NCBI GenBank assembly: GCA_029266615.1
Contig: JAQSWN010000002.1
Location: 1 to 64,000 of the forward strand
Length of the DNA: 64,000 nt
Direction: 5' to 3'
Origin: Polyangiaceae bacterium
GTDB taxonomy: Bacteria; Myxococcota_A; Polyangia; Polyangiales; Polyangiaceae
Shown: piece after piece, positions 1 to 64,000 of the stretch
Position numbering within the stretch: position 1 is the first letter of the stretch
Layout of the letters: each line of letters opens with the position of its first letter
Notes under the pieces: model-generated
What the model saw: the letters and a program-made list of their open reading frames with translations, nothing else
Databases searched by the model: none
What the model was told of the DNA's origin: nothing
Made by a program: the position numbers and the translations under genes

Positions 1-2
1 GC

Positions 3-1376
3 ATGAGCGAAGGCAAACTCGACCGCGGCGTGCTCGAAGGGCCGGTGCTGCCCGCCTTCCTGTACTATGCCGTGCCGTCCTTAATCGGTCTGATCGCCAT
101 TTCCACGGCCAGCATCGTGGACGGCCTGTTCGTGAGTCGCTTCGTCGGCCCGGAAGCGCTCGCGGCCGTCAATCTGCTGCTGCCCTACTTCACCTTGCTG
201 TTCGGCTTGTCGCTCATGCTCGCCCTGGGCGGCTCCGTGCAGGCGGGGCGTAGCTTGGGAGAGGGGAACGTCGCCGCCGCGAGCGCGACCTTCAGCAAGT
301 CGGTCGTGGCGGTAGCGCTTCTGGCCGCGGGTGCGGCTCTCTTCGGCAACCTGTTCGATAGCGCGCTGTTTCGCTTGCTCGGGGCGCCGGAGTCACTGTT
401 CGGCCTCATGCGCGCGTACTTCAGCGTCATTTCCGGGGCGATGGTGGTTCAGTTGACCACGCTCGTCGTCTACTACTTCGTTCGGTTGGATGGCAGGCCC
501 GTCTTGGCGACGGCTGCGGTCGTGACGGGGGCGCTCACCAACATGGCGCTCAACGCGCTGCTCGTCGGCCATCTGGGCGCGGGCGTTGGCGGCGCCGCGT
601 ATGCGACGCTGCTTGCGCAAGTGCTGCAGCTCGGCGTGCTCCTCACGCATTTTGCGTCGGCTCAGTCCAAGCTACGCTTCGGGCTCAAGCAACAGCGGTG
701 GGGTTCGCTGTGGCGCTCGGCCTACGGCGGCTTGTCGGAGCTCGTCAACGAGCTATCCGTGGGGGCTTTGGCGCTGGTGATCAACTGGCTGTTGGTGAGG
801 CGTATCGGGGTGCACGGCGTCGCGGCCTTCGCAGTCGTCAACTACGTCACCTTCGCAAGCTTGATGGTGTATTACGGCGCTGCAGACGCGCTGCACCTTT
901 TGGTGAGTCAAAACCTGGGGGCGGGTAGGCAAGAGAGGGCCCGCGCATTCCTGCGCTGCGCGCTTTTGGCCGTGGCCGGGGTCGGGGTCCTGCTTTCAAG
1001 TGCCCTCCTCGCTTTCGGTGACCACTGGGTTTCCCTTTTCGTGAAGGAAGCCAAACCTGAGGTGAGCCAGGCCGCGGCCGCATTTCTGCGAGTGATCTGG
1101 CCGCTCTTGCTGTTCAACGGAGCGAACGTGGTGTTCACGGTCTACCTGGCCGCCTCGCGCCGCCCCGGTGCGGCGAGCGTGCTGGCGCTGTCGCGCACCT
1201 TGGTGTTGCCGGCCGCGTTCTTGCTGGCGCTGGCGCTCCTTGCGCCGTCGCTGCCGTTCCTTTCCGCGTTGCCCCTGGCGGAGGTCGTTACGTTCTTGCT
1301 CGGGCTTGCGCTGCTGATGCGGCGCGAGCCGGCTCCGGCGCCACTGACCGCGACGGAAGGAGCGGCCACACCGTGA
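3..1376 (+). CDS. MATE-family efflux transporter, first gene of siderophore operon
   Basis: Predicted inner-membrane multidrug/toxin-extrusion antiporter of 457 aa with about twelve hydrophobic segments, the usual size for MATE proteins. The first helix region carries the family's typical VDGLFVSRFVG-like stretch near residue 40, and a second homologous half begins near residue 230. Its stop overlaps the next start (GTGA at 1373), so it is translationally coupled to the NIS synthetase genes. I infer that it exports the siderophore made by the following six genes; the petrobactin exporter known in Bacillus belongs to another family. Only two bases precede the ATG, so an upstream promoter, a Fur site or an earlier start cannot be judged. 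Confidence 0.85.
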   Translation: MSEGKLDRGVLEGPVLPAFLYYAVPSLIGLIAISTASIVDGLFVSRFVGPEALAAVNLLLPYFTLLFGLSLMLALGGSVQAGRSLGEGNVAAASATFSKSVVAVALLAAGAALFGNLFDSALFRLLGAPESLFGLMRAYFSVISGAMVVQLTTLVVYYFVRLDGRPVLATAAVVTGALTNMALNALLVGHLGAGVGGAAYATLLAQVLQLGVLLTHFASAQSKLRFGLKQQRWGSLWRSAYGGLSELVNELSVGALALVINWLLVRRIGVHGVAAFAVVNYVTFASLMVYYGAADALHLLVSQNLGAGRQERARAFLRCALLAVAGVGVLLSSALLAFGDHWVSLFVKEAKPEVSQAAAAFLRVIWPLLLFNGANVVFTVYLAASRRPGAASVLALSRTLVLPAAFLLALALLAPSLPFLSALPLAEVVTFLLGLALLMRREPAPAPLTATEGAATP

Positions 1377-3178
1377 ACGAAAGCCTGATTTTCCTAGCCG
1401 AGCAGGCGTGCTTCGACGCGTTCGTCACCTGCTACCTCCAAGAGCTGGGCGCGGGGGTTTGGCACCGCGCCGAGGATTTTCGCCGCGAGCGCGATCCAGA
1501 TCGCGCGCTGGGGAGCGAGCTCGTGGTGGAGCTGTACCTGCCGCGCGAGGAGCAGCGGCTCGCGCTGGAGGTCGTGTACCGCTCGGCGGTTGGCCGCCAC
1601 CGGCTCGGGGCGGTGCGCGTCCATTGCAACGGCCGATGGCGCGACGCGGATCGGCTGCAGGTCGTGCTCTTGCTCATCCGCGAGCTCTACGGAGCTCGCG
1701 CCAGCGTGGACGCGACCGCGCGCGCCCACGAGCTGGAGCTACTGCTGCGCTACGTGCAAAGCCAACAGCTGATGGCCCGTTACCTCGAAGCGAGGGCTCA
1801 TGATCGGCGGTTGGACTCGGATCGTTTCATCGACGGCGAGCAGTCAATGCTTTACGGCCATTGGCGGCATCCGACTCCGAAGAGCCGCCAAGGCATGACG
1901 GAGTGGCAGCACGACAGCTTCGCGCCCGAGCTCCGGGGGCGCTTTCAACTCCACTACTTCGCGGTCGCGCGCGCGCTGGTAGTGCAGCAGTCGGCCTTGC
2001 CCCAGACGACCGAAGAGATGCTGTCGCGCCTCATTTCCTCCGACGCTCAGGCGCAGCGAGCGCTCCGGGAGGCGAACGGCCGGGATGAGGTGCTGGTACC
2101 CGTTCATCCACTGCAAGTGGATTGGCTGCTCCACCAGCGCCACGTGAGAGGCTGGCTCGCCGATGGCTTGCTGCGAGAAGTGGGGCGCCTCGGGCCGCGC
2201 TTCACGGCCACGTCTTCCGTTCGCACCGTGTACAGCGAAGACGCGGAGTGGATGGTCAAGCTGTCCATCCCGGTCCGCATCACGAACTCTTTGCGCTTCA
2301 ACCGGCGTGACGAGCTGCCAGCGGGAGTGAGCATGGCACGCCTATTTGCCTTGCTCGGCGAGCGTGCAGGGTTTCACTGCATCGCCGACCCGGCCTACCT
2401 GACGCTTTCGAGCCCGGGCGATGGCGAATCAGGGTTCGAGCTGCTGCTCCGCGAAAATCCGTTCCGTCGCGGGCGGGACCGCGGCGTCTACTGCGTCGCT
2501 GCGTTGGTGCAAGAGGCGCTGCCGCACCGCGCCTCGCGACTCCGCACGGTGCTCGAGGGGCTCGCGCTCACGGAGGGGCGCGACGTGACGGACGTGAGCT
2601 TCGACTGGCTCCTGCGCTACGTGCGCGCCGTCATCGAGCCGCTCATTCGCCTCTACGACGAGCACGGCATCGCGCTGGAAGCGCACCAGCAAAATAGCTT
2701 GGTGGACTTGCAGGCGGGCTACCCGCGTTCGTGCCACTTTCGCGACAACCAGGGCTACTACCTCTCGAATCAGCACCGCTCGCGCTTGGTCGCGCTTCTC
2801 CCGGAGCTCTTGCAGCGGCCGGAGCTGTTCTTCGACGACGCCCTGATCCAAGAGCGGTTTGCTTACTACCTGCTCAGCAATCACCTGTTCGCGGTGGTGC
2901 AGCGGCTCGGTGCGGACGGCCTGCTGCACGAGGACGTGGCGCTCTCCGTAGTCAAAAGGTGCTTCGAGCAGCTGCGCGCGGAGCTGACCGGACCGGGACG
3001 GCAGTTGGTAGCAGGCTGGCTCGAGCACCCGCAGCTTCCGTACAAGGCCAACTTGCTGACTCGCGTTCACGACGTGGACGAGCTCACGGCCGAGAACGAG
3101 CAGGCGGTCTACGTCCGCATACCGAACCCATTGGGCCGCCCTCTGCAACCGCTACCTCGGGAGCTAGAAGTTGCCTGA
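1373..3178 (+). CDS. asbA: NIS siderophore synthetase, IucA/IucC family (AsbA-like)
   Basis: 601 aa, the normal length for an IucA/IucC enzyme with a C-terminal FhuF-like part. Motifs seen are HPLQVDWLL near residue 244, the KLSIPVRITNSLR nucleotide-binding stretch near 305, and EAHQQNSL near 438, which holds the conserved His and Gln-Asn. Such enzymes adenylate a carboxylate of citrate and join it to an amine; in petrobactin synthesis AsbA joins citrate and spermidine. The GTG start overlaps the MATE stop by 4 nt, and its own stop overlaps the next gene by 8 nt. The AsbA assignment rests on gene order and neighbours more than on residue-level distinction from AsbB. Confidence 0.85.
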   Translation: MNESLIFLAEQACFDAFVTCYLQELGAGVWHRAEDFRRERDPDRALGSELVVELYLPREEQRLALEVVYRSAVGRHRLGAVRVHCNGRWRDADRLQVVLLLIRELYGARASVDATARAHELELLLRYVQSQQLMARYLEARAHDRRLDSDRFIDGEQSMLYGHWRHPTPKSRQGMTEWQHDSFAPELRGRFQLHYFAVARALVVQQSALPQTTEEMLSRLISSDAQAQRALREANGRDEVLVPVHPLQVDWLLHQRHVRGWLADGLLREVGRLGPRFTATSSVRTVYSEDAEWMVKLSIPVRITNSLRFNRRDELPAGVSMARLFALLGERAGFHCIADPAYLTLSSPGDGESGFELLLRENPFRRGRDRGVYCVAALVQEALPHRASRLRTVLEGLALTEGRDVTDVSFDWLLRYVRAVIEPLIRLYDEHGIALEAHQQNSLVDLQAGYPRSCHFRDNQGYYLSNQHRSRLVALLPELLQRPELFFDDALIQERFAYYLLSNHLFAVVQRLGADGLLHEDVALSVVKRCFEQLRAELTGPGRQLVAGWLEHPQLPYKANLLTRVHDVDELTAENEQAVYVRIPNPLGRPLQPLPRELEVA

Positions 3179-4916
3179 AGCGCGCGTCCTCCGACAGTTG
3201 GTCGAAGCGCTGCTGTTCGAGCGCATCGCTTCGTGGCCGAACGAGCGCTTTTCCCAGCATGCAAGCGCAGCTCGGGAAATCTTATTCGTCGTGGGAGACG
3301 GCTCATACCGTTGTCGCGGGCGCGTGACCGCGTTTGGGCGCGTGCGCCTGGTCGAGGGCTCGGTGCGGAAGGTGGTGCATGGGGCGCCGCAGGAAACCAG
3401 CTGGCAGGAGGTGCTCGCGGACGTGCCGGGCGACGCGGCCGTCAAAGCCACGATCGCGGAGGAGCTCGACAACACCGCGCGGCTCTGTCGCTGGAACGAA
3501 CTGCACCTGCCGAGTCTGCGCCGCAACCGCCGCGGCTTGCCCTACGAGGAGCTCGAGAGCTTGCTCCACGAGGGGCATCCGTACCACCCGTGCTTCAAGG
3601 CTCGCGCCGGCTTCTCGCTCGCGGATCACGCGGCGTATGGACCCGAAGCCGGACAGACCTTCGAGCTTCGATGGCTCGCGGTGCAGCGCGCTCGGTTGAC
3701 TCAGACGTTTCCGACGAACGAAGCAGGGCACTTTCGAGCGGAGCTGGGCGCGTCGGGCTACACGTTCTTGGTCGACGCGCAGCGCCGGTGCGGCGCAGAA
3801 GTAGCGCAGTACGGGCTACTGCCGGTGCATCCCTGGCAGTGGCAAAAGCTGGCTGGCTCACCCTCGCTCGCGGCCGCGCTGGCCCGCCGCGAGCTGGTCG
3901 ACCTGGGCGTCGCCCCAGGGCGCTACCGCGCCTCGCAGTCCTTGCGAACGCTGCTCCCGGTTTCGAGCGCCGCGTCGCACCTCAAGCTGCCCTTGGCGGT
4001 GCGCGTCTCTTCGTCCTTGCGCACGCTGCCGGCCGAGACGGTCAAGGCCGCGCCAGCCCTGTCCGCTTGGCTCCAGTCGCTGGTCGCCTCCGACCCGTTC
4101 TTCGACGAAGTGTCGGGAGCGGTGGTGCTCGCCGAGCATGCCAGCAGCTTGTACGAGCCCGCCGCCGACGTTCCGGAGCTAGACGGCAACTTGGCCGCGA
4201 TCTGGCGAGAGCCGGTAGGGCCGCGACTCCGAGGAGGCGAGCAAGCCATCCCTTTCAACGCGCTGTTCGCGGTGGAGCACGACGGGCGCCCCTACGTCGA
4301 CGCTTGGCTCCAGCGGCACGGAACGGCCGCTTGGGTCATGCAACTGCTGCGCGTCACGCTCTTGCCTTTGTGGCGGTTGCTCTCGCACCACGGGGTGGCC
4401 CTGGAATCGCACGCGCAGAACCTGCTGCTCCTGCATCGTGACGGCTGGCCCACGCGGGTCGCGCTACGCGACTTCCACGACAGCGCAGAATACGTGCCGA
4501 GCTTCTTGGCCGACCCTAGCCGCGTTCCGCTTTGGGCCGAGCTGGACACGCGGTTCGCGGCGGCGCCCGCCGGTCGTCACTACGCCATGCAAAGCGTGGT
4601 GGAGCTGCGCGATCTATTCATCGACGCGGTCCTGATTTTCAACCTCAGCGAGCTGTCGTGGCTGCTGGAGCAGAGCTGCGGTTTCGCGGAGGGTGAGTTC
4701 TGGAAGCTCGCTCGCGAGGTGCTTTGGGGCTACGCCCGCTCTCGCTGGAGCGACCCGGAGCGGGAGGCGGCGTTGCGACTGCACGAGCCCTTCGTTCACA
4801 CCGAGAGTCTCTTCGAGGCCCGGTTGCAGAAGCCCTCCGCGCCCTTGCGTCATCACCAAGTGCCCAGCGCGCTTTACGACCACGCCCAGAGGGAGATCCA
4901 TGCTGGCCATCAATGA
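3171..4916 (+). CDS. asbB: NIS siderophore synthetase, IucA/IucC family (AsbB-like)
   Basis: Second IucA/IucC-type synthetase, 581 aa, starting with TTG inside the end of the previous gene. It shows LPVHPWQWQKL near residue 219, KLPLAVRVSSSLRTL near 268, and ESHAQNLLLLHRDGWPT near 409 followed by a LRDFHDS stretch. It is clearly diverged from the preceding paralogue, as expected for two enzymes acting on different substrates. In the petrobactin pathway AsbB adds the second polyamine arm to citrate. It overlaps the ligase gene by 17 nt. The family is certain; the exact substrate is inferred from the asb-like order of the whole operon. Confidence 0.85.
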   Translation: MPEARVLRQLVEALLFERIASWPNERFSQHASAAREILFVVGDGSYRCRGRVTAFGRVRLVEGSVRKVVHGAPQETSWQEVLADVPGDAAVKATIAEELDNTARLCRWNELHLPSLRRNRRGLPYEELESLLHEGHPYHPCFKARAGFSLADHAAYGPEAGQTFELRWLAVQRARLTQTFPTNEAGHFRAELGASGYTFLVDAQRRCGAEVAQYGLLPVHPWQWQKLAGSPSLAAALARRELVDLGVAPGRYRASQSLRTLLPVSSAASHLKLPLAVRVSSSLRTLPAETVKAAPALSAWLQSLVASDPFFDEVSGAVVLAEHASSLYEPAADVPELDGNLAAIWREPVGPRLRGGEQAIPFNALFAVEHDGRPYVDAWLQRHGTAAWVMQLLRVTLLPLWRLLSHHGVALESHAQNLLLLHRDGWPTRVALRDFHDSAEYVPSFLADPSRVPLWAELDTRFAAAPAGRHYAMQSVVELRDLFIDAVLIFNLSELSWLLEQSCGFAEGEFWKLAREVLWGYARSRWSDPEREAALRLHEPFVHTESLFEARLQKPSAPLRHHQVPSALYDHAQREIHAGHQ

Positions 4917-6147
4917 TCTGAAGTTTTCTCGCGACTATTTCGACGCGCGCTTCCTCGCGCTTTCCCGCTTGCCCCACCTGAAGCAGAGCGGCGGCCAACG
5001 TTATGCGGTGTGCTTGCAAGAGCCGGAGCGGTGGCTCGCGCTAGGCCTCTACCTGCGCCAGGTCGGCGCGTCCGTCGCGCCCCTGCACCCCAGCACGCCG
5101 CTCGAAGCAGCCAAGCGGCTCGCGAAGCGCATGCGCTGCAGCCAGCTGATCTTTCATGACGAGGCGCAGAGTCTCGCGCTGGAAGACGGCGCGCGAGACG
5201 ACACGGGCTTACTCGTGCAGCTCAGCTCCGGAACCACGGGCGAGCCCAAGAGCATCGAGCGCACTTGGGCCTCGGTAGACACGGAGGTTTCGAGCTACGT
5301 GGAAGCCTTGGGCGCGCTCGGGGAGCACACGCCACTGTTGGCTTGCCCGGTGACTCACTCGTACGGACTCATCAGCGGGGTGCTCTCCGCCCTGCATCGC
5401 GGCGTCGAGCCGGTCGTGTTGACCAACATCAACCCGAAGTACGTGCTGCGCCGCGCCGTAGGGCAAGAGCGCACGCTTCTCTACGCCTCGCCGACGCTGC
5501 TGAACGTGCTGGTGCGGCTGTTGCCGGAGGGCGATCGCCTCGGCACGGTCATGACCTCCGGCGCGCCCTTGCGCGGCGCCTGGTTCGAGGAGCTGCGCCG
5601 TCACTCCTCCCGCGTCATGCAGCAGTATGGCTGCTCCGAATTTGGCTGCATTTCGCTCAATTTGGAGACTCGGTTCGCGGAGGAGATCGGCGCCCCGTTG
5701 CGACACCTAGACGTCACGGCGGGTAGCGCGAAGGACGCCTTGGAAGAGATCCGCGTTCGTGCGGGGAGCCGCTTCGTGAGCACGAAGGACTTGGGGTACT
5801 TCAACCAGAGGGGATTGTGCTTCGTCTCACGTGTGGACGACACCATCAACGTGGCTGGCATCAACGTGTACCCGCGAGAGGTAGAGGAAGTGGTCCTAGA
5901 GCTCGGCGGCGTGGAGGAAGCGGTCGTGTACAAGCGGAGCGACGCTTACGCCGGCGAACGGGTCTGCCTCAAATTCGTGGCGAAGCGTGTCATCGACGCC
6001 GCGGAGGTGCGCCGCTTCTGCGCGGCGCAGCTCACCCCCTTTGCGGTGCCGCTCGAGGTCCACCAAGTAGCGGAAATCCCCAAGCTGGAGAACGGCAAGG
6101 TCAACCGCCGTCAGCTCGCGGAAGCGGCGGAAGAGCGGCAGCCATGA
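4900..6147 (+). CDS. asbC: Aryl-AMP ligase (AsbC-like, 3,4-dihydroxybenzoate activating)
   Basis: 415-aa member of the acyl/aryl-adenylating (ANL) superfamily. The phosphate-binding motif LSSGTTGEPKS lies near residue 108, YGCSEFGC near 245 is the A5-type motif, and KLENGKVNRRQL at the C-terminus carries the conserved catalytic Lys. It is shorter than typical stand-alone ligases because the N-terminal part is reduced, which is also true of AsbC. The ATG at 4900 was chosen because GGGAGA stands 6-10 nt upstream and the product then begins like the family. Expected role: adenylate 3,4-dihydroxybenzoate and load it on the adjacent carrier protein. The stop overlaps the carrier gene (ATGA). Confidence 0.86.
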   Translation: MLAINDLKFSRDYFDARFLALSRLPHLKQSGGQRYAVCLQEPERWLALGLYLRQVGASVAPLHPSTPLEAAKRLAKRMRCSQLIFHDEAQSLALEDGARDDTGLLVQLSSGTTGEPKSIERTWASVDTEVSSYVEALGALGEHTPLLACPVTHSYGLISGVLSALHRGVEPVVLTNINPKYVLRRAVGQERTLLYASPTLLNVLVRLLPEGDRLGTVMTSGAPLRGAWFEELRRHSSRVMQQYGCSEFGCISLNLETRFAEEIGAPLRHLDVTAGSAKDALEEIRVRAGSRFVSTKDLGYFNQRGLCFVSRVDDTINVAGINVYPREVEEVVLELGGVEEAVVYKRSDAYAGERVCLKFVAKRVIDAAEVRRFCAAQLTPFAVPLEVHQVAEIPKLENGKVNRRQLAEAAEERQP

Positions 6148-6425
6148 CGCGCGCGGAGCTCGTCGCCATCATTCGCCTCGTCCTGAGCGAGAAGATGGCG
6201 CTGCCGAACTTGCAGAGCTTCAGCGAAGACGCCCTCCTCAACGAACAGCTCTGCCTGGACTCCGTGCTGATGCTGGAGCTTCTGGTCCACTTGGAGCTGG
6301 ACCACGGGCTCGCGCTGCCGGAGGAGGCGGCGCTGCAGAAGCAGGCGGGGACGGTGGGCTCCTTGGCGGAATTTCTGCTCGCGCAACGCGCGGTCAGCGC
6401 TGCCGCGCAGGGAGGTGCCACGTGA
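6144..6425 (+). CDS. asbD: Aryl carrier protein (AsbD-like)
   Basis: 93-aa acyl/aryl carrier protein. The phosphopantetheine attachment motif is LDSV near residue 37 (CLDSVLMLELLVHLE), inside the expected helical context, with an acidic second half. The start ATG overlaps the ligase stop (ATGA) and its stop overlaps the next GTG (GTGA). It would hold 3,4-dihydroxybenzoate as a thioester for AsbE. A phosphopantetheinyl transferase is not encoded in the window, so one must act from elsewhere. Confidence 0.85.
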   Translation: MTRAELVAIIRLVLSEKMALPNLQSFSEDALLNEQLCLDSVLMLELLVHLELDHGLALPEEAALQKQAGTVGSLAEFLLAQRAVSAAAQGGAT

Positions 6426-7426
6426 TCCGCGTCCACTGCTTCGTCAGTTGTGTGTGCGAGGCTCTCAAGCGAGCTCCCGGCGTCGACCAGCGCCCCTACT
6501 ACTTCGGGGTGTGGGACGCGCCCTTCGACGTGACGAGCCGCTTCGAGCTTTCGTACCACGGTGAAGCCGGCTACCAGCAGGCGTTCTTTCGCGAGTGGTA
6601 CGAGCGGCTCTACGGCGCGCGCATCCGCCAGTGGTACGACCATGACGCCCCTCGCGAGGAGAACGTCCGGCGCCTCGAGCGGCTAGTCGTGGATCGCCCA
6701 GCGGGACGCAACATCCTCGTCATGCTGGACTTGTTTCGGCTGCCGGAGCGAGAGAACAAGTTCAATCAGAACCCGTTTCCCCACATCGTGATGCTTCAGG
6801 CCACGGCCGACCCCGAGCAGTGGCGAATGCAAGATCCTGATTTTCGCTGGGAGGGGAAGCTATCCAAAGCGCGCATCTTGGATGCGGTGCGGAGCCCCGC
6901 CGTGGCGGGCGGCTTCCTGTTGGACGAAGGGGCGCTGCGCCCCGCCGAAGATGCCGTGGTTCGCCAGTACTTCGCTACCTGCATGAGCTACCCGCACAAT
7001 CCATTCACGCATGCGCTGCGCGGGATCGTGCAGGCTCATTTGGACGGGCGAGCGCCGGGCGGAGTACCGGGGCTCAACCAGGCGTTGCGACAGATCCCGG
7101 TGCTGGCGATACGCAAGTACGCTTACGAGCATGGCTTTGCGTTCTTCTGGCGAGCGCTCGCGCTGGACGTGCCGGAATTCGAGCGCTGGTGCGACGAGGT
7201 GGACGAGCTGGTCAAGGGCTTCACCGCCGTCCAATACCGCGCGATGAAGCTGGCCATCTCCGGTGACTTCAGCCTCGCCACGGGCGTGATGGAGCTATTG
7301 GACCAGCAAGACGCGCGGGAGCGGCGCATCAAGCAGCGCCTGTTGGAAGCGTACGACGAGTGGTGCTCGGACCTGGACGCCCCGGTGCGACCCTTGCGCG
7401 TGAACCCGAACGGAGTCGTCTCATGA
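6422..7426 (+). CDS. asbE: Petrobactin biosynthesis protein AsbE-like
   Basis: 334 aa, close to the length of Bacillus AsbE, a family without a common fold name. The N-terminus (HCFVSCVCEAL, YYFGVWDAPFDV) has Cys and aromatic residues that look conserved and would suit catalysis of thioester transfer. In the known pathway AsbE takes the 3,4-dihydroxybenzoyl group from the carrier protein and condenses it with spermidine. The gene starts at GTG overlapping the carrier stop and ends overlapping the AsbF-like start (ATGA). Assignment rests on size, position and N-terminal pattern; an alignment would settle it. Confidence 0.78.
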   Translation: MIRVHCFVSCVCEALKRAPGVDQRPYYFGVWDAPFDVTSRFELSYHGEAGYQQAFFREWYERLYGARIRQWYDHDAPREENVRRLERLVVDRPAGRNILVMLDLFRLPERENKFNQNPFPHIVMLQATADPEQWRMQDPDFRWEGKLSKARILDAVRSPAVAGGFLLDEGALRPAEDAVVRQYFATCMSYPHNPFTHALRGIVQAHLDGRAPGGVPGLNQALRQIPVLAIRKYAYEHGFAFFWRALALDVPEFERWCDEVDELVKGFTAVQYRAMKLAISGDFSLATGVMELLDQQDARERRIKQRLLEAYDEWCSDLDAPVRPLRVNPNGVVS

Positions 7427-8280
7427 ACCTGGCCATTTGTACCATTTCGTTCCGCCACCACCTCATCTCCATCGAGGAGGTCGCTCGCTGGGCTCAGGCT
7501 CACCGCTTTCAAGGCATCGAGCTTTGGGGGGCGCACGCGCGCAGTTTGGCGGGCGACGAGAAGTACGGCGCCGAGTGGCTAGCCGAGTATGGGCTCGCCG
7601 TGCTCATGCTCAGTGACTACCTCCCTCTGGACGCGCCGCTCGACGAGCTGTGGGCCAAATTGGAGCAGCTCTCCGCCTTGGCGCGCCGCTGGGAAACCCG
7701 CAAGCTCCGCACCTTTGCCGGGCGGCTCGGTAGCGCGGAGACGAGCGCGGCCGCGCGCGCGCGCGTCGTGGAAAGACTACGCGGCGCCTGCCAGCGCCTG
7801 GCCGACCGCGGACAGCTCTTACTGGTGGAGACGCACCCGAGCACGTTGGCGGACACCGCAGAGTCCACCTTGCAGCTCCTGGCAGAGGTCGATCATCCGG
7901 CGCTTCGCGTCAACTTCGACGTTCTGCATGTTTGGGAGGCCGGCGACGACCCCCTCGGCGCACTGGCACGACTGCGCCCCCACGTCTCGCATTTGCACTT
8001 GAAGAACGTGAGCCGGCGCGAGCGTCTAGACGTCTTTGCGCCGGCCAACGTGTACTCTGCGGCCGGCTCCCGCGTTGGCATGGTGCCGCTGTTCGAGGGC
8101 GTATTCGATTACCAATCATTCTTGGCCGACCTCCCGGGGGATTCGCTCTGGGACGCTTCGCTCGAGTGGTTCGGGGACGACGTGAAGGGCACCCTGAGCC
8201 GCGACCGGCGCGCCATCGAGCTGCTGGCCGGTGGGGCGGGCGTCGCACAACCGGTCCGGGGCCAGCGCTTGACCGCCTGA
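7423..8280 (+). CDS. asbF: 3-dehydroshikimate dehydratase (AsbF-like)
   Basis: 285-aa TIM-barrel enzyme of the xylose-isomerase-like superfamily. AsbF hallmarks are visible: CTISFRHHLIS at the N-terminus, GIELWG near residue 27, LSDYL near 64, VETHPST near 127 (metal Glu), NFDVLHVWEAGDDP near 160 (metal site), HLHLKN near 189, GMVPLFEG near 217 and ASLEWFG near 242 (metal Glu). It converts the shikimate intermediate 3-dehydroshikimate into 3,4-dihydroxybenzoate, the unusual catechol of petrobactin. This is the most diagnostic gene of the cluster, since ordinary catecholate siderophores use 2,3-dihydroxybenzoate. The start is coupled to AsbE by ATGA. Confidence 0.9.
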   Translation: MNLAICTISFRHHLISIEEVARWAQAHRFQGIELWGAHARSLAGDEKYGAEWLAEYGLAVLMLSDYLPLDAPLDELWAKLEQLSALARRWETRKLRTFAGRLGSAETSAAARARVVERLRGACQRLADRGQLLLVETHPSTLADTAESTLQLLAEVDHPALRVNFDVLHVWEAGDDPLGALARLRPHVSHLHLKNVSRRERLDVFAPANVYSAAGSRVGMVPLFEGVFDYQSFLADLPGDSLWDASLEWFGDDVKGTLSRDRRAIELLAGGAGVAQPVRGQRLTA

Positions 8281-8296
8281 GCCGCGCGTGCAAGGT

Positions 8297-8315
8297 GAAA
8301 ACGCGAATCGTTCTC
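8297..8315. promoter_or_regulatory. Fur-box-like palindrome upstream of TonB receptor
   Basis: GAAAACGCGAATCGTTCTC matches the 19-bp Fur consensus GATAATGATAATCATTATC at 13 of 19 positions by hand count, with the AATC core and both flanks kept. It lies in the short gap between the asbF-like stop and the receptor start, 18 nt before the TTG. A near copy sits at 12008-12026. Predicted to repress the receptor gene when iron is sufficient. Confidence 0.6.
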
Positions 8316-8332
8316 ATAACTAGGATCGCTCG

Positions 8333-10486
8333 TTGCGCACACAGCTTTTCGTCGCCACCGCGGCCGCGGCGGCTTTTTTCTCGCCTAAAATCAGCATCGC
8401 GCAGTCGAACGACGCCGCCGTGGCGCCGCCGCCGCAGGACGCGCCGCCGGTCGAGATAACGGTCTCGGGGCAGGGCGGGGGCGGGCGGCGGCTGCAGCAG
8501 TCCGCGGAGGCGGTCCATGTGGTGGAGCTGCGCCGCGCCAAACAGCAATCGGCGGACTTGGGAGAGGTATTGGCGCGCACCCAAGGCGTCTCGGTTCGGC
8601 GCGATGGAGGGCTGGGCTCCGCCTCGCGCTTCTCGCTGAACGGCCTGTACGACACGCAGATTCGCTTCTTCGTGGACGGCGTGCCGCTGGAGCTCGCAGG
8701 GTATCCATTCGGCATCGCCAACGTTCCGGTCAACCTCATCGAGCGCGTCGAGATCTATCGGGGGGTGGTGCCGATTCGTTTCGGAGCGGACGCGCTGGGC
8801 GGCGCGGTCAACCTCGTGACCGACGAAGGCCTCTACCCGTTCGGGAGCGCGAGCTACCAGGTTGGCTCTTTTGGGACCCACCGGCTCAACGTGGCGGGGC
8901 GGCAGTACCACGAGCCGAGCGGCGCGTTGGTGCGCGCGCACGCCTTTTTGGACAGCGCCAACAACGACTACGAAGTGGACGTCCGCGTCTCCGGGCCGAC
9001 GGGCGAGCTCTCCGACGCGAAAGTACGTCGATTTCACGATGACTACCGCGCCTATGGCGGCAGCGTGGAGGCCGGCATCGTGGAGCGATCCTGGGCCAAG
9101 CGCTTGCTCGTTCGAGGCTTCGCGTCGGGCTACGACAAGGAGCTGCAGAACAATCCGGTCATGACCGTCCCGTACGGTGAGGTGCGGTACGACGAGACCG
9201 TGCATGGCGCAAGCGCGCGCTACGACGTCGACCTGCCCTCCGGCTTCAGCCTTCAGACTCTGGCCAGCTACTCGCGTCGGGCCACGGAGTACCTGGATCA
9301 AAGTCCGTGGGCCTACGACTGGTATGGCCAACGAGTCTTCCGCAGGCCGAGCGCGGGAGAGGTGGACGGGCGCCCCCACGACCAGACCCTGTGGCAGGAT
9401 GGCTACTTCGCTCGCGCGCTCCTCGGCTGGAGCCCCAACTCGACTCACGCGCTACGCGCTTCGTTCACTCCCCAGTACGCCTCACGCGCGGGGGAAGATC
9501 GCGCGCTCGTGAGCAGCCTCGCGCGCGACCCCCTCACCGCCAAGCGCGAGCTATTCAGCCTCGTGAGTGGATTGGAGTACGAGCTGGCGCTGCTCGAGGG
9601 ACGACTGTCCACAGTCTTTTTCTTCAAAGACTACTACTACCGGGCCACGACGGATGAGGTGGTGCCGGGCAATATCTTTCTCGAACGCACCGCCGGCGAC
9701 CACTCGCAGGGGGCCGGCTTCACCTCGCGCTACCGCTTCACGCCCTGGCTCCTCGCCAAGGCATCCTACGAGCGTGCCACGCGCCTGCCCAGCTCGAGCG
9801 AGCTGTTTGGTAACGGCGTGCTCATTCGCGAGAACGTGAGCCTGGAGCCGGAGGTCAGTCACAACGCGAACGTAGGCCCTCGTCTGGAGCTGAAGCGACA
9901 GAGCTTTGGCGATCTGACTTTGGACGTGAACGCGTTTTGGCGCGGCAGTGACCGCCTCATCGTGCTGCTCGGAGCCGAGCAGGCGTTTCGGTACGAAAAC
10001 CTCTACGCAGCGCGCGCACTCGGGCTCGAAAACGCGGGCAATTGGCTTTCGCCGGGGCGCCTCGTGAGCCTGGAAGGCAGCTTGACCTGGCTCGATTTGC
10101 GCAACGAATCGACCGAGGGGACGTTTGCGCGCTTCGAGGGGGATCGCATCCCGAACCGGCCGTACTTGTTCGGCAGTTGGGGCGCTCGCCTGCGCTTGCA
10201 GGGGGTGACGGACGCGCGCGACACCGTCGAGCCATTCTACTACGGGCGCTACGTGCACGGCTTCTTTCGTGGCTGGGAGAGCGCGGGCGATCGCGACTAC
10301 AAGCAGCGCCTCGACTCGCAAGTCACCCACTCGGTCGGCGCTACTTGGAGCGTGATGCGCGACGGGCTTCGCGCCACGTCCACGTTCGAGATCGACAACG
10401 TCACGGACGCAAAGCTCTTCGACAACTTCGGGCTGCAGCGGCCGGGCCGGGCGTTCTACCTCAAGGTTACGGGCGAGCTCCGTTGA
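8333..10486 (+). CDS. TonB-dependent outer-membrane receptor, siderophore type
   Basis: 717 aa. A Sec signal peptide occupies about residues 1-24, then a short linker, a plug domain about 50-165 (GEVLARTQGVSVRRDGG, then FFVDGVPLEL and IERVEIYRGVVPIRFGADAL, both classical plug motifs) and a beta-barrel to the C-terminus. I chose the TTG at 8333, with AGGA about 8 nt upstream, because it gives a complete signal peptide. It would import the ferric form of the siderophore made upstream; the Fur-like box directly before it agrees. It is not overlapped with the biosynthetic operon, so it can be transcribed separately. Confidence 0.9.
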   Translation: MRTQLFVATAAAAAFFSPKISIAQSNDAAVAPPPQDAPPVEITVSGQGGGGRRLQQSAEAVHVVELRRAKQQSADLGEVLARTQGVSVRRDGGLGSASRFSLNGLYDTQIRFFVDGVPLELAGYPFGIANVPVNLIERVEIYRGVVPIRFGADALGGAVNLVTDEGLYPFGSASYQVGSFGTHRLNVAGRQYHEPSGALVRAHAFLDSANNDYEVDVRVSGPTGELSDAKVRRFHDDYRAYGGSVEAGIVERSWAKRLLVRGFASGYDKELQNNPVMTVPYGEVRYDETVHGASARYDVDLPSGFSLQTLASYSRRATEYLDQSPWAYDWYGQRVFRRPSAGEVDGRPHDQTLWQDGYFARALLGWSPNSTHALRASFTPQYASRAGEDRALVSSLARDPLTAKRELFSLVSGLEYELALLEGRLSTVFFFKDYYYRATTDEVVPGNIFLERTAGDHSQGAGFTSRYRFTPWLLAKASYERATRLPSSSELFGNGVLIRENVSLEPEVSHNANVGPRLELKRQSFGDLTLDVNAFWRGSDRLIVLLGAEQAFRYENLYAARALGLENAGNWLSPGRLVSLEGSLTWLDLRNESTEGTFARFEGDRIPNRPYLFGSWGARLRLQGVTDARDTVEPFYYGRYVHGFFRGWESAGDRDYKQRLDSQVTHSVGATWSVMRDGLRATSTFEIDNVTDAKLFDNFGLQRPGRAFYLKVTGELR

Positions 10487-10498
10487 TCCAAACGAAAC

Positions 10499-10526
10499 GG
10501 CGCGACGAGCCGAAGCTCGCCGCGCC
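10499..10526. terminator. Hairpin between convergent genes
   Basis: GGCGCGACGAGC, a CGAA loop, then GCTCGCCGCGCC forms a 12-bp stem with one mismatch. It lies exactly between the receptor stop and the end of the convergent lipoprotein gene. There is no long T-run, as is common in such GC-rich genomes, so termination is inferred from position and stem strength. Confidence 0.55.
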
Positions 10527-10549
10527 CGTTGGTTGTGTCCGAGACGCGC

Positions 10550-11929
10550 TTACTTGACGAGGATGGCCGGGCCCGGAAAGCCAGGCAGCTCGAGCGCGCC
10601 GGTGCGCTCACCCGCGACGGACACGTCGTGATACTGGCCCGCGGCCAAGTCGCCCGCGACCGTGATGATGAACGGCGTGTTGTTGCCGCTCACGCGGGCG
10701 CTGAAGGCCAAGCCGTAAGCAGACTGCAAATCGATGCCGTCTACGGGCTGCACGTCCACGGCTTCGTCGCCCAGCGTGAGGCGGTTCAACTCCCAGGCGG
10801 CGCGCGTGTGGGCCTTGGCGGAGTTGGCTAGCGTCAGCGGCTCGCCCGCGTACTTGAGCACGAACGCTTCGTCCCCGGCGCCCTGCATGAGGCCGCCGGT
10901 GGGGGCTCCGGCGACGTCACTCAGATCGACGTAGTAGTCTTGGTCGAACTCGCTCTCGCCGGTTCTGATGCGGATGATGCAGCTGGCGGCAGCGGGTTCG
11001 CCCGCGGCGCCGACCTCCACCACTGCCGCTTGCGCGGGGTGGCTGGCGAGGTAGAGGTTCTGCTCACTGTCCACGGCTTTGAAAGCGATGTTGCCGCAGC
11101 GCTCGTCGTCCACGTACTCCACCTCGTCCGTGAGCGTGTCGATGATGGCGACGCGGGTGAGCAGAGCCGCCGTGTCGTCCGCTCGATAGTAACGGGCGGA
11201 GAGCAGCACGCGGTCTCCGTCGCGGTACGCGAACGTCAGGCTCGGGAAGAGCTCGCCTTCCGCGAAACCTTCCAGCGTGAAGGCGCCGATGGTCTTCATC
11301 GTCTGCGGGTTCCAGATCACGACCTGGCGCGTCTTGGCATCGATGAAGTAGGCGCGATCTTGCGCCAAGAAGTGGAACGGATCTCGTCCGCCCAAGCCGC
11401 TGGCGATACCGTACTGAGCCAGCCCCATCTCGCCGTTCTTCTCGAGCTCGTTCGCGTCGTTCAGCACCCAACGCTCGATGACCGCGGAGCTCCCGCGACC
11501 GACGTAGACCACGCCGTTGCCGGGGCTTGCGTAAGACATGTCGCCCGGGAATTCCATGGCCTTCGAAATGTCGACCGTGCCATCGGCACTGATGTCGTCC
11601 GTCACCGAGAGGTAGCCGATGTATTCGTCCTGCACGGTCACGTAGTAGCCGACGACGTAGATGCCTTCGGCCATGGGGATCGGTGCGACGCCTCCCGCGC
11701 CGCTGCCGCTGCCGGCAACGGGCTCTTCACCCCCGTTGCTGCTTCCGCCTTTGCTCGAAGAGCCGCTCGTGCTCGCTGACCCACCTTTGCCGGCTGAGCC
11801 GCCCGAGCTTTCACCGGCCTGGTTGTCCGCGGGCGCCCCGTCGTCGTCGTCGTCGCCGCACGCCACCACGGACCCCAACACCATGGCCGCGCACAGCACG
11901 AGCCAATGAGATTGCTGACTTCTGAACAT
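10550..11929 (-). CDS. Fur-linked lipoprotein, probable beta-propeller (DUF4374-like)
   Basis: 459 aa. The ATG at 11929 has GGAGAAAG just upstream and gives a lipoprotein signal (MFRSQQSHWLVLCAAMVLG, lipobox VVAC) followed by an Asp run and a Gly/Ser linker to about residue 75. The rest consists of repeating beta-strand-rich stretches (IYVVGYYVTVQDEYIGYL, GVVYVGRGSSAVIERWVL, RQVVIWNPQTMKTIGAF), like propeller lipoproteins found beside TonB receptors. A Fur-like box lies 79 nt upstream of the start. It probably acts at the outer membrane in siderophore uptake or ligand capture; no activity can be read from sequence. A longer frame upstream lacks a signal peptide and would cross the Fur box. 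Confidence 0.72.
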   Translation of the reverse strand: MFRSQQSHWLVLCAAMVLGSVVACGDDDDDGAPADNQAGESSGGSAGKGGSASTSGSSSKGGSSNGGEEPVAGSGSGAGGVAPIPMAEGIYVVGYYVTVQDEYIGYLSVTDDISADGTVDISKAMEFPGDMSYASPGNGVVYVGRGSSAVIERWVLNDANELEKNGEMGLAQYGIASGLGGRDPFHFLAQDRAYFIDAKTRQVVIWNPQTMKTIGAFTLEGFAEGELFPSLTFAYRDGDRVLLSARYYRADDTAALLTRVAIIDTLTDEVEYVDDERCGNIAFKAVDSEQNLYLASHPAQAAVVEVGAAGEPAAASCIIRIRTGESEFDQDYYVDLSDVAGAPTGGLMQGAGDEAFVLKYAGEPLTLANSAKAHTRAAWELNRLTLGDEAVDVQPVDGIDLQSAYGLAFSARVSGNNTPFIITVAGDLAAGQYHDVSVAGERTGALELPGFPGPAILVK

Positions 11930-12007
11930 GACTTTCTCCGCCGCCTCGGGCGTCTTGATTGAGCCAAAAGCTTGGCGGTTTTGCCCCAGGCTTCCGAGGC
12001 GGTCAAT

Positions 12008-12026
12008 GAAAATGCGAATCATTCTC
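12008..12026. promoter_or_regulatory. Fur-box-like palindrome upstream of propeller lipoprotein
   Basis: GAAAATGCGAATCATTCTC matches the Fur consensus at 15 of 19 positions by hand count and differs from the box at 8297-8315 at only two positions. It is 79 nt upstream of the ATG at 11929, a normal operator distance. This ties the lipoprotein to the iron-starvation regulon. Confidence 0.68.
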
Positions 12027-12096
12027 GAAATGCCGCCGGCTCGAACGGAAGCCTTCCCGATCGGGCGGGCCATGTGTCATCGCGACGCGAGCGCGG

Positions 12097-13239
12097 TCAC
12101 GCCGTGGCGGGGGGCGGCGGCTGGTCTTGGCAGAACCGTTCGATCGCCTCGCCCAGAAGGCTCCGCCGGTAGCCGCGGAGGGCTTCCGACAGGCGTGCGG
12201 GGCCCCCCTCTTGGAGCTTGGCCTTGAGCTCGCGAACGACTCGCTGGGGCAAAACGTGCTCTGGCGAGACCTGGAGCTTCGCGCAAACCTCGGCGCGAAG
12301 TAGCCCCAGCCACGCGTCTCGCCGAATATCCGCAAACGTCGCGTAGGGGAGCGGCTCGATGGGAACGAAGTCGGTCCCCGTGGCCTGCCGTGCGGCCTGG
12401 TTCAGCCCCCTCGCGAGGTGCGCCCCGTGCCGCTGAGCCACACTTGGCGAGACGCCTTTGATGCGCGCGAGCGCGACCACCGTCTCGGGGAGGCGCGCTG
12501 CGAGCGCCTGCAGCGTCTTCAAATCCGGTGCGTTGGCTTTCTCTTCGGAGGAGAGCGCGTTGTGCCAATCGATCAAGAAGCGCAGGCCGGCCTGGTTCTC
12601 CGGACCCAGCTGCCAAGCGTTGCGAAAGTGATCGAGGGTGAGCGGCGGCGGCGGCTCTCGTGAGGGGTCGAGCGCTTCACGAGACGCTTCAAACACCAGC
12701 TCACGGCGGCCTTTGTCCTGTGCGCGCTGCAGCAGCAGCTCCGTGAGCGCGGGCAAGTCGCGCACGTCGCTTGCCGCGTACAGCAGCTGCGACTCCGAGA
12801 GGGGGCGGGCCAGCCAATCGTCCGCCTGGTGCGCTTTTCCCGAGCGCGCTCCGAGGAGCTGATAGCGCAGGTACGCGAGCGAAACGTTGCTCTCTGCGGA
12901 TACGAGGGCGTACGCCACCTGCGTGTCGAACAAGCGCTGCGGCGCGCGGACGTGCAGCCGTTGCTCGATGAGCGGCACGTCCTGCAGGCCGGCGTGAAAT
13001 ACCCACTCCACTTCGGGTCGGGCGAACACCTCGCTCAGCGCGTCCAACTTCCCGAGCTTCAGAGTGTCGACGAGGAAGATCTCGGACCCGGACGAGACTT
13101 GAAGCAAGCAGAGGCGCGTGGGGCCACGGCCGCTTTCGAACTCCGTGTCCAGATAGAAGCGTCCGCAAGAAGCGAGCGCGCTCGCCGTTTGCTCCAACTG
13201 CGGCGGTGTGTCGACGAGCACATAGGAAGAAGTGTTCAT
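12097..13239 (-). CDS. rnd: Ribonuclease D
   Basis: 380-aa 3'-5' exoribonuclease of the DEDD class, acting on tRNA 3' ends in the cytoplasm. Seen motifs are FYLDTEFES (motif I, Asp and Glu), FHAGLQDVPLI (motif II, Asp) and YAASDVRDLPAL (motif III, Tyr and Asp). A C-terminal HRDC-like region contains the VVALARIKGVSPSVAQRHG helix-hairpin stretch. The start was set at ATG 13239 because the family begins about there; an in-frame start 63 nt upstream would add an unlike tail. It is a monocistronic housekeeping gene beside the siderophore region. Confidence 0.88.
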   Translation of the reverse strand: MNTSSYVLVDTPPQLEQTASALASCGRFYLDTEFESGRGPTRLCLLQVSSGSEIFLVDTLKLGKLDALSEVFARPEVEWVFHAGLQDVPLIEQRLHVRAPQRLFDTQVAYALVSAESNVSLAYLRYQLLGARSGKAHQADDWLARPLSESQLLYAASDVRDLPALTELLLQRAQDKGRRELVFEASREALDPSREPPPPLTLDHFRNAWQLGPENQAGLRFLIDWHNALSSEEKANAPDLKTLQALAARLPETVVALARIKGVSPSVAQRHGAHLARGLNQAARQATGTDFVPIEPLPYATFADIRRDAWLGLLRAEVCAKLQVSPEHVLPQRVVRELKAKLQEGGPARLSEALRGYRRSLLGEAIERFCQDQPPPPATA

Positions 13240-13401
13240 GGATGGGGACGCTCGGGCAGGGCTCTCGAGCGAGGCATACGCTGTATGCGTCGGCGCTACC
13301 AAGCCGGCGCGCCTACCCGCGTCCCGCCGCCGGAATCTCGGCCGTGTTCCCTTCCACTCGCGGCGCCCGGAGCATCGAATCCGCGCCCGTCGGCGGCGCT
13401 C

Positions 13402-14049
13402 TCATTGCCACAGGCAGTAGCCGATGGGTGATTTCGGCGGCGAGTAGCAGGTCATCGCGCCGGGACAGGTGAAAGATTGGCTCTCGGTCCGGCAAACGAG
13501 GACGCAGTGACCCGAGGAGGTGAACGGGACGCAGCTGGCTTGCGCTTGTGCACCCGACGGAGCGGTCGAGCAATCGGCCTCGGACTCACATCGGTTGGCG
13601 CACGCCCAGCCGGCGGCGACGTTCGGCGTCGCACTACCAACGCCAAAGCAGGGGACTGCGGCCAGATTGCAATCCTTCGAGTCGCCGTGGCATTCCTGTG
13701 CGTAGACGGACTTTCCGTTTAACGTCGGCGGCGGGCCCCCGGTGTCGCCAGCGACATTTCCGCCGCTGCCGATAGCAGTGCTACCCCCTGCCGTGGCGGA
13801 GCCTGCGGACGCCGCGCTGCCGCCTCGACCGAGGGCGCCAGCGGCCGCGCTCGCGCCGGATTGTCCAGCTCCGGAAGGGGCGGCCCCGTCTTCACCGCCT
13901 TCTGCGGAAGAGCTGGCAGCCGCGCTCGCCTCCGAAGCGTCAGTCGAGTTGCAGGCGCAGACCCAATACAGCGCGCACAGCCCCGCAAGAGCCAAAAGCC
14001 CGTTCGCCATGACGATGGCATACGCGTTTGGTCGCGACTCCGCAACCAC
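13402..14049 (-). CDS. Cys-rich exported lipoprotein, function unknown
   Basis: About 215 aa. A hydrophobic N-terminal helix (ANGLLALAGLCALYWVCAC) ends in a lipobox-like VCAC. A long Ser/Ala/Gly linker follows to about residue 105, then a compact C-terminal part with many Cys (CHGDSKDC, CANRCESEADC, CVPF, CVLVC, CPGAMTC). This pattern resembles the small disulfide-rich modules common in myxobacterial surface lipoproteins. The start is uncertain: GTG at 14049 supplies a positive charge before the helix, while ATG at 14010 is shorter but has no clear ribosome-binding site. It lies divergent to the VWA cluster. Confidence 0.6.
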   Translation of the reverse strand: MVAESRPNAYAIVMANGLLALAGLCALYWVCACNSTDASEASAAASSSAEGGEDGAAPSGAGQSGASAAAGALGRGGSAASAGSATAGGSTAIGSGGNVAGDTGGPPPTLNGKSVYAQECHGDSKDCNLAAVPCFGVGSATPNVAAGWACANRCESEADCSTAPSGAQAQASCVPFTSSGHCVLVCRTESQSFTCPGAMTCYSPPKSPIGYCLWQ

Positions 14050-14203
14050 CGAGCTAACCAGTACGTAATCGAGAACAAGGGCGCGTCTGCTTCAGAAAAC
14101 GCGGAGCGATGCCCCATGCGCAGCGCCGCAAACGAATCGCATCGAGCTCACTCTTCTTTCGGAGCGGTTTCAGAAAACCGACGAGCCGTTTCCATCAGGG
14201 GAT

Positions 14204-15367
14204 GTGCAGCGCGTTCATGGATCGGTCTCGGCTCTGTGCTCGGTGTTGGCCGGCATCGGCGCCTCGTGGCTGCTCGGTGCATGCTCGGGTAACGAAGCTC
14301 CCGCCGAGTCGGATGGGGCGATCGCCGGCAAGCCGTCGCTCGACTTGGACGTGAGCGGCGGCGGCAAGAGCGGCTCGGGCTCCGGTATCACCGCCAACGG
14401 CTGCGAGGTGATGACTGACGACGCGGTGTGCGCCGCGCAAGCCTACGAAGGCGAGGCCATCCCCCTCGACATCTACATCATGTTCGACCAGTCGGGCTCG
14501 ATGTTGAACGACGTCGGCGGCCTCACGCGCCTCGAGGCGGTACAGCGGGCCACCAGCGCGTTTCTAAGGGACGAGGCGAGCGCCGCGATCCGGGTGGGGG
14601 TCGGATACTTCGGTTTTCAACCGATTGGGCAGACATCCTGCTCCGCGGAGGATTTTGCGAGCCCCACCGTCCCGGTCACGCTCGACCATGAGGAAGTCCT
14701 GCGCTCCCTGTATGCCCGAGAGCCAACCGGAGAAACGCCCACCGGCGCGGCGATTCGGGGCGCGTGTAGCTACGCCCAGGAGTGGAAGCGCGCCAATGTT
14801 GGTCACTCGGTGGTGGTGCTGCTGCTCACGGACGGCGAGCCCAAGGCTCCGATGAGCTGTGCTTCCGGGGCGTGCTGTCCCACGCTCGACGACGCGGTGG
14901 AGGCTGCCGGCGAATGCCGGCGTGGCGACGCTGGGGTCGATACGTACGTGCTCGGAGTCGGTCCGTTCCTCGACAATCTCCAGCAGATCGCGCAGGCGGG
15001 CGGTACCGAGCAGGCGTACCTCATCGGCGACGAGGACGTCGAAAGCAAGGTCCTGGCCGCCCTCAATTCGATCCGCGGCGCGGCCAGCATCCCGTGTGAG
15101 CTTCAGCTGCCGGAGCCCACGGGCGGCGCGAAGCTCGACTACGGGTTCGTGAACGTTGCTTACCAGGACTCGAGCTGCGTGCTCTCGACGATCTACAACG
15201 TGCCGAGCGAAGCGAGCTGCGACGCCGCGGAAGGCGGCTGGTACTACGACGACCCGTCCGCGCCCACGTCCGTCAAGCTGTGCGGCGCGAGCTGCGACGT
15301 CGTCTCTGCTCCCGGCGGGCGCCTCGCGTTCACCGTCGGCTGTGAGACGAAAGTGTTGGTCAAGTGA
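14204..15367 (+). CDS. VWA-domain lipoprotein 1
   Basis: 387 aa, GTG start with an AGGGGA-like site close upstream. The signal peptide ends in the lipobox LLGAC, followed by a short linker and a von Willebrand factor A domain at about residues 85-300. The metal-ion-dependent adhesion site is complete: DQSGS (DxSxS), the Thr in GETPTGAA, and the Asp in LLTDGEP. A Cys-containing C-terminal module ends with GGWYYDDPS and CGASC. Predicted surface-exposed metal-dependent binding protein. First of four consecutive lipoprotein genes on this strand; the 37-nt gap to the next suggests cotranscription. Confidence 0.82.
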   Translation: MQRVHGSVSALCSVLAGIGASWLLGACSGNEAPAESDGAIAGKPSLDLDVSGGGKSGSGSGITANGCEVMTDDAVCAAQAYEGEAIPLDIYIMFDQSGSMLNDVGGLTRLEAVQRATSAFLRDEASAAIRVGVGYFGFQPIGQTSCSAEDFASPTVPVTLDHEEVLRSLYAREPTGETPTGAAIRGACSYAQEWKRANVGHSVVVLLLTDGEPKAPMSCASGACCPTLDDAVEAAGECRRGDAGVDTYVLGVGPFLDNLQQIAQAGGTEQAYLIGDEDVESKVLAALNSIRGAASIPCELQLPEPTGGAKLDYGFVNVAYQDSSCVLSTIYNVPSEASCDAAEGGWYYDDPSAPTSVKLCGASCDVVSAPGGRLAFTVGCETKVLVK

Positions 15368-15404
15368 GCTCGGACTCGAGGGTGCTCGTTAGAAAGGTGC
15401 AGAT

Positions 15405-16634
15405 ATGCGGTATTTTCGTCAATTCTCGCTGAGTGCGGCGGCGCTCTCGTTGAGCCTCTTTGGGTCTGCAGGCTGCGGGAACACCGAAGGGGGAGGGACA
15501 TCGCCCGGCTCCGGTAATGGTAATTCGCCCGGTAAAACCGGAGTGGCGGACGGGAGCGGGTGTGACAACGCTGCGGAATGCGCGAGCGGCCTCTGCCATG
15601 ACGGCCATTGCACGAGTGGGCCCAGTAGCGTCGCAACGAGCCCGGGCCCCCATTTCGATGGCGGAGGACCGAGCTCCCGTCCGCTGACCACCGGCTGTGG
15701 CCCGGGGACGGCCCCGCAATGCGGAGGCACGTGCGAGATGGCGGGCGGGGTTCCGGTGACGGTTCTCGCCCCGCCGGCCACCATCTGTTACGCGGGCGCT
15801 GGCGACCTCACCCCCGATGATCCGAGCGGCGTCATCGAGCAAGTCATCGAGACAATCGACGGCAAGACGTACCTGCACCTGCGCGTCACGTTCGACCCGA
15901 GCTTCGTCGACAACACCTACGGCGCCAATGCTTCCGCAGGCTGGGCGAACCGGATGATGGCGCGGCCGAAGGGTGAGATGCCCGGCGGTCCGATGGGCGG
16001 CAAAGCGGGGCCGATGGGGGGCAAGGCTGGTAAGGCCGCGCACACTTTCGACGACCTGCTGGGGAGCGACCACGTGGAGCTCGTCCTCGTCGATGGCAAG
16101 GGCAACACGGTGCTGGACTTCAAGGTGGACTACGTCTCGGAAAACCCCGCGGCGCCCTGTGGTTACGGCACGCTCGGCGTCAGCGGCGGCGAAGGCAAGA
16201 TGCTCCAAGGCGATGCGTCGGCGATCGTTGGGGTCGCAACGTCGATCGATCGCAACTTGAACGGCTGCGGCTACTGTCTCACGACGGATTCACCGGCGAC
16301 CGACGCCGCTTTCACGGCTGACGCCGCCGCGCCCAACTGGGACTACCGAGTCATCTACGAGGTTTGGATCGATTTCTCGGTATTCAAGGGTCATGGCTTC
16401 GGGGGCGCGTACATCCCCCAAGTGCATGCCTCGCCGTCCATGGCGAGCACCAATACCATCGACGTCGATCCCGATCCGTGCCCGCCGGACTGGGACACGC
16501 CGTACTGCCCTCCCAGCGTGATCGAGGAGGGTGGCAATTGCTTCGACACGCCGATTGGTGACGGGGGGTGTCCGGAAGGCACCGTCCCTGATATCAAGAA
16601 CGAAGGTCAGAGCTGCGTGCCGGTCAACTACTGA
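15405..16634 (+). CDS. Exported lipoprotein in VWA cluster, no recognised domain
   Basis: 409 aa, ATG with GAAAGG upstream. The lipoprotein signal ends GSAGC. The N-terminal part has a small Cys module (CDNAAECASGLCHDGHC), a Pro/Gly/Ser stretch and CGPGTAPQCGGTC. A short internal duplication PMGGKAG occurs twice near residue 200. The remainder is rich in aromatic and acidic residues (HVELVLVDGKGN, YRVIYEVWIDFSVF) and looks like a beta-sandwich, followed by a Cys/Pro-rich end. I do not recognise the fold. Its place between VWA proteins suggests that it is a ligand or partner of them at the cell surface. Confidence 0.65.
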   Translation: MRYFRQFSLSAAALSLSLFGSAGCGNTEGGGTSPGSGNGNSPGKTGVADGSGCDNAAECASGLCHDGHCTSGPSSVATSPGPHFDGGGPSSRPLTTGCGPGTAPQCGGTCEMAGGVPVTVLAPPATICYAGAGDLTPDDPSGVIEQVIETIDGKTYLHLRVTFDPSFVDNTYGANASAGWANRMMARPKGEMPGGPMGGKAGPMGGKAGKAAHTFDDLLGSDHVELVLVDGKGNTVLDFKVDYVSENPAAPCGYGTLGVSGGEGKMLQGDASAIVGVATSIDRNLNGCGYCLTTDSPATDAAFTADAAAPNWDYRVIYEVWIDFSVFKGHGFGGAYIPQVHASPSMASTNTIDVDPDPCPPDWDTPYCPPSVIEEGGNCFDTPIGDGGCPEGTVPDIKNEGQSCVPVNY

Positions 16635-16646
16635 GACGGTGGGCCC

Positions 16647-17891
16647 ATGACTCTCAGGCAACGCGCGATCGTGCTCGGCCTTGCCGCGCTCTCCTGCGGC
16701 GGCGTTTTCGCCGCGTGCCACGGCGCAGAATCCTCCACCGTCGCCCCCGCTTCGAGCGGCGGCGTGAGCGGCACCGCCGGCCTGGACCTGAGCTTCGGCG
16801 AAGGGGGCGTGGCCGGTGCGGGCGGTGGGTCCGATGGCGCGAGCGTGGCGGATTGCGAGAGCTTGGCCGGGCTGGAGCAGTGTGGCTTGACGTCCGTCGA
16901 GGCGACGTTCAGCGCGGCAAACGTGCTCTTGGTCATCGACAAGTCCAGCAGCATGGATGACCAACCCCAAGGGTTCGAGCTCAACAAATGGGAGGCGTTG
17001 AAGGCCGCGCTCGAGCCGGCGCTCACCGCGGCGCCGCAGGAGATGAGCTTCGGCTTGCTGCTCTACCCGTTCCGTGAACAGTCCGAGATCCCGCTCGATT
17101 GCTTCGAGGGCTGTTGCGAGCTGCCGGCTGCCCCCGCCGCGATCCAAGTGGGAGTCGAGCCGGCGAGGTCGAGCGCCGGTAAAGTCATGGCCGCGCTCGA
17201 AGCGGCGTCGCCCGGCGGCGGCACACCGACCGCGGCCGCGCTCGACGCCGCTCTCGCCTATTACACGCTCGGCGCGGGCAAGGAGCTGAAGGGCGACAAG
17301 CTCGTGCTGCTCGCGACCGACGGCGGTCCCAATTGCGGCGCTAGTGATGCCGTCTGTTCCGCCGAACAGTGCACACCGAACTTGGACGGCGTCTGTCCGG
17401 CCGAGCAAGGCAACTGCTGCGCCGGTGAAGGGTCTTACTGCTTGGACGCGGCCGCGGTCGTCGAGAAGATTCGGGCTCTAGCCGAAGCAGGCGTGCCCAC
17501 GTTCGTCATCGGTATCCCCGGTACCGAGCGCTACGCCGAGTACTTGAGCGAGTTCGCGACCGCCGGGGGCGTGCCCAATCCGCACTCCGGAGCGGCGTAC
17601 TACGCGGTCTCGGCGGCAGGTGGAGTAGACGAGCTCACACGAACGTTCGTCGATATCACGACCCACCTCGTGCGCTCGTGTGCAGTGGAGCTCGGCGCGG
17701 CTGCGCCGGACCGAAGTCTCCTCAACGTCGCGGTCGATTGCGAGGTCGTCCCGTTCCAAGACGGCGCGGGCTGGGGGATCAGCGCGGAGGCGCCCGCGAC
17801 GTTGAAGCTGGTGGGCGAGACCTGCCAGCGCGTCATGCGCGAAGGGGCCAGGCGCATCGACGTTCTCTACGGTTGTCCGACGGTGAAGTGA
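16647..17891 (+). CDS. VWA-domain lipoprotein 2
   Basis: 414 aa. Signal peptide with lipobox FAAC, a Gly/Ser/Ala linker, then a VWA domain from about residue 90 to 340 with complete metal-site residues: DKSSS, the Thr in GGGTPTAAAL, and the Asp in LLATDGGP. Several Cys pairs lie in the middle (CFEGCC, CSAEQC, CCAGEGSYC), probably disulfides of an exported protein. It starts 12 nt after the preceding stop, so it is in the same operon. The function is probably adhesion or assembly of a surface complex. The three VWA proteins are clearly diverged from one another rather than recent duplicates. Confidence 0.82.
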   Translation: MTLRQRAIVLGLAALSCGGVFAACHGAESSTVAPASSGGVSGTAGLDLSFGEGGVAGAGGGSDGASVADCESLAGLEQCGLTSVEATFSAANVLLVIDKSSSMDDQPQGFELNKWEALKAALEPALTAAPQEMSFGLLLYPFREQSEIPLDCFEGCCELPAAPAAIQVGVEPARSSAGKVMAALEAASPGGGTPTAAALDAALAYYTLGAGKELKGDKLVLLATDGGPNCGASDAVCSAEQCTPNLDGVCPAEQGNCCAGEGSYCLDAAAVVEKIRALAEAGVPTFVIGIPGTERYAEYLSEFATAGGVPNPHSGAAYYAVSAAGGVDELTRTFVDITTHLVRSCAVELGAAAPDRSLLNVAVDCEVVPFQDGAGWGISAEAPATLKLVGETCQRVMREGARRIDVLYGCPTVK

Positions 17892-17897
17892 GGAAAG

Positions 17898-19148
17898 ATG
17901 CGCAAACGATCTCGCTTGGTGGCCCTGCTGGCGGTGCTCGTTGCTAGCCTCGTCGGCTGCAGCGAAGACGAAGGCAGCACGGTGGGTCGCAGCCCGCGCG
18001 CGTCCGCGGGGATGCAATCGACCAGCGGCGGTAGCGCGCCTGCGGGCGGCGCTGCGGGCCGAGGTGCGGCGGCGGGTGCGCCGAGTAGCGGTAATGCGGG
18101 GGGCGCGGGCGGGACCGCGTCGGGTGAAGCGTGCCCCGGCCTGCCGATCGCGACGGCGGGCGTTTCGGGCGGCGGCGGCGAGGGCGGCGCTCCGCTCGAG
18201 TCGGACGCGGATGCCTGCAACGGCGTGTCGGTCGAGGCCGAGGCCGTACCGGTGGACCTGTTCGTGATCATGGATCGCTCGCAATCGATGGCCGAGGCCG
18301 TGCACGGTGGGAGCATGACGCGCTGGGAGGCGCTGCGCGGCGCGGTCCAAAGCTTCAGCGAATCTCCCGGCGCAGCCGGGATCCGCGCCGGCATCGGCTT
18401 TTTCAGCAGAAGCGGGGGAGGCGACGATGCCAAGGATTGCGATCCCGACGCCTACGCGGCGCCGAGCGTGCCGATCGGCTTGGTCTCGGACATCGGACCG
18501 GACATGGTCGCCGCGATGGACGACGTCTCGCCCGGAGGCTTCACACCTACCGTGCCCGCGCTGCAGGGCGCCATCAGCTACGCACGCGGGTGGGCTCAGG
18601 ATAGCCCCGGGCGCGCGACGCTAGTCGTGCTCGTGACCGACGGCTTTCCCACGCAATGCGTGAACGATCCGGACCAGATATCGCAGGCGGCTCGCGCTGG
18701 CTACGAAAGCGCCGAGCACATCCGTACGTTCGTGATCGGTGTCGGCGACGTCGCGAAGCTGAACCTGGATAACTACGCGCGGGCCGGCGGTACCAAGAAG
18801 GCCTACTTGACCGATCAAGGAGACGTCACCCGAACGTTCGTCGACGCGCTCAACAACATCACGAGCCGAGCGCTCGCCTGTGACTACCAGCTCCCGCCGG
18901 CCCCCGACGGGATGAAGCTCGACCGGGAGCGGGTTCAGGTCGTCTACACGCCGTCCTCCGGCGGCGCCGAGGAAATCCCGAGCATCTCCTCGCTCGGCGC
19001 ATGCGCCAAGAACCAGAACGGCGGCTGGTACTACGACGACGCGACGAATCCCTCGAAAATCACCGTGTGCCCTTGCACGTGCGCGCGTTTTCAAGCGGGC
19101 CGAGTCGACGTGCGGCTCGGCTGCAAGCCGCGTCTCGGTCTGCGCTGA
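17898..19148 (+). CDS. VWA-domain lipoprotein 3
   Basis: 416 aa, beginning only 6 nt after the previous stop. MRKRSRLVALLAVL precedes the lipobox LVGC; a Gly/Ala-rich linker runs to about residue 80. VWA domain about 110-325 with DRSQS, the Thr in GGFTPTVPAL and the Asp in LVTDGFP. The C-terminal module GGWYYDDATNP plus CPCTC closely parallels the end of VWA lipoprotein 1 (GGWYYDDPS, CGASC), which suggests a shared ligand surface. Last gene of the four-gene lipoprotein run. Confidence 0.82.
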   Translation: MRKRSRLVALLAVLVASLVGCSEDEGSTVGRSPRASAGMQSTSGGSAPAGGAAGRGAAAGAPSSGNAGGAGGTASGEACPGLPIATAGVSGGGGEGGAPLESDADACNGVSVEAEAVPVDLFVIMDRSQSMAEAVHGGSMTRWEALRGAVQSFSESPGAAGIRAGIGFFSRSGGGDDAKDCDPDAYAAPSVPIGLVSDIGPDMVAAMDDVSPGGFTPTVPALQGAISYARGWAQDSPGRATLVVLVTDGFPTQCVNDPDQISQAARAGYESAEHIRTFVIGVGDVAKLNLDNYARAGGTKKAYLTDQGDVTRTFVDALNNITSRALACDYQLPPAPDGMKLDRERVQVVYTPSSGGAEEIPSISSLGACAKNQNGGWYYDDATNPSKITVCPCTCARFQAGRVDVRLGCKPRLGLR

Positions 19149-19210
19149 CGCGTCGCCGAGGTTTGCCGCCCCCGCGCTGAGCCGAGGGCGTTCGCGGTTG
19201 ATCTCGTGAA

Positions 19211-19240
19211 ACCATTTGGTATAGAAAACCACATGGTTTT
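19211..19240. promoter_or_regulatory. Tandem palindromic operator at ArsR-type gene start
   Basis: Two palindromes with the same half-site lie 17 bp apart centre to centre: ACCA-TT-TGGT at 19211-19220 and AAAACCA-CA-TGGTTTT at 19225-19240. The second spans the ATG of the regulator gene. Paired sites with one half-site sequence beside an ArsR-family gene suggest autorepression. Confidence 0.55.
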
Positions 19241-19592
19241 AGATCGCTCGCCTCGGCTGGACCTGGTGTTTCACGCCTTGGCCCACCCCGCCCGACGGGC
19301 GATAATCCGGCAGCTTTCGGGGGGAGAGCGGAACCTCAGCGAGCTCGCGGCGCCGCTGAAGATGACGTTTCCGGCCGCCACCAAGCACGTGCGCGTGCTC
19401 GAGCACGCCAAGCTCGTCCGGCGCCGTGTCGCGGGGCGGCAGCATTTTTGCCGGCTCCAAGCCGCGCCGCTCCGGGAGGCAACGCTCTGGACCGAGTCGT
19501 TCCGCCAGCACTGGGAGGCCCGGTTCGAAGCGCTGGACTCCCTGCTGGACGAGATGAAGTCCGAGGAGCAAGCGCCCTCTCGCCGAACCTGA
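19233..19592 (+). CDS. ArsR-family transcriptional regulator (SdpR-like)
   Basis: 119-aa winged-helix protein. The sequence RLDLVFHALAHPARRAIIRQL, LSELAAPLKMTFPAATKHVRVLE and KLVRRRVAGRQHF is the classic ArsR fold as found in regulators paired with AHSA1 proteins. No metal-site Cys pair is visible in the recognition region, so it is probably not a metal sensor. ATG 19233 matches the usual family N-terminus; a GTG at 19206 is possible. It is followed 53 nt later by its AHSA1 partner. The operator at its start implies autoregulation. Confidence 0.85.
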   Translation: MVLDRSPRLDLVFHALAHPARRAIIRQLSGGERNLSELAAPLKMTFPAATKHVRVLEHAKLVRRRVAGRQHFCRLQAAPLREATLWTESFRQHWEARFEALDSLLDEMKSEEQAPSRRT

Positions 19593-19645
19593 GCACTTCA
19601 CGGCTCCTCGCCGTCCGTTTCGGTCCTGTCACGAGTCAAAACGCC

Positions 19646-20146
19646 ATGAATTCAACCTCACCTCACGGCCTGCAAATCGCAACCCCCACGGACACCACCA
19701 TCGTCCTCACCCGCACCTTCAACGCGCCCCGTCGGCTCGTCTGGGAAGCCATGTTCACTCCGGACAAGATGCGCCGTTGGATGCTGCCCCCGCCGGGGTG
19801 GACCATGACCACCTGCGAGTGTGACGCGCGCGTGGGCGGCGCGCTCTTCGTGGCCTGGAAGAGTGACGAGGCCGATCCGGCCATGACCCTCCGCGGCGAA
19901 TTTACGGAGGTTGCCTTGCACGAGCACGCCGTTCACACCGAGTTGATGGCCTTGGGGTCGGGCCAGAAGATCGGCTCGCTTTTGGAGAAGCACGCATTTG
20001 CGGACAAGGGCGGCGCTACTGCCATGAGCATCACGCAAACGTACGACTCTAAAGAGGACCGGGACGGCGCGCTCGCATCCGGCATGGACGAGGGAATGGA
20101 GGCCTGCTACTTGAAGCTCGAAGCGTTGCTCACTCGCCCTGCGTGA
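19646..20146 (+). CDS. AHSA1/SRPBCC-family protein
   Basis: 166-aa START-like ligand-binding protein of the Aha1 C-terminal (AHSA1) type. Typical features are VLTRTFNAPRRLVWEAMFTPDKMRRWM near residue 20, GGALFVAWKSDE and GEFTEVALHEHAVHTE. ATG 19646 was chosen because upstream sequence in this frame overlaps the regulator gene and is unlike the family. Such genes commonly sit behind an ArsR-type repressor and may bind a small hydrophobic ligand; the ligand is unknown. Confidence 0.82.
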   Translation: MNSTSPHGLQIATPTDTTIVLTRTFNAPRRLVWEAMFTPDKMRRWMLPPPGWTMTTCECDARVGGALFVAWKSDEADPAMTLRGEFTEVALHEHAVHTELMALGSGQKIGSLLEKHAFADKGGATAMSITQTYDSKEDRDGALASGMDEGMEACYLKLEALLTRPA

Positions 20147-20150
20147 GCGA

Positions 20151-20174
20151 GCGAGTGAGGATGCGATCACTCGC
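20151..20174. terminator. Hairpin between convergent genes
   Basis: GCGAGTGA, an 8-nt loop, then TCACTCGC: a perfect 8-bp stem just after the AHSA1 stop and before the end of the convergent rhamnosidase gene. No T-run; called from position and symmetry. Confidence 0.5.
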
Positions 20175-20231
20175 GCATGGTCGCGCTGCTTGGGCCGGCG
20201 GTGCTGTTTGCGAAACTCTCGTGGCGGTGCA

Positions 20232-22550
20232 CTAGGGGCACGAAAAACGGTGTTCCCCGGAGGTCAGCCCTTTGAGCCACGTCGTGCCATCCTCAACGTT
20301 GAGTTGCGCTGGCAAGCCGTCGAGCAATGCGCCGCACTCGGTCAAGCCTGCCGGCAGCTGAACGTCTGCTTGCATGTTCCCCGGAAGCGAGATGTCTAGC
20401 GTCGGTGTCTGCCCGGCCGGATGAGCCCAGCTCACTCCAATGGGCCCGCGGATCGTCGGCACGGTGCCCTCTACTCGTGCGAGCGCTCCGGGCTGAGGGC
20501 GAATTTCGGCGACGCCGAAGCCGGCCGTGCGCGGCGTCACGCCCAGTAAGAAACGCGGCAGAATATTGGCCGGCGCGCCTCCCCAAGCGTGATTCCAATC
20601 CAGGTTCGGCTTGTACTTAACGTCCCAAGCCTCCAGCGTGATGGTCGCGCCAGCACGGATCATGTTCATCCAGCTTCGGTCTGATTCAGAGGTCAGCAGC
20701 TCCAGCGCCGCTTGCGCTTCGCCGGCTCGGAACAAACCTTCCAAGAGGTACTGCGCGCCGTAAACGCTGCACGCCATGCCACGGGACTTGACGAAGTCCA
20801 CGACTTTGCCAAGACGCGCAGGAGGCACGAGACCGAACGCCAACGGCACCATGTTCGAATGAAGCGACGAGTGCGCGGTCCCGACCCCGTCGACATAGAG
20901 CCCGGTGGCGGAATCAACGAGCTTTCGATTGAGCGCCTCTATCGCTTTGTTGGCCAGCCCATCGTAGCGGTCCGCTTCGCTCGCCTTGCCGAGCGCGCGC
21001 GCCATTTCCGCCATTTGCTGAAGATTGCGACAAAAGAAGGCATTGACGACGGTGTTGACCTCTTTCACCACGTGACCATCCCGTTCGCCCTCGGGCCAAT
21101 CCACCAGGTCTTGCAGCCCAGCGCTGTTCAATAAACCGTCCGCGTCGACGCGTGATTCGAAGGTCTTTTCGGCTACGAGGACGTCGTACGCCTCGGCGAT
21201 GGATTCGGTGTTCCCGGTGTACATCCAATCCGCCCATGCCATCAACACGGAGTGCTGCTTCCATTCCGTGGGCCACGTCGGGTGCGCCAGCAAATACTCG
21301 TGGCTGTAGCGCGCTAGGGCAAACTCGCGATCGATACTGTAGTGCCCGAGTTGTTGAATGTAGGCGTCGCCCTCGTAGGGGATGCGCTCTCGGTCCCCGT
21401 CGACGTAGATGCCCGCAAAGGTCGGCGCTACCATCGAGTACTTGGAAATATCCCAGATCTGATTCAGCTTGGAGTCCGACGAGCTGAAGGCGCTCGCGTT
21501 CGCGTCGTACGGGTAATGCACCGCCACCTGACGCAGCATCTCGTCTTGAATCGGCACCGGCGACCCGAGCACCTCCACGAACCGGAACGGCATGACGACC
21601 CCCAGCTCGTCGGCCAAGCGGATGGCTTCGCCGCTGGTGTTGCGGGTGTCCTTCGGGGTTTGGACGCGATACTTACGCAGACCTGGCTGCAGCTGCAACT
21701 GAACGCTCGCAGCTCGAATGCTGCCGCCCGGCGTGAGGTTCACGCTGCTGCCGTTGGCGCGCTCCCCCAGCCGCACGGTGACGGTGGCCGCGGTTTTTGC
21801 GTCGAGCTCCAGCTCTAGCCAGCCGAAAGCGTCACGACCGAAATCTGCGAATACGTGGTCCGGCGCGATCGCGGTGACTTTGACCGGCGGTAGGGGAGTC
21901 TGTTCGACGGGCGCGCGCGGGGTGCCGTAGGCTCCGAGCGCCGCCGCCATCTTGAGCTCTTGCGCTTCCGACCACGGACTCGCCGCATCTGCGGCGTCCC
22001 ACGTCCTCACCTTCCAAAAGTACGTGCCGGACGGCTGCAGGGGAGCGCCGGCGTATTCGATGTCGATGGACTGCTCCGAGAGCTTCTTCCCGGAGTCCCA
22101 GGCGTCCCCCTGGTCGCTGTCCAGGGCGGCTCGGTTCGTGGCGACCAAAATCTGGTACGCGGTTTGCCGAGCAGCGCCCGAGATGAAGCCAAGCTCCGGC
22201 CGCTCATCGGTGATCAGCGAGCGCTCGGGATGCGGTAGCAACTCACACAACAGCCCGCTCGGTGCGCGGCTTTCCTCTCCCGGAGCGCCGCCAGCCCCGA
22301 GACCGCCACCACCCGCGGTGACCGAGCCCCCGGTCCCGGCCCCGGTCGCCCCGCCGGCTGCGTTTCCCGACTCGCCCATGCCCAGGCCGCCGCCACTGGG
22401 GCTCCCCGCACCCTGACCGGGCGTACCACCCATCGCGGTCTCTGAACGCGTTTGGTTGCTGCCTGACTGGCCGCACGCCACCAACCCGAGCTGCATCGCC
22501 GCAATCCAGACCCCGTACCTCTGCCGTTTGGAACCTTTGGACGAGCTCAC
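20232..22550 (-). CDS. GH78-like alpha-L-rhamnosidase lipoprotein
   Basis: 772 aa, GTG start. A charged N-terminus (SSSKGSKRQRY), a hydrophobic segment and lipobox GLVAC are followed by a long Gly/Ser linker to about residue 95. Then come a fibronectin-like N-terminal beta domain (YQILVATNRAALDS, GTYFWKVRTWDA), a second beta-domain (FADFGRDAFGWLELEL) and an (alpha/alpha)6 barrel from about 340. YVDGDRERIPYEGDAYIQ near 382 matches the bacterial rhamnosidase catalytic-acid region. The C-terminal sandwich contains GPIGVSW. It would remove terminal rhamnose from external polysaccharides or glycosides at the cell surface. It diverges from the LysR gene at 22662, which may control it. Confidence 0.82.
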   Translation of the reverse strand: MSSSKGSKRQRYGVWIAAMQLGLVACGQSGSNQTRSETAMGGTPGQGAGSPSGGGLGMGESGNAAGGATGAGTGGSVTAGGGGLGAGGAPGEESRAPSGLLCELLPHPERSLITDERPELGFISGAARQTAYQILVATNRAALDSDQGDAWDSGKKLSEQSIDIEYAGAPLQPSGTYFWKVRTWDAADAASPWSEAQELKMAAALGAYGTPRAPVEQTPLPPVKVTAIAPDHVFADFGRDAFGWLELELDAKTAATVTVRLGERANGSSVNLTPGGSIRAASVQLQLQPGLRKYRVQTPKDTRNTSGEAIRLADELGVVMPFRFVEVLGSPVPIQDEMLRQVAVHYPYDANASAFSSSDSKLNQIWDISKYSMVAPTFAGIYVDGDRERIPYEGDAYIQQLGHYSIDREFALARYSHEYLLAHPTWPTEWKQHSVLMAWADWMYTGNTESIAEAYDVLVAEKTFESRVDADGLLNSAGLQDLVDWPEGERDGHVVKEVNTVVNAFFCRNLQQMAEMARALGKASEADRYDGLANKAIEALNRKLVDSATGLYVDGVGTAHSSLHSNMVPLAFGLVPPARLGKVVDFVKSRGMACSVYGAQYLLEGLFRAGEAQAALELLTSESDRSWMNMIRAGATITLEAWDVKYKPNLDWNHAWGGAPANILPRFLLGVTPRTAGFGVAEIRPQPGALARVEGTVPTIRGPIGVSWAHPAGQTPTLDISLPGNMQADVQLPAGLTECGALLDGLPAQLNVEDGTTWLKGLTSGEHRFSCP

Positions 22551-22661
22551 GGCTGCTCAATGGTCGTGGTGGCCGCTCGCCTTTCCGATTTGACGGCTCC
22601 GCCCCAAAAGAGGTCGGGCCCGCCTCGTGCGTTCCGCACTTCGTCGTGGGATCGTTCGGTC

Positions 22662-23606
22662 ATGAGCGATTCGTTCACGCTGGAGCAGCTCCGTACCTTC
22701 GTGGCCGTCAACGAGGCGGGGAACTTCAGCGCCGCGGCTCGCAAGCTGGAACGCGTGCAGTCGGCGGTCAGCACGACCATGGCCAACCTGGAGCAACAAC
22801 TGGGCCTCACGCTTTGGGACCGCTCCACCCGGATCGCCACCCTGACCGAGCACGGGCGCGTCATACTCGCGGCGGCGAGTCGGGTCGTGGGCGAGGCCGA
22901 GACGCTCCGGCGCACCGCGGCCGATCTGGTCGGCGGCGTGGAAGCACGCGTCGCCCTGTGCGTGGACGCGCTCTTTCCGGTGGCGGCTCTGGTCGAGCTG
23001 GCATTGGAGTTCGCACGCGCCTTCCCCCAGGTCGATTTGCACGTCGATACGGAGACGCTGTCGGCAGTTTCCGAGCGCGTGCTGGGGGGCACGGCAACCC
23101 TCGGCGTCGTGAGCCCCCTCGGCGTCCGACCGGGTTTGGAGCGACGCGCCTTGGCATCCGTGCGCATGATCGCCGTGGTCGCAGCGGGCCACCCGCTCGC
23201 GAAGCGCAAAGGCGCGCTCGACACCAGCGCGTTCAACGACTTCGTGCAGATTGTGCTGTCGGAGCGCCAAGATTCCGGAGTCCCGGACCAGGCCGTGCTC
23301 TCACCGCGCACCTGGCGCACGACGGATCTTCACACCAAGCGAGCCCTCATCGTCGGCGGCGCCGGTTGGGGCAACCTTCCGCATCACTTCATCGCCGACG
23401 ATCTCGCGCGAAAGCGCCTCGTCACGTTACGGCCCGCAGCTTGGGCTGAGGACGAGCACACCTTGGTGCTGTCGTTGGTTCACCGGCGGGACCTCGTGCT
23501 TGGTCCCGCTCATCGCTGGCTCGTGTCTCGGCTGGAGGCCCTGTGTGAGCAAGAGCTCGGGCAACCCCGGCGGAAAGCTAGCCGACGCGGTCGGTCATCT
23601 GCCTAG
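22662..23606 (+). CDS. LysR-family transcriptional regulator
   Basis: 314 aa. The N-terminal helix-turn-helix is typical: FTLEQLRTFVAVNEAGNFSAAARKL, then RVQSAVSTTMANLEQQLGLTLWDR. The effector-binding domain runs from about residue 88. ATG 22662 gives the canonical LysR N-terminus. It is divergent from the rhamnosidase lipoprotein (111-nt spacer) and directly upstream of a pirin gene on the same strand, with a pair of direct repeats in that gap. It may regulate either neighbour; the inducer cannot be read from the sequence. Confidence 0.87.
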   Translation: MSDSFTLEQLRTFVAVNEAGNFSAAARKLERVQSAVSTTMANLEQQLGLTLWDRSTRIATLTEHGRVILAAASRVVGEAETLRRTAADLVGGVEARVALCVDALFPVAALVELALEFARAFPQVDLHVDTETLSAVSERVLGGTATLGVVSPLGVRPGLERRALASVRMIAVVAAGHPLAKRKGALDTSAFNDFVQIVLSERQDSGVPDQAVLSPRTWRTTDLHTKRALIVGGAGWGNLPHHFIADDLARKRLVTLRPAAWAEDEHTLVLSLVHRRDLVLGPAHRWLVSRLEALCEQELGQPRRKASRRGRSSA

Positions 23607-23607
23607 T

Positions 23608-23651
23608 TGATGATAACTATCTACTCAGCATCCGTTTCGCTGATGGTAACT
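23608..23651 (+). repeat. Direct repeat TGATGRTAACT upstream of pirin gene
   Basis: TGATGATAACT at 23608-23618 and TGATGGTAACT at 23641-23651 lie 33 bp apart start to start, near three helical turns, in the 76-nt gap between the LysR and pirin genes. This placement fits a regulator binding site. Confidence 0.4.
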
Positions 23652-23682
23652 GCGGCTTAGACTGTGGCTTCAAGGAGCTCAG

Positions 23683-24408
23683 ATGAACACTATTGCAAGC
23701 CCCGACCTCGCGTTTCGATACTCCGGCGATCGTGGCCTCGCCGAACACGGCTGGCTCCGCTCTCGGCACACCTTTTCCTTCGCGGACTACCACGACCCCA
23801 AGTGGATGGGATTCCGGAACCTTCGCGTCATCAACGATGACCGGGTGGACGGGGGCGAAGGCTTCCCGACTCACGGCCACCGCAACATGGAGATTCTCTC
23901 GTACGTCCTGGAAGGCGCGCTGGAGCACCGTGACTCGATGGGTACGGGCTCGGTCATCCGCCCCGGGGACGTGCAGCGCATGAGCGCCGGGACGGGGGTG
24001 CGCCACAGCGAGCAGAACGCTTCCAGTCGCGACCTCGTTCACTTTCTACAGATCTGGATCATGCCAGAAAAGGAAGGCATCCCACCGGGCTACGAACAAA
24101 AGACGTTCTCAGAGGCGGACAAGCGCGGCAAGCTCACGCTCGTTGCTTCGCAAGACGGCCGCTCCGGCAGCGTGACCGTGCACGCGGATGTCGCCATCCA
24201 CAGCGGTGTCTTCGCAAACGGCGAGCAGACCACGTTTCAGCTCGAAAAGGGCCGATTCGCGTGGCTCCACGTGGCGAAGGGCAGCGTCAAAGTTGGGGGA
24301 AAGCGCCTCGAGGCGGGAGACGCAGCATTCACCACCGACTCGCGAGGGGGCCCGCTGCTGATCGAAGGCGACGGCGACGGCGAGCTGCTGTTGTTCGATC
24401 TCCCCTGA
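23683..24408 (+). CDS. Pirin-family bicupin protein
   Basis: 241 aa. ATG at 23683 has AAGGAG 7-12 nt upstream. The metal-binding cupin motif GFPTHGHRNMEILSYVLEG (His near 60 and 62) and RHSEQN (His near 106, Glu near 108) are intact. DYHDPKWMGFRNLRVINDD at the N-terminus is typical of pirins such as YhhW, which can act as quercetin 2,3-dioxygenase. The partner or substrate here is unknown. It follows a LysR gene, a common arrangement for oxidative or aromatic-compound stress genes. Confidence 0.88.
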   Translation: MNTIASPDLAFRYSGDRGLAEHGWLRSRHTFSFADYHDPKWMGFRNLRVINDDRVDGGEGFPTHGHRNMEILSYVLEGALEHRDSMGTGSVIRPGDVQRMSAGTGVRHSEQNASSRDLVHFLQIWIMPEKEGIPPGYEQKTFSEADKRGKLTLVASQDGRSGSVTVHADVAIHSGVFANGEQTTFQLEKGRFAWLHVAKGSVKVGGKRLEAGDAAFTTDSRGGPLLIEGDGDGELLLFDLP

Positions 24409-24549
24409 GGGCTGCGCACGGACGATTTCGACGGGCGGCTCCGCGTTCGCGTCGGCAAGGTTGTTGAGGCACGCGTCGCCGCTACCCGTGACCTTTTGTT
24501 TTGCGGATGCGGGCGCTGCTCACCGACGGTACGTTGGGCGGACTTGGAG

Positions 24550-25224
24550 ATGCGCACGCTTGATGAGCTCGTCGAGAAAAAGGACCCCGCGTGGCCAATC
24601 GTTCGAGGCTGGCTTGAATCCGCGTCGAACACTGTGGACGTGCTGCCCGTCGAACGCGAAAACGCCAATGCCTCGCTGCTTGAGCTCCAGGTGACGACAC
24701 GGTCCCCGATGGGCGCCATCGTCTATGAAACTGGCGGACTTCTCGTTGACCACGGTTGGCTTCGAATTCTCGGCTCGGGCAGCCACCGTCTTCCGCGCTC
24801 ATTGCCGGACTGGAACGCGGAGGTGGCCCCAGCGCCGTCGGGAACGCCCTCTCCGTTTCTTCTGATCGCCGACGACGTATTGGGAGGATTCTTCGCGATC
24901 GACGGCGGCGGTCTGACCGGAGCCCGAGGCAAGGTCCACTACTTCGCCCCCGAGTCACTCGATTGGCAAAACCTCGACGCCTCCTATTCGGATTTCATCG
25001 GCTTTGCGCTTTCAGGTGACTTGGAGCGCTTCTATCAGAACTCGCGCTGGCCCACTTGGCGGCAAGAAATCGGCGGTCTTGATGGCGACCGTGCCCTTTC
25101 CGTCTACCCGTTCTTGTGGACGGAGGGACCGCCCGTAGCAGAGCGCTCGCGTCGACCCGTCCCGATCGCCGAGCTGTGGAACCTGCAGCAAGACACCCGC
25201 CGCCACATGCGAGGGGCTGGCTAA
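24550..25224 (+). CDS. DUF2625 family protein
   Basis: 224 aa. The sequence RTLDELVEKKDPAWPIV, LQVTTRSPMGAIVYETGG and LLVDHGWLRILGSGSHR is the recognisable DUF2625 signature. Soluble, no signal peptide, no known enzyme motif. ATG 24550 is preceded by TTGGAG and begins the conserved region; an earlier in-frame start adds unlike Cys-rich residues. Function of the family is unknown. Stand-alone gene. Confidence 0.8.
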   Translation: MRTLDELVEKKDPAWPIVRGWLESASNTVDVLPVERENANASLLELQVTTRSPMGAIVYETGGLLVDHGWLRILGSGSHRLPRSLPDWNAEVAPAPSGTPSPFLLIADDVLGGFFAIDGGGLTGARGKVHYFAPESLDWQNLDASYSDFIGFALSGDLERFYQNSRWPTWRQEIGGLDGDRALSVYPFLWTEGPPVAERSRRPVPIAELWNLQQDTRRHMRGAG

Positions 25225-25395
25225 CAAGCCGGTTTGGCACACGGCCGGGGATCTCGCGGCTGTAGCTGAACGGCGGTGCGCTGTGCGGACGCATGAGCAT
25301 GGCTGAGTCGCCGCTGTCGCTGTCGGCGGCCTGACCGCCGTTGGCTCTCTCACGACCGAATAGTAGGCAGCCGCCTCAGCGCGTAAAGTCACGGC

Positions 25396-26019
25396 ATGAC
25401 ATCACGAACGCTCCTGACGCCCGAGTTTTGGGATCGCCGCTACGCATCGGCCGAGTACGTGTATGGCAAGGAGCCGAGCGACTTTCTTGCCGAACGCTTC
25501 ATTGAGCTACCGGTGGGGGGCGACGTCCTTTGCCTCGCTGACGGAGAGGGCCGAAACGGAGTCTTTCTGGCCACTCAAGGAATGCGGGTTACCGCCGTCG
25601 ACAACTCCTCGGTGGGTCTCGAGAAGGCGGAGCGGCTCGCGGCGGAACGCGCGGTTGCGCTCACGACGGTGCTTGCAGATCTGGCGGAGTGGGACGCAGG
25701 CGACGCGCGGTGGGATGGCGTGGTCTCCATCTGGGCCCATCTTCCGGCTTCGGTGCGAGCGGCATTGCATCCCCGGATGGCGCGGGCGCTCCGGCCCGGC
25801 GGGGTCTTGCTGCTCGAGCACTATCATCCGCGCCAAGTCGGCTACGGCACTGGTGGCCCGGATGATGCGACGATGATGCTGACTCTCGACGAGATCCATG
25901 ACGCGTTTCCCGGGTGGGCTCGCGTGCATACCTTCGAGGGCGAGCGGGTCGTGACTGAGGGTAGCGGCCACGGCGGCAAGAGCTACGTCACGCAGGCCAT
26001 TCTACGGAAACCGGGCTGA
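25396..26019 (+). CDS. Class I SAM-dependent methyltransferase (TehB-like)
   Basis: 207 aa. FWDRRYASAEYVYGKEPSDFL at the N-terminus, VLCLADGEGRNGVFLA (motif I, a GEGRN variant typical of small TehB-like methyltransferases), VTAVDNSSVGLEKA (motif II) and LRPGGVLLLEHYHP (post motif). Cytoplasmic small-molecule methyltransferase; substrate unknown, possibly tellurite or a thiol as for related proteins. Monocistronic between DUF2625 and the SnoaL-like gene. Confidence 0.85.
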   Translation: MTSRTLLTPEFWDRRYASAEYVYGKEPSDFLAERFIELPVGGDVLCLADGEGRNGVFLATQGMRVTAVDNSSVGLEKAERLAAERAVALTTVLADLAEWDAGDARWDGVVSIWAHLPASVRAALHPRMARALRPGGVLLLEHYHPRQVGYGTGGPDDATMMLTLDEIHDAFPGWARVHTFEGERVVTEGSGHGGKSYVTQAILRKPG

Positions 26020-26120
26020 GGCGCCGCGCGCCGAGGGGGCGCCTCGGACGAGGAGCTCGGAAATGGCCTGGTTCGGTCATCGCGGACCAGTTGCGCTCGA
26101 ACGGCTATGCTCAGCCGGTC

Positions 26121-26558
26121 ATGGCGGAAACGACCGACCCTCTTCTCGAAGCCCTATCGCGATACAGCGCCGCGGTTTACGACAAAGACGTGAGCGCGTT
26201 CGTCGCGTTGTACGCGGACGATCTGCACGTCTTCGACATGTGGAACAGCTGGGAGCTGCGAGGGCTCGTCGCGTGGCGCGAGATGGCAGCGGGCTGGTTC
26301 GCTTCGCTCGGCGACGAACGCGTGGTCGTCAAAGCGCACGATGTGGCCTCGGAAGTGCGGGGCGACTTCGCGCTGGGCCACGCGACGCTGACCTTCACGG
26401 GCTTCTCTGCGCAAGGCCAGGAGCTGCGCTCGCTCGACAACCGGCTCACCCTGGCCCTCCGACGTGAGGGCGGAGGCTGGAAGGTGTTTCATCAGCACAC
26501 GTCGGGGCCCATCGCTCACGACACACTCAAGGCCACGCTCAAGCGCGTGTCCCCCTAA
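26121..26558 (+). CDS. SnoaL/NTF2-like protein
   Basis: 145 aa alpha+beta cone-barrel protein (YSAAVYDKDVSAFVALYADDLHVFD, GGGWKVFHQHTS). The ATG at 26121 begins the conserved part; a start 30 nt earlier is possible. Its 3' end overlaps the convergent phosphofructokinase gene by 4 nt. Proteins like this bind or isomerise small molecules; none can be named here. Confidence 0.78.
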   Translation: MAETTDPLLEALSRYSAAVYDKDVSAFVALYADDLHVFDMWNSWELRGLVAWREMAAGWFASLGDERVVVKAHDVASEVRGDFALGHATLTFTGFSAQGQELRSLDNRLTLALRREGGGWKVFHQHTSGPIAHDTLKATLKRVSP

Positions 26559-27649
26559 TCACCAAGGCAGATGCCGACGTCGCGCGCGGTTTGGATGGTG
26601 TCGCACGCCGTGTCCACACTGCGCGTGCCGCCCACGACCTCGGCGAATGGCACGAGCACGATCTCACCGGCGATCTGCGCTACGAGGCCGCTGCGATCGG
26701 TCTCCGCCAGGTAGCGCACGGCGGCACAACCGAGTCGCTGCGCGAGCAGCCGATCGAAGCTGTTGGGCGAGCCGCCTCGTTGCAAGTGACCGAGCACGAC
26801 GGAGCGGGTCTCGTAGCCGCTCCGCTCCTGCAGTTGCTGCGCGAGGCGCGCCCCGATGCCGCCGAGCATCGCGTGCTCGGTGAAGGCATCCTTCTCGATT
26901 TTGTACAGCTTGTCAGCGCCCGTTTCCCGTGCGCCCTCCGAAGCGACGACGATCGCGAAGCCCGGTCCGCGGCGGTAGCGGTCGTGCAGCTTCTCGCAAA
27001 TTCGGTCGATGTCGTAGGGGATCTCGGGGATGAGGACGACGTCCGCGCCGCCGGCGATGCCCGCGTGCAGGGCGATCCAACCGGCGTCGCGCCCCATCAC
27101 CTCCACGATCATGACGCGCCCGTGGGCCTGCGCCGTGGAGTGCAGGTTGTCCAGCGCCGCGGTGGTGGTGTCGACAGCGGTTGCGAAGCCGAAGGTGACG
27201 TTCGTACCACGCAGATCATTGTCGATCGTTTTCGGGACGCCGATGACTCGCGGAAAGCCTCGCTCCATCAAGCTGCTCGCGATGCGCATCGACCCATCAC
27301 CGCCGAGCGCGACCAGCGCGTCGATTCCAAGCTCGCGCGCCCGCTTCACCACGCGCTCCGAGACGTCCGTCGGCGTCTTTTGGCCGTCGCGCAGCACCGG
27401 GTACCGCAACGGATCACCACGGTTGGTGGTGCCGAGGATGGTGCCGCCTTGATGAAAGATGCCGCGCACGCGCTCGCGAGTCAGCTCGGTCACTCCCTCC
27501 GCGTCGTCTTCGATCAGGCCCTGGTAGCCGCGACGAATCCCCAGCACCTCCCAGCCGCGATTGAGCGCGCTGAGTGCGACCGAGCGGATCACCGCGTTGA
27601 GGCCCGGCGCGTCGCCGCCGCCCGTGTTGATCGCGATGCGAGTCACCAT
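26555..27649 (-). CDS. pfkA: 6-phosphofructokinase
   Basis: 364 aa, cytoplasmic glycolytic enzyme phosphorylating fructose 6-phosphate. N-terminal INTGGGDAPGLNAVI, LGTTNRGDP near residue 72, GGDGS at 116-120 and PKTIDND at 139-145 with the catalytic Asp, then EVMGRDAGW and LGHLQRGGSPNSFDR. The Gly at the third position of GGDGS points to ATP rather than pyrophosphate as donor, while Lys in PKTIDND is the residue also seen in the pyrophosphate-type and related ATP-dependent group. Single gene, not in an operon. Confidence 0.9.
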   Translation of the reverse strand: MVTRIAINTGGGDAPGLNAVIRSVALSALNRGWEVLGIRRGYQGLIEDDAEGVTELTRERVRGIFHQGGTILGTTNRGDPLRYPVLRDGQKTPTDVSERVVKRARELGIDALVALGGDGSMRIASSLMERGFPRVIGVPKTIDNDLRGTNVTFGFATAVDTTTAALDNLHSTAQAHGRVMIVEVMGRDAGWIALHAGIAGGADVVLIPEIPYDIDRICEKLHDRYRRGPGFAIVVASEGARETGADKLYKIEKDAFTEHAMLGGIGARLAQQLQERSGYETRSVVLGHLQRGGSPNSFDRLLAQRLGCAAVRYLAETDRSGLVAQIAGEIVLVPFAEVVGGTRSVDTACDTIQTARDVGICLGD

Positions 27650-28203
27650 GACCTCAACCTAGCCTCACCCCACGCGCGGGGGTCAAGGGGATAGACGCGG
27701 CCGTCTTCCCCTGCCGCGCACAGCCCGGAGGGCGAGCACGGTCTTTGGGCAAGACCGCAGGCGCCCAGCCGAAGGCGAGCACCTGCGAGTTACCTGCGAG
27801 TTGGGGCAGCCCCAGAGGCGCCTACGTGCGGTGGCGCACGGAGCTCGCATGCGGGCCAACGAAGCTGTTCCGCGGCGGCACGAACAACGTCCGAACCCGC
27901 TTCAGCTCCGTGCGACGCAGCGCGCAGCGGTCGGCGATCGTCAGAAGGACAAGGAGGGGGCTCTTCGCGTCGCTGCATCAGTCACCGGCACGACCAGTCG
28001 GCGGCACCACCCCCCCTGCGGAGGAGCCTCAAGCGGCAGCCGCGGAGGAGCGCGCGGCCAAAGCGCCGACAAGGCCGAGAAGTCATCGGACGACGCCAAG
28101 AAGTAACATCCTTCAAACCGCCCGCGTCACCTTAGACTCGTTGGACGAGCACCAGGTGATGCCGGCGGCTGGGGACTCGCGCCACGTGAGTTAGTCACGA
28201 ATC
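27650..28203. other. Gene-free stretch
   Basis: Between the divergently and oppositely placed pfk and ice-binding genes (both on the minus strand). The open frames here have no family resemblance or ribosome-binding site. The only structure seen is one copy of the dispersed repeat at 27853-27885 and a doubled CCTGCGAGTT near 27783-27801. Confidence 0.5.
27853..27885 (+). repeat. Dispersed intergenic repeat, copy B
   Basis: Begins GGGCCAACGAAGC and ends CGGCGGCACGAAC. Aligns with 44551-44584 at 30 of 34 columns with one gap by hand count, and with the reverse strand of 44889-44921. All copies are intergenic. Confidence 0.5.
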
Positions 28204-29415
28204 CTAGGGCGTCGGTGCCGTGACGGTGCTGCTCGCCAAGTCGACGGCCGTTTGAGCGAGGAGGCGACCGTTGATGGAAGCGCCAGCGGCAAGGCCGATT
28301 CGCGTTTTGGAGAAGACGACGCCTTCCGCGTGAGCGTCCACGCCCAAGTCTACCGCGCCCGCGACTTGCCAGAAGACGTTTTGCGGCCGCGCACCGCCGC
28401 TCAAGGTGACGCGTTGACCGGCGGCCAGCGAAAGATCGCCGGTAATCTGAAAGATCCAAACGTCGTTGGGTGCGCCTGCGAGGATTACGTCCGCAGACGT
28501 GGTGACGGATGTGGTCCACTTGTACAGGCCCGGTTCCAAGGTCAGCCCGCCCAGCTCGCCGGCTTCGAGGTTGAGGAAATCGGGGGTCGGGCGTCCCGCG
28601 GCATCAGTATAGGCTGCCTGCATGGCGCCCACTGCTGCGGTCAGCTTGCTGGGAGTCGGCGGATCATTGTTGGCGGCGAAGACGCCGCCACTCACTTGTG
28701 GCGAGGTCCACCGGGTGCCGGCTCGAGTCAGTGAAAAACCGGTCACGTAACTCGCGGCTGCCGGGCTTAGGCCGATATCGCCTGAGATTTCGGAGGTCGG
28801 CACGTTCGAGATCGCGGACTTCGCGAGGACGACGTAGGCGCCCGCGGCGCCGAGCACCACAGGGGCAGGGCCCGTTCTCGGAGTGCCATCGGTCGAGAAG
28901 CTCCACGAATAGGCCTGCTGAAGAGGATTGCCGGCCAGGTCCGTGGCGTTAGTGCTGATGATGGCGGTGTACGTCTCACCGAGCTCGAGCTCCGCGTCCG
29001 GCGTAAACATCAGCCTCTCGGCGACAACCATAACGACGCCCGGAACGGCCTCGGCGCCAAGGCTCAGGCTGAAGGTGGCGCCATCAAGGCTATCGGGTGC
29101 CATCATCTCGCTGAACGTAGCGACGATCTCGCTGCTCGTCGCCTGCGCATCCGAGTCGTCGAGCGGCAACGTGTGGACGACAGTGGGCGGAGTCTCGTCG
29201 GGCGAGCTGGCGCCAGCAGTCCCCTCCCCACTTCGTCCAGCGTTGGGATCGCCGGCATTGCCTCCGCCGGCATTTTCCCCAGACGCGCCGGTGTCGCCGC
29301 CGACCGCTTGCGTTGGTGATTTCACTTCGTCGGAGCACGACGCCGCCACGATGGCAAGCGGAGCCAACACGAGCAATGACGAGAATAAATGAAGAGAAGG
29401 AACGAATCGAAGCAC
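28204..29415 (-). CDS. Ice-binding protein (DUF3494) lipoprotein with Big_5 domain
   Basis: 403 aa from GTG 29415, giving the signal VLRFVPSLHLFSSLLVLAPL with lipobox AASC. After a Gly/Ser linker a Big_5-type Ig-like domain spans about residues 65-165 (TPPTVVHTLPLDDSDA, SEIVATFSEMM, YTAIISTNATDLAGNPL). The C-terminal 215 residues are a DUF3494 beta-solenoid: GAYVVLAKSAISNVPTSEIS, GDIGLSP, GLYKWTTSVTTSADVIL, WIFQITGDLSLAAGQRVTL and RLLAQTAVDLASSTVTAP. This family binds ice crystals in cold-adapted microbes. Here it would be displayed on the outer membrane. A longer upstream frame exists but would destroy the signal peptide. Confidence 0.87.
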   Translation of the reverse strand: MLRFVPSLHLFSSLLVLAPLAIVAASCSDEVKSPTQAVGGDTGASGENAGGGNAGDPNAGRSGEGTAGASSPDETPPTVVHTLPLDDSDAQATSSEIVATFSEMMAPDSLDGATFSLSLGAEAVPGVVMVVAERLMFTPDAELELGETYTAIISTNATDLAGNPLQQAYSWSFSTDGTPRTGPAPVVLGAAGAYVVLAKSAISNVPTSEISGDIGLSPAAASYVTGFSLTRAGTRWTSPQVSGGVFAANNDPPTPSKLTAAVGAMQAAYTDAAGRPTPDFLNLEAGELGGLTLEPGLYKWTTSVTTSADVILAGAPNDVWIFQITGDLSLAAGQRVTLSGGARPQNVFWQVAGAVDLGVDAHAEGVVFSKTRIGLAAGASINGRLLAQTAVDLASSTVTAPTP

Positions 29416-29620
29416 GCTACACCCTAAGTCTCGGCGAAAAACGAGCGCAGACCTGGCCGTCACCAACTCAACCAGCGCCCTGACCGACTCGACGTGCACC
29501 GCAAGCAACCAGCTGGCTGAGTCACGCGCTTCGGCGACTGAATTCACAAGTTAGGGACCGCCGCCCCAACAAGCAAGGGCATGGGACAAATGATGTCAGC
29601 GCCAACGAACCGCCGCTAAA

Positions 29621-31189
29621 CTACGGGGCTTCGACCGCGCCAATATCCGGAGCGTCCCCGTTCGGGCGCTTTTGGCCGAGCAGATCGAGCGGCGGCGCGT
29701 CGTTCGGATTGCCGCCGTCGACCGCAGGAGAATTAGGACCAGGGGTGTAGTCGCCGTTCGCGGCGTCGACGAACTTGGGATCGCCCACCTGGTTGGTCGC
29801 ACCTGGATAAGCGACCTCGGTCAGGCTGTAGCTCAGGGTGCCGCCGTACCAAACTTGGTCCTGACAATCTTCGCCAGGGAAGTTGTTGTACGAGATGTTG
29901 GCGATGTTCGCGCAGCCGCTGTTACAAGCGACGATACCCACGTACGTGCACCCGTTGAAGTTTTCTACCAGCGTGTTGTACGCAAAGCGCGTCTTGACGG
30001 CGTTGATGTCGATCACCCGCGTGTAACCAGGGGCGCCGTTGCGCACGAAGAGGTTGTTCTCTATCGTCACTTCGGCTTGGTCCCAAGCGCGGAGGGCGAC
30101 GCCGTTGCCATCGAACCGATTGCGGAGGATGTTCGTCGTCTTCGTGCACTCGGCCGTGCAGGAGAGCGCGACGGCGGCGGCGAACGTTTCCGAGAGGCCG
30201 TTGCGATTGAAGGACGATTGAGTGATGATCACATCGCAGTCGGTCGCGTCCAAGGCCGTCCGGTTGTCTTCCAGCGTGCTCTTCGTGATGGCAAGCGATC
30301 CGCCCGTGCACCGGATGGCTGCGGTGTCCTCTCCGGTCGCGCCGCTGATGACAATGTTGTCGAAGCCGACCTCCGCTCCGGCCGGCACGATGAACGCGCC
30401 GCTGTCGTAGGGCTGAACGCGGACGCCGTTACCGATGACGCGGAGGCCCTTCAGTGCGGGCAAGGTTGCCCCGCCGCTATCGAACGCCTTCGGGGTCTTC
30501 ACCATGACCAGCGTGCGACGCGCGGCCGTGAGCTTCGTCGTCGCATCCGACAGATTGCGGCAGGGCTCGTCTTGCGTGCCACAGGTCGCGCTGCTCACGC
30601 CGGTTTGAGCCAGCGCGTAAACAACATTCGTCGGGCTTTCGCACGCTCCGTTCGGATTGCACGCTCCGGACGCGCACTCATCGTGCTCGCTGCAGGCGCG
30701 ACAGAGGCCGCCGGGGCCGCAGACTGGCGTTCGCCCGGAACAATCGTCGTCCGCGAGGCACTCGGCGCAGCGGCCCTGCGCCGCGCCGCTCATCACGCAG
30801 TGCGGTTTGCCGACCTCTGCTGCACACTCTTCGCTCGTCGCGCAGGCTCGGCATTCGCCGCTCAGCGCGTCGCAGATGGGGGCCGTGCTCCCGCAGTCCG
30901 CGGGGCTGTCCGTACAGCTCTTCCCCAGCGGGGGCGCGCCTCCTTCGACGCATTCGGAACCGCAATCGCCGGCCCCGGCGCCCCCGCCGAGTGGGACGCC
31001 GCTGTCGCCGCCGAACGCCGTTCCTCCGCTGCTCATGGAGGTGCCGCCGGTGCTCTGAGCGCCCGCCGTGCCGGACACCGCCCCGCTTCCTTCGTCCACG
31101 GGCTTAAGCGCTTCGGGAGAGTTGAGAACGGAGCAGGCGCCGACGCTCACGAGCACCGTGAGCGTCGAGTAAGCACTGCGGCGGATCAT
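29621..31189 (-). CDS. Lipoprotein with Cys-rich module and right-handed beta-helix
   Basis: 522 aa. ATG 31189 has GGAG 7 nt upstream and gives a signal MIRRSAYSTLTVLVSVGAC. A Gly/Ser linker is followed by a Cys-rich region at about residues 75-185 (CDALSGECRACATSEEC, CAECLADDDC, CRACSEHDECASGAC). The C-terminal half is a parallel beta-helix (GLRVIGNGVRV, LAITKSTLEDNRT, VTIENNLFVRNGAPG), as in pectate-lyase-like and DUF1565 proteins, ending with DPKFVDAANGDYTPGPNSP, a common end of such helices. The start overlaps the stop of the upstream TPR gene, so the two are coupled. Likely a surface carbohydrate-binding protein; no catalytic residues identified. Confidence 0.78.
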   Translation of the reverse strand: MIRRSAYSTLTVLVSVGACSVLNSPEALKPVDEGSGAVSGTAGAQSTGGTSMSSGGTAFGGDSGVPLGGGAGAGDCGSECVEGGAPPLGKSCTDSPADCGSTAPICDALSGECRACATSEECAAEVGKPHCVMSGAAQGRCAECLADDDCSGRTPVCGPGGLCRACSEHDECASGACNPNGACESPTNVVYALAQTGVSSATCGTQDEPCRNLSDATTKLTAARRTLVMVKTPKAFDSGGATLPALKGLRVIGNGVRVQPYDSGAFIVPAGAEVGFDNIVISGATGEDTAAIRCTGGSLAITKSTLEDNRTALDATDCDVIITQSSFNRNGLSETFAAAVALSCTAECTKTTNILRNRFDGNGVALRAWDQAEVTIENNLFVRNGAPGYTRVIDINAVKTRFAYNTLVENFNGCTYVGIVACNSGCANIANISYNNFPGEDCQDQVWYGGTLSYSLTEVAYPGATNQVGDPKFVDAANGDYTPGPNSPAVDGGNPNDAPPLDLLGQKRPNGDAPDIGAVEAP

Positions 31190-32202
31190 CGGAAAGCTCC
31201 TTCCACGCTCAGACCGGAGTGGTTCCACCCTACTCGGGGCGCGAGGCGTAGGTCGAACGCGGAGTCCCGCTGCGGGCGGCGCAGGTAGAGGAACGTCGTG
31301 ACCCCGGCGCCAACTACGGCTGCGCCGATGAGCACGTCCGTGACCAGGTTGAGCGTCTTCGTCTGGTCGCGCAGGTTCAGGGCGTCCGTGTCGGTGCCGT
31401 TAGCTTTCTCGTAGTCGCTGTTTTTGCCGAGCGCGAGCGCGCCCGTCACGCCCGCACCGACCGCGAGTGCGCCGGTCGCCGCGAGCCCCACCCAAACACT
31501 GGTGGGAACGGGGCGCGAGGTGGGCGTCGGCGCGGAAGCCGCCGGCGTCGTGGGGGACGGTGATGGCGTTGGCGGAGGAGCGGCCACCTCCGCGCTGAGG
31601 TCGAAAGCGTGCTGGTACGAGCCGCCGGGCTCTGCATCCAGCTCGAAAGTTTGGGAGGGCTTCCCGGCGGCGCTGGCCGTGACGACATGATGGCCGGGAC
31701 GGATCTGAAGTCGCAAGACTCCCGTCACCGCCTGATAACGATTGCGGACCCGCGAGCCGGTGACGGGCGTGCGCTCGTCCGTGATCACTACGTCGGCCGG
31801 GGTCGTCGTCAGTTCGAGGCTTACGGCGGACGCGCGCAAGGTGCCGAGGTCACGCTCGATGTCTGCGCGCTCCGAGGCGTCGATGTCTTTCTTGCCCTCC
31901 TCCAAGTAGCGAGAGAACGCCGCGATCGCCTCCGAGTCGCGCTCGAGCTTCATCGCGCAGATCCCCAAGTTGCCCAGAATCTTCCACGACGGTGAGGCCT
32001 CGTAGGCCGCCTTGAACTCCCGGTACGCGTCCTCGTAACGGGCGCCGTCGGGATCCTTCAGCAAGGCGACGCCTGCATTGAAGTGCTGCCGCGCCGCGTC
32101 CGTGATTTTTACGTCCGCTGCGACGCTGGGCCGGGCGACGAGCGAGCAAGACGCTATCATCAATCCCAGAACGAACGCGCGATGAGCCGATGAGCGGAGC
32201 AT
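31186..32202 (-). CDS. TPR/PEGA-like exported membrane protein
   Basis: 338 aa from ATG 32202 (GGAGAC upstream). Signal peptide about residues 1-29 (ending SVAAD), then TPR-like helices at about 30-125 (YEDAYREFKAAYEASPSWKI, AIAAFSRYLEEGKKDI), a PEGA-like beta-domain at about 125-200 (SLELTTTPADVVITDE, LRLQIRPGHHVVTAS), a Pro/Ser/Thr linker and two C-terminal hydrophobic segments (VWVGLAATGALAVGAGVTGA; LVTDVLIGAAVVGAGVTTFL). This is a frequent architecture in myxobacteria, of unknown function. It overlaps the downstream beta-helix lipoprotein gene by 4 nt. Confidence 0.78.
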   Translation of the reverse strand: MLRSSAHRAFVLGLMIASCSLVARPSVAADVKITDAARQHFNAGVALLKDPDGARYEDAYREFKAAYEASPSWKILGNLGICAMKLERDSEAIAAFSRYLEEGKKDIDASERADIERDLGTLRASAVSLELTTTPADVVITDERTPVTGSRVRNRYQAVTGVLRLQIRPGHHVVTASAAGKPSQTFELDAEPGGSYQHAFDLSAEVAAPPPTPSPSPTTPAASAPTPTSRPVPTSVWVGLAATGALAVGAGVTGALALGKNSDYEKANGTDTDALNLRDQTKTLNLVTDVLIGAAVVGAGVTTFLYLRRPQRDSAFDLRLAPRVGWNHSGLSVEGAFR

Positions 32203-32864
32203 TGCTCGCAATGTCTCCGAAATGCCGGGGATGTTCAAGCCGCCTGCGCAGCTAACGGCAGGGCCGCGGCTCAGCCTTTCTTGAAGTGCTGGAACAGCTC
32301 GGCCGCACGCCCGCCTCTGTCGAGCCGAGCGCTTCGAACGGCGCCGCACGGTCGACCTCGATGATGAAGGTGAGGGTAGGAGAGCCGTTCAAAAGGCATC
32401 GCAAGTCGGCGATACGAACCGCTCCGTCGAAAGGGCGAGCGGCGCCCCGCTCACGATCAGGAAGTGAGAGGCTGCGCGCTACAAAGGGCGTATTCGCGCC
32501 CCTCCCCATCTCTGCTGGGCCTGCCAGCGCGAGCAGCGAAATCGCGCTCGCGTTGCGGACAGGCTATCGCACCTGATGGGAGTGCCACAGGTGTCGGGTG
32601 CCGGCAGGAGCTCCAGCCGCGCCCGCTCCGTTTGCTCGGGCGAGAGGCGTCCGTCGAAGCGGAAGATCGGCGCGGCGCGCCCTGCCGTGCGGCGCGGTTT
32701 GCCGACGACGGCAAGGGGTTGCTCAGCATGAACGCCAACCGTCGCGTGCGAGAGCTCGCGGTGCGTGAGTCGACAAATGGCAACGCGGGCGCAGAGGGTG
32801 GAGGACACACCTTCGGCGTCCTCCACCGACCCCGCCGATCTCCAATCAATTCCGCACGCTATGT
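32203..32864. other. Gene-free stretch upstream of TPR gene
   Basis: No frame here has a recognisable product. The minus strand between 32272 and 32510 can be read in two frames as a short protein-like end (FIIEVDRAAPFEALGS, then AAELFQHFKKG and a stop), which might be a decayed gene, but the evidence is weak. The promoter of the TPR/beta-helix pair must lie in this stretch. Confidence 0.4.
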
Positions 32865-32941
32865 TGGCGCGCCCCACAGGATTCGAACCTGTGACCTACG
32901 GCTCCGGAGGCCGTCGCTCTATCCAGCTGAGCTAGGGGCGC
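32865..32941 (-). tRNA. tRNA-Arg (anticodon CCG)
   Basis: Full cloverleaf on the minus strand: acceptor GCGCCCC pairing with GGGGCGC, D-arm GCTC...GAGC, anticodon stem ACGGC/GCCGT with loop CTCCGGA (anticodon CCG), T-arm ACAGG-TTCGAAT-CCTGT, discriminator G and an encoded CCA. It reads the codon CGG, frequent in this GC-rich genome. Confidence 0.97.
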
Positions 32942-33084
32942 GTGAAGACCGCGTCATGCCGCGGGGAGGGTGGGGGCGTCAAGGGTTCCGCGCGTTTAGC
33001 GAAGGATTTGTGCGCTTGAGTGCGGGTTGCGGCGTCGCCAAGGTGCTACGCGCGGAGGGCGCGGGACGGGCGTATGGTGGCGGC

Positions 33085-33855
33085 GTGGAAGTTCATCTGG
33101 TGCCGTGCTTGAAAGATAACTACGCGTACCTGCTGCACCGGCCGGGCAGCTCGGAGGCGATCGTGGTGGATGCGAGCGAGGACGCGCCGGTGTTGGCGGA
33201 GCTCGAGCGGCTGGGCCTAACGCCGAAAGCGATTTTGGCGACGCATCATCATGTGGATCACGTCGGCGGCAACGAGGGCGTGTTGGCGAGGTACCCCGGC
33301 GTGAAGGTGTTCGGCTACCGGACGGACCGCGGGCGCATCCCGGGGCAGACGGACTTTCTGGAAGACGCGCAGGAGTTCGATGCGGCCGGGATTTCCGTGA
33401 AGGCGCTCCATATTCCGGGGCACACCCTGGGCGCGGTGGCTTATGTGGCCGAGGGCGCGGCGTTCACGGGTGATACTTTGTTCGCGGCCGGCTGCGGGCG
33501 CCTGTTCGAGGGAACGGCGGCGCAGATGTACGAGTCGCTGAACATCAAGCTCGGCGCGCTGCCGGACGACACGCGGATTTACTGCGGTCATGAGTACACG
33601 GTGAGCAACCTGCGCTTCGCGGAGTCGCTCGAGCCGAACAACCCGGCGATCGCGACCAAGCTGGCATGGGCGCAGGCGGCGCGAGACAAGGGTGAGCCAA
33701 CGCTGCCGAGCACGCTGCGCGAGGAGCGGATGACGAACCCATTCTTGCGCGTGGCCGAGAAGGACGTGGTCGCGAAGGTGAATGAGCGCTTGGCCCAGGA
33801 TCGTTCGCCGCAGGCGGTGCTGGCGGCCGTGCGAGCGATGAAAGATGCGTTCTGA
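33085..33855 (+). CDS. gloB: Hydroxyacylglutathione hydrolase (glyoxalase II)
   Basis: 256-aa metallo-beta-lactamase-fold thioesterase. The zinc motif THHHVDH is near residue 53, HIPGHTLG near 107, FTGDTLFAAGCGRLFEGT near 128 and YCGHEYT near 166; these complete the two-metal site of GloB. GTG 33085 gives the standard N-terminus (EVHLVPCLKDNYAYLL); the frame is open far upstream but unlike the family. It hydrolyses S-lactoylglutathione to lactate in methylglyoxal detoxification. It overlaps the following lipoprotein gene by 11 nt. Confidence 0.92.
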   Translation: MEVHLVPCLKDNYAYLLHRPGSSEAIVVDASEDAPVLAELERLGLTPKAILATHHHVDHVGGNEGVLARYPGVKVFGYRTDRGRIPGQTDFLEDAQEFDAAGISVKALHIPGHTLGAVAYVAEGAAFTGDTLFAAGCGRLFEGTAAQMYESLNIKLGALPDDTRIYCGHEYTVSNLRFAESLEPNNPAIATKLAWAQAARDKGEPTLPSTLREERMTNPFLRVAEKDVVAKVNERLAQDRSPQAVLAAVRAMKDAF

Positions 33856-34849
33856 ACTCACGAAAGCGCTCGCGCTGGGCGCTCTCATCGCGATAGGTGG
33901 CTGCTCGAAGCAGTCACCGCCGGGAGAACGGCTGGCTTCAGCGGCGAGCCCGAGCGCCCAGGCGGGGCCGACGGACGTGCGCGAGCCGAGCGAGCGAGAG
34001 CGCGCGGTTGCGCCGGCCGCGGCGGTGAAGTTGCCGCAGACGGAGGTAACTTGGTCCTACCCAGAGACGCCGGTGGGGCCCATGAGCGCCGTGGTGGTGC
34101 TGCCGGAGCGACTACCGGACGAGCGCTTTGCCGTGCTGCTCACGTTTCACGGAACGGGCGAGGCGAGGAAGGGTCCCGAGAAGGGCGCGCGCGGCTGGCT
34201 TGACGACTACGGCATGACCCGCGCGCTTTCGCGATTGAAGCACCCGCCGCTCACCGCGGAGGACTTGCAAGGGTTCGTGGATGAAGCGCGCCTTGCGAAG
34301 CTGAACACGGCGCTGGCGGAGCAACCGTATCGCGGGCTCGTGATCGTGAACTCGTACACGCCGGACATGCTGCGGGGCGAAGAGCCGTTCACTAAGGTCC
34401 CGCCGCTCGCGAAGTTCGCCGTGGGCGAGCTCTTGGCGCGCGCCGCGCGAGAGACGCCGGCCATCGGTACGCCGCAGACGACGGGCGTGGACGGCATCAG
34501 CTTGGGCGGGCGGGCGGCTTTGGCTATTGGGCTCGGCAATCCCGAGGCATTCGCATCCGTCGGAGGGCTGCAACCTGCCTTTGATTTGGAGAACGCGGGA
34601 CCGGTGGCGACGCGCGCCGCACAGGCGCGCCGGAGGAATCCGGCCCTCACGTTTCGGCTCCTGACGAGCGACGGCGACTATTTTTTGGGCGCAACGAAGG
34701 CGATGAGTGCGGCGATGAAAGCGGCAGGGGTGCCGCACACGCTCGTCGTCGTACCGGGGCCGCACGATTATCCGTTCAATCGCGGGCCGGCGGTTTACGA
34801 GATGCTGATCCATCACGACCGCGTGCTGCGCGGCTTGCCGCCCATCTAG
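33845..34849 (+). CDS. Alpha/beta-hydrolase lipoprotein (esterase-like)
   Basis: 334 aa; the ATG lies inside the end of gloB, so translation is coupled. Signal with lipobox AIGGC, then a Ser/Ala/Pro linker to about residue 60. Hydrolase domain with oxyanion-type LLTFHGTGEARKG near 100, nucleophile elbow GVDGISLGGRAAL near 218 (Ser), LLTSDGDYFLGA near 279 (candidate Asp) and GPHDYPFNRG near 310 (His). Probably a periplasmic or surface esterase; no substrate can be named. Confidence 0.77.
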   Translation: MRSELTKALALGALIAIGGCSKQSPPGERLASAASPSAQAGPTDVREPSERERAVAPAAAVKLPQTEVTWSYPETPVGPMSAVVVLPERLPDERFAVLLTFHGTGEARKGPEKGARGWLDDYGMTRALSRLKHPPLTAEDLQGFVDEARLAKLNTALAEQPYRGLVIVNSYTPDMLRGEEPFTKVPPLAKFAVGELLARAARETPAIGTPQTTGVDGISLGGRAALAIGLGNPEAFASVGGLQPAFDLENAGPVATRAAQARRRNPALTFRLLTSDGDYFLGATKAMSAAMKAAGVPHTLVVVPGPHDYPFNRGPAVYEMLIHHDRVLRGLPPI

Positions 34850-35126
34850 GTGTTCTCCGGCGTTCACCGTGCCACGCGCTCGTCTTCAGACGGATCCTGA
34901 AGGTCGCGCGTCGCACGAGCGCCGGTGAGCGGGTGTACGTGTATCGGCGCCCGCTCGTCCGCTCGGGCCTGTCGCGAGAACCGTTCGAAGACCAGGCGGG
35001 TGAGCTCTCCGACGCTCGTGCGAGCCGTTTTGAAAAAAGGGAGGGTGTTCGAGACTCGGGGCGATGTCGCGGTTTGGACTAAATTTACTGAATGATTCTG
35101 GGGCCTGGCTCCGAATCGCCGACTTA

Positions 35127-35179
35127 GTCGCAGCGGCGACAATTCGGGCGTGCTCTCCGGAGATTGTCACCGCCGCGAC
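35127..35179. repeat. Imperfect inverted repeat, 17-bp arms
   Basis: Left arm GTCGCAGCGGCGACAAT and right arm ATTGTCACCGCCGCGAC pair at 15 of 17 positions around a 19-nt loop. It lies about 280 bp after the esterase stop. It could be a transcription terminator or an RNA structure. Confidence 0.6.
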
Positions 35180-35249
35180 TTCTAGGACTGCGATCCGAGT
35201 CTACAGAGGCCCTCTTTTTTGAGTGAACGTTATCTCGAGGCGCCGCGTT

Positions 35250-35325
35250 GCGTGATGAGTCGAGCGTTGCGTGATGAGTCGAGCGGCGCGTGATGAGTCG
35301 AGTGGCGCGTGATGAGTCGCGTTGG
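35250..35325 (+). repeat. Tandem array, 19-bp unit x4
   Basis: Units start at 35250, 35269, 35288 and 35307, each close to GCGTGATGAGTCGAGCGGC. Units differ only in the last few positions. Every unit contains GAGTC (a GANTC site). Confidence 0.85.
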
Positions 35326-35589
35326 GTCTGGACTCGAGCTGGGCGCGGATCCGCGGAGTGAATCGCGTCGGGGGTCGGGGGTGACGAAGTGGCGGCGCGG
35401 ATGAAGCGGAGGGCGCCGGGCAGAGGACGACGCGGAACGGGGGCAAGAACGCCGCGGCGTGCGCGGCGGGGCGTCGACGGCACGGGGGCCTGGACGGCCT
35501 GCGCGGCGGGCGTGGCCGGCACGGGGGCTGGACGGCGTGCGGGGAGGAGGGCGCGTGGACGGCGCGGGGCGCGGACGGCGTGCCGCGGG

Positions 35590-35692
35590 GCGTGGACGGC
35601 GCGAGCGCGCGTGGACGGCGCCGGGGGCGCGTGGACGGCGCGAGCGCGCGTGGACGGCGCCGGGGGCGCGTGGACAGCGCGGGGGCGCGTGG
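35590..35692 (+). repeat. GC-rich tandem array, 39-bp period (19+20)
   Basis: GCGTGG recurs at 35590, 35609, 35629, 35648, 35668 and 35687, i.e. alternating 19 and 20 bp. The two half-units, GCGTGGACGGCGCGAGC and GCGTGGACGGCGCCGGGG, alternate exactly, so the higher period is 39 bp. Degenerate units extend upstream to about 35470. Confidence 0.8.
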
Positions 35693-35794
35693 CGCGGACG
35701 GCGCGGGCGTGGATGGCGCGGCGGAACGGCGGAACCGAGGGACGGCAGGGAGTGACTGCTGGGGAGCTGCGCGAGTGGCAGCCCCAAGCAAGGC

Positions 35795-36139
35795 TCAGTG
35801 GTAGGCAGCGGCTTCGAGCAGCTCGGTGAGAGTGCGCAGCGTGCGGCCGGAGCGGTGATAGAAGCGAACGCCGAGGCGTGCAGCGCCGTCTAGGGTGTGC
35901 AGCCAGACCACCTCGCCTTCGAGGAAGAGGGGATCCCAAAGGTGAGGCGCTTCGACTGCGAGCGAGATGGCGGTGCCGTTCGGGACGGCTTCCAGCATTT
36001 CCATACAGGCGCCGCCCAAGCCGAGGTCCAGGAGGCGGGCGGGGCGCTGCCAGGTGCCGTCGCCGCGGCTGACGACTGCCGATAGACCCACCGGGCGGCG
36101 TGCAAAGGCACGGAAATGGTTCAGGCGGGGCCGACTCAT
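35795..36139 (-). CDS. Single-domain PilZ protein
   Basis: 114 aa. FRAFARRPVGLSAVVS holds the RR...V start of a PilZ domain near residue 10, and LLDLGLGGACMEML near 38 is a variant of the D/NxSxxG motif with Leu replacing Ser. The c-di-GMP-binding Arg pair is present, so binding is possible but the changed second motif makes it uncertain. Monocistronic, close to another PilZ gene on the opposite strand. Confidence 0.78.
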   Translation of the reverse strand: MSRPRLNHFRAFARRPVGLSAVVSRGDGTWQRPARLLDLGLGGACMEMLEAVPNGTAISLAVEAPHLWDPLFLEGEVVWLHTLDGAARLGVRFYHRSGRTLRTLTELLEAAAYH

Positions 36140-36333
36140 CGGGGGGCATCCTAGCGCGCATTTTTCGGGCTTGGCGGACGCCGTCAGCGCGGGCCCGGTG
36201 GCCGGTGCGAGGCTAGGACCGCGAAGAAGTTTGGGTTTAGGGAGATGGGTCCGCTACGATTGCCTGCCCGATTTGGGTCGCGCCACCGCGGCCGGCTGGC
36301 GTAAGACGCTGGCCTACGGGTTCCGGAGAACTG

Positions 36334-37836
36334 ATGGCGCAGGAAACGCGAAAAGACCCCCGCGCGAAGGTGCTGACCATGACGGTCCGCTACAAAAGCG
36401 CCACCCTCGACGAGTTCATCGAGCACCACTCGCACGACGTGAGCCGCGGCGGCATGTTCATCAAGACGCCGTCGCCCTTCCCGCCGGGCACGCTGCTGAA
36501 GTTCGAGGTGAAGATCGCGGAGGACCAGAAGGTCATTCAGGGCGTGGGCCGCGTGGTGTGGAAGCGCGAGAGCGAGACCGGTGACCGTGAGCGCCCGAAC
36601 GGCATGGGCGTGAAGTTCATCAAGATCGACGACGCGTCTCGCAAGACCATCGATCAGCTGGTCGCGACGCGCGGAGACGCGGGGGCTGCGTACGAAGCGG
36701 GCGGTGGCGACGGCGGCGGCAACAAGACCGCGCCGAGCGTGACACCGGCCGCCGCGATGAGCCCGGGCGCCGCGTTGACGGAGCCGACCGGCAAGGCGCC
36801 GCGCAAGGCGACGATGATTGGTCTGGGCGCGATGGGCGCGCACGCTGCCGCCAAAGCGGCTGCGGCCGAGCCGACCCCCGCACCGCCGACGGCGGCTTCG
36901 GGAACGTTTTTCCCGGAGTCGGACTCGCTGGCGGACATGCCGCCGCCCGAAGACCGCACCGTGATGAAGCAAGCCGCGGAGCTGCTGCAAGACGCGCTGC
37001 GCGAGGCGGGCGGCTCGTTGGACGACGTCGGCACGAAGCCGGAGTCCAAGAAGCCGGAGGCGGTGAAGCCCGAAGTCGAGAAGCCCGAAGTCGAGAAGAA
37101 GGCCGAGCCGGAGCCCGCGGTCGCTAAGAGCGTGCCGCCGGCAGCGACCGACAGAGGGCCGCACACGCTGCGTTCCGACGCGCCGAAGAGCGAGAAAAAG
37201 CCGGAATCAAAGCCGGCGAGCGCGCGGTCTACCGCAGCGGCGGCCAAAGCCGTCACCGCTGCCGAGCGCGCCGCCCCCACTCGCCCGTCCACGCGCCCGA
37301 AGCCGGTGCTCTCGGAGGCTACTGCGGCTCCGGACGGAGGGAGCAGTCGCGTCCTGGTAATTCTCGGAGCCATCGCGGTAGCGGCCGCGGCCGTCTTCTT
37401 CCTGACCAAGAAGGATCCGCCTCCTCCGGAAGCGGCTCCAGTCGCGGAATCTCCGACACCGGCAGTCGCTCCGACGCCGCCTCCCACCGAAGAAGCGAAG
37501 CCGGAACCAGCCCCGAGCGCCACGGCTCCGGCCGAGTCGGCGAGCGCGGTCGCGATCGCGCCCAGCGCGGCACCTTCGGCCAGTGCGGTTCCGGCGGCGA
37601 GCGCTTCCGCGGCCTTGGTGCCCACCGCCAAGCCGGTCGCTCCGGCTCCGGTCGCACCAAAGCCGGTTGCGGTCCCGAAGCCGAAGCCCAAGCCTGCCGC
37701 TCCCGTTGACACTGACCCCGGCGCAGAGCCCGCCCCCACACCCGCGCCCGCGGCCGAGCCCAAACCGGCCGAGCCTGCGCCGGCGCCCGCACCGAAACCC
37801 AAGCCCGCCGAGCCGTCGGGCGACAATCCCTACTGA
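36334..37836 (+). CDS. PilZ-domain protein with membrane anchor and long Ala/Pro region
   Basis: 500 aa, ATG with GGAGAA upstream. PilZ domain in residues 1-115 (RKDPRAKVLTMTVRYKSA, then HDVSRGGMFIKTPSPFPPGT, a good D-x-S-x-x-G motif, and GMGVKFIKID). A low-complexity charged/Ala/Pro stretch follows, one transmembrane helix at about residue 335-355 (VLVILGAIAVAAAAVFFL) and an Ala/Pro/Lys-rich tail. This PilZ type is found in gliding deltaproteobacteria. The next gene, a Ser/Thr kinase, begins 6 nt after the stop, so c-di-GMP sensing and phosphorylation may be joined. Confidence 0.82.
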   Translation: MAQETRKDPRAKVLTMTVRYKSATLDEFIEHHSHDVSRGGMFIKTPSPFPPGTLLKFEVKIAEDQKVIQGVGRVVWKRESETGDRERPNGMGVKFIKIDDASRKTIDQLVATRGDAGAAYEAGGGDGGGNKTAPSVTPAAAMSPGAALTEPTGKAPRKATMIGLGAMGAHAAAKAAAAEPTPAPPTAASGTFFPESDSLADMPPPEDRTVMKQAAELLQDALREAGGSLDDVGTKPESKKPEAVKPEVEKPEVEKKAEPEPAVAKSVPPAATDRGPHTLRSDAPKSEKKPESKPASARSTAAAAKAVTAAERAAPTRPSTRPKPVLSEATAAPDGGSSRVLVILGAIAVAAAAVFFLTKKDPPPPEAAPVAESPTPAVAPTPPPTEEAKPEPAPSATAPAESASAVAIAPSAAPSASAVPAASASAALVPTAKPVAPAPVAPKPVAVPKPKPKPAAPVDTDPGAEPAPTPAPAAEPKPAEPAPAPAPKPKPAEPSGDNPY

Positions 37837-37841
37837 CGCAT

Positions 37842-39815
37842 TTGAGTGGTCCCACGTCTTCTGGCCTGAGCGGGAGCGACCCCCGCGTAGGTACGACGCT
37901 CGCCGATCGTTATCGCATCGATGCGCTGATCGGCGAGGGGGGCATGGGGCGCGTTTACGCGGCCGAGCACGTGCTCATGCGCAAACGCCTTGCGATCAAG
38001 GTGTTGCACCGCGAGCTCACGACGATGGCGGAGGTGGTCGCGCGCTTCGAGCGCGAAGCGATGGCCGCGGCCAACATCGAGCACCCCAATGTCGCGGCCG
38101 CGACGGATTTCGGCAAGCTGGCGGACGGGGCAGTGTTTTTGGTCCTGGAGTACGTGCAGGGCAAGAGCCTTCGCGACGAGGTGGCGGCGGGTCCGATCGC
38201 CCCCGAGCGCGCCCTGCACATCGCGCGGCAGATCGCGGCCGGGCTCGGGAGCGCGCACGCCCTAGACATCGTGCATCGGGATCTGAAGCCCGAGAACGTG
38301 ATGCTCGTCGAGAAGGGCGGCGATCCGGACTTCGTGAAAGTGCTGGATTTCGGCATCGCGAAGGTGCCGATCGGGGAGGTACCGGGCGGGACCGACACGC
38401 CTGCGCACACGCCCATCACCAAAGCCGGCATGGTGTTCGGCACGCCCGAGTACATGGCGCCCGAACAAGCGCTCGGACAAACCGTGGACGGCCGCGCCGA
38501 CCTGTACGCGCTCGGGGTGATTCTGTACGAAATGCTGTCCGGCTCGCGCCCCTTTTCGAGCCAGAGCCAGGTGGGCATCTTGGGCCAGCAGCTGTCCAAG
38601 CCGCCACCGAAGATCAGCGACCGCGCTCCCGGCATCCTCGTGCCGCCGGCGGTGGAAGCGGTTGCGATGCGCCTGTTGCAGCGCGAGTCGGGCGATCGCT
38701 ACCAGTCTGCGGCGGAGGTAGTCGACGTGATCAATCGCCTACTCGCGCCGATCCCGGGCCGCGGCATTTACCGCTTCACGTTGCCGGAAGGCTTTCCCTC
38801 GCAGCCGCCGCCTTCGGACGAGGTGCTGTCGCTCCGCGAGGCCATCACCGTGAACACCGCGCCGAAGCGGCTCGACCCGACGCCGGTGCCGCTCGCGGGC
38901 TCCCTGCCGGAGCTCGATCCTCTGCTCGGCGCGTCGCCGAAGCCGAGCTTGGACGAGCGGCTGGCCGCGCTCCGCGCTAAGTTGCCTCCGGCGTTGCAGA
39001 ACGCGGCCAAGAACGTGCCTTCGCGGCTGTTGTTCGGTGGCGCGGCCGCGGTCGTTTTGCTGCTGCTACTCATCGTCGTGGTGGCGGGGTCGTCGGGAGG
39101 GGACGCCGAAACGGGACCGACGGCGGCCACGACCGGGTCACCCGCGACCAGCGCCGACGCACCCCCAACGCCCGCCAAGGAAGGGCCGTTCGCCCGCCCC
39201 GACGAGCTCACGGAGGCGAAGGCGGGCGGTCCCAAGGCGTACGACGCGCTGCTCGACAAGTACCCCAAAGATCCGAACATTGCCGTGGAGATGGCGCGGG
39301 ATTTGGCGGCGAAGAAGAACTACCCGGGCGCGGTGGCGGCCGTGGGGCGCGCCCTCTCTATCGATTCGTCGTTTCAAAACAACGCTCAACTCGCGTCCCT
39401 CGTCTTCCAGACCGCGCAGGTCAAGGCGAGCAGCGACGCGGCGTTCGCCCTGCTCGAGGGCGCGATGGGCTCACGCGGCGCGGACATTGCGTACGATTTG
39501 GTCACCACGCCCAACGTGAGGCCGTGGGTGCAATCACGCGCGGAGACGTTCCTTCAAGCGCCCGCGTTCGAGAAGGTAGCGACGCCGGGGCTGCGCGCCA
39601 CCATCAAGCTCCGGTACTCCGCCGGCTGCGACGAAAAGCGTGCCCTTCTCGGCGAAGTGAAGAAGAGCTCGGACGAGCGAGCCTTGTTCGAGCTCGTCCC
39701 GCTCCAGGACAAAACCGGCTGCGGCGCGCGCAAGAAGGACGATTGTTATCCTTGCCTGCGCACCTCCAACGAGCTGGACGACGCGATCGCCGCGGTGCGA
39801 ACTCGTAAGCGATAG
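37842..39815 (+). CDS. Membrane-anchored Ser/Thr protein kinase (Hanks type)
   Basis: 657 aa, TTG start 6 nt after the PilZ gene. Kinase domain about 24-300: glycine loop GEGGMG at 31-36, catalytic Lys 53 (AIKVL), HRDLKPEN at 145-152, DFG at 169-171 and GTPEYMAPE at 200-208. All catalytic residues are present. A Pro-rich juxtamembrane part leads to one transmembrane helix at about 396-416, then an exported helical C-terminal domain with TPR-like features (KNYPGAVAAVGRALSID) and a Cys-containing end. Predicted to phosphorylate cytoplasmic proteins in response to an external signal. Confidence 0.92.
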   Translation: MSGPTSSGLSGSDPRVGTTLADRYRIDALIGEGGMGRVYAAEHVLMRKRLAIKVLHRELTTMAEVVARFEREAMAAANIEHPNVAAATDFGKLADGAVFLVLEYVQGKSLRDEVAAGPIAPERALHIARQIAAGLGSAHALDIVHRDLKPENVMLVEKGGDPDFVKVLDFGIAKVPIGEVPGGTDTPAHTPITKAGMVFGTPEYMAPEQALGQTVDGRADLYALGVILYEMLSGSRPFSSQSQVGILGQQLSKPPPKISDRAPGILVPPAVEAVAMRLLQRESGDRYQSAAEVVDVINRLLAPIPGRGIYRFTLPEGFPSQPPPSDEVLSLREAITVNTAPKRLDPTPVPLAGSLPELDPLLGASPKPSLDERLAALRAKLPPALQNAAKNVPSRLLFGGAAAVVLLLLLIVVVAGSSGGDAETGPTAATTGSPATSADAPPTPAKEGPFARPDELTEAKAGGPKAYDALLDKYPKDPNIAVEMARDLAAKKNYPGAVAAVGRALSIDSSFQNNAQLASLVFQTAQVKASSDAAFALLEGAMGSRGADIAYDLVTTPNVRPWVQSRAETFLQAPAFEKVATPGLRATIKLRYSAGCDEKRALLGEVKKSSDERALFELVPLQDKTGCGARKKDDCYPCLRTSNELDDAIAAVRTRKR

Positions 39816-40077
39816 GGCCCCCGCCCCGTCGCGTCATGACGCTTTGCGTGTGCTCCAAGAGCTTGCGCGGTTGTGCGCGCGTCTTCGGGAGACACATTCG
39901 GTCATATCACTCCTCGGGGTGATGTGTGTGCAGCTCGCACGAATCGGCGCGCGGCCCCGCTACGACGCGGCTTTTCGCAACATGGAGGACATCCGCCAGA
40001 CACCACCGCATTGAGCCGCCGTGTCTTCGCTACGCGTGTGCGAAGCGCGCGGCGTTCCCTCAAAGGAGCCCCCTCGA

Positions 40078-42244
40078 ATGCTACGTTTGACTTTGCCCCG
40101 CCTCGCTACGCTCGCGCTGAGCGGCGCGCTCGCCGCGTGCTCAGGATCGGACCCCGCGGACCCACCCCTCGGTAATGCCGGCACCAACGCGGGTGGCTCC
40201 GGTGCGGGATCCTCGGGATCCGGAGCGAGTGGCTCCGACAGCGGCGGCTCGTCAGCCGCAGGAACCGCGGCGGGCGGCTCGTCCACGACGGGCGGCACGT
40301 TCAACCAAGGCGGCAGCACGGTTGGTATCGGCGGCACTTTCGGCACGGCGGGGGCGGCGGGGACGGCAACGGGAGGCGGTGGAAGTGGCGGAAGCGGCGG
40401 AGCGGGGGGCGCGGCCGCGGGCGGCGGAGCGGGCGGCATGGGCGGCAGCGGAGGCGCGCCGACCGAAGCCATGGTCTGTGAAGGAACGGGGTGGACCGCG
40501 TCGGCGCTCGTCTCGACGGATCCGCCCTCCAATGCCATCGATCGCGATGCGGATCGCAATCAGAGCCGCTTCTCGACGGGGCGACCCATGACCGTCGGCG
40601 ATTGGTTGCAGGTGGACTTCGGCCGAACGCTCACGGTCGACGACGTTTCGATTCGCTGGGGCGCGAGCGACTACGCCGGCAAGCTCGACGTGCGTCTTTC
40701 CGACACCCCCGCTCGCTCACCAGAGCGCTGCGACCGTGGCCGGCGTAACTGGCGTCGTGGGGACCCAGAAGGTGGACCTGCCCTACCAGGCTGAAGGTCG
40801 CTACCTACTCATCACGCTCAAGGACATCAGCTCTACGAACTGGTGGTCGATCCAAGACGTCTTCATCACTTGCGGCGACGGCATGATGGGCGGTGGTGGC
40901 GGCGGTACGAGCGGAGCGGGCGGAACCGCGAACGGCGGAGCGGGCGGAGCCGCGAACGGCGGAACCGCGACCGGTGGCACGGACCCGGGGAGCGGCGGCA
41001 CCGCGAGCGGCGGCACCGCCGGCACCGGCCCGGAGCCGGAATGCCAGACCGCAGCCGACTGCGTGAACGAAAACGCGTGCCTGGACGTTGCTTGCACGGC
41101 TGGCCAGTGCGTCACGACGCCGAACAGCGCGGACTGCCCGGACGACAACAACCCCTGCACGGACGACGTCTGCAGTCAGGGCTCGTGCGGCGAAGACACC
41201 GGCGTGTGCGTGGGCAGCGACCTCGTGATCATTCGCGTGAATCGGCCGCAGGCAAATCAGCACGTGTTCGTCAACCCGGCCGACGGCATCTTGAGGTCTA
41301 CGGCAGCGGCGTCCGGGGCAGCCATCTTTCAGCAGGAGTTTTTGAACGGCACGAAGCTCCAGTTCAAACTCAAGGACATGGAGACGGGCCTGTACGTCGG
41401 CATCGGCGCCAACGAACGCCTGTTTGCGAACGCAGACGTGGCCGCGGCGATGGTGTTCGGCGCTCCGGACTGCACCACCCCGTTCGTCGGCCTCTTCGCG
41501 TATGGGGACGATGACGACCTCCGCGCGTTGACGGCCGAAGCGAACGAGTTCCTCGAAGCGACGAGACCGTCATGCGACCCGAACAACGCCGGCGCCTGGG
41601 AGAAGTTCCAGCTGCTCCCCGTCGTGCCCGGTTGCAAGGCGGACGTCGACTGCGACGACGATAACCCGTGCACCGAGCAGACGTGCAACGCCGGTCAGTG
41701 CGTGTTCGCCGACGCGCCGGAGACCACGGCTTGCGCGAGCGACGACAACGCGTGCACGACCGACGTCTGCATGGGCGGCCTGTGCGTCCACGAAAACAGC
41801 GTTATTGGCGGCGAGTGCGGAACGGCGCTCGTGACCATCCGCGCCAACCGCAACGACAACTACATCACGCTGAACGAGGTCGGTAACTTCCTGGACTGGA
41901 ACGCTCCGCTCCTGGAGAACGCCAGCATGTTCGAGCTCGTGGACCAGGTCGGCACGCAGTTCAAGCTGCGCGCCGAGAACGGCTCGTTCGTTCGGATCAC
42001 GACCTTGGGTGCCAACCCAGACGAGCTGGTGGCCGACGCCTCCTACCTCGAGGCGGGCATCTTCGACAACGCGCCCTGCGGCGTGGCGGTGCCGAAGCAG
42101 AGCTTCCGCGCCGTGAGCGACGTCGACGACGCGCAGCGCTACGTGAAGACGGACACCGCCCACCTGCGCGCCATCAACGCCGACTGCGGCGGTGGCACCA
42201 CGTCGTGGGAACAGTTCGAGTTCACGCCGGTGGCCCAGCCTTGA
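40078..42244 (+). CDS. F5/8-type C plus fascin-like trefoil lipoprotein, frameshifted
   Basis: Two frames make one gene. The 5' frame starts at ATG 40078 (AAAGGAG upstream) with lipobox LAAC and a long Gly/Ser linker, then an F5/8 type C (discoidin) domain (DPPSNAIDRDADRNQSRFST, GDWLQVDFGRTLTVDDVSI) that loses its match after LDVRLSDT. The match continues in the +1 frame (VAGVTGVVGTQKVDLPYQ, YLLITLKDISSTNWWSIQDV). The 3' part has two Cys modules (CVNENACLDVACTAGQC; CDDDNPCTEQTCNAGQC), each followed by a beta-trefoil-like unit (FKLKDMETGLYVGIG; FKLRAENGSFVRIT). Carbohydrate-binding surface protein by architecture. It is either a sequencing error, a recent pseudogene or a frameshifted gene; the 5' frame alone ends at 40794. 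Confidence 0.75.
40706..40710 (+). other. Probable frameshift site (C5 run)
   Basis: A run of five C at 40706-40710 is where the F5/8 domain match leaves one frame and continues in the +1 frame. Removing one C would restore a single open frame. No stop codon lies in the new frame between the run and the downstream domain. Confidence 0.6.
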
Positions 42245-42262
42245 GCTAGTCCGGCGCGGCCC

Positions 42263-42301
42263 ACGCGGGGCAGCGAGCTTTCGAGCCCGCTCGCCCCGCG
42301 T
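42263..42301. terminator. Strong hairpin between convergent genes
   Basis: ACGCGGGGC ... GCCCCGCGT extended by GAGC/GCTC, with a short bulge on the left arm and a loop of about 10 nt. It lies in the 70-bp gap between the trefoil gene end and the dehydrogenase gene end, so it can serve both strands. Confidence 0.65.
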
Positions 42302-42314
42302 AGCCGTTCGTGTC

Positions 42315-43223
42315 TCAACGAAGCTCGGGAGCGAGCTCCTCGAGCCACAGGTTCAGGTATTCGGAGCTGATCGCCGAGGCGTGCGGCATGACGTGCAGGT
42401 TCGGCACGTCCCAGAGCGGTGAGTCGGCCGGCAAAGGCTCGACGTGGAACACGTCCAAGAAGGCGTGCCCGAGTTGGCCCGCCCCGAGCGCTCGCACCAG
42501 CGCCGCTTCATCGACCGCGTTGCCTCGCCCAAGGTTGTACAAGCTCGCGCTCGGTTTCAGCAGGCGGAGCGCGGCTTCGTCGATGAGGTGATCGGTGCCC
42601 GTATCGCTCGGTAGCGTGAGCACGACGTGATCGGCCTGGGGCAAAAGCCGACGCAGCTCCGAGACGGGGTGAACCGCGTCGGCGGGAGCCGGATCGCCCG
42701 CAGGGCTACGTTTGACGCCGGTGACGCTCATTCCGACCGCTTTGAGTAGCCGAGCGCATTGTCTCCCGAGCGGCCCGTAGCCGACTATCAGCGCGCTCTG
42801 ACCCGCGAGACGCCGCGTCCTTCCGAACGCGTCCCGATCCCAAAGCCGCTGTTGCTGCTGAGAGAGGCACAGATCGAGGCGGCGCGAATGAAAGAGCATC
42901 ATCGCGAGGAGCGACTCCGCCATGATCTTGCCGTGAAAGCTGCCATGGCTGACGCGCACGCGGCGCTGTGGATCCATGTCCACCAATTCACGTCCAGCTG
43001 ACGGTGTCGCCACCAGGCGAAGCAGGGGTGCGCGCGGGTACCACTCCGCTGCAAACCGCCACACGAGCGCCGCTTCCGCGCTCGGAATCAGCGCTAAAAA
43101 CGCGTCGCGGCTCTCCGCGACGACGAAGTCGTGTTGTGGATATTCACTCCGGAGTGCCTCAAGTTGAGACGAGCTCAAATCGAACGCTCGAATCGGGCTC
43201 TCGAGCCAGATGACGACCTTCAT
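42315..43223 (-). CDS. D-isomer 2-hydroxyacid dehydrogenase
   Basis: 302 aa NAD(P)-dependent dehydrogenase. Rossmann motif ALIVGYGPLGRQCARLL near residue 145, the catalytic Arg in LYNLGRGNAVDE near 233, the Glu in DVFHVEPLP near 262 and the His in MPHASAIS near 283. The order and spacing fit glyoxylate/hydroxypyruvate reductase relatives. The substrate cannot be decided. Monocistronic. Confidence 0.87.
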   Translation of the reverse strand: MKVVIWLESPIRAFDLSSSQLEALRSEYPQHDFVVAESRDAFLALIPSAEAALVWRFAAEWYPRAPLLRLVATPSAGRELVDMDPQRRVRVSHGSFHGKIMAESLLAMMLFHSRRLDLCLSQQQQRLWDRDAFGRTRRLAGQSALIVGYGPLGRQCARLLKAVGMSVTGVKRSPAGDPAPADAVHPVSELRRLLPQADHVVLTLPSDTGTDHLIDEAALRLLKPSASLYNLGRGNAVDEAALVRALGAGQLGHAFLDVFHVEPLPADSPLWDVPNLHVMPHASAISSEYLNLWLEELAPELR

Positions 43224-43360
43224 GGCCGCGAGCCTAGCAAGGAGCGCCGCCGTTCATCACCCTTCTGTGTAAGCGTGAGTAGATGAAGGTATGCGGGTTG
43301 TTTCGACGCTAACCAAATAACTAAAGTCAGCGAGCGTCCAAACTTCGTAAGGTGGTCGCC

Positions 43361-44542
43361 ATGGGACTTCACGGCGCTTTGTTCGCAGCGTGGGCGTTTA
43401 GCTCATTTCCGGCCTATGACATTCTGTCTACCAACGTCACCCAGCCTCACTGCTCTCTCGAGCGCGTCGAGTACCGGGTGGAGGTGGACGGAGAATCGCT
43501 CAACCGCTTCTCCATCACCCACGTGAGCAAGAAGCACGGCGCTAGCAAAGGAGCGTTGCTGCTCCTGAGCCCCTTCTCGCTTCCGGGCGCGTTCTACGAG
43601 ATCAGTGAAGCGGGCGACTACCAAAAGTCCGCCGCGGGCGAGCTCGCCAAAGCCGGGTACGACGTGTGGCTCGTCGACCAGCGACGCACCGGCCTGCCCG
43701 TAGGCGCGTGCGAGTCAGGGACCGACTGTAGCGCGATGGCGGGCTGGGACTTCGACACCTACTCGGAAGACGCCTTGTTCGCGCTCGAGCTCGTGAAGTC
43801 CGACCGCCCGCGTGGCAAGCCCGTGATCGGCGGGTTCTCCGCGGGCGCCAACGCGGCTCTTGCCACCGTCAACCGCGCGCCGGGCGAGTTCGCTGGCGTC
43901 TTCCTCTACGAAGGCACCTTTTACAATCAGGACGCGGCGATCGCCGCGCACAACGACCCCATCTGCACCAACCTCGAAGGCGCGCTCGCTGGCGGCGCCT
44001 TGTTCGACCCGAGCACCGCGGTCCTGGGCGGCGTTCTCCAGCTCGCCAAGTCCGATCCCGCAGGCCTTTCCCCATTCCCGTTCTTCCCACCCGGAACGAC
44101 CAACCGGCAGTCGATGTTCTTCGTTTTCAGTGCGCCCCCTCCGCCCGGAGCTCTCGCCCCCACCTCTAGCTTCATCCGCAACATCGGCGATTTCGGCACC
44201 CAGCAGTTCGTGTACACGAACGAAGCGCGCCTGCAGCTGGTAGGTCCCCTCTTCGACAACTACGGCTCACTACCCGCGCTGCGCGATCTCGCATGCGGCC
44301 TCGCCGGACGTGACGACAGCCACTACGACAACGTTGGCGAGTTCCATGGCGACGTCCTCCTCTTCGTGGAGGGCACCGGCTTCGGTCCGGCCATGTTCGA
44401 CACGGCGGAGCTCTTCGAGGGCGCGGACGACATCACCATCGACCACAACCCGGAGCTCGGCGAGGCGGACCCGTACTTCGGCTCCGCCTGGAAGCGCACG
44501 TTTCTTCAGCCGCTCCAGAAGTGGCTGAAGCAGACTCTGTAA
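43361..44542 (+). CDS. Secreted alpha/beta-hydrolase-like protein
   Basis: 393 aa from ATG 43361 (AAGGTGG upstream). A weak N-terminal hydrophobic segment (GLHGALFAAWAFSSFPAY) may be a signal peptide. The hydrolase part includes ALLLLSPFSLPG near residue 66, DVWLVDQRRTG near 100 and the nucleophile elbow IGGFSAGANAAL near 155 (GxSxG), and a candidate His in DDSHYDNVGEFHGD near 320. Serine hydrolase of unknown substrate. It is followed by a gene-free stretch with an inverted repeat. Confidence 0.72.
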   Translation: MGLHGALFAAWAFSSFPAYDILSTNVTQPHCSLERVEYRVEVDGESLNRFSITHVSKKHGASKGALLLLSPFSLPGAFYEISEAGDYQKSAAGELAKAGYDVWLVDQRRTGLPVGACESGTDCSAMAGWDFDTYSEDALFALELVKSDRPRGKPVIGGFSAGANAALATVNRAPGEFAGVFLYEGTFYNQDAAIAAHNDPICTNLEGALAGGALFDPSTAVLGGVLQLAKSDPAGLSPFPFFPPGTTNRQSMFFVFSAPPPPGALAPTSSFIRNIGDFGTQQFVYTNEARLQLVGPLFDNYGSLPALRDLACGLAGRDDSHYDNVGEFHGDVLLFVEGTGFGPAMFDTAELFEGADDITIDHNPELGEADPYFGSAWKRTFLQPLQKWLKQTL

Positions 44543-44550
44543 TTACCTGG

Positions 44551-44603
44551 GGGCCAACGAAAGCGGTCTCGCGGCGGCACGAACCCTGTGCCGTCGCTGG
44601 TTC
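44551..44603 (+). repeat. Dispersed/inverted repeat, copy A
   Basis: Begins GGGCCAACGAAAGCGGTC and ends CGTCGCTGGTTC. It matches the reverse complement of 44870-44922 at 43 of 53 positions without gaps by hand count, and its first 34 nt also match 27853-27885. Confidence 0.65.
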
Positions 44604-44834
44604 CCGCTCGGCGGGACGAGATTCTGAATTTACAGGGCTTCTTGACGCGAGCACCAGGTATCGCGCTCAGCGCGCGCGTGGTGACCCGTTCTCGGAGCTG
44701 GGCGAGCGCGCCCACGTCTACGCGGACCCGACCGCCTTCGAGAAAGTAGTTCGCACCTTCGAGAACTGAGCCGCGCCGGCGCGAACCCAGAATCTCTCCC
44801 TCGCACAACTCCCGATCTCCCGAACTCCTGCGAA

Positions 44835-44858
44835 TCTCGGTCTCGGTCTCGGTCTCCG
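44835..44858 (+). repeat. Hexanucleotide tandem repeat TCTCGG
   Basis: Three exact TCTCGG units and a fourth with one change, in the spacer between repeat arms A and C. Confidence 0.8.
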
Positions 44859-44869
44859 TCGAACAAGGT

Positions 44870-44922
44870 GAACCAGTGACGCGAGAGAGTTCGTGCCGGC
44901 GCGTGACCGGGTTCGTTGGCCT
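44870..44922 (-). repeat. Dispersed/inverted repeat, copy C
   Basis: Read on the minus strand it begins AGGCCAACGAACCCGGTC and ends CGTCACTGGTTC. It is the inverted partner of 44551-44603 and ends 14 bp from the stop of the thioredoxin lipoprotein gene. Confidence 0.65.
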
Positions 44923-44936
44923 AACCCGGTCAGTAG

Positions 44937-45698
44937 CTAGGGGGCTTCGCGAAGCGCGCGCTCGATCACGATGGCGTACTCGGACTCGAAGCGCGCGCCC
45001 ATCAGGTAGTAGTCGTTGATGAAGACGGCGGGAGTGCCCTCCACCCCGGCGGCGTCGCCGGCTGCGACGTCTGCGTCGATGGCCGCGTCCCACTGCGTCG
45101 AGGTGACGGCTTGCGCGACCTTGGTCGGATCCAGCGAGAGCTTGGTGGCGGCTTTTTGAAGGCCTGCGTCGCTGAGGTCGGCTTGGGGGGAGAAGAGCCA
45201 GTCGTGGAATTTCCAGAAAGCGGGGTTGCCGCCTTGGGCAAAAGCAGAAAGCGCCGCGCGGGCGGCGGGGCGGGCGCGAGAGTGCATCGGCAGCGGGTAG
45301 TTACGCCACACGACGCGAATGCGTCCATCGAAGCGCTCCTCTACGTCGGCCAGCGCGGGGGCGGCGCGCACGCAAAAGGGGCACTCGAAATCACTGAAGA
45401 CCTGCACGGTCACCTTCGCGTTCGCGGGACCTTTGGCAGGATTTTGCGCCGACACGGCGGGCGCTCGGGGAACCTTCACGGAGACCTTGTCGACGTCCGC
45501 GTCCGTGAGCTTCGGCTCCGGCTCGTCCCCGAAGCCTGGCCAAATGGGGCCGCCCGGTGACGTGACGTCGATCTGTCCGGATTTGGCGCCGGCTTGGCCC
45601 GGCCGCTCGCAAGCGACCGAGCCAAGGACGCACAGGAGCGCGAGCGCGCCCGCGACGCCAGACGGCGCCCCGAAGCGTGCTTGCGCTCCTCCTGCCAT
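44937..45698 (-). CDS. DsbA-like thioredoxin-fold lipoprotein
   Basis: 253 aa. Signal with lipobox GSVAC, a charged linker, then one DsbA/thioredoxin_4 domain at about residues 90-250: FSDFECPFC active site near 107 (CPFC), VWRNYPLPMHSRARPAA, WKFHDWLFS and VEGTPAVFIND (cis-Pro loop). Predicted periplasmic thiol-disulfide oxidoreductase. The start ATG overlaps the stop of the upstream triple-domain gene (ATGA), so the two are translated together. Confidence 0.88.
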   Translation of the reverse strand: MAGGAQARFGAPSGVAGALALLCVLGSVACERPGQAGAKSGQIDVTSPGGPIWPGFGDEPEPKLTDADVDKVSVKVPRAPAVSAQNPAKGPANAKVTVQVFSDFECPFCVRAAPALADVEERFDGRIRVVWRNYPLPMHSRARPAARAALSAFAQGGNPAFWKFHDWLFSPQADLSDAGLQKAATKLSLDPTKVAQAVTSTQWDAAIDADVAAGDAAGVEGTPAVFINDYYLMGARFESEYAIVIERALREAP

Positions 45699-47668
45699 CA
45701 GTTGCCCGCTTCTTTGAGCGCGCGGTTGATGAGCTTCTTGAACGCCGCCGCCGGTTGGGCGCCGCTCAGGTAGTAGCCGTTGATCACGAACGCAGGCGTT
45801 CCGTTGATCCCGGCGTCGTTGCCGATCTTGGCGTCCGCATCGACCTTGGCCTTGTGGGCGTTCGAGTCCAGCGCGGCCTTGAACTTGTCCATGTTCAAGC
45901 CGAGATCTTGGGCAATCTTCTCGAGCGCGGGGCGCTTGATCGCGTCCTCGCCCGAGCCTTGTGCCTCGAACAGCTTGTCGTGGAACTTCCAGAACGCGGT
46001 GTTGCCCTTCTGGGCGAACGCTTCTTGCGCGGCCTGGCTCGCGAGCGGGGCGTCAGCGTGGAACGCCAGCGGCATGTGGCGCCACGCGAACCGGATCTTG
46101 TCGCCGTACTCTTTCTCCAGCTCGGCGAGCGTGGGCTCGACGCGCTTGCAGAAGGGGCACTGGAACTCCGAGAAGATCTGGATCGTGACCTTGGCGGCCT
46201 TGTTGCCCTTGATCGGCGTCTGCGCGTCGGGAGCCGCGATTTCCTTCTTCTCCGGCGGCGGCGGACCCTTCGCGTCCTTCATCAGCTCGTCGTACACCTT
46301 CGCGCGGGGCACGCCCTTGGCGACGATGGCCTTGGCTTTGACGAGCTGCTCGTCGATCGCCTTCTTGAAGGCGTCCAGCGGCTGGGCGCCGCTGAGGCGC
46401 ACGCCGTTGATGAAGAAGTGCGGGGTGCCGCGCGCCTGGACGTCGTTCGCCAGGTCCACGCTCGCGTCGAGCTTGTCGCCGAACTTGTTGGTGTCGATGG
46501 CCGACTTGACCTCTTCCCACTTCACGCCCGCCTTCTCGGCGATGCCCTTCAGGTCGTCGTCTTCCAGCTTGGGCTGCGACTCGAACATCGCGTCGTGCAC
46601 TTCCCAGAAGCCCTTGTCGCCCTTCTGCTTGTAGACGAGGCGACCGAGCGTGGCGGCCGGCTTGGCGCGCGGGTGGAAGGGCAGGGGGTTGTCCTTCCAA
46701 ACGATGCGCAGGTCGTTCGGGTACGCGGCGGCGACCTGCTTGAGCGTGTCTTCCACGCGCTTGCAGAACGGGCACTGGAACTCCGAGAACACGATCATCG
46801 TGACGATCGCGTCCTTCGGGCCCTTGATGGGGTCGTCGTCTTGCACGAGCACGCGCCAGACGCTCTTGTCCTCTTCCTCGTCGTCGCCCGCGGGCTTCTT
46901 CGCGGCGTCGGCCGGCTTGGCAGCCTGGTTCTTGTTCGTGAGCGTGACGTACACGTCGCTCGGCTTGGTGCCGCTCGCGACGAGCTTCTTCGCCTCGGCC
47001 AGCTGCGCGTCGATCACTTCCGTGAACTTGTCCACGGGCTGCGCGCCGCTGAGCGTGACGCCGTTGATGCGGAACGCCGGCGTACCGGTCGCGCCGATCT
47101 TCTTCGACACGGCCATGTCGTCGTCCACCTTGGAGGCGAACTTCTTGGCGCTGTACGCGGCCTTGAACTTGGCGACGTCTACGCCCGCGTCCTTGGCCCA
47201 CTTCTCGAAGTTCTCGTCGGTCAGGCCTTGCTGGTTGGCGAAGGCGCTGTCGTGGAACTTCCAGAACGCTTCGCTACCGGCCAGACCCATGACGGTCGCG
47301 GCGGCTTCGTGCGCGGGGCGCGCTTGCTTGTGGAAGGGGAGCGGGTTGTGCTTCCAAACGATGCGGACCTTGTCCGGACCGTACTTTTCCTTGATCTGCT
47401 TGAGCGTCGGACCGACGCGGCTGCAGAAGGGGCATTGGAAGTCGCTGATCTCGACGATGGTGACGGGCGCGTTGGGCTTGCCCCACTGCGGGTCCTTCGA
47501 CGAAACCGGCACGCTGGCTGCGCTCTGATCCGGGATTGCTCCCGCTGCGGTCGCCGAACCTTCGGCGCTGATGTCCGCATCGCCTGCTCGCTTGTCCATG
47601 CCCCACATGAGGAACATGCCCGCGAGGAAGCTGATAAAGAACCCGACAATCGCGGTTCCTTTGTTCAT
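45698..47668 (-). CDS. Triple-domain DsbA-like membrane-anchored thioredoxin protein
   Basis: 656 aa, ATG with GGAGAG upstream. One N-terminal transmembrane helix (about 5-24, IVGFFISFLAGMFLMWG) and three DsbA-like domains in tandem, with CPFC active sites at 79-82, 299-302 and 504-507, and cis-Pro loops TGTPAF (195), RGTPHF (413) and NGTPAF (623). The domains share NPLPFH, FWKFHD and NGVxLSGAQP motifs and are joined by charged Ala/Lys/Pro linkers. All three sites look active. Usual family members have one domain. With its lipoprotein partner it would give four redox sites in the periplasm, for disulfide formation or repair in the many Cys-rich lipoproteins made nearby. Confidence 0.9.
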   Translation of the reverse strand: MNKGTAIVGFFISFLAGMFLMWGMDKRAGDADISAEGSATAAGAIPDQSAASVPVSSKDPQWGKPNAPVTIVEISDFQCPFCSRVGPTLKQIKEKYGPDKVRIVWKHNPLPFHKQARPAHEAAATVMGLAGSEAFWKFHDSAFANQQGLTDENFEKWAKDAGVDVAKFKAAYSAKKFASKVDDDMAVSKKIGATGTPAFRINGVTLSGAQPVDKFTEVIDAQLAEAKKLVASGTKPSDVYVTLTNKNQAAKPADAAKKPAGDDEEEDKSVWRVLVQDDDPIKGPKDAIVTMIVFSEFQCPFCKRVEDTLKQVAAAYPNDLRIVWKDNPLPFHPRAKPAATLGRLVYKQKGDKGFWEVHDAMFESQPKLEDDDLKGIAEKAGVKWEEVKSAIDTNKFGDKLDASVDLANDVQARGTPHFFINGVRLSGAQPLDAFKKAIDEQLVKAKAIVAKGVPRAKVYDELMKDAKGPPPPEKKEIAAPDAQTPIKGNKAAKVTIQIFSEFQCPFCKRVEPTLAELEKEYGDKIRFAWRHMPLAFHADAPLASQAAQEAFAQKGNTAFWKFHDKLFEAQGSGEDAIKRPALEKIAQDLGLNMDKFKAALDSNAHKAKVDADAKIGNDAGINGTPAFVINGYYLSGAQPAAAFKKLINRALKEAGN

Positions 47669-47805
47669 GACTCTCTCCGTTATTGGTTTTGTAAGTGACA
47701 GACTCGAAAACAGTGACAGCAGCGCGCGCCCGTGAAGACACCGCGGCGCCCGCTGATTGAACGAATGATGGTGACGTTGCCGTAGGCGCTGGCGCGCCCG
47801 CGCCT

Positions 47806-48228
47806 TCAGCCTCGCGGCGGGCGGAACAACGTGTCTACGAAGCCGGGACTCACGAGCGCACGGCTCGCGGCCGAGATGGGCGCGCGCGCCGACTCCGTCT
47901 GCGTGACCAACAAGCTACCGAAGCCGAGCACTCGCTCGGGCCGCTCCCACACGACGATGCGCTCTGGCGCCAAAGGCGAGCCACCCTCCGTCAACGCGTC
48001 GAGCGGCCCTCGACAGGGGAGCGCGCTGATGGAGCCGTCGTCGCCCACGGCGCGAAAGATGGGGGGCGCTTCGATGGTCTCCGCGCGCTCGCTACACATG
48101 CCGACCGCGACCATCGCCGCTGAAGCCTCCTGCGTGACGCAGAGCACGACGAGCGCGGCCACCACCGACACGAGGCGGAGTAGCAAACGCAGCCCGGAGC
48201 TGCTGACGGAGCACGAGACGTCACCCAT
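47806..48228 (-). CDS. Small exported hypothetical protein
   Basis: 140 aa. Hydrophobic N-terminal segment LRLLLRLVSVVAALVVLCVTQEASA fits a signal peptide or anchor. The mature part has GMCSERAETIEAPPIFRAV and a second Cys (LPCRG), possibly one disulfide. No family recognised. It is divergent from the dual-kinase gene with a 126-nt spacer. Confidence 0.55.
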   Translation of the reverse strand: MGDVSCSVSSSGLRLLLRLVSVVAALVVLCVTQEASAAMVAVGMCSERAETIEAPPIFRAVGDDGSISALPCRGPLDALTEGGSPLAPERIVVWERPERVLGFGSLLVTQTESARAPISAASRALVSPGFVDTLFRPPRG

Positions 48229-48354
48229 GGATCGCGGCTGGCGAGGCGGAGCCTATCAGGCCGGAGCGAGAACCGGCAGTCCCGGGATCCCATTCCCTTG
48301 GTCGGTTCGCCGTTTTCTTTGCCTACATGGTGCGACATAGGCACCATCGGGTAC

Positions 48355-51141
<2,787 letters not shown>

Positions 51142-51216
51142 GACCCGGCTCTCCCAGGCGTAATCCGAGAAGTCACTTGCAGGCAGGGGCCCGGAGTCCC
51201 TACAACCCCCGGGTCC

Positions 51217-52659
51217 GTGGCTCTTCCCCCCAGCACGTCTGCCGCCCCCCTCGACCTTTCGGGCTCCAAGCCCCGCATCGTCCTCAAGCTGGCACTGCCC
51301 ACCGTGCTGGCCATGCTGGCGCAAAGCGCGGTCAACGAAGTCGATATCATCTTCTTCGCGGCGCTCGGCTGCCCCGGCTCCTCCTACGCCCAGGCCGCCC
51401 TCCTGCCGTGCCTGCTCCTCTTGTGGATGTTCGGTGGCTCGCTCAGCGCCATCTCGGTGGGAACGCAGGCGCTCGGCGCGCGGCGCGCGGCGGAGGGGAA
51501 GCCCCTGGAGGCCGGCACCGTGCTGGCCAATTCGTGGATGTTCTCGCTCGCGGCCGGCGTCGTGTTCACGCTGCTCGGCTACCTGACGATACCGCACGTG
51601 CTCGGCGTCTTGGTGCGCTCGCCCGAGGTGCGGGAGGTCGGCACCGGTTACCTCAACTGGCGCTTGCTGGGCATCACCAGCATGGCCGTCACGTTCTCCT
51701 TCAAAGCGTTCTTCGACGGCATCGGCAAGACCCACGTTCACATGATCGCCAGCGTGGTGATGAACGTGGTCAACGTGGTCCTGTGCGTCATCTTCATCTT
51801 CGGCAAGCTCGGCGCGCCGGCAATGGGCATGGCTGGCGCCGGGCTCGCGGGCGCGGTTTCGTCTTGGGTCGGCTTGTTCGTGATGGTCGGGTGGGCGGCC
51901 CTGGACCACTACCGCACTCGTTTCCAGCCGTTTCGGCTCAGGGGCTTCTCTCGGGAGCTGCTCGGCAAAATCCTGCGGCTTTCGGTGCCGAGCGCCATCG
52001 CCACGATCGCGGTCATGAGCGGCTTCATGCTGTTCGCGATGATCGTGAGCCGGCTGGACGCGATGATGCACACGCACTTGGTGGAGACAGGTGACTGCCC
52101 CGGCGGCAAGCGGGAAGCCGTCAACGGCGCGGCCACCACTGTCATCGTCGGCGTTTTGAAGCTGACTTTTACGGCTTGCTTGGCCTTTGGCACGTCGACG
52201 GCCACGCTCGTGAGCCAGTCTCTCGGAGCCGGCAAGACCAAAGACGCCGAAGAGTTCGGTTGGACGTCGGTCAAGCTCGGCTTGGTCATCTTCGGCGTTG
52301 TCGGCCTCCTCGAGGGCGTGATCCTCACCGACCCGATCCTGCACTTGGTGACCAAGAGCCCCGCCGTGTTCCAAGCCGCTCAGATGCCGATGCGCATGAT
52401 GGGCCTAGCGACTCCGCTCATCGCAGTAGGCATGATCTTGACGCAGGCGTTGTTCGGCGCGGGCAACACTCGCTTCGTGATGATCATCGAGCTCATCCTG
52501 CACTTCGGCTGCTTGGTGCCGCTGGCGTGGCTGCTCGGCATCACCATGGGCTTCGGCTTGGTCGGCATTTGGAGCGCAGCGTTGGTCTATGTCGTGCTCC
52601 TCACCGCGGTGATGGTGTGGAAGTTCCGCTCCGGGGACTGGAAGACCATCAAGCTATAG
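51217..52659 (+). CDS. MATE-family efflux transporter, second copy
   Basis: 480 aa, GTG start, about twelve transmembrane segments. LALPTVLAMLAQSAVNEVDIIFFAAL near residue 27 and the matching second half KILRLSVPSAIATIAVMSGF near 250 are the two MatE repeats. A longer loop with CPGGKREA lies near residue 295. It is unlike the siderophore-operon MATE at its ends and has no biosynthetic neighbours. Probable drug or metabolite exporter. Confidence 0.88.
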   Translation: MALPPSTSAAPLDLSGSKPRIVLKLALPTVLAMLAQSAVNEVDIIFFAALGCPGSSYAQAALLPCLLLLWMFGGSLSAISVGTQALGARRAAEGKPLEAGTVLANSWMFSLAAGVVFTLLGYLTIPHVLGVLVRSPEVREVGTGYLNWRLLGITSMAVTFSFKAFFDGIGKTHVHMIASVVMNVVNVVLCVIFIFGKLGAPAMGMAGAGLAGAVSSWVGLFVMVGWAALDHYRTRFQPFRLRGFSRELLGKILRLSVPSAIATIAVMSGFMLFAMIVSRLDAMMHTHLVETGDCPGGKREAVNGAATTVIVGVLKLTFTACLAFGTSTATLVSQSLGAGKTKDAEEFGWTSVKLGLVIFGVVGLLEGVILTDPILHLVTKSPAVFQAAQMPMRMMGLATPLIAVGMILTQALFGAGNTRFVMIIELILHFGCLVPLAWLLGITMGFGLVGIWSAALVYVVLLTAVMVWKFRSGDWKTIKL

Positions 52660-52800
52660 GGCGGCGACGCCCGTCTCGCGCCTGTGCCATGTTCACGGGC
52701 ATCGCGGGTCAACGTGGAACAGCTTGGAACAGTCTCGCTCTGCGTAACTCACTGAAATCATAGAGAACCGCCACGGTCTGGCAATTGCTGTAGGTCGGGA

Positions 52801-54219
52801 ATGGACCGAGCAAGGACGTGCGGATTGGTCGCCCTGGCCACTTTGATTTGGGCTGGCTGCGGCGGGAGTGACGAGGGCGGCGAGGGCGGCAACCAAGCCG
52901 GGCGGGCGGGCTCCTCTGCGGCGGGGACGAGCGCGGCTGGTTCCAGCGGCAGCTCGGTGGGCGGCGCGGGCGGTTCCGGCCCGGGCGGCTCCGGCGCAGG
53001 CGGTTCCGGCGCAGGCGGCTCCGGCGAGCCTGAGGGTCCACCGCTGCTCGAGCGACCCGCCGACATCGCCTACGACTGTGAGGTGACACGGCCGATGGCG
53101 CTGCTCGGCCTCAACCCTTGGGTCGGTGGCAGTCTGCACTTGAACGCGAGCAGCGCCTACGTGACGCGTCTGCAGGGCACCATGCCGGCCAGCTCAATCG
53201 GCATGAAGCCGACGTGGTCGTCGCTCGGCTTCGACGGAGCGCTCGGCAGCGCTCGCGAGTTGCCGGTCGAAGCCCAGACATACCTCGGCCAGCTGACTTC
53301 CGCGCAGCAGGGCGAGCAGCTCACGATGCTCTGGTCGCAGACGTCGTCTGGAAACGACTCGCAGCTGGTGCTCGCCAGCGTCGAGGCGGCGGGCGAGGTG
53401 ACCGTGCCGCAAGCCCCGCTGACCTCTGGCGCGGGACAGAAGAACTTCCCGGTCATGACGGCGGCGGGCGAGGGCTACGCGGTGGCGTGGACCCGCCAGA
53501 GCGCTGGCGGTTCCGGGGGCAGCACGATCCAGCTCGTGCAGGTCGGGGCCGACGGCAAGCCCATCGGGGACGTCGAGACCGTGCTCGAGAGCACCGGCAA
53601 CTTGCAGACTCAGGAGCTCGTCCCCCACGCGGGCGGACTCGTCCTCTTGTACTCGCAAGTGGATTTTGCCTCGAACATGCAGGGGAATTACTACGTCTGG
53701 CTGGACACGAGCGGCGCGCGCCAGGGTGAGCCCGTCAAGCTCGGCGACGGCTTCGGCGCGACCAGCTCGCTTTCCCGCGGCGAAGAGCTGCTGGTCGCGT
53801 GGACCGAGCAAACTGGCAACTACGACGAGAAGATGACCCGCACCGTTCACGTGGGCAAAATCGGCGCCGCGGGAAAGCGGGTCGGGCCGTCGCACGCTCT
53901 GCAGGCGCCGGTCGACGACCAGGAGAACGTGGACCCGCATTGGGTGGACATGGGCGAAGACGTCGGCTTGTTCTGGTCCCAGGGCTCGGTCATCTACATC
54001 TGCGCCGGCTGCTTCCCCGACAACCAGCTCAAGTTCGTGGTGCTAGGTGGCGACAACCTCACGCCGAAGTCGGAAGTGTTGTCGCTGCCGAGCCCGAACC
54101 CGTTCGGGCTTCGCTCGCCGCAGGCAGTGCGAGTGGACGAAGAGATCCTGGCCATCGCGAGCGTCACTCACCACGTGGACGCGGAAGGCGCCTCCGCCAC
54201 CATTCGCTGCACACCATGA
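52801..54219 (+). CDS. Lipoprotein, probable beta-propeller, coupled to dikinase-like gene
   Basis: 472 aa. Signal with lipobox IWAGC, long Gly/Ser/Ala linker to about residue 80, then repeating beta-strand segments (SAYVTRLQGTMPAS, EQLTMLWSQTSSG, EGYAVAWTRQSAG, GLVLLYSQVDF, EELLVAWTEQTG, VGLFWSQGSVIYICAGC). The recurring LLVAW/LFWSQ pattern every 50-60 residues suggests a propeller. Function unknown. The stop overlaps the next start (ATGA), so it is made together with the dikinase-like lipoprotein and may be its binding partner. Confidence 0.72.
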   Translation: MDRARTCGLVALATLIWAGCGGSDEGGEGGNQAGRAGSSAAGTSAAGSSGSSVGGAGGSGPGGSGAGGSGAGGSGEPEGPPLLERPADIAYDCEVTRPMALLGLNPWVGGSLHLNASSAYVTRLQGTMPASSIGMKPTWSSLGFDGALGSARELPVEAQTYLGQLTSAQQGEQLTMLWSQTSSGNDSQLVLASVEAAGEVTVPQAPLTSGAGQKNFPVMTAAGEGYAVAWTRQSAGGSGGSTIQLVQVGADGKPIGDVETVLESTGNLQTQELVPHAGGLVLLYSQVDFASNMQGNYYVWLDTSGARQGEPVKLGDGFGATSSLSRGEELLVAWTEQTGNYDEKMTRTVHVGKIGAAGKRVGPSHALQAPVDDQENVDPHWVDMGEDVGLFWSQGSVIYICAGCFPDNQLKFVVLGGDNLTPKSEVLSLPSPNPFGLRSPQAVRVDEEILAIASVTHHVDAEGASATIRCTP

Positions 54220-56567
54220 AGCGCGAGCTAGCGGCGCTGATGTTGAGTGTAGCAACCAGCTGTGGCTCGGACCCGGAGCCGCCCCCGGAGCTGGTCGTCG
54301 CGGTGGTCGACGAGCAGGGCGAAGCGCGGGAAGCGTTCCGCGCCGTGCTGGCGTACGAGGACGGAGGAGCTACCGCCTTCAGTTGCCCACAGGCGCCGGC
54401 CGACGTCGTTACCTGCGAGCGGGGCGGATTTTCCGTGCGGCGTCGGCAAGGAGAGACGGCGGTGACGGTCAAAGTCCCGGGCTACGGCTTCGAGACCGCC
54501 TCCGTGCCCGAGCCCGCCGGGCACATGCAGGTCTTGCTCGCGCGGCTCGCGCCGTTCGAGCAAACCGACCATTACCTGAGCGGTGCGTCCAGCGAGGACG
54601 CGTTCTTGAGCCTGGCCGCCGAGAGCCGAACGGAGCTGGGGACGGCCTACTCCGTCAAGTTCTACATTGCGGGGCTCGACGGCGAGCCTCGAGTCTACCT
54701 GCAGAACACACGGCGGTACCCGCTCCACTTCGATTTCGTGCGCACCGTGCTCGGCGCGGCCGCCACGCGTGAGGAGTTCGCCCGACGCACGTATCAGGGG
54801 GAGGGTCGAGCCGCGCTGGCAGGCACGCTCGTTTACTACCCCGAGCTCACGTATGGCGGCGCATCGAGTCGCGACGAACGTTCGTCGCCGCTCGCGCTTT
54901 CGTTCTTTCCGAGCGATGACCTCTCGCCGGCACTGGTGCTGCGCGCGCATCGCTTGCTGGAGGAACGTCTGCCGTGGCTCGCGCTCGAGGGGGACGCGCG
55001 GCGCCTTACCTACGTGCCTGCTGGCAGCGCCCAGGAGGCAGCCCTCGTTGATGCACGAGCGCGCTTCGCTCAGCAAGACGCGTCGTGGAGCGACCACGTC
55101 GAGCTGTTCGCGGGCGTCACGCAGCAGGTGCTGAACCCCGGCGTCGCGTACGGCACGCTGACCCTGCTCGGTCCGAACGAGCTCAGCCACGCCGTGCTTT
55201 CGTCGCACGATATACTGGTATTGTCGCGGCTCCCCAACGACTTGCCGCTCGTCGGCGGCACCATCACGGAGGAGCTGCAGACCCCGCTCGCGCACGTGAA
55301 CTTGGCCGCCCGGGCCCGCGGCACACCGAACTTGGCCCTGAAGGGCGCCGCCAGCGACGCACGCATCGCGCCGCTGCTCGGCAAGCTCGTGCGGTTCGAG
55401 GTGAGTGAAGGCGGCTTCTCTTTGCAGGAGTCGAGCATCGAGGAAGCCGAGCACTACTGGAGCTCCCGGTCGCGCCCGCGGCTGGTGCCAGAGGCCGATC
55501 TGGCGTTCGAGGGCTTGCCAACGTTCGACGAGCTGAGCTTCGCAGACGCGCGGAGGGTCGGGGTTAAGGCGGCCAACTTGGCGGAGCTGCACCAGCTGCT
55601 GGGCGACCTAGCGCCGCGGGGCTTCGCGGTTCCCTTCTCGGCCTATGCCACGTACATGGCCAGCAACCGCGTCACCGCCACTCTGTGCGAAGCGGCCCGG
55701 GCCGACTGCGAGGTGGAGGGCCGAGATGCGGCGCGGTGCGATCGCGCTCAGGAGCGCTGCACCGACGCGGAAGGGACCTCGTTCATCGACTTGCTCGAAG
55801 CGCTGCTTTCGGACGACGAGGTCACGACCGAGAGCGCGCTCCGCGAAGCGTGCTTGGACGCGCTCAAGTACCTGGTCGGCCACGGCGAGGTGGAGGAAAC
55901 GTTCGCGGCTGCGCTGGACGCGCGGGTGCGGGAGCTGTTCGCCGACGGGCAGGTGCGGCTGCGCTCCAGCACCAATGCCGAAGATTTGCCTGGTTTCAGC
56001 GGCGCGGGGCTGTACGAGTCCGTCTCCGCGAGGGCCGAGGGTGACAAGCGCGCCTCGTTTCGGATTCGCGAGGTGTGGGCCTCGGTCTGGCTTTGGCGCG
56101 CCTTCGAAGAACGCCAATTTTGGAACGTGGACCAGCGAGCGGTGCAAATGGCGGTCGCCGTCAACTCCGCCATCGACGACGAAGCCGCCAACGGTGTGCT
56201 CATCACTCGCAACCTGCTGCAGCCCGGCGCGGAGGGACACTATGTCAACGTGCAGTTCGGAGAGGTAGAGGTCGCCAATCCCGAGAGCGGCGCCGTACCG
56301 GAGGTGTTCGCGATCGTGCCGGGCCCTGCAAACTCCGTGCAGGTGCTTCGTCAGAGCTTCTCTTCTCTTTCGCCGCACGAGCCGCTGCTCCGCGACGCCG
56401 AGGTGGCCGCGCTCTCCGACGCCGCCGACCTCGTCCAAGCGCACTTCGCGCCGCTCTACGGGGTGCCTTCGAGCCAGCTCGCTTTGGATCTCGAGTTCAA
56501 GATCTACGGGCCGGAGCGGCGCCTACGGGTCAAGCAGGCGCGCCCTTACTCGCGGCAGACGCCCTGA
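54216..56567 (+). CDS. Exported PEP-synthase/water-dikinase-like lipoprotein
   Basis: 783 aa. N-terminus MKRELAALMLSVATSC fits a weak lipoprotein signal. After a carboxypeptidase-regulatory-like beta-domain (VVDEQGEAREAFRAV) and a region without known motif, a phosphohistidine-type swivel motif TPLAHVNLAARARGTPNL has His 360. The C-terminal part is a PPDK_N ATP-grasp domain: GVKAANLAEL (450-459), PRGFAVPFSAY, RLRSSTNAEDLPGFSGAGLY (581-600), LDLEFKIYG and RVKQARPY. The order His-domain then ATP-grasp is that of alpha-glucan water dikinases, the reverse of PEP synthase. Export of an ATP-using enzyme is odd. Its 3' end overlaps the convergent reductase gene by 38 nt. Confidence 0.78.
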   Translation: MKRELAALMLSVATSCGSDPEPPPELVVAVVDEQGEAREAFRAVLAYEDGGATAFSCPQAPADVVTCERGGFSVRRRQGETAVTVKVPGYGFETASVPEPAGHMQVLLARLAPFEQTDHYLSGASSEDAFLSLAAESRTELGTAYSVKFYIAGLDGEPRVYLQNTRRYPLHFDFVRTVLGAAATREEFARRTYQGEGRAALAGTLVYYPELTYGGASSRDERSSPLALSFFPSDDLSPALVLRAHRLLEERLPWLALEGDARRLTYVPAGSAQEAALVDARARFAQQDASWSDHVELFAGVTQQVLNPGVAYGTLTLLGPNELSHAVLSSHDILVLSRLPNDLPLVGGTITEELQTPLAHVNLAARARGTPNLALKGAASDARIAPLLGKLVRFEVSEGGFSLQESSIEEAEHYWSSRSRPRLVPEADLAFEGLPTFDELSFADARRVGVKAANLAELHQLLGDLAPRGFAVPFSAYATYMASNRVTATLCEAARADCEVEGRDAARCDRAQERCTDAEGTSFIDLLEALLSDDEVTTESALREACLDALKYLVGHGEVEETFAAALDARVRELFADGQVRLRSSTNAEDLPGFSGAGLYESVSARAEGDKRASFRIREVWASVWLWRAFEERQFWNVDQRAVQMAVAVNSAIDDEAANGVLITRNLLQPGAEGHYVNVQFGEVEVANPESGAVPEVFAIVPGPANSVQVLRQSFSSLSPHEPLLRDAEVAALSDAADLVQAHFAPLYGVPSSQLALDLEFKIYGPERRLRVKQARPYSRQTP

Positions 56568-57444
56568 GCGCATCCGGGACCATGACCTTGATCAATGCCG
56601 CGACCTCTTGGTCGCCGAGGTTCTGCTGCAGAGCTCGCTGAAAGAGGCTCGCGGTGAGCTCCGGTAGCTCGGTGGAAAGGCCTGCGCGCCGCGCGGTCTG
56701 CAAGAGGCGCTCGGTCGCGTCCACGGAAATACGCAGCGGGCTCTGGCTGATGGCGAAATCACCCGCCGCAATCACCCCGCCCTCGTGCTGGAAAAATGCT
56801 CCAAACGACGGCGATATTTCCCGCACGATCGAGCCGTAGCGGGCCACGTCCACCCCCTCCGACTGCGCGATGAGAGCGCCTTGTAAGAAGCCGAGCATGC
56901 CGCCGTAGACCCAAGACAGCGTCGCGAGGTCCATCGTCGCGGCCGCGCCGGGCTCGGCGCCGAGGTAGACGAGCCCGCCTCCCAGCGTCGAAAGACGCGC
57001 GCGCTGAGCGGCCCACGCCTGCTCGTCCCCCGAAATGAGGATCGGCGTATCGGCCTGGCCCATCTGGCCCGGCGCGGCTTGAATCGCCCCCGCTAGGTAC
57101 CGAGCTCCGTGCTCCCGCGCCCACGCCGCGCCTCCCCGCGCAGTCTCGGCGCTGATGGTGGTGAGCTGGATCAGGGTTCGCGCCGCGGCGGCCGCGGCGA
57201 CGCCCGGCGCAGCCAAGAGCTCCTTTACGGCAGCGTCGTTGGACACGCACATGACGACGGTGTCGCTCGCCGCGAAGGCGGTCGCCAAGTCCGGCGCGAG
57301 CGCGGCGCCTTTGTCGAGAAGCGGGGCCGCCTTCCCGGCGCTGCGGTTGTACACGGTCACGCGGGCGCCACTCTTCGAGAACAACTCGGCGATGGTCATG
57401 CCCATCGCGCCCAGGCCAATCACACTGACTGTCGTTCGACCCAT
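56530..57444 (-). CDS. Imine-reductase-like NAD(P)-dependent oxidoreductase
   Basis: 304 aa; ATG 57444 has AGGAGG 7-12 nt upstream. Rossmann motif VIGLGAMGMTIAELF near residue 8, VYNRS near 31 (NADP-type Arg), LTTIS near 90 and GAIQAAPGQMGQADTPILISG near 115, which resembles imine reductases (IREDs), as do LVYLGAEPGAAATMDLATL and the long inter-domain helix. The alternative is another beta-hydroxyacid-dehydrogenase relative, but the catalytic Lys of that family is not seen at its usual place. Divergent from an HxlR regulator, a common control arrangement. Substrate unknown. Confidence 0.8.
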   Translation of the reverse strand: MGRTTVSVIGLGAMGMTIAELFSKSGARVTVYNRSAGKAAPLLDKGAALAPDLATAFAASDTVVMCVSNDAAVKELLAAPGVAAAAAARTLIQLTTISAETARGGAAWAREHGARYLAGAIQAAPGQMGQADTPILISGDEQAWAAQRARLSTLGGGLVYLGAEPGAAATMDLATLSWVYGGMLGFLQGALIAQSEGVDVARYGSIVREISPSFGAFFQHEGGVIAAGDFAISQSPLRISVDATERLLQTARRAGLSTELPELTASLFQRALQQNLGDQEVAALIKVMVPDALRASAASKGAPA

Positions 57445-57495
57445 TTGCAGGCCTCCTGTGGGAGCTGATCTGCGGCGCCACGCTCCATTCGCCAA

Positions 57496-57533
57496 GTACC
57501 GACTATTTCGTAGGGTACCCACCCAATGGTATG
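57496..57533. promoter_or_regulatory. Divergent promoter region with GTACC repeats
   Basis: GTACC at 57496 and again within the palindrome GGGTACCC at 57513-57520, 19 bp apart, then GGTATG at 57528. Three related TACC/GGTA half-sites in the 100-bp gap between the reductase gene and the HxlR gene make an operator likely. Confidence 0.45.
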
Positions 57534-57544
57534 TAAAGCCGTAA

Positions 57545-57886
57545 ATGGCCAAGAGGCGCCCCCGAGTCTGCGGCATCGGTCCCGCGTTCGCCGTCATTGG
57601 CGGAAAATGGAAGGCCGTCATCTTGTGGGAGATGCAGGCGGCGCCGCGGCGCTTCGGAGAGCTGAAGCGGCTCGTGCCCGGCATCAGCGAGAAGATGCTC
57701 ATCCAGCAGCTGCGCGAGCTCACGGCGGACGGGCTCGTGAGCCGTAATGCATTTCCCGAGGTCCCCCCCCGTGTCGAGTATTCGCTCACGCGCCTGGGCG
57801 CCTCGCTCAACGTGGCTCTCGGTCCCTTGGCGGACTGGGGCGAGCGCTACGAAAAACGCGCGCAGGCGAAGGGAGCGGAGCCGTAA
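57545..57886 (+). CDS. HxlR-family transcriptional regulator
   Basis: 113 aa winged-helix regulator. The family signature is complete: Cys near residue 9, FAVIGGKWKAVILWEM, RRFGELKRLVPGISEKMLIQQLREL and DGLVSRNAFPEVPPRVEYSLT. The single N-terminal Cys is the redox- or aldehyde-sensing residue in several HxlR proteins. It is divergent from the imine-reductase-like gene and probably controls it. Confidence 0.9.
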   Translation: MAKRRPRVCGIGPAFAVIGGKWKAVILWEMQAAPRRFGELKRLVPGISEKMLIQQLRELTADGLVSRNAFPEVPPRVEYSLTRLGASLNVALGPLADWGERYEKRAQAKGAEP

Positions 57887-58023
57887 CGCTTGGTGAAGTC
57901 TACCTCCACATCAACCCACAAGGTGGGGTGAGGGAAGAGCGCGCCCGAACGCAAGCCTCGCGGCGATTCGCGACGCGCGGAACCAACACGTTCGTTTCTA
58001 GATCTCCGTACGATCGCGACCCT

Positions 58024-58257
58024 ATGCTGGGCTCCGTGAGCGAACCAGCACGTAAACTATTGTCTACGATCGCCGACCGCTATGCCGCCGCCGGCTCTCC
58101 CGAGCGCAGCGGGTGGTGCTTCGACGCAGGGTCCGTAACGGATGCGCACCGCGAGCTGGAGGCCTCGGGGCTGCTGCAGCGCGTGTTCGGAGTTCCGGGC
58201 GGCTATGCCTGGCGGCTCACCGAAGCGGGGATGCAGCAGGCCAAGGCCTGCGCTTAG
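58024..58257 (+). CDS. Small hypothetical, possibly winged-helix protein
   Basis: 77 aa from ATG 58024. PARKLLSTIADRYAAAG, VTDAHRELEASGLLQRV and GGYAWRLTEAGMQQAKA read like the helix-turn-helix and wing of a small DNA-binding protein. No family can be named. A longer frame from 57928 adds an Arg-rich unlikely leader. It ends 7 nt from the convergent lipoprotein gene. Confidence 0.5.
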   Translation: MLGSVSEPARKLLSTIADRYAAAGSPERSGWCFDAGSVTDAHRELEASGLLQRVFGVPGGYAWRLTEAGMQQAKACA

Positions 58258-58264
58258 CCCTCGG

Positions 58265-58918
58265 CTACTTCTTCGTCTTGGCGGCGCTGCCGCCCTTCGG
58301 GCGCTGGTCGGGGACCAGGTCCGGGTTGGACCAGTAGAACTCGTTCTTCTTGCCCGCTTCGTCCGCGAAGCCCACCGTCTTCACCTCGGCTTCGATGGTA
58401 GCGGTGCCTTCCGGCACGTGAGCCTTCTTCACGCACGAGAAGAACATGAAGATCTTTTCCCCCGGCTTCACGGCCCCCGCGAAGATGTTCCCCGAGCACG
58501 GCTGATTGGGGCGCTTCTTGTCGCCCGCCGTCACCTCGAGCTGCTTGCCGGCTTTGTCGTAGAAGTACGCGACGAGGGAGCCGAACAAGATTTGACTGTC
58601 CGACTTGTTCACGATGCTGAACTTCGGACCTTCGTCCGTAGTCTTGCCGGTGTACTTCACTTCCATCATCCGGGCGTCGCCGCTCGCCAAGCACGGCTTC
58701 TCGGAAGTCCCGACGCCGCTAGACCCCTTCGGGCAATCGTCGCGGAGCTTGGGGGGCGGCTCGGCGCTCGGCGGCGGAGCAGGAGCCGCGACCGCGGTGG
58801 GCGCGCTCGGTTGAGGCGCCCCCGCGCTTTTTTCTGCGGCTTGCTCCTCGCAGCCGAACCCCGGCGCGATGAGGGCGAACGTCAACAAGAGCCTCGAAGA
58901 AGCAGAGAAGTGTGTCAT
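58265..58918 (-). CDS. Exported lipoprotein, function unknown
   Basis: 217 aa. Signal with lipobox PGFGC, Ala/Pro linker to about residue 55, then a beta-rich domain (ARMMEVKYTGKTTDEGPKFS, ILFGSLVAYFYDKAGKQL, GEKIFMFFSCVKKAHVPEG) that looks like an Ig-like sandwich with Cys residues at about 69, 76, 142 and 162. No family recognised. Confidence 0.65.
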   Translation of the reverse strand: MTHFSASSRLLLTFALIAPGFGCEEQAAEKSAGAPQPSAPTAVAAPAPPPSAEPPPKLRDDCPKGSSGVGTSEKPCLASGDARMMEVKYTGKTTDEGPKFSIVNKSDSQILFGSLVAYFYDKAGKQLEVTAGDKKRPNQPCSGNIFAGAVKPGEKIFMFFSCVKKAHVPEGTATIEAEVKTVGFADEAGKKNEFYWSNPDLVPDQRPKGGSAAKTKK

Positions 58919-58996
58919 ACGGCGCCGGCACGGTACTCCGCGGGCATCGTCGCGAGCAACGAACGCCGCTGAGGTTTCACCTTTCCGTTAGGAGCG

Positions 58997-60673
58997 TCAG
59001 CGTCGCGCGAGCGCGATGCCAGCGCTCTTCGGCGCCCACAACGCGTCCGAGATCTCCAGCACCAGCGCGTCCATCCGCTGCCGCGCGCCAGCGTGATCCG
59101 CAGTGCCGGTGACGAGGATGGAGAAGGCGACGCCCGTCTCCTGCTGGGGTCCGAAAACGTAGCCACTGAGGGACGTGACCTTATTCAACGTGCCCGTCTT
59201 CGCGTGCACGCTGCGTCGGTTTTTGAGCGCGTAGAAGCGCGAGCGCAACGTGCCGTCCAGACCGCCCACCGCGAGCTGCTCTTGAAACGCACGCGAGATG
59301 GCCGGGTCGAGGTAGGCCATTTCCAGAACGCGCGTGAAGGTGCGCGCGCTGACCCGGTTTGCGTCATACAAGCCGGAGCCGTTACCGACTTTGAGCCCAT
59401 CTTCGTGGAGCTGCCGCAGCCGTAGCCAGTCGAAGGTGACTTGGGCGCCGTTCTCGGCGGTGCCCGGCTTGCCGCGCTTCACGGCCCCGAGCGTCTTGAG
59501 CAACGTTTCCGCGTAGAAATTGTCGCTCGCCTTGCCGAGCTGCTGCACCAGTTGTGACAGCGTCACCGAGTCACGCCCCACGAGCTCGCCGATTTCGTCC
59601 TCGCCGCCGCGCCTCGCGTCGCCGCGCACTTCGACGCCCAGGTTTTGTAGGACATGCTTGAACACGACCGCCGCATAAATTTCCGGGTTGTCGATGCGGC
59701 GCGTGATGTGAAGAGCCGTGTTGCCCTCTGGCACGCCGCCGCTCACCTGCGCTCCGAGCAGGAGCCCGCGCGGCTTCATCGTAAGTCCCACGTGGTCGCG
59801 CTTCTTGCCGCGCTCAGTGCGCACCTCGCCCTGAACGGTGACGTAGCCGGGCGGCTCGAACTCGACGCGCGCGAGCTCGCCCGCATCCGTCGGAAACACG
59901 TGGAGCGTCGTCGAGTTGCGATCGAGCGAGACGGCGCTCACCGGCGCGCGGAACGCGGCCCATTCGTTCGGCTGCTGCTCGAAACCTGGAGGCGTGTAGT
60001 GCTCGTCGAACGCGCTTTGGTCGACCAGCACATCGCCCGCGACCTGCTTGAGGCCGAGCGCGACGAGGCGCTCGCCGAAGCCTCGCAGCTCCTCGTACGT
60101 GAAGGTGGGGTCGCCATCTCCACGCAGCACCAGTCGCGGCGCGACACCGTTGTCGATCTTGCCGAGCACTCCGACGTGGTAGCGAAAGTCCGTGCCGAGC
60201 TCGGAGAGCGCGACCGCGGCCGTCAGCAGCTTCTGATTCGAGGCAGGGTTCAGCGCCTTGGCGGCGCCGTCGGCGAGCACCTCGCGGCCGCTTCCCAGGT
60301 CGCGTAAAGCGAAGCCGAGCTCCCCTTTGCGTTTTTGTACCCACGCTGAAAGGGCCTCCAGCTTCGGCCCCACGCGTGTGCTCAACGAGGCCGGGCTCGG
60401 AGACGGCCGGGGGATAAAGGCCGGCGTGGTCGGAGGGGCCGCGCGTTTCTCGGGCGGGAGGGGCGTCGGGGGGGCGGCGGGCTCCGGAACTGGATCCGGC
60501 TCGTTGGTCGTCGTCCCCGGCGCGAGGACCGGCAGCTCCGCCGGGCTGGCGGCGCTCTTGGCCCCCGGCTCGCCCCAGCAGGCCATACCGGTCAGCACGA
60601 AAAGCGCGACGAAACGGGGCGCCCGCTGGAATGGCAGCTTCGCCAGTAGGCGCTCGAGCAGGGCGTTCTCCAA
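58997..60673 (-). CDS. dacB: D-alanyl-D-alanine carboxypeptidase/endopeptidase (PBP4, peptidase S13)
   Basis: 558 aa from TTG 60673, backed by GGAGG 7 nt upstream. A lipoprotein-like signal (LFVLTGMAC) and a Pro-rich linker precede the enzyme domain from about residue 100. Active-site motifs: NPASNQKLLT (SxxK) near 142, SDN near 383 and HAKTGTLN (KTG) near 491. The long inserted domains between the first and second motifs match PBP4-type enzymes. It trims or cuts peptidoglycan cross-bridges in the periplasm. The lipid anchor is an addition to the usual soluble form. Confidence 0.9.
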   Translation of the reverse strand: MENALLERLLAKLPFQRAPRFVALFVLTGMACWGEPGAKSAASPAELPVLAPGTTTNEPDPVPEPAAPPTPLPPEKRAAPPTTPAFIPRPSPSPASLSTRVGPKLEALSAWVQKRKGELGFALRDLGSGREVLADGAAKALNPASNQKLLTAAVALSELGTDFRYHVGVLGKIDNGVAPRLVLRGDGDPTFTYEELRGFGERLVALGLKQVAGDVLVDQSAFDEHYTPPGFEQQPNEWAAFRAPVSAVSLDRNSTTLHVFPTDAGELARVEFEPPGYVTVQGEVRTERGKKRDHVGLTMKPRGLLLGAQVSGGVPEGNTALHITRRIDNPEIYAAVVFKHVLQNLGVEVRGDARRGGEDEIGELVGRDSVTLSQLVQQLGKASDNFYAETLLKTLGAVKRGKPGTAENGAQVTFDWLRLRQLHEDGLKVGNGSGLYDANRVSARTFTRVLEMAYLDPAISRAFQEQLAVGGLDGTLRSRFYALKNRRSVHAKTGTLNKVTSLSGYVFGPQQETGVAFSILVTGTADHAGARQRMDALVLEISDALWAPKSAGIALARR

Positions 60674-60758
60674 GTGGGACCTCCGTCTCAGTTATTCCGG
60701 TCCGGCGGCACGGGGCAAAAAGCTGGCATCCCGAAAGGTAGAAAGGTAGAGCGGGCCC

Positions 60759-61283
60759 GTGCGATTCCGCTCCTTCGTCGCTTTTGGGCTCGCCTCGTTG
60801 CTGGCCACCTTTGCCGCCTCCGCCCGCGCCGAGGAGCCGATTCCCGAGTTTCGTCCCGCGCCCCCCGCGGCGGACCTGCCTCCGCCCGGCGCTCGCACGA
60901 CGACCATCGTCGCAGGCGCGACCACGACGGTGGTGTCGTACGGCCTCGCGCTCGGCGCGTCCTTCTTGGTGGACGAAGCCGATCACCGAGGCATCAAGGA
61001 CCTACGCATTCCCATCGCGGGACCGTGGATCGCGCTCGGCAAAACCGGCTGCCCGACGAGCGACCCCGACTGCAGCGTGTTCCCGCTCGTGTTCGGCGCG
61101 CTCGTCACGATTTTGGACGGCGTCGTCCAAGTCGGCGGGCTCGCGGTCGTCGGCGAAGGTTTGTTTCTGAAAACTTCGACCCGTCGTGCCGCGCCGCAAA
61201 AAGCCGCAGGGCCGACCTTACGAGCGGTGCCGCTCGACTTCGGCCGCAACGGCGTGGGCCTGGGGCTCGTCGGCTCGTTTTGA
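60759..61283 (+). CDS. Exported small hypothetical protein
   Basis: 174 aa, GTG start with AAAGGTAG upstream. Signal peptide about 1-24 (MRFRSFVAFGLASLLATFAASARA). Two hydrophobic stretches follow (IVAGATTTVVSYGLALGASF; FPLVFGALVTILDGVVQVGG), with two Cys (GCPTSDPDCSVF) between them. Resembles short outer-membrane or periplasmic hypotheticals of myxobacteria; no function can be assigned. It lies between dacB and pyrG. Confidence 0.6.
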   Translation: MRFRSFVAFGLASLLATFAASARAEEPIPEFRPAPPAADLPPPGARTTTIVAGATTTVVSYGLALGASFLVDEADHRGIKDLRIPIAGPWIALGKTGCPTSDPDCSVFPLVFGALVTILDGVVQVGGLAVVGEGLFLKTSTRRAAPQKAAGPTLRAVPLDFGRNGVGLGLVGSF

Positions 61284-61377
61284 TTCCGTGGCGACCGATC
61301 GCGAATTTTCGCGAGCCAGATTTGCGAGAGAGCGCGCGTAGATGTGCGGAAGGGGTGCACGCCAGGGTTGGGCGTGA

Positions 61378-63069
<1,692 letters not shown>

Positions 63070-63102
63070 CGAGCCTGCCGGCTTTCGTGTAACGTGACCG
63101 CC

Positions 63103-64000
63103 ATGCGTGTCAGGCGTGGCTTGTCATGGGCATGGATGCTGGCGGGCACGGTTCTGTCGGTCTCGTGTGGCGGCGCGCGGCCCGAAGTGCGCGCGGCCCT
63201 GAACGGCACCCTCCCGGAGCTGCAGCAAGAGATCGCCAAGGCCGAGCAGAGCGGCGGGTTCGACGAGGCCCGGCTCAAAGAGCTCGCCCGTGCGGTCGCG
63301 GAGCGCGAGATCGCCGGCGCCCAAGGGCGTGAGGGCGCCGAGCAACTCGCCCTGTTTCGTCCGTGCTTGCCCCAGGTCCGGGCCAGCTTGGACGAGCGTG
63401 CGGGGCGCGGCGACGAAGCGGCCGCGGTCGCGACGCTGCTCCTCTTCGAGGCCGGCAAGCGCGACGCCGGCGACCTGGTGTCACGCTACCGTGACGCCGA
63501 CAGCGGGGCCTACCGGGCGCTCGCCGCGCGGGCAACCTTGTCCCCGACTCAAGCCGAGCTGCGTCGCCGCTACTTCACGGATCCGGACGAGCGGGTGCGT
63601 CGCGCCGCGTTCGAAGCGGCGTTGCGCGCGCCGCTCTCCAGCCAATTGCCAGAGCTCGTGGAAGCCGCGCGGTTGGACCCCAGCCCTTCCAACCGCGCTC
63701 GTGCCGCGCAGGCCGTCGGCCGCATCGGTAGCGAAGCGGCGGTGCTCGGCTTGGCGGATCTGTTCAGCGCGGGGGACGAGCAAGAGCAGCTCGCGGTTCT
63801 GGACGCGTGGTCGGAGGCGCGCAGCTACCGCGCCGGCGGTGAGCGAGAGCTTCTGCGTGCCCTGAGCCGCCCGGGCTTGGTGTCCGTCTCGGCGGCGTCG
63901 CTGCTGCTGGACTCGCGTGAATCACGCGCGGCCGCGGTCGCGGTGCTGGCGCGCGCGATCGCGGACGGCAGCGACGACGAGCGGCGCTTGGCGCTCTCCG
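63103..64000 (+). CDS. HEAT-like repeat lipoprotein, 3' end outside window
   Basis: Open from ATG 63103 to the window edge (299 codons). The signal RRGLSWAWMLAGTVL has lipobox SVSC. The mature part is helical, with repeats of the HEAT/PBS type: DERVRRAAFEAALRAPL, NRARAAQAVGRIGSEAAVLGL, EQEQLAVLDAWSEARSYRAG and ESRAAAVAVLARAIADGS. Protein-protein scaffold at the cell envelope by architecture. No stop codon is seen in this frame, so the true length is unknown. Confidence 0.75.
   Translation, partial: MRVRRGLSWAWMLAGTVLSVSCGGARPEVRAALNGTLPELQQEIAKAEQSGGFDEARLKELARAVAEREIAGAQGREGAEQLALFRPCLPQVRASLDERAGRGDEAAAVATLLLFEAGKRDAGDLVSRYRDADSGAYRALAARATLSPTQAELRRRYFTDPDERVRRAAFEAALRAPLSSQLPELVEAARLDPSPSNRARAAQAVGRIGSEAAVLGLADLFSAGDEQEQLAVLDAWSEARSYRAGGERELLRALSRPGLVSVSAASLLLDSRESRAAAVAVLARAIADGSDDERRLALS

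What the first reader, a model, noticed from the sequence alone, without database searches (positions are those of the whole stretch)
3..8280. Complete petrobactin-type biosynthetic operon outside Bacillus, with its own MATE exporter
Seven genes in strict overlap encode a MATE exporter and AsbA-F homologues in the Bacillus order. The AsbF-like gene carries the diagnostic metal-site motifs, which points to 3,4-dihydroxybenzoate rather than the 2,3-isomer. No NRPS is present, so the product should be a citrate/polyamine 3,4-catecholate. Myxobacteria are known mainly for NRPS catecholates (myxochelins), so a petrobactin-like system in this lineage, with a different type of exporter, may be undescribed.
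Basis: partly seen in the sequence, partly recalled or inferred. Interest (0 to 1): 0.85.

Follow-up and report, generated by a model that had tools for sequence, protein, structure and literature searches.

The report
Petrobactin-type siderophore operon in myxobacteria
A bacterium from the predatory myxobacteria carries the genes to make, export and recapture a petrobactin-like iron scavenger, a system catalogued so far mainly in Bacillus and proteobacteria, here sitting beside a receptor of a myxobacterial kind.

Summary
Window 3-8280 holds MATE-asbA-B-C-D-E-F, all six junctions overlapping by 4-17 bases. Each Asb protein matches its proper family or nearest relative, and the AsbF metal site is intact. 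The system is larger than reported: a TonB receptor (8333-10486, MxcH family) and a lipoprotein (10550-11929, minus strand) follow. The two best Fur-box-like sites in all 64 kb lie just upstream of these two genes. The same gene set recurs in two related genomes; in one (G309) it is rearranged and contains a carboxyspermidine dehydrogenase/decarboxylase-like pair. It is rare: 3 of 108 genomes of the family, own genome included. Most likely it is an iron-repressed, NRPS-independent system making petrobactin or a close analogue. The polyamine is open: none of the spermidine routes searched was found in the window's genome, which has a deoxyhypusine-synthase-like gene of a family that includes homospermidine synthases. 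The MATE exporter is no novelty: PMC5596346 notes MATE genes near the petrobactin operon of Marinobacter. A published census of asb clusters lists no Myxococcota (PMC8822346). New member of a known kind, in a phylum not listed there.

The parts
3..1376 (+). MATE-family transporter, probable exporter of the siderophore
   Evidence: PF01554 E 7.9e-34; 76% identical to the copy in L005, about 47% to that in G309 and 43% to that beside asb in Photobacterium jeanii; only distantly like the second MATE of the window at 51217-52659 (best E 0.023)
1373..3178 (+). AsbA-type NIS synthetase
   Evidence: PF04183+PF06276; matched in 64 of 64 asb loci, 37-50% identity in the 63 outside L005
3171..4916 (+). 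AsbB-type NIS synthetase
   Evidence: best solved relative is petrobactin biosynthesis protein AsbB 3to3, E 2.9e-86
4900..6147 (+). AsbC-type acyl-AMP ligase
   Evidence: NF006167 PRK08308, 528.6 bits against cut-off 513
6144..6425 (+). AsbD-type aryl carrier protein
   Evidence: NF005798 'petrobactin biosynthesis protein AsbD' 78.1 bits, E 5.2e-22, under its cut-off of 100; no Pfam match; DS motif at residues 39-40 (sequence)
6422..7426 (+). AsbE-type transferase (DUF6005)
   Evidence: PF19468 E 3.7e-136; 45-53% identity in 58 of the 63 asb loci outside L005, 34-38% in five of Paenibacillus and Brevibacillus
7423..8280 (+). AsbF-type 3-dehydroshikimate dehydratase
   Evidence: 3dx5 AsbF E 5.1e-73; E136, H138, D166, H169, H192, K194, E248 invariant in 9 aligned AsbF proteins
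8297..8315 (+). Fur-box-like site upstream of the receptor gene, 13 of 19
   Evidence: second best site of the whole window; matching site at L005 11864
8333..10486 (+). TonB-dependent receptor of the MxcH (myxochelin receptor) family, without the first 93 positions of the model
   Evidence: NF038079 958.7 bits against cut-off 925
10550..11929 (-). putative lipoprotein with weak DUF4374 similarity (the longest ORF runs to 12073; start at 11929 chosen by likeness to L005)
   Evidence: PF14298 18.7 bits, under its cut-off of 25; 75% identical copy in L005, about 41% in G309 beside its asb-linked receptor
12008..12026 (-). Fur-box-like site upstream of the lipoprotein gene, 15 of 19
   Evidence: best site of the whole window; matching site at L005 15571

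Best explanation
This is an iron-regulated, NRPS-independent siderophore system of the petrobactin (asb) family in a myxobacterium, most likely of the family Polyangiaceae. AsbF turns 3-dehydroshikimate into 3,4-dihydroxybenzoate; AsbC activates it and loads it on AsbD; AsbE passes it to a primary amine of a triamine; AsbA and AsbB join two triamine arms to citrate (steps as established for the asb pathway; recalled). The MATE protein exports the product; the MxcH-type receptor, with the neighbouring lipoprotein as a possible helper, takes the iron complex back across the outer membrane. Fur represses the transcription units when iron is plentiful. Shown here: gene order, family membership, intact AsbF site, co-occurrence of exporter, enzymes, receptor and lipoprotein in three genomes of two genera, and Fur-like sites near these units. 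Inferred: enzyme activities, product, transport directions, regulation.
For: Family matches; AsbF site; operon overlaps. Same set in L005 (PMG_095, same genus) and, rearranged, in G309 (other genus): asbB end-asbC-D-E-F-CASDC-CASDH-MATE-asbA on contig C252; the asbA end (from residue 474, where the C252 match stops at 469), an MxcH-type receptor and the lipoprotein on contig C48. Fur-like sites: the top two of the window and the top sites of L005 and of L161 (16 and 14 of 19) fall upstream of MATE, receptor or lipoprotein. Tree: window+L005 sit with the other Gram-negative asb loci, support 100/99.
Against: No iron-siderophore ABC importer was found among the 38 window proteins scanned against Pfam (13 smaller or doubtful ORFs were not scanned), unlike Photobacterium, where ORFs that look like one by eye lie downstream of asb. 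AsbD scores under its model's cut-off. Two MATE genes were shown not to be needed for export in B. anthracis (PMC5596346). Shuffled sequence reaches 13 of 19 in 10-11 of 100 runs, 14 in 2 and 15 in 0-1, so single sites are weak; no site of 13 or more lies on G309's contig C252; the case rests on placement and recurrence. No chemistry exists. The genome's contamination estimate is 7%.
Confidence: 0.88

Rival explanations
1. The product is petrobactin itself (two spermidine arms).
For: All six asb genes in canonical order; the related G309 cluster carries a carboxyspermidine dehydrogenase/decarboxylase-like pair able in principle to make spermidine. Spermidine could also be taken up, for instance from prey (not tested).
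Against: In the window's genome G000 and in G422: no AdoMet decarboxylase (0 of 3 genomes with G309); no carboxynorspermidine decarboxylase match in G000 and one of 21.9 bits (cut-off 409) in G422 under its other handle G377; only one weak PF03435 match each (27.8 and 24.8 bits), that of G000 reading by eye as an N-acetyl-glutamyl-phosphate reductase. PF01564 (spermidine synthase) matches exist, four in G000 and three in G377, in very long or short frames and without a SpeD partner.
Confidence: 0.35
2. The product is a homospermidine analogue of petrobactin, like rhodopetrobactin in its backbone, made from homospermidine formed by the deoxyhypusine-synthase-like protein (SpeY type).
For: PF01916 protein in G000 and G422; none in G309, Photobacterium (G451) or Chenggangzhangella (G452); the WGK lysine and the E and W before it are kept (residue roles recalled); SpeY-type DHS homologues make homospermidine in bacteria (PMC9992855, PMC10407285, passages); rhodopetrobactin carries homospermidine (PMC7857480, passage); Myxococcus xanthus makes homospermidine lipids (PMC9548883, passage).
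Against: The best NCBIfam model, 'homospermidine biosynthesis protein', scores 106 bits against a cut-off of 450, hardly more than a deoxyhypusine synthase model at 105, so the activity is unproven; by eye, two other residues of the human enzyme's spermidine site (recalled) do not look kept; the gene is not near asb.
Confidence: 0.4
3. The MATE gene is a passenger or multidrug pump, and another pump exports the siderophore.
For: RND-type ApeX, not MATE, exports petrobactin in B. anthracis (PMC5596346, abstract and passages).
Against: It overlaps asbA in the window and, by coordinates, in L005; relatives of 43-48% identity lie beside asbA in G309 and Photobacterium jeanii, while the other MATE of the window is only distantly alike.
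Confidence: 0.15
4. The contig is a contaminant, not myxobacterial.
For: Genome contamination estimate 7.04%.
Against: Same order asb-receptor-lipoprotein-RNase D-like gene in L005, titled Myxococcales bacterium; MxcH over cut-off in 25 of 108 genomes of the family; window G+C 66.8%.
Confidence: 0.03

Closest known systems
asbABCDEF petrobactin cluster of Bacillus (and Marinobacter, Alteromonas)
   Same: six biosynthetic genes, same order as in Bacillales loci, intact AsbF site; MATE genes near the petrobactin operon are noted for Marinobacter (PMC5596346, passage)
   Different: 28-59% identity over the six proteins to the 63 asb loci outside L005 (B. anthracis, Marinobacter and Alteromonas proteins were not among them, apart from the solved AsbB and AsbF); MxcH-type receptor; no ABC importer found nearby
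fprA-c14010-asbABCDEF-fatBDCE of Sinorhizobium fredii (PMC8822346)
   Same: asb cluster assembled with an outer-membrane receptor in a Gram-negative host, iron-repressed there
   Different: receptor FprA, FatBDCE importer and RirA/FecI control there; MxcH-family receptor, MATE, no importer found and Fur-like sites here; FprA and MxcH were not compared directly
Petrobactin-like cluster of Epibacterium ulvae (PMC7989816)
   Same: carboxynorspermidine dehydrogenase and decarboxylase inside the siderophore cluster, as in G309
   Different: also arginine decarboxylase and agmatinase there; Roseobacter lineage; no such pair in the window's cluster
Myxochelin (mxc) system of myxobacteria
   Same: receptor of the MxcH family
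   Different: NRPS and 2,3-dihydroxybenzoate there (recalled); NIS synthetases and AsbF here
Rhodopetrobactin cluster of Rhodopseudomonas palustris
   Same: NIS, AsbF, citrate and 3,4-dihydroxybenzoate; possible homospermidine arm
   Different: its proteins were not compared here

Membership tests
petrobactin (asb) biosynthesis cluster | two IucA/IucC-type NIS synthetases of AsbA and AsbB types | tested here: met
   no solved AsbA exists among the hits, nearest solved is IucA
petrobactin (asb) biosynthesis cluster | AsbC ligase | tested here: met
   over its model cut-off
petrobactin (asb) biosynthesis cluster | AsbD carrier protein | tested here: inconclusive
   best match is the AsbD model (E 5.2e-22) but 78.1 bits against a cut-off of 100; position and DS motif fit
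petrobactin (asb) biosynthesis cluster | AsbE (DUF6005) | tested here: met
   E 3.7e-136
petrobactin (asb) biosynthesis cluster | AsbF dehydratase with intact metal site | tested here: met
   which residues bind metal is recalled
petrobactin (asb) biosynthesis cluster | product contains 3,4-dihydroxybenzoate, citrate and spermidine | not testable with these tools
   needs mass spectrometry
petrobactin (asb) biosynthesis cluster | host makes spermidine | tested here: inconclusive
   no complete route found in G000 or G422 among those searched; uptake not excluded
MxcH myxochelin receptor | score over the NCBIfam cut-off | tested here: met
   958.7 against 925, but the first 93 positions of the model are missing and the family's genomes hold several groups of such receptors
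MxcH myxochelin receptor | binds ferric myxochelin | not testable with these tools
   the name alone says so; ligand here more likely the asb product
SpeY homospermidine synthase (G000 C239, G422 C21) | over the model cut-off | tested here: not met
   106.4 against 450
carboxynorspermidine/carboxyspermidine dehydrogenase and decarboxylase (asb-linked pair of G309) | over the model cut-offs | tested here: not met
   379.6 against 409.05 and 452.1 against 800; the decarboxylase of the genome's other pair scores 511.6 against 409.05. Solved proteins named carboxynorspermidine or carboxyspermidine decarboxylase match at E 5e-121 to 6e-62, and a solved carboxyspermidine dehydrogenase at 1e-94, second to entries named saccharopine dehydrogenase

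The most novel reading that the evidence does not exclude
In Polyangiaceae the asb cassette with its MATE exporter has been plugged into the family's own MxcH-receptor/lipoprotein module, and the siderophore backbone follows the host's polyamine: a homospermidine petrobactin in the window's genus, against a spermidine or norspermidine one in G309, which carries a dedicated polyamine pathway inside the cluster.
Probability: 0.33. Interest if true: 0.55.

Novelty: new member of a known kind. Interest (0 to 1): 0.42.

Why it matters
It places a petrobactin-type system in Myxococcota, a phylum of micropredators whose widely conserved siderophore clusters are for NRPS myxochelins; a receptor from the myxochelin-receptor family beside a petrobactin pathway offers a clean test of how receptors are recruited to transferred siderophore clusters. 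The split in polyamine genes between two asb-bearing lineages makes it testable whether the host's polyamine sets the siderophore backbone.

Tried and rejected
Contamination: rejected on shared gene order with L005 and family-wide MxcH receptors. One or two acquisitions: undecided; G309 sits nearest Photobacterium in the quick tree (SH-aLRT 93, not starred), but one clade of window+L005+G309 is not rejected (p-AU 0.223). Receptor history: the asb-linked receptors of window/L005 and of G309 fall apart in the quick receptor tree, where the G309 row has a long branch; not tested further. Of 20 receptor neighbourhoods fetched, eight besides G309's L161 were looked at, by ORF previews only (L141-L144; L147, L149, L152, L157), and showed no clear siderophore cluster to my eye. 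Second, myxochelin-type pathway: no 2,3-DHB ligase near the cut-off (2 of 14 control genomes pass it), but no myxochelin producer was run as a positive control. Gammaproteobacterial sampling gave 1 of 369 genomes over cut-off, the Photobacterium genome used as centre, and one more below it, so it added no MATE comparison. Fur-like site between MATE and asbA of Photobacterium: 13 of 19, but that A+T-rich locus has at least six other such sites, so it says nothing. A 15-of-19 site also lies upstream of the MxcH-type receptor of G426, which has no asb (L143), so the site may belong to the receptor module as such. A structure job on the DHS-like protein was not finished at three collections and is not used. 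Searches (one base off; wrong frame) are not used. Several frames printed (among them L073, L075, L078, L096-L098, L100-L104) are clearly not the gene's frame and are not used.
Full report
What is there. The window begins at base 1 of contig C97 (102,326 bases) of an 8.9 Mb draft genome. Seven plus-strand genes, 3-8280, overlap at all six junctions (4, 8, 17, 4, 4, 4 bases). They are a MATE transporter and proteins of AsbA to AsbF type in that order. AsbB, AsbE and AsbF have unambiguous relatives: solved AsbB 3to3 at E 2.9e-86, DUF6005 at 3.7e-136, solved AsbF 3dx5 at 5.1e-73. AsbC passes the cut-off of its NCBIfam model; AsbD's best model is 'petrobactin biosynthesis protein AsbD', below its cut-off. 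AsbA has no solved orthologue among the hits but matches the AsbA-position gene of 64 of 64 asb loci found in named genomes.

AsbF. In an alignment of nine AsbF proteins from the window, L005, G309, Photobacterium, Chenggangzhangella and four Bacillota, E136, H138, D166, H169, H192, K194 and E248 are invariant; they align with E142, H144, D172, H175, H198, K200 and E253 of 3dx5 (counted from the alignment). That E, D, H and E bind the metal is recalled, not looked up. The inference to 3,4-dihydroxybenzoate is therefore good but not proven.

The system is larger than the finding. 52 bases after asbF starts a TonB-dependent receptor of the NCBIfam myxochelin-receptor family MxcH (958.7 bits, cut-off 925), then on the other strand a putative lipoprotein with sub-threshold DUF4374 similarity. 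A scan for the Fur consensus (recalled) puts its two best sites of the whole 64 kb at 12008 (15 of 19, upstream of the lipoprotein gene) and 8297 (13 of 19, upstream of the receptor gene). In L005 the best sites lie upstream of lipoprotein, receptor and MATE (14, 14 and 13 of 19). On G309's contig C48 sites of 16 and 14 of 19 lie at 422, in the last part of the open asbA frame and before the receptor ORF (first possible start 460), and at 4785, before the lipoprotein. On G309's contig C252 none reaches 13. Shuffles of L005 reach 13 or more in 10 of 100 and 14 in 2; shuffles of window 1-21000 reach 13 or more in 11 of 100 and 15 in 1. So the weight is in the recurrence at the same places. Fur control is an inference.

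Relatives in the phylum. DUF6005 occurs in 2 of 377 genomes sampled from the phylum and 3 of 108 of the family, counting the window's own in both. The three are the own genome, G422 (same genus; its contig C83 has the length of SECP01000048.1, so it is the named record behind L005, Myxococcales bacterium PMG_095; it also carries the handle G377, with equal contig lengths) and G309 (another genus). The other six genomes listed for the window's genus have none. The family includes single-contig genomes of 11-16 Mb; with the 16 Mb Minicystis of Polyangiaceae (PMC9765116, passage) this suggests Polyangiaceae, an inference. L005 has the same order MATE-asbA-F-receptor-lipoprotein-RNase D-like gene (the RNase D likeness of the window gene is 145.9 bits against a cut-off of 298.95). 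G309 has the set on two contigs: the end of asbB (44 residues, E 8.8e-4), asbC-D-E-F, a carboxynorspermidine decarboxylase-like and a carboxynorspermidine synthase-like gene, MATE, and asbA to residue 469 on C252; asbA from residue 474, an MxcH-type receptor and the lipoprotein on C48. That the two contigs adjoin is inferred from the split asbA. Exporter, enzymes, receptor and lipoprotein thus stay together through a rearrangement, which supports one working system.

Origin. A tree of joined AsbA, C, D, E, F segments (21 of 66 rows; AsbB left out because G309 has only its end) puts window, L005, G309, Photobacterium and Chenggangzhangella together (100/99) apart from the Bacillota sampled. Whether window and G309 share one acquisition is open (p-AU 0.223). 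MATE matches near asb occur in 2 of the 64 loci (L005 and Photobacterium), plus the window and G309; the other 62 show none at E 1e-5 within the stored flanks, some of which are short. PMC5596346 (passages) already notes MATE genes near the petrobactin operon of Marinobacter, and reports that a mutant of B. [quoted passage not shown] So the MATE neighbour is known, not a discovery.

The polyamine. AdoMet decarboxylase: 0 of 3 genomes (G000, G309, G422; 8 of 14 control genomes ring). Carboxynorspermidine decarboxylase model: two strong matches and one weak in G309, none in G000, one of 21.9 bits in G377/G422. PF03435: strong in G309 on C26 and C252, one weak match each in G000 and G422. PF01564, the spermidine synthase family: 4 matches in G000, 3 in G377, 1 in G309; those read in frame are MFS-like long proteins or short ones, and with no AdoMet decarboxylase they have no known partner. 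Deoxyhypusine-synthase family: one each in G000 and G422 (136 bits), none in G309, G451 or G452. In bacteria such homologues include SpeY homospermidine synthases (PMC9992855 and PMC10407285, passages). The protein here is far below the cut-off of the homospermidine model (106 of 450) and about as near a deoxyhypusine synthase model, so the assignment is a hypothesis. If right, the product would be a homospermidine petrobactin; rhodopetrobactin has that backbone (PMC7857480, passage), and M. xanthus makes homospermidine lipids (PMC9548883, passage). In G309 the asb-linked decarboxylase and dehydrogenase are 39% and 43% identical to the second pair on C26, consistent with dedicated copies. A carboxynorspermidine pair inside a petrobactin-like cluster has a precedent in Epibacterium ulvae (PMC7989816, section 8 read).

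Other siderophores. The 2,3-DHB-AMP ligase model is not reached in any of the three genomes (best 125.7 of 723.55 bits); no myxochelin producer was run as a control. No siderophore ABC importer was found among the 38 window proteins scanned with Pfam (18 of them also in NCBIfam); 13 of the 50 ORFs, mostly short or doubtful, were not scanned.

Literature. PMC8822346 (section 11 read) counts asbABCDEF in 3,462 genomes of Firmicutes, Gamma- and Alphaproteobacteria, Verrucomicrobia (2) and Actinobacteria (1), none named from Myxococcota. PMC8776838 (passages) names Gammaproteobacteria, Alphaproteobacteria and Bacilli; 'myxococc' does not occur in its main text. PMC12766979 on conserved myxobacterial clusters has no mention of petrobactin (term search in its main text). 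Searches for petrobactin with myxobacteria (8 papers, listing only) and for petrobactin or myxobacterial taxon names, two of six (30 of 693 papers listed, none of the 30 with petrobactin; the rest were not seen) gave no title reporting such a cluster; subscription journals and database annotations were not searched.

Verdict. Confirmed observation; interpretation right in its core, not in the exporter's novelty. A new member of the petrobactin kind in a phylum not listed in the census, with an MxcH-family receptor as its most distinctive verified feature and an unresolved polyamine as its most interesting open question.

Noticed in passing
L094 (G309 contig C252) 3764-6304: A diverged carboxynorspermidine decarboxylase-like and dehydrogenase-like pair sits inside the asb cluster of a related genus, 39% and 43% identical to the other pair of that genome on contig C26.
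   Followed up: partly
L145 7664-8629 and L146 7650-8615: A deoxyhypusine-synthase-like gene almost identical in two species of the genus (one residue differs in 321), although their six Asb proteins differ by 15-26%.
   Followed up: partly
family-wide: MxcH-type receptors form several groups in this family, some genomes holding three or more, often beside DUF4374-like lipoproteins and, in the eight neighbourhoods previewed, without a recognisable siderophore cluster.
   Followed up: partly
L149 10451-10975 and L157 9265-9789: Beside two of these receptors lies a gene that looks by eye like a Fur-family regulator; not scanned.
   Followed up: no
window 28204-29547: Protein with an Ig-like domain and an ice-binding-like domain (PF11999, E 1.7e-69).
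   Followed up: no
window 45698-47668: Protein with three DsbA/thioredoxin-like stretches, matching the Rcas_1661 family (seleno)lipoprotein model over its cut-off.
   Followed up: no
window 14204-19148: Four consecutive genes, three with von Willebrand A domains, two of those weakly like the gliding lipoprotein CglB.
   Followed up: no
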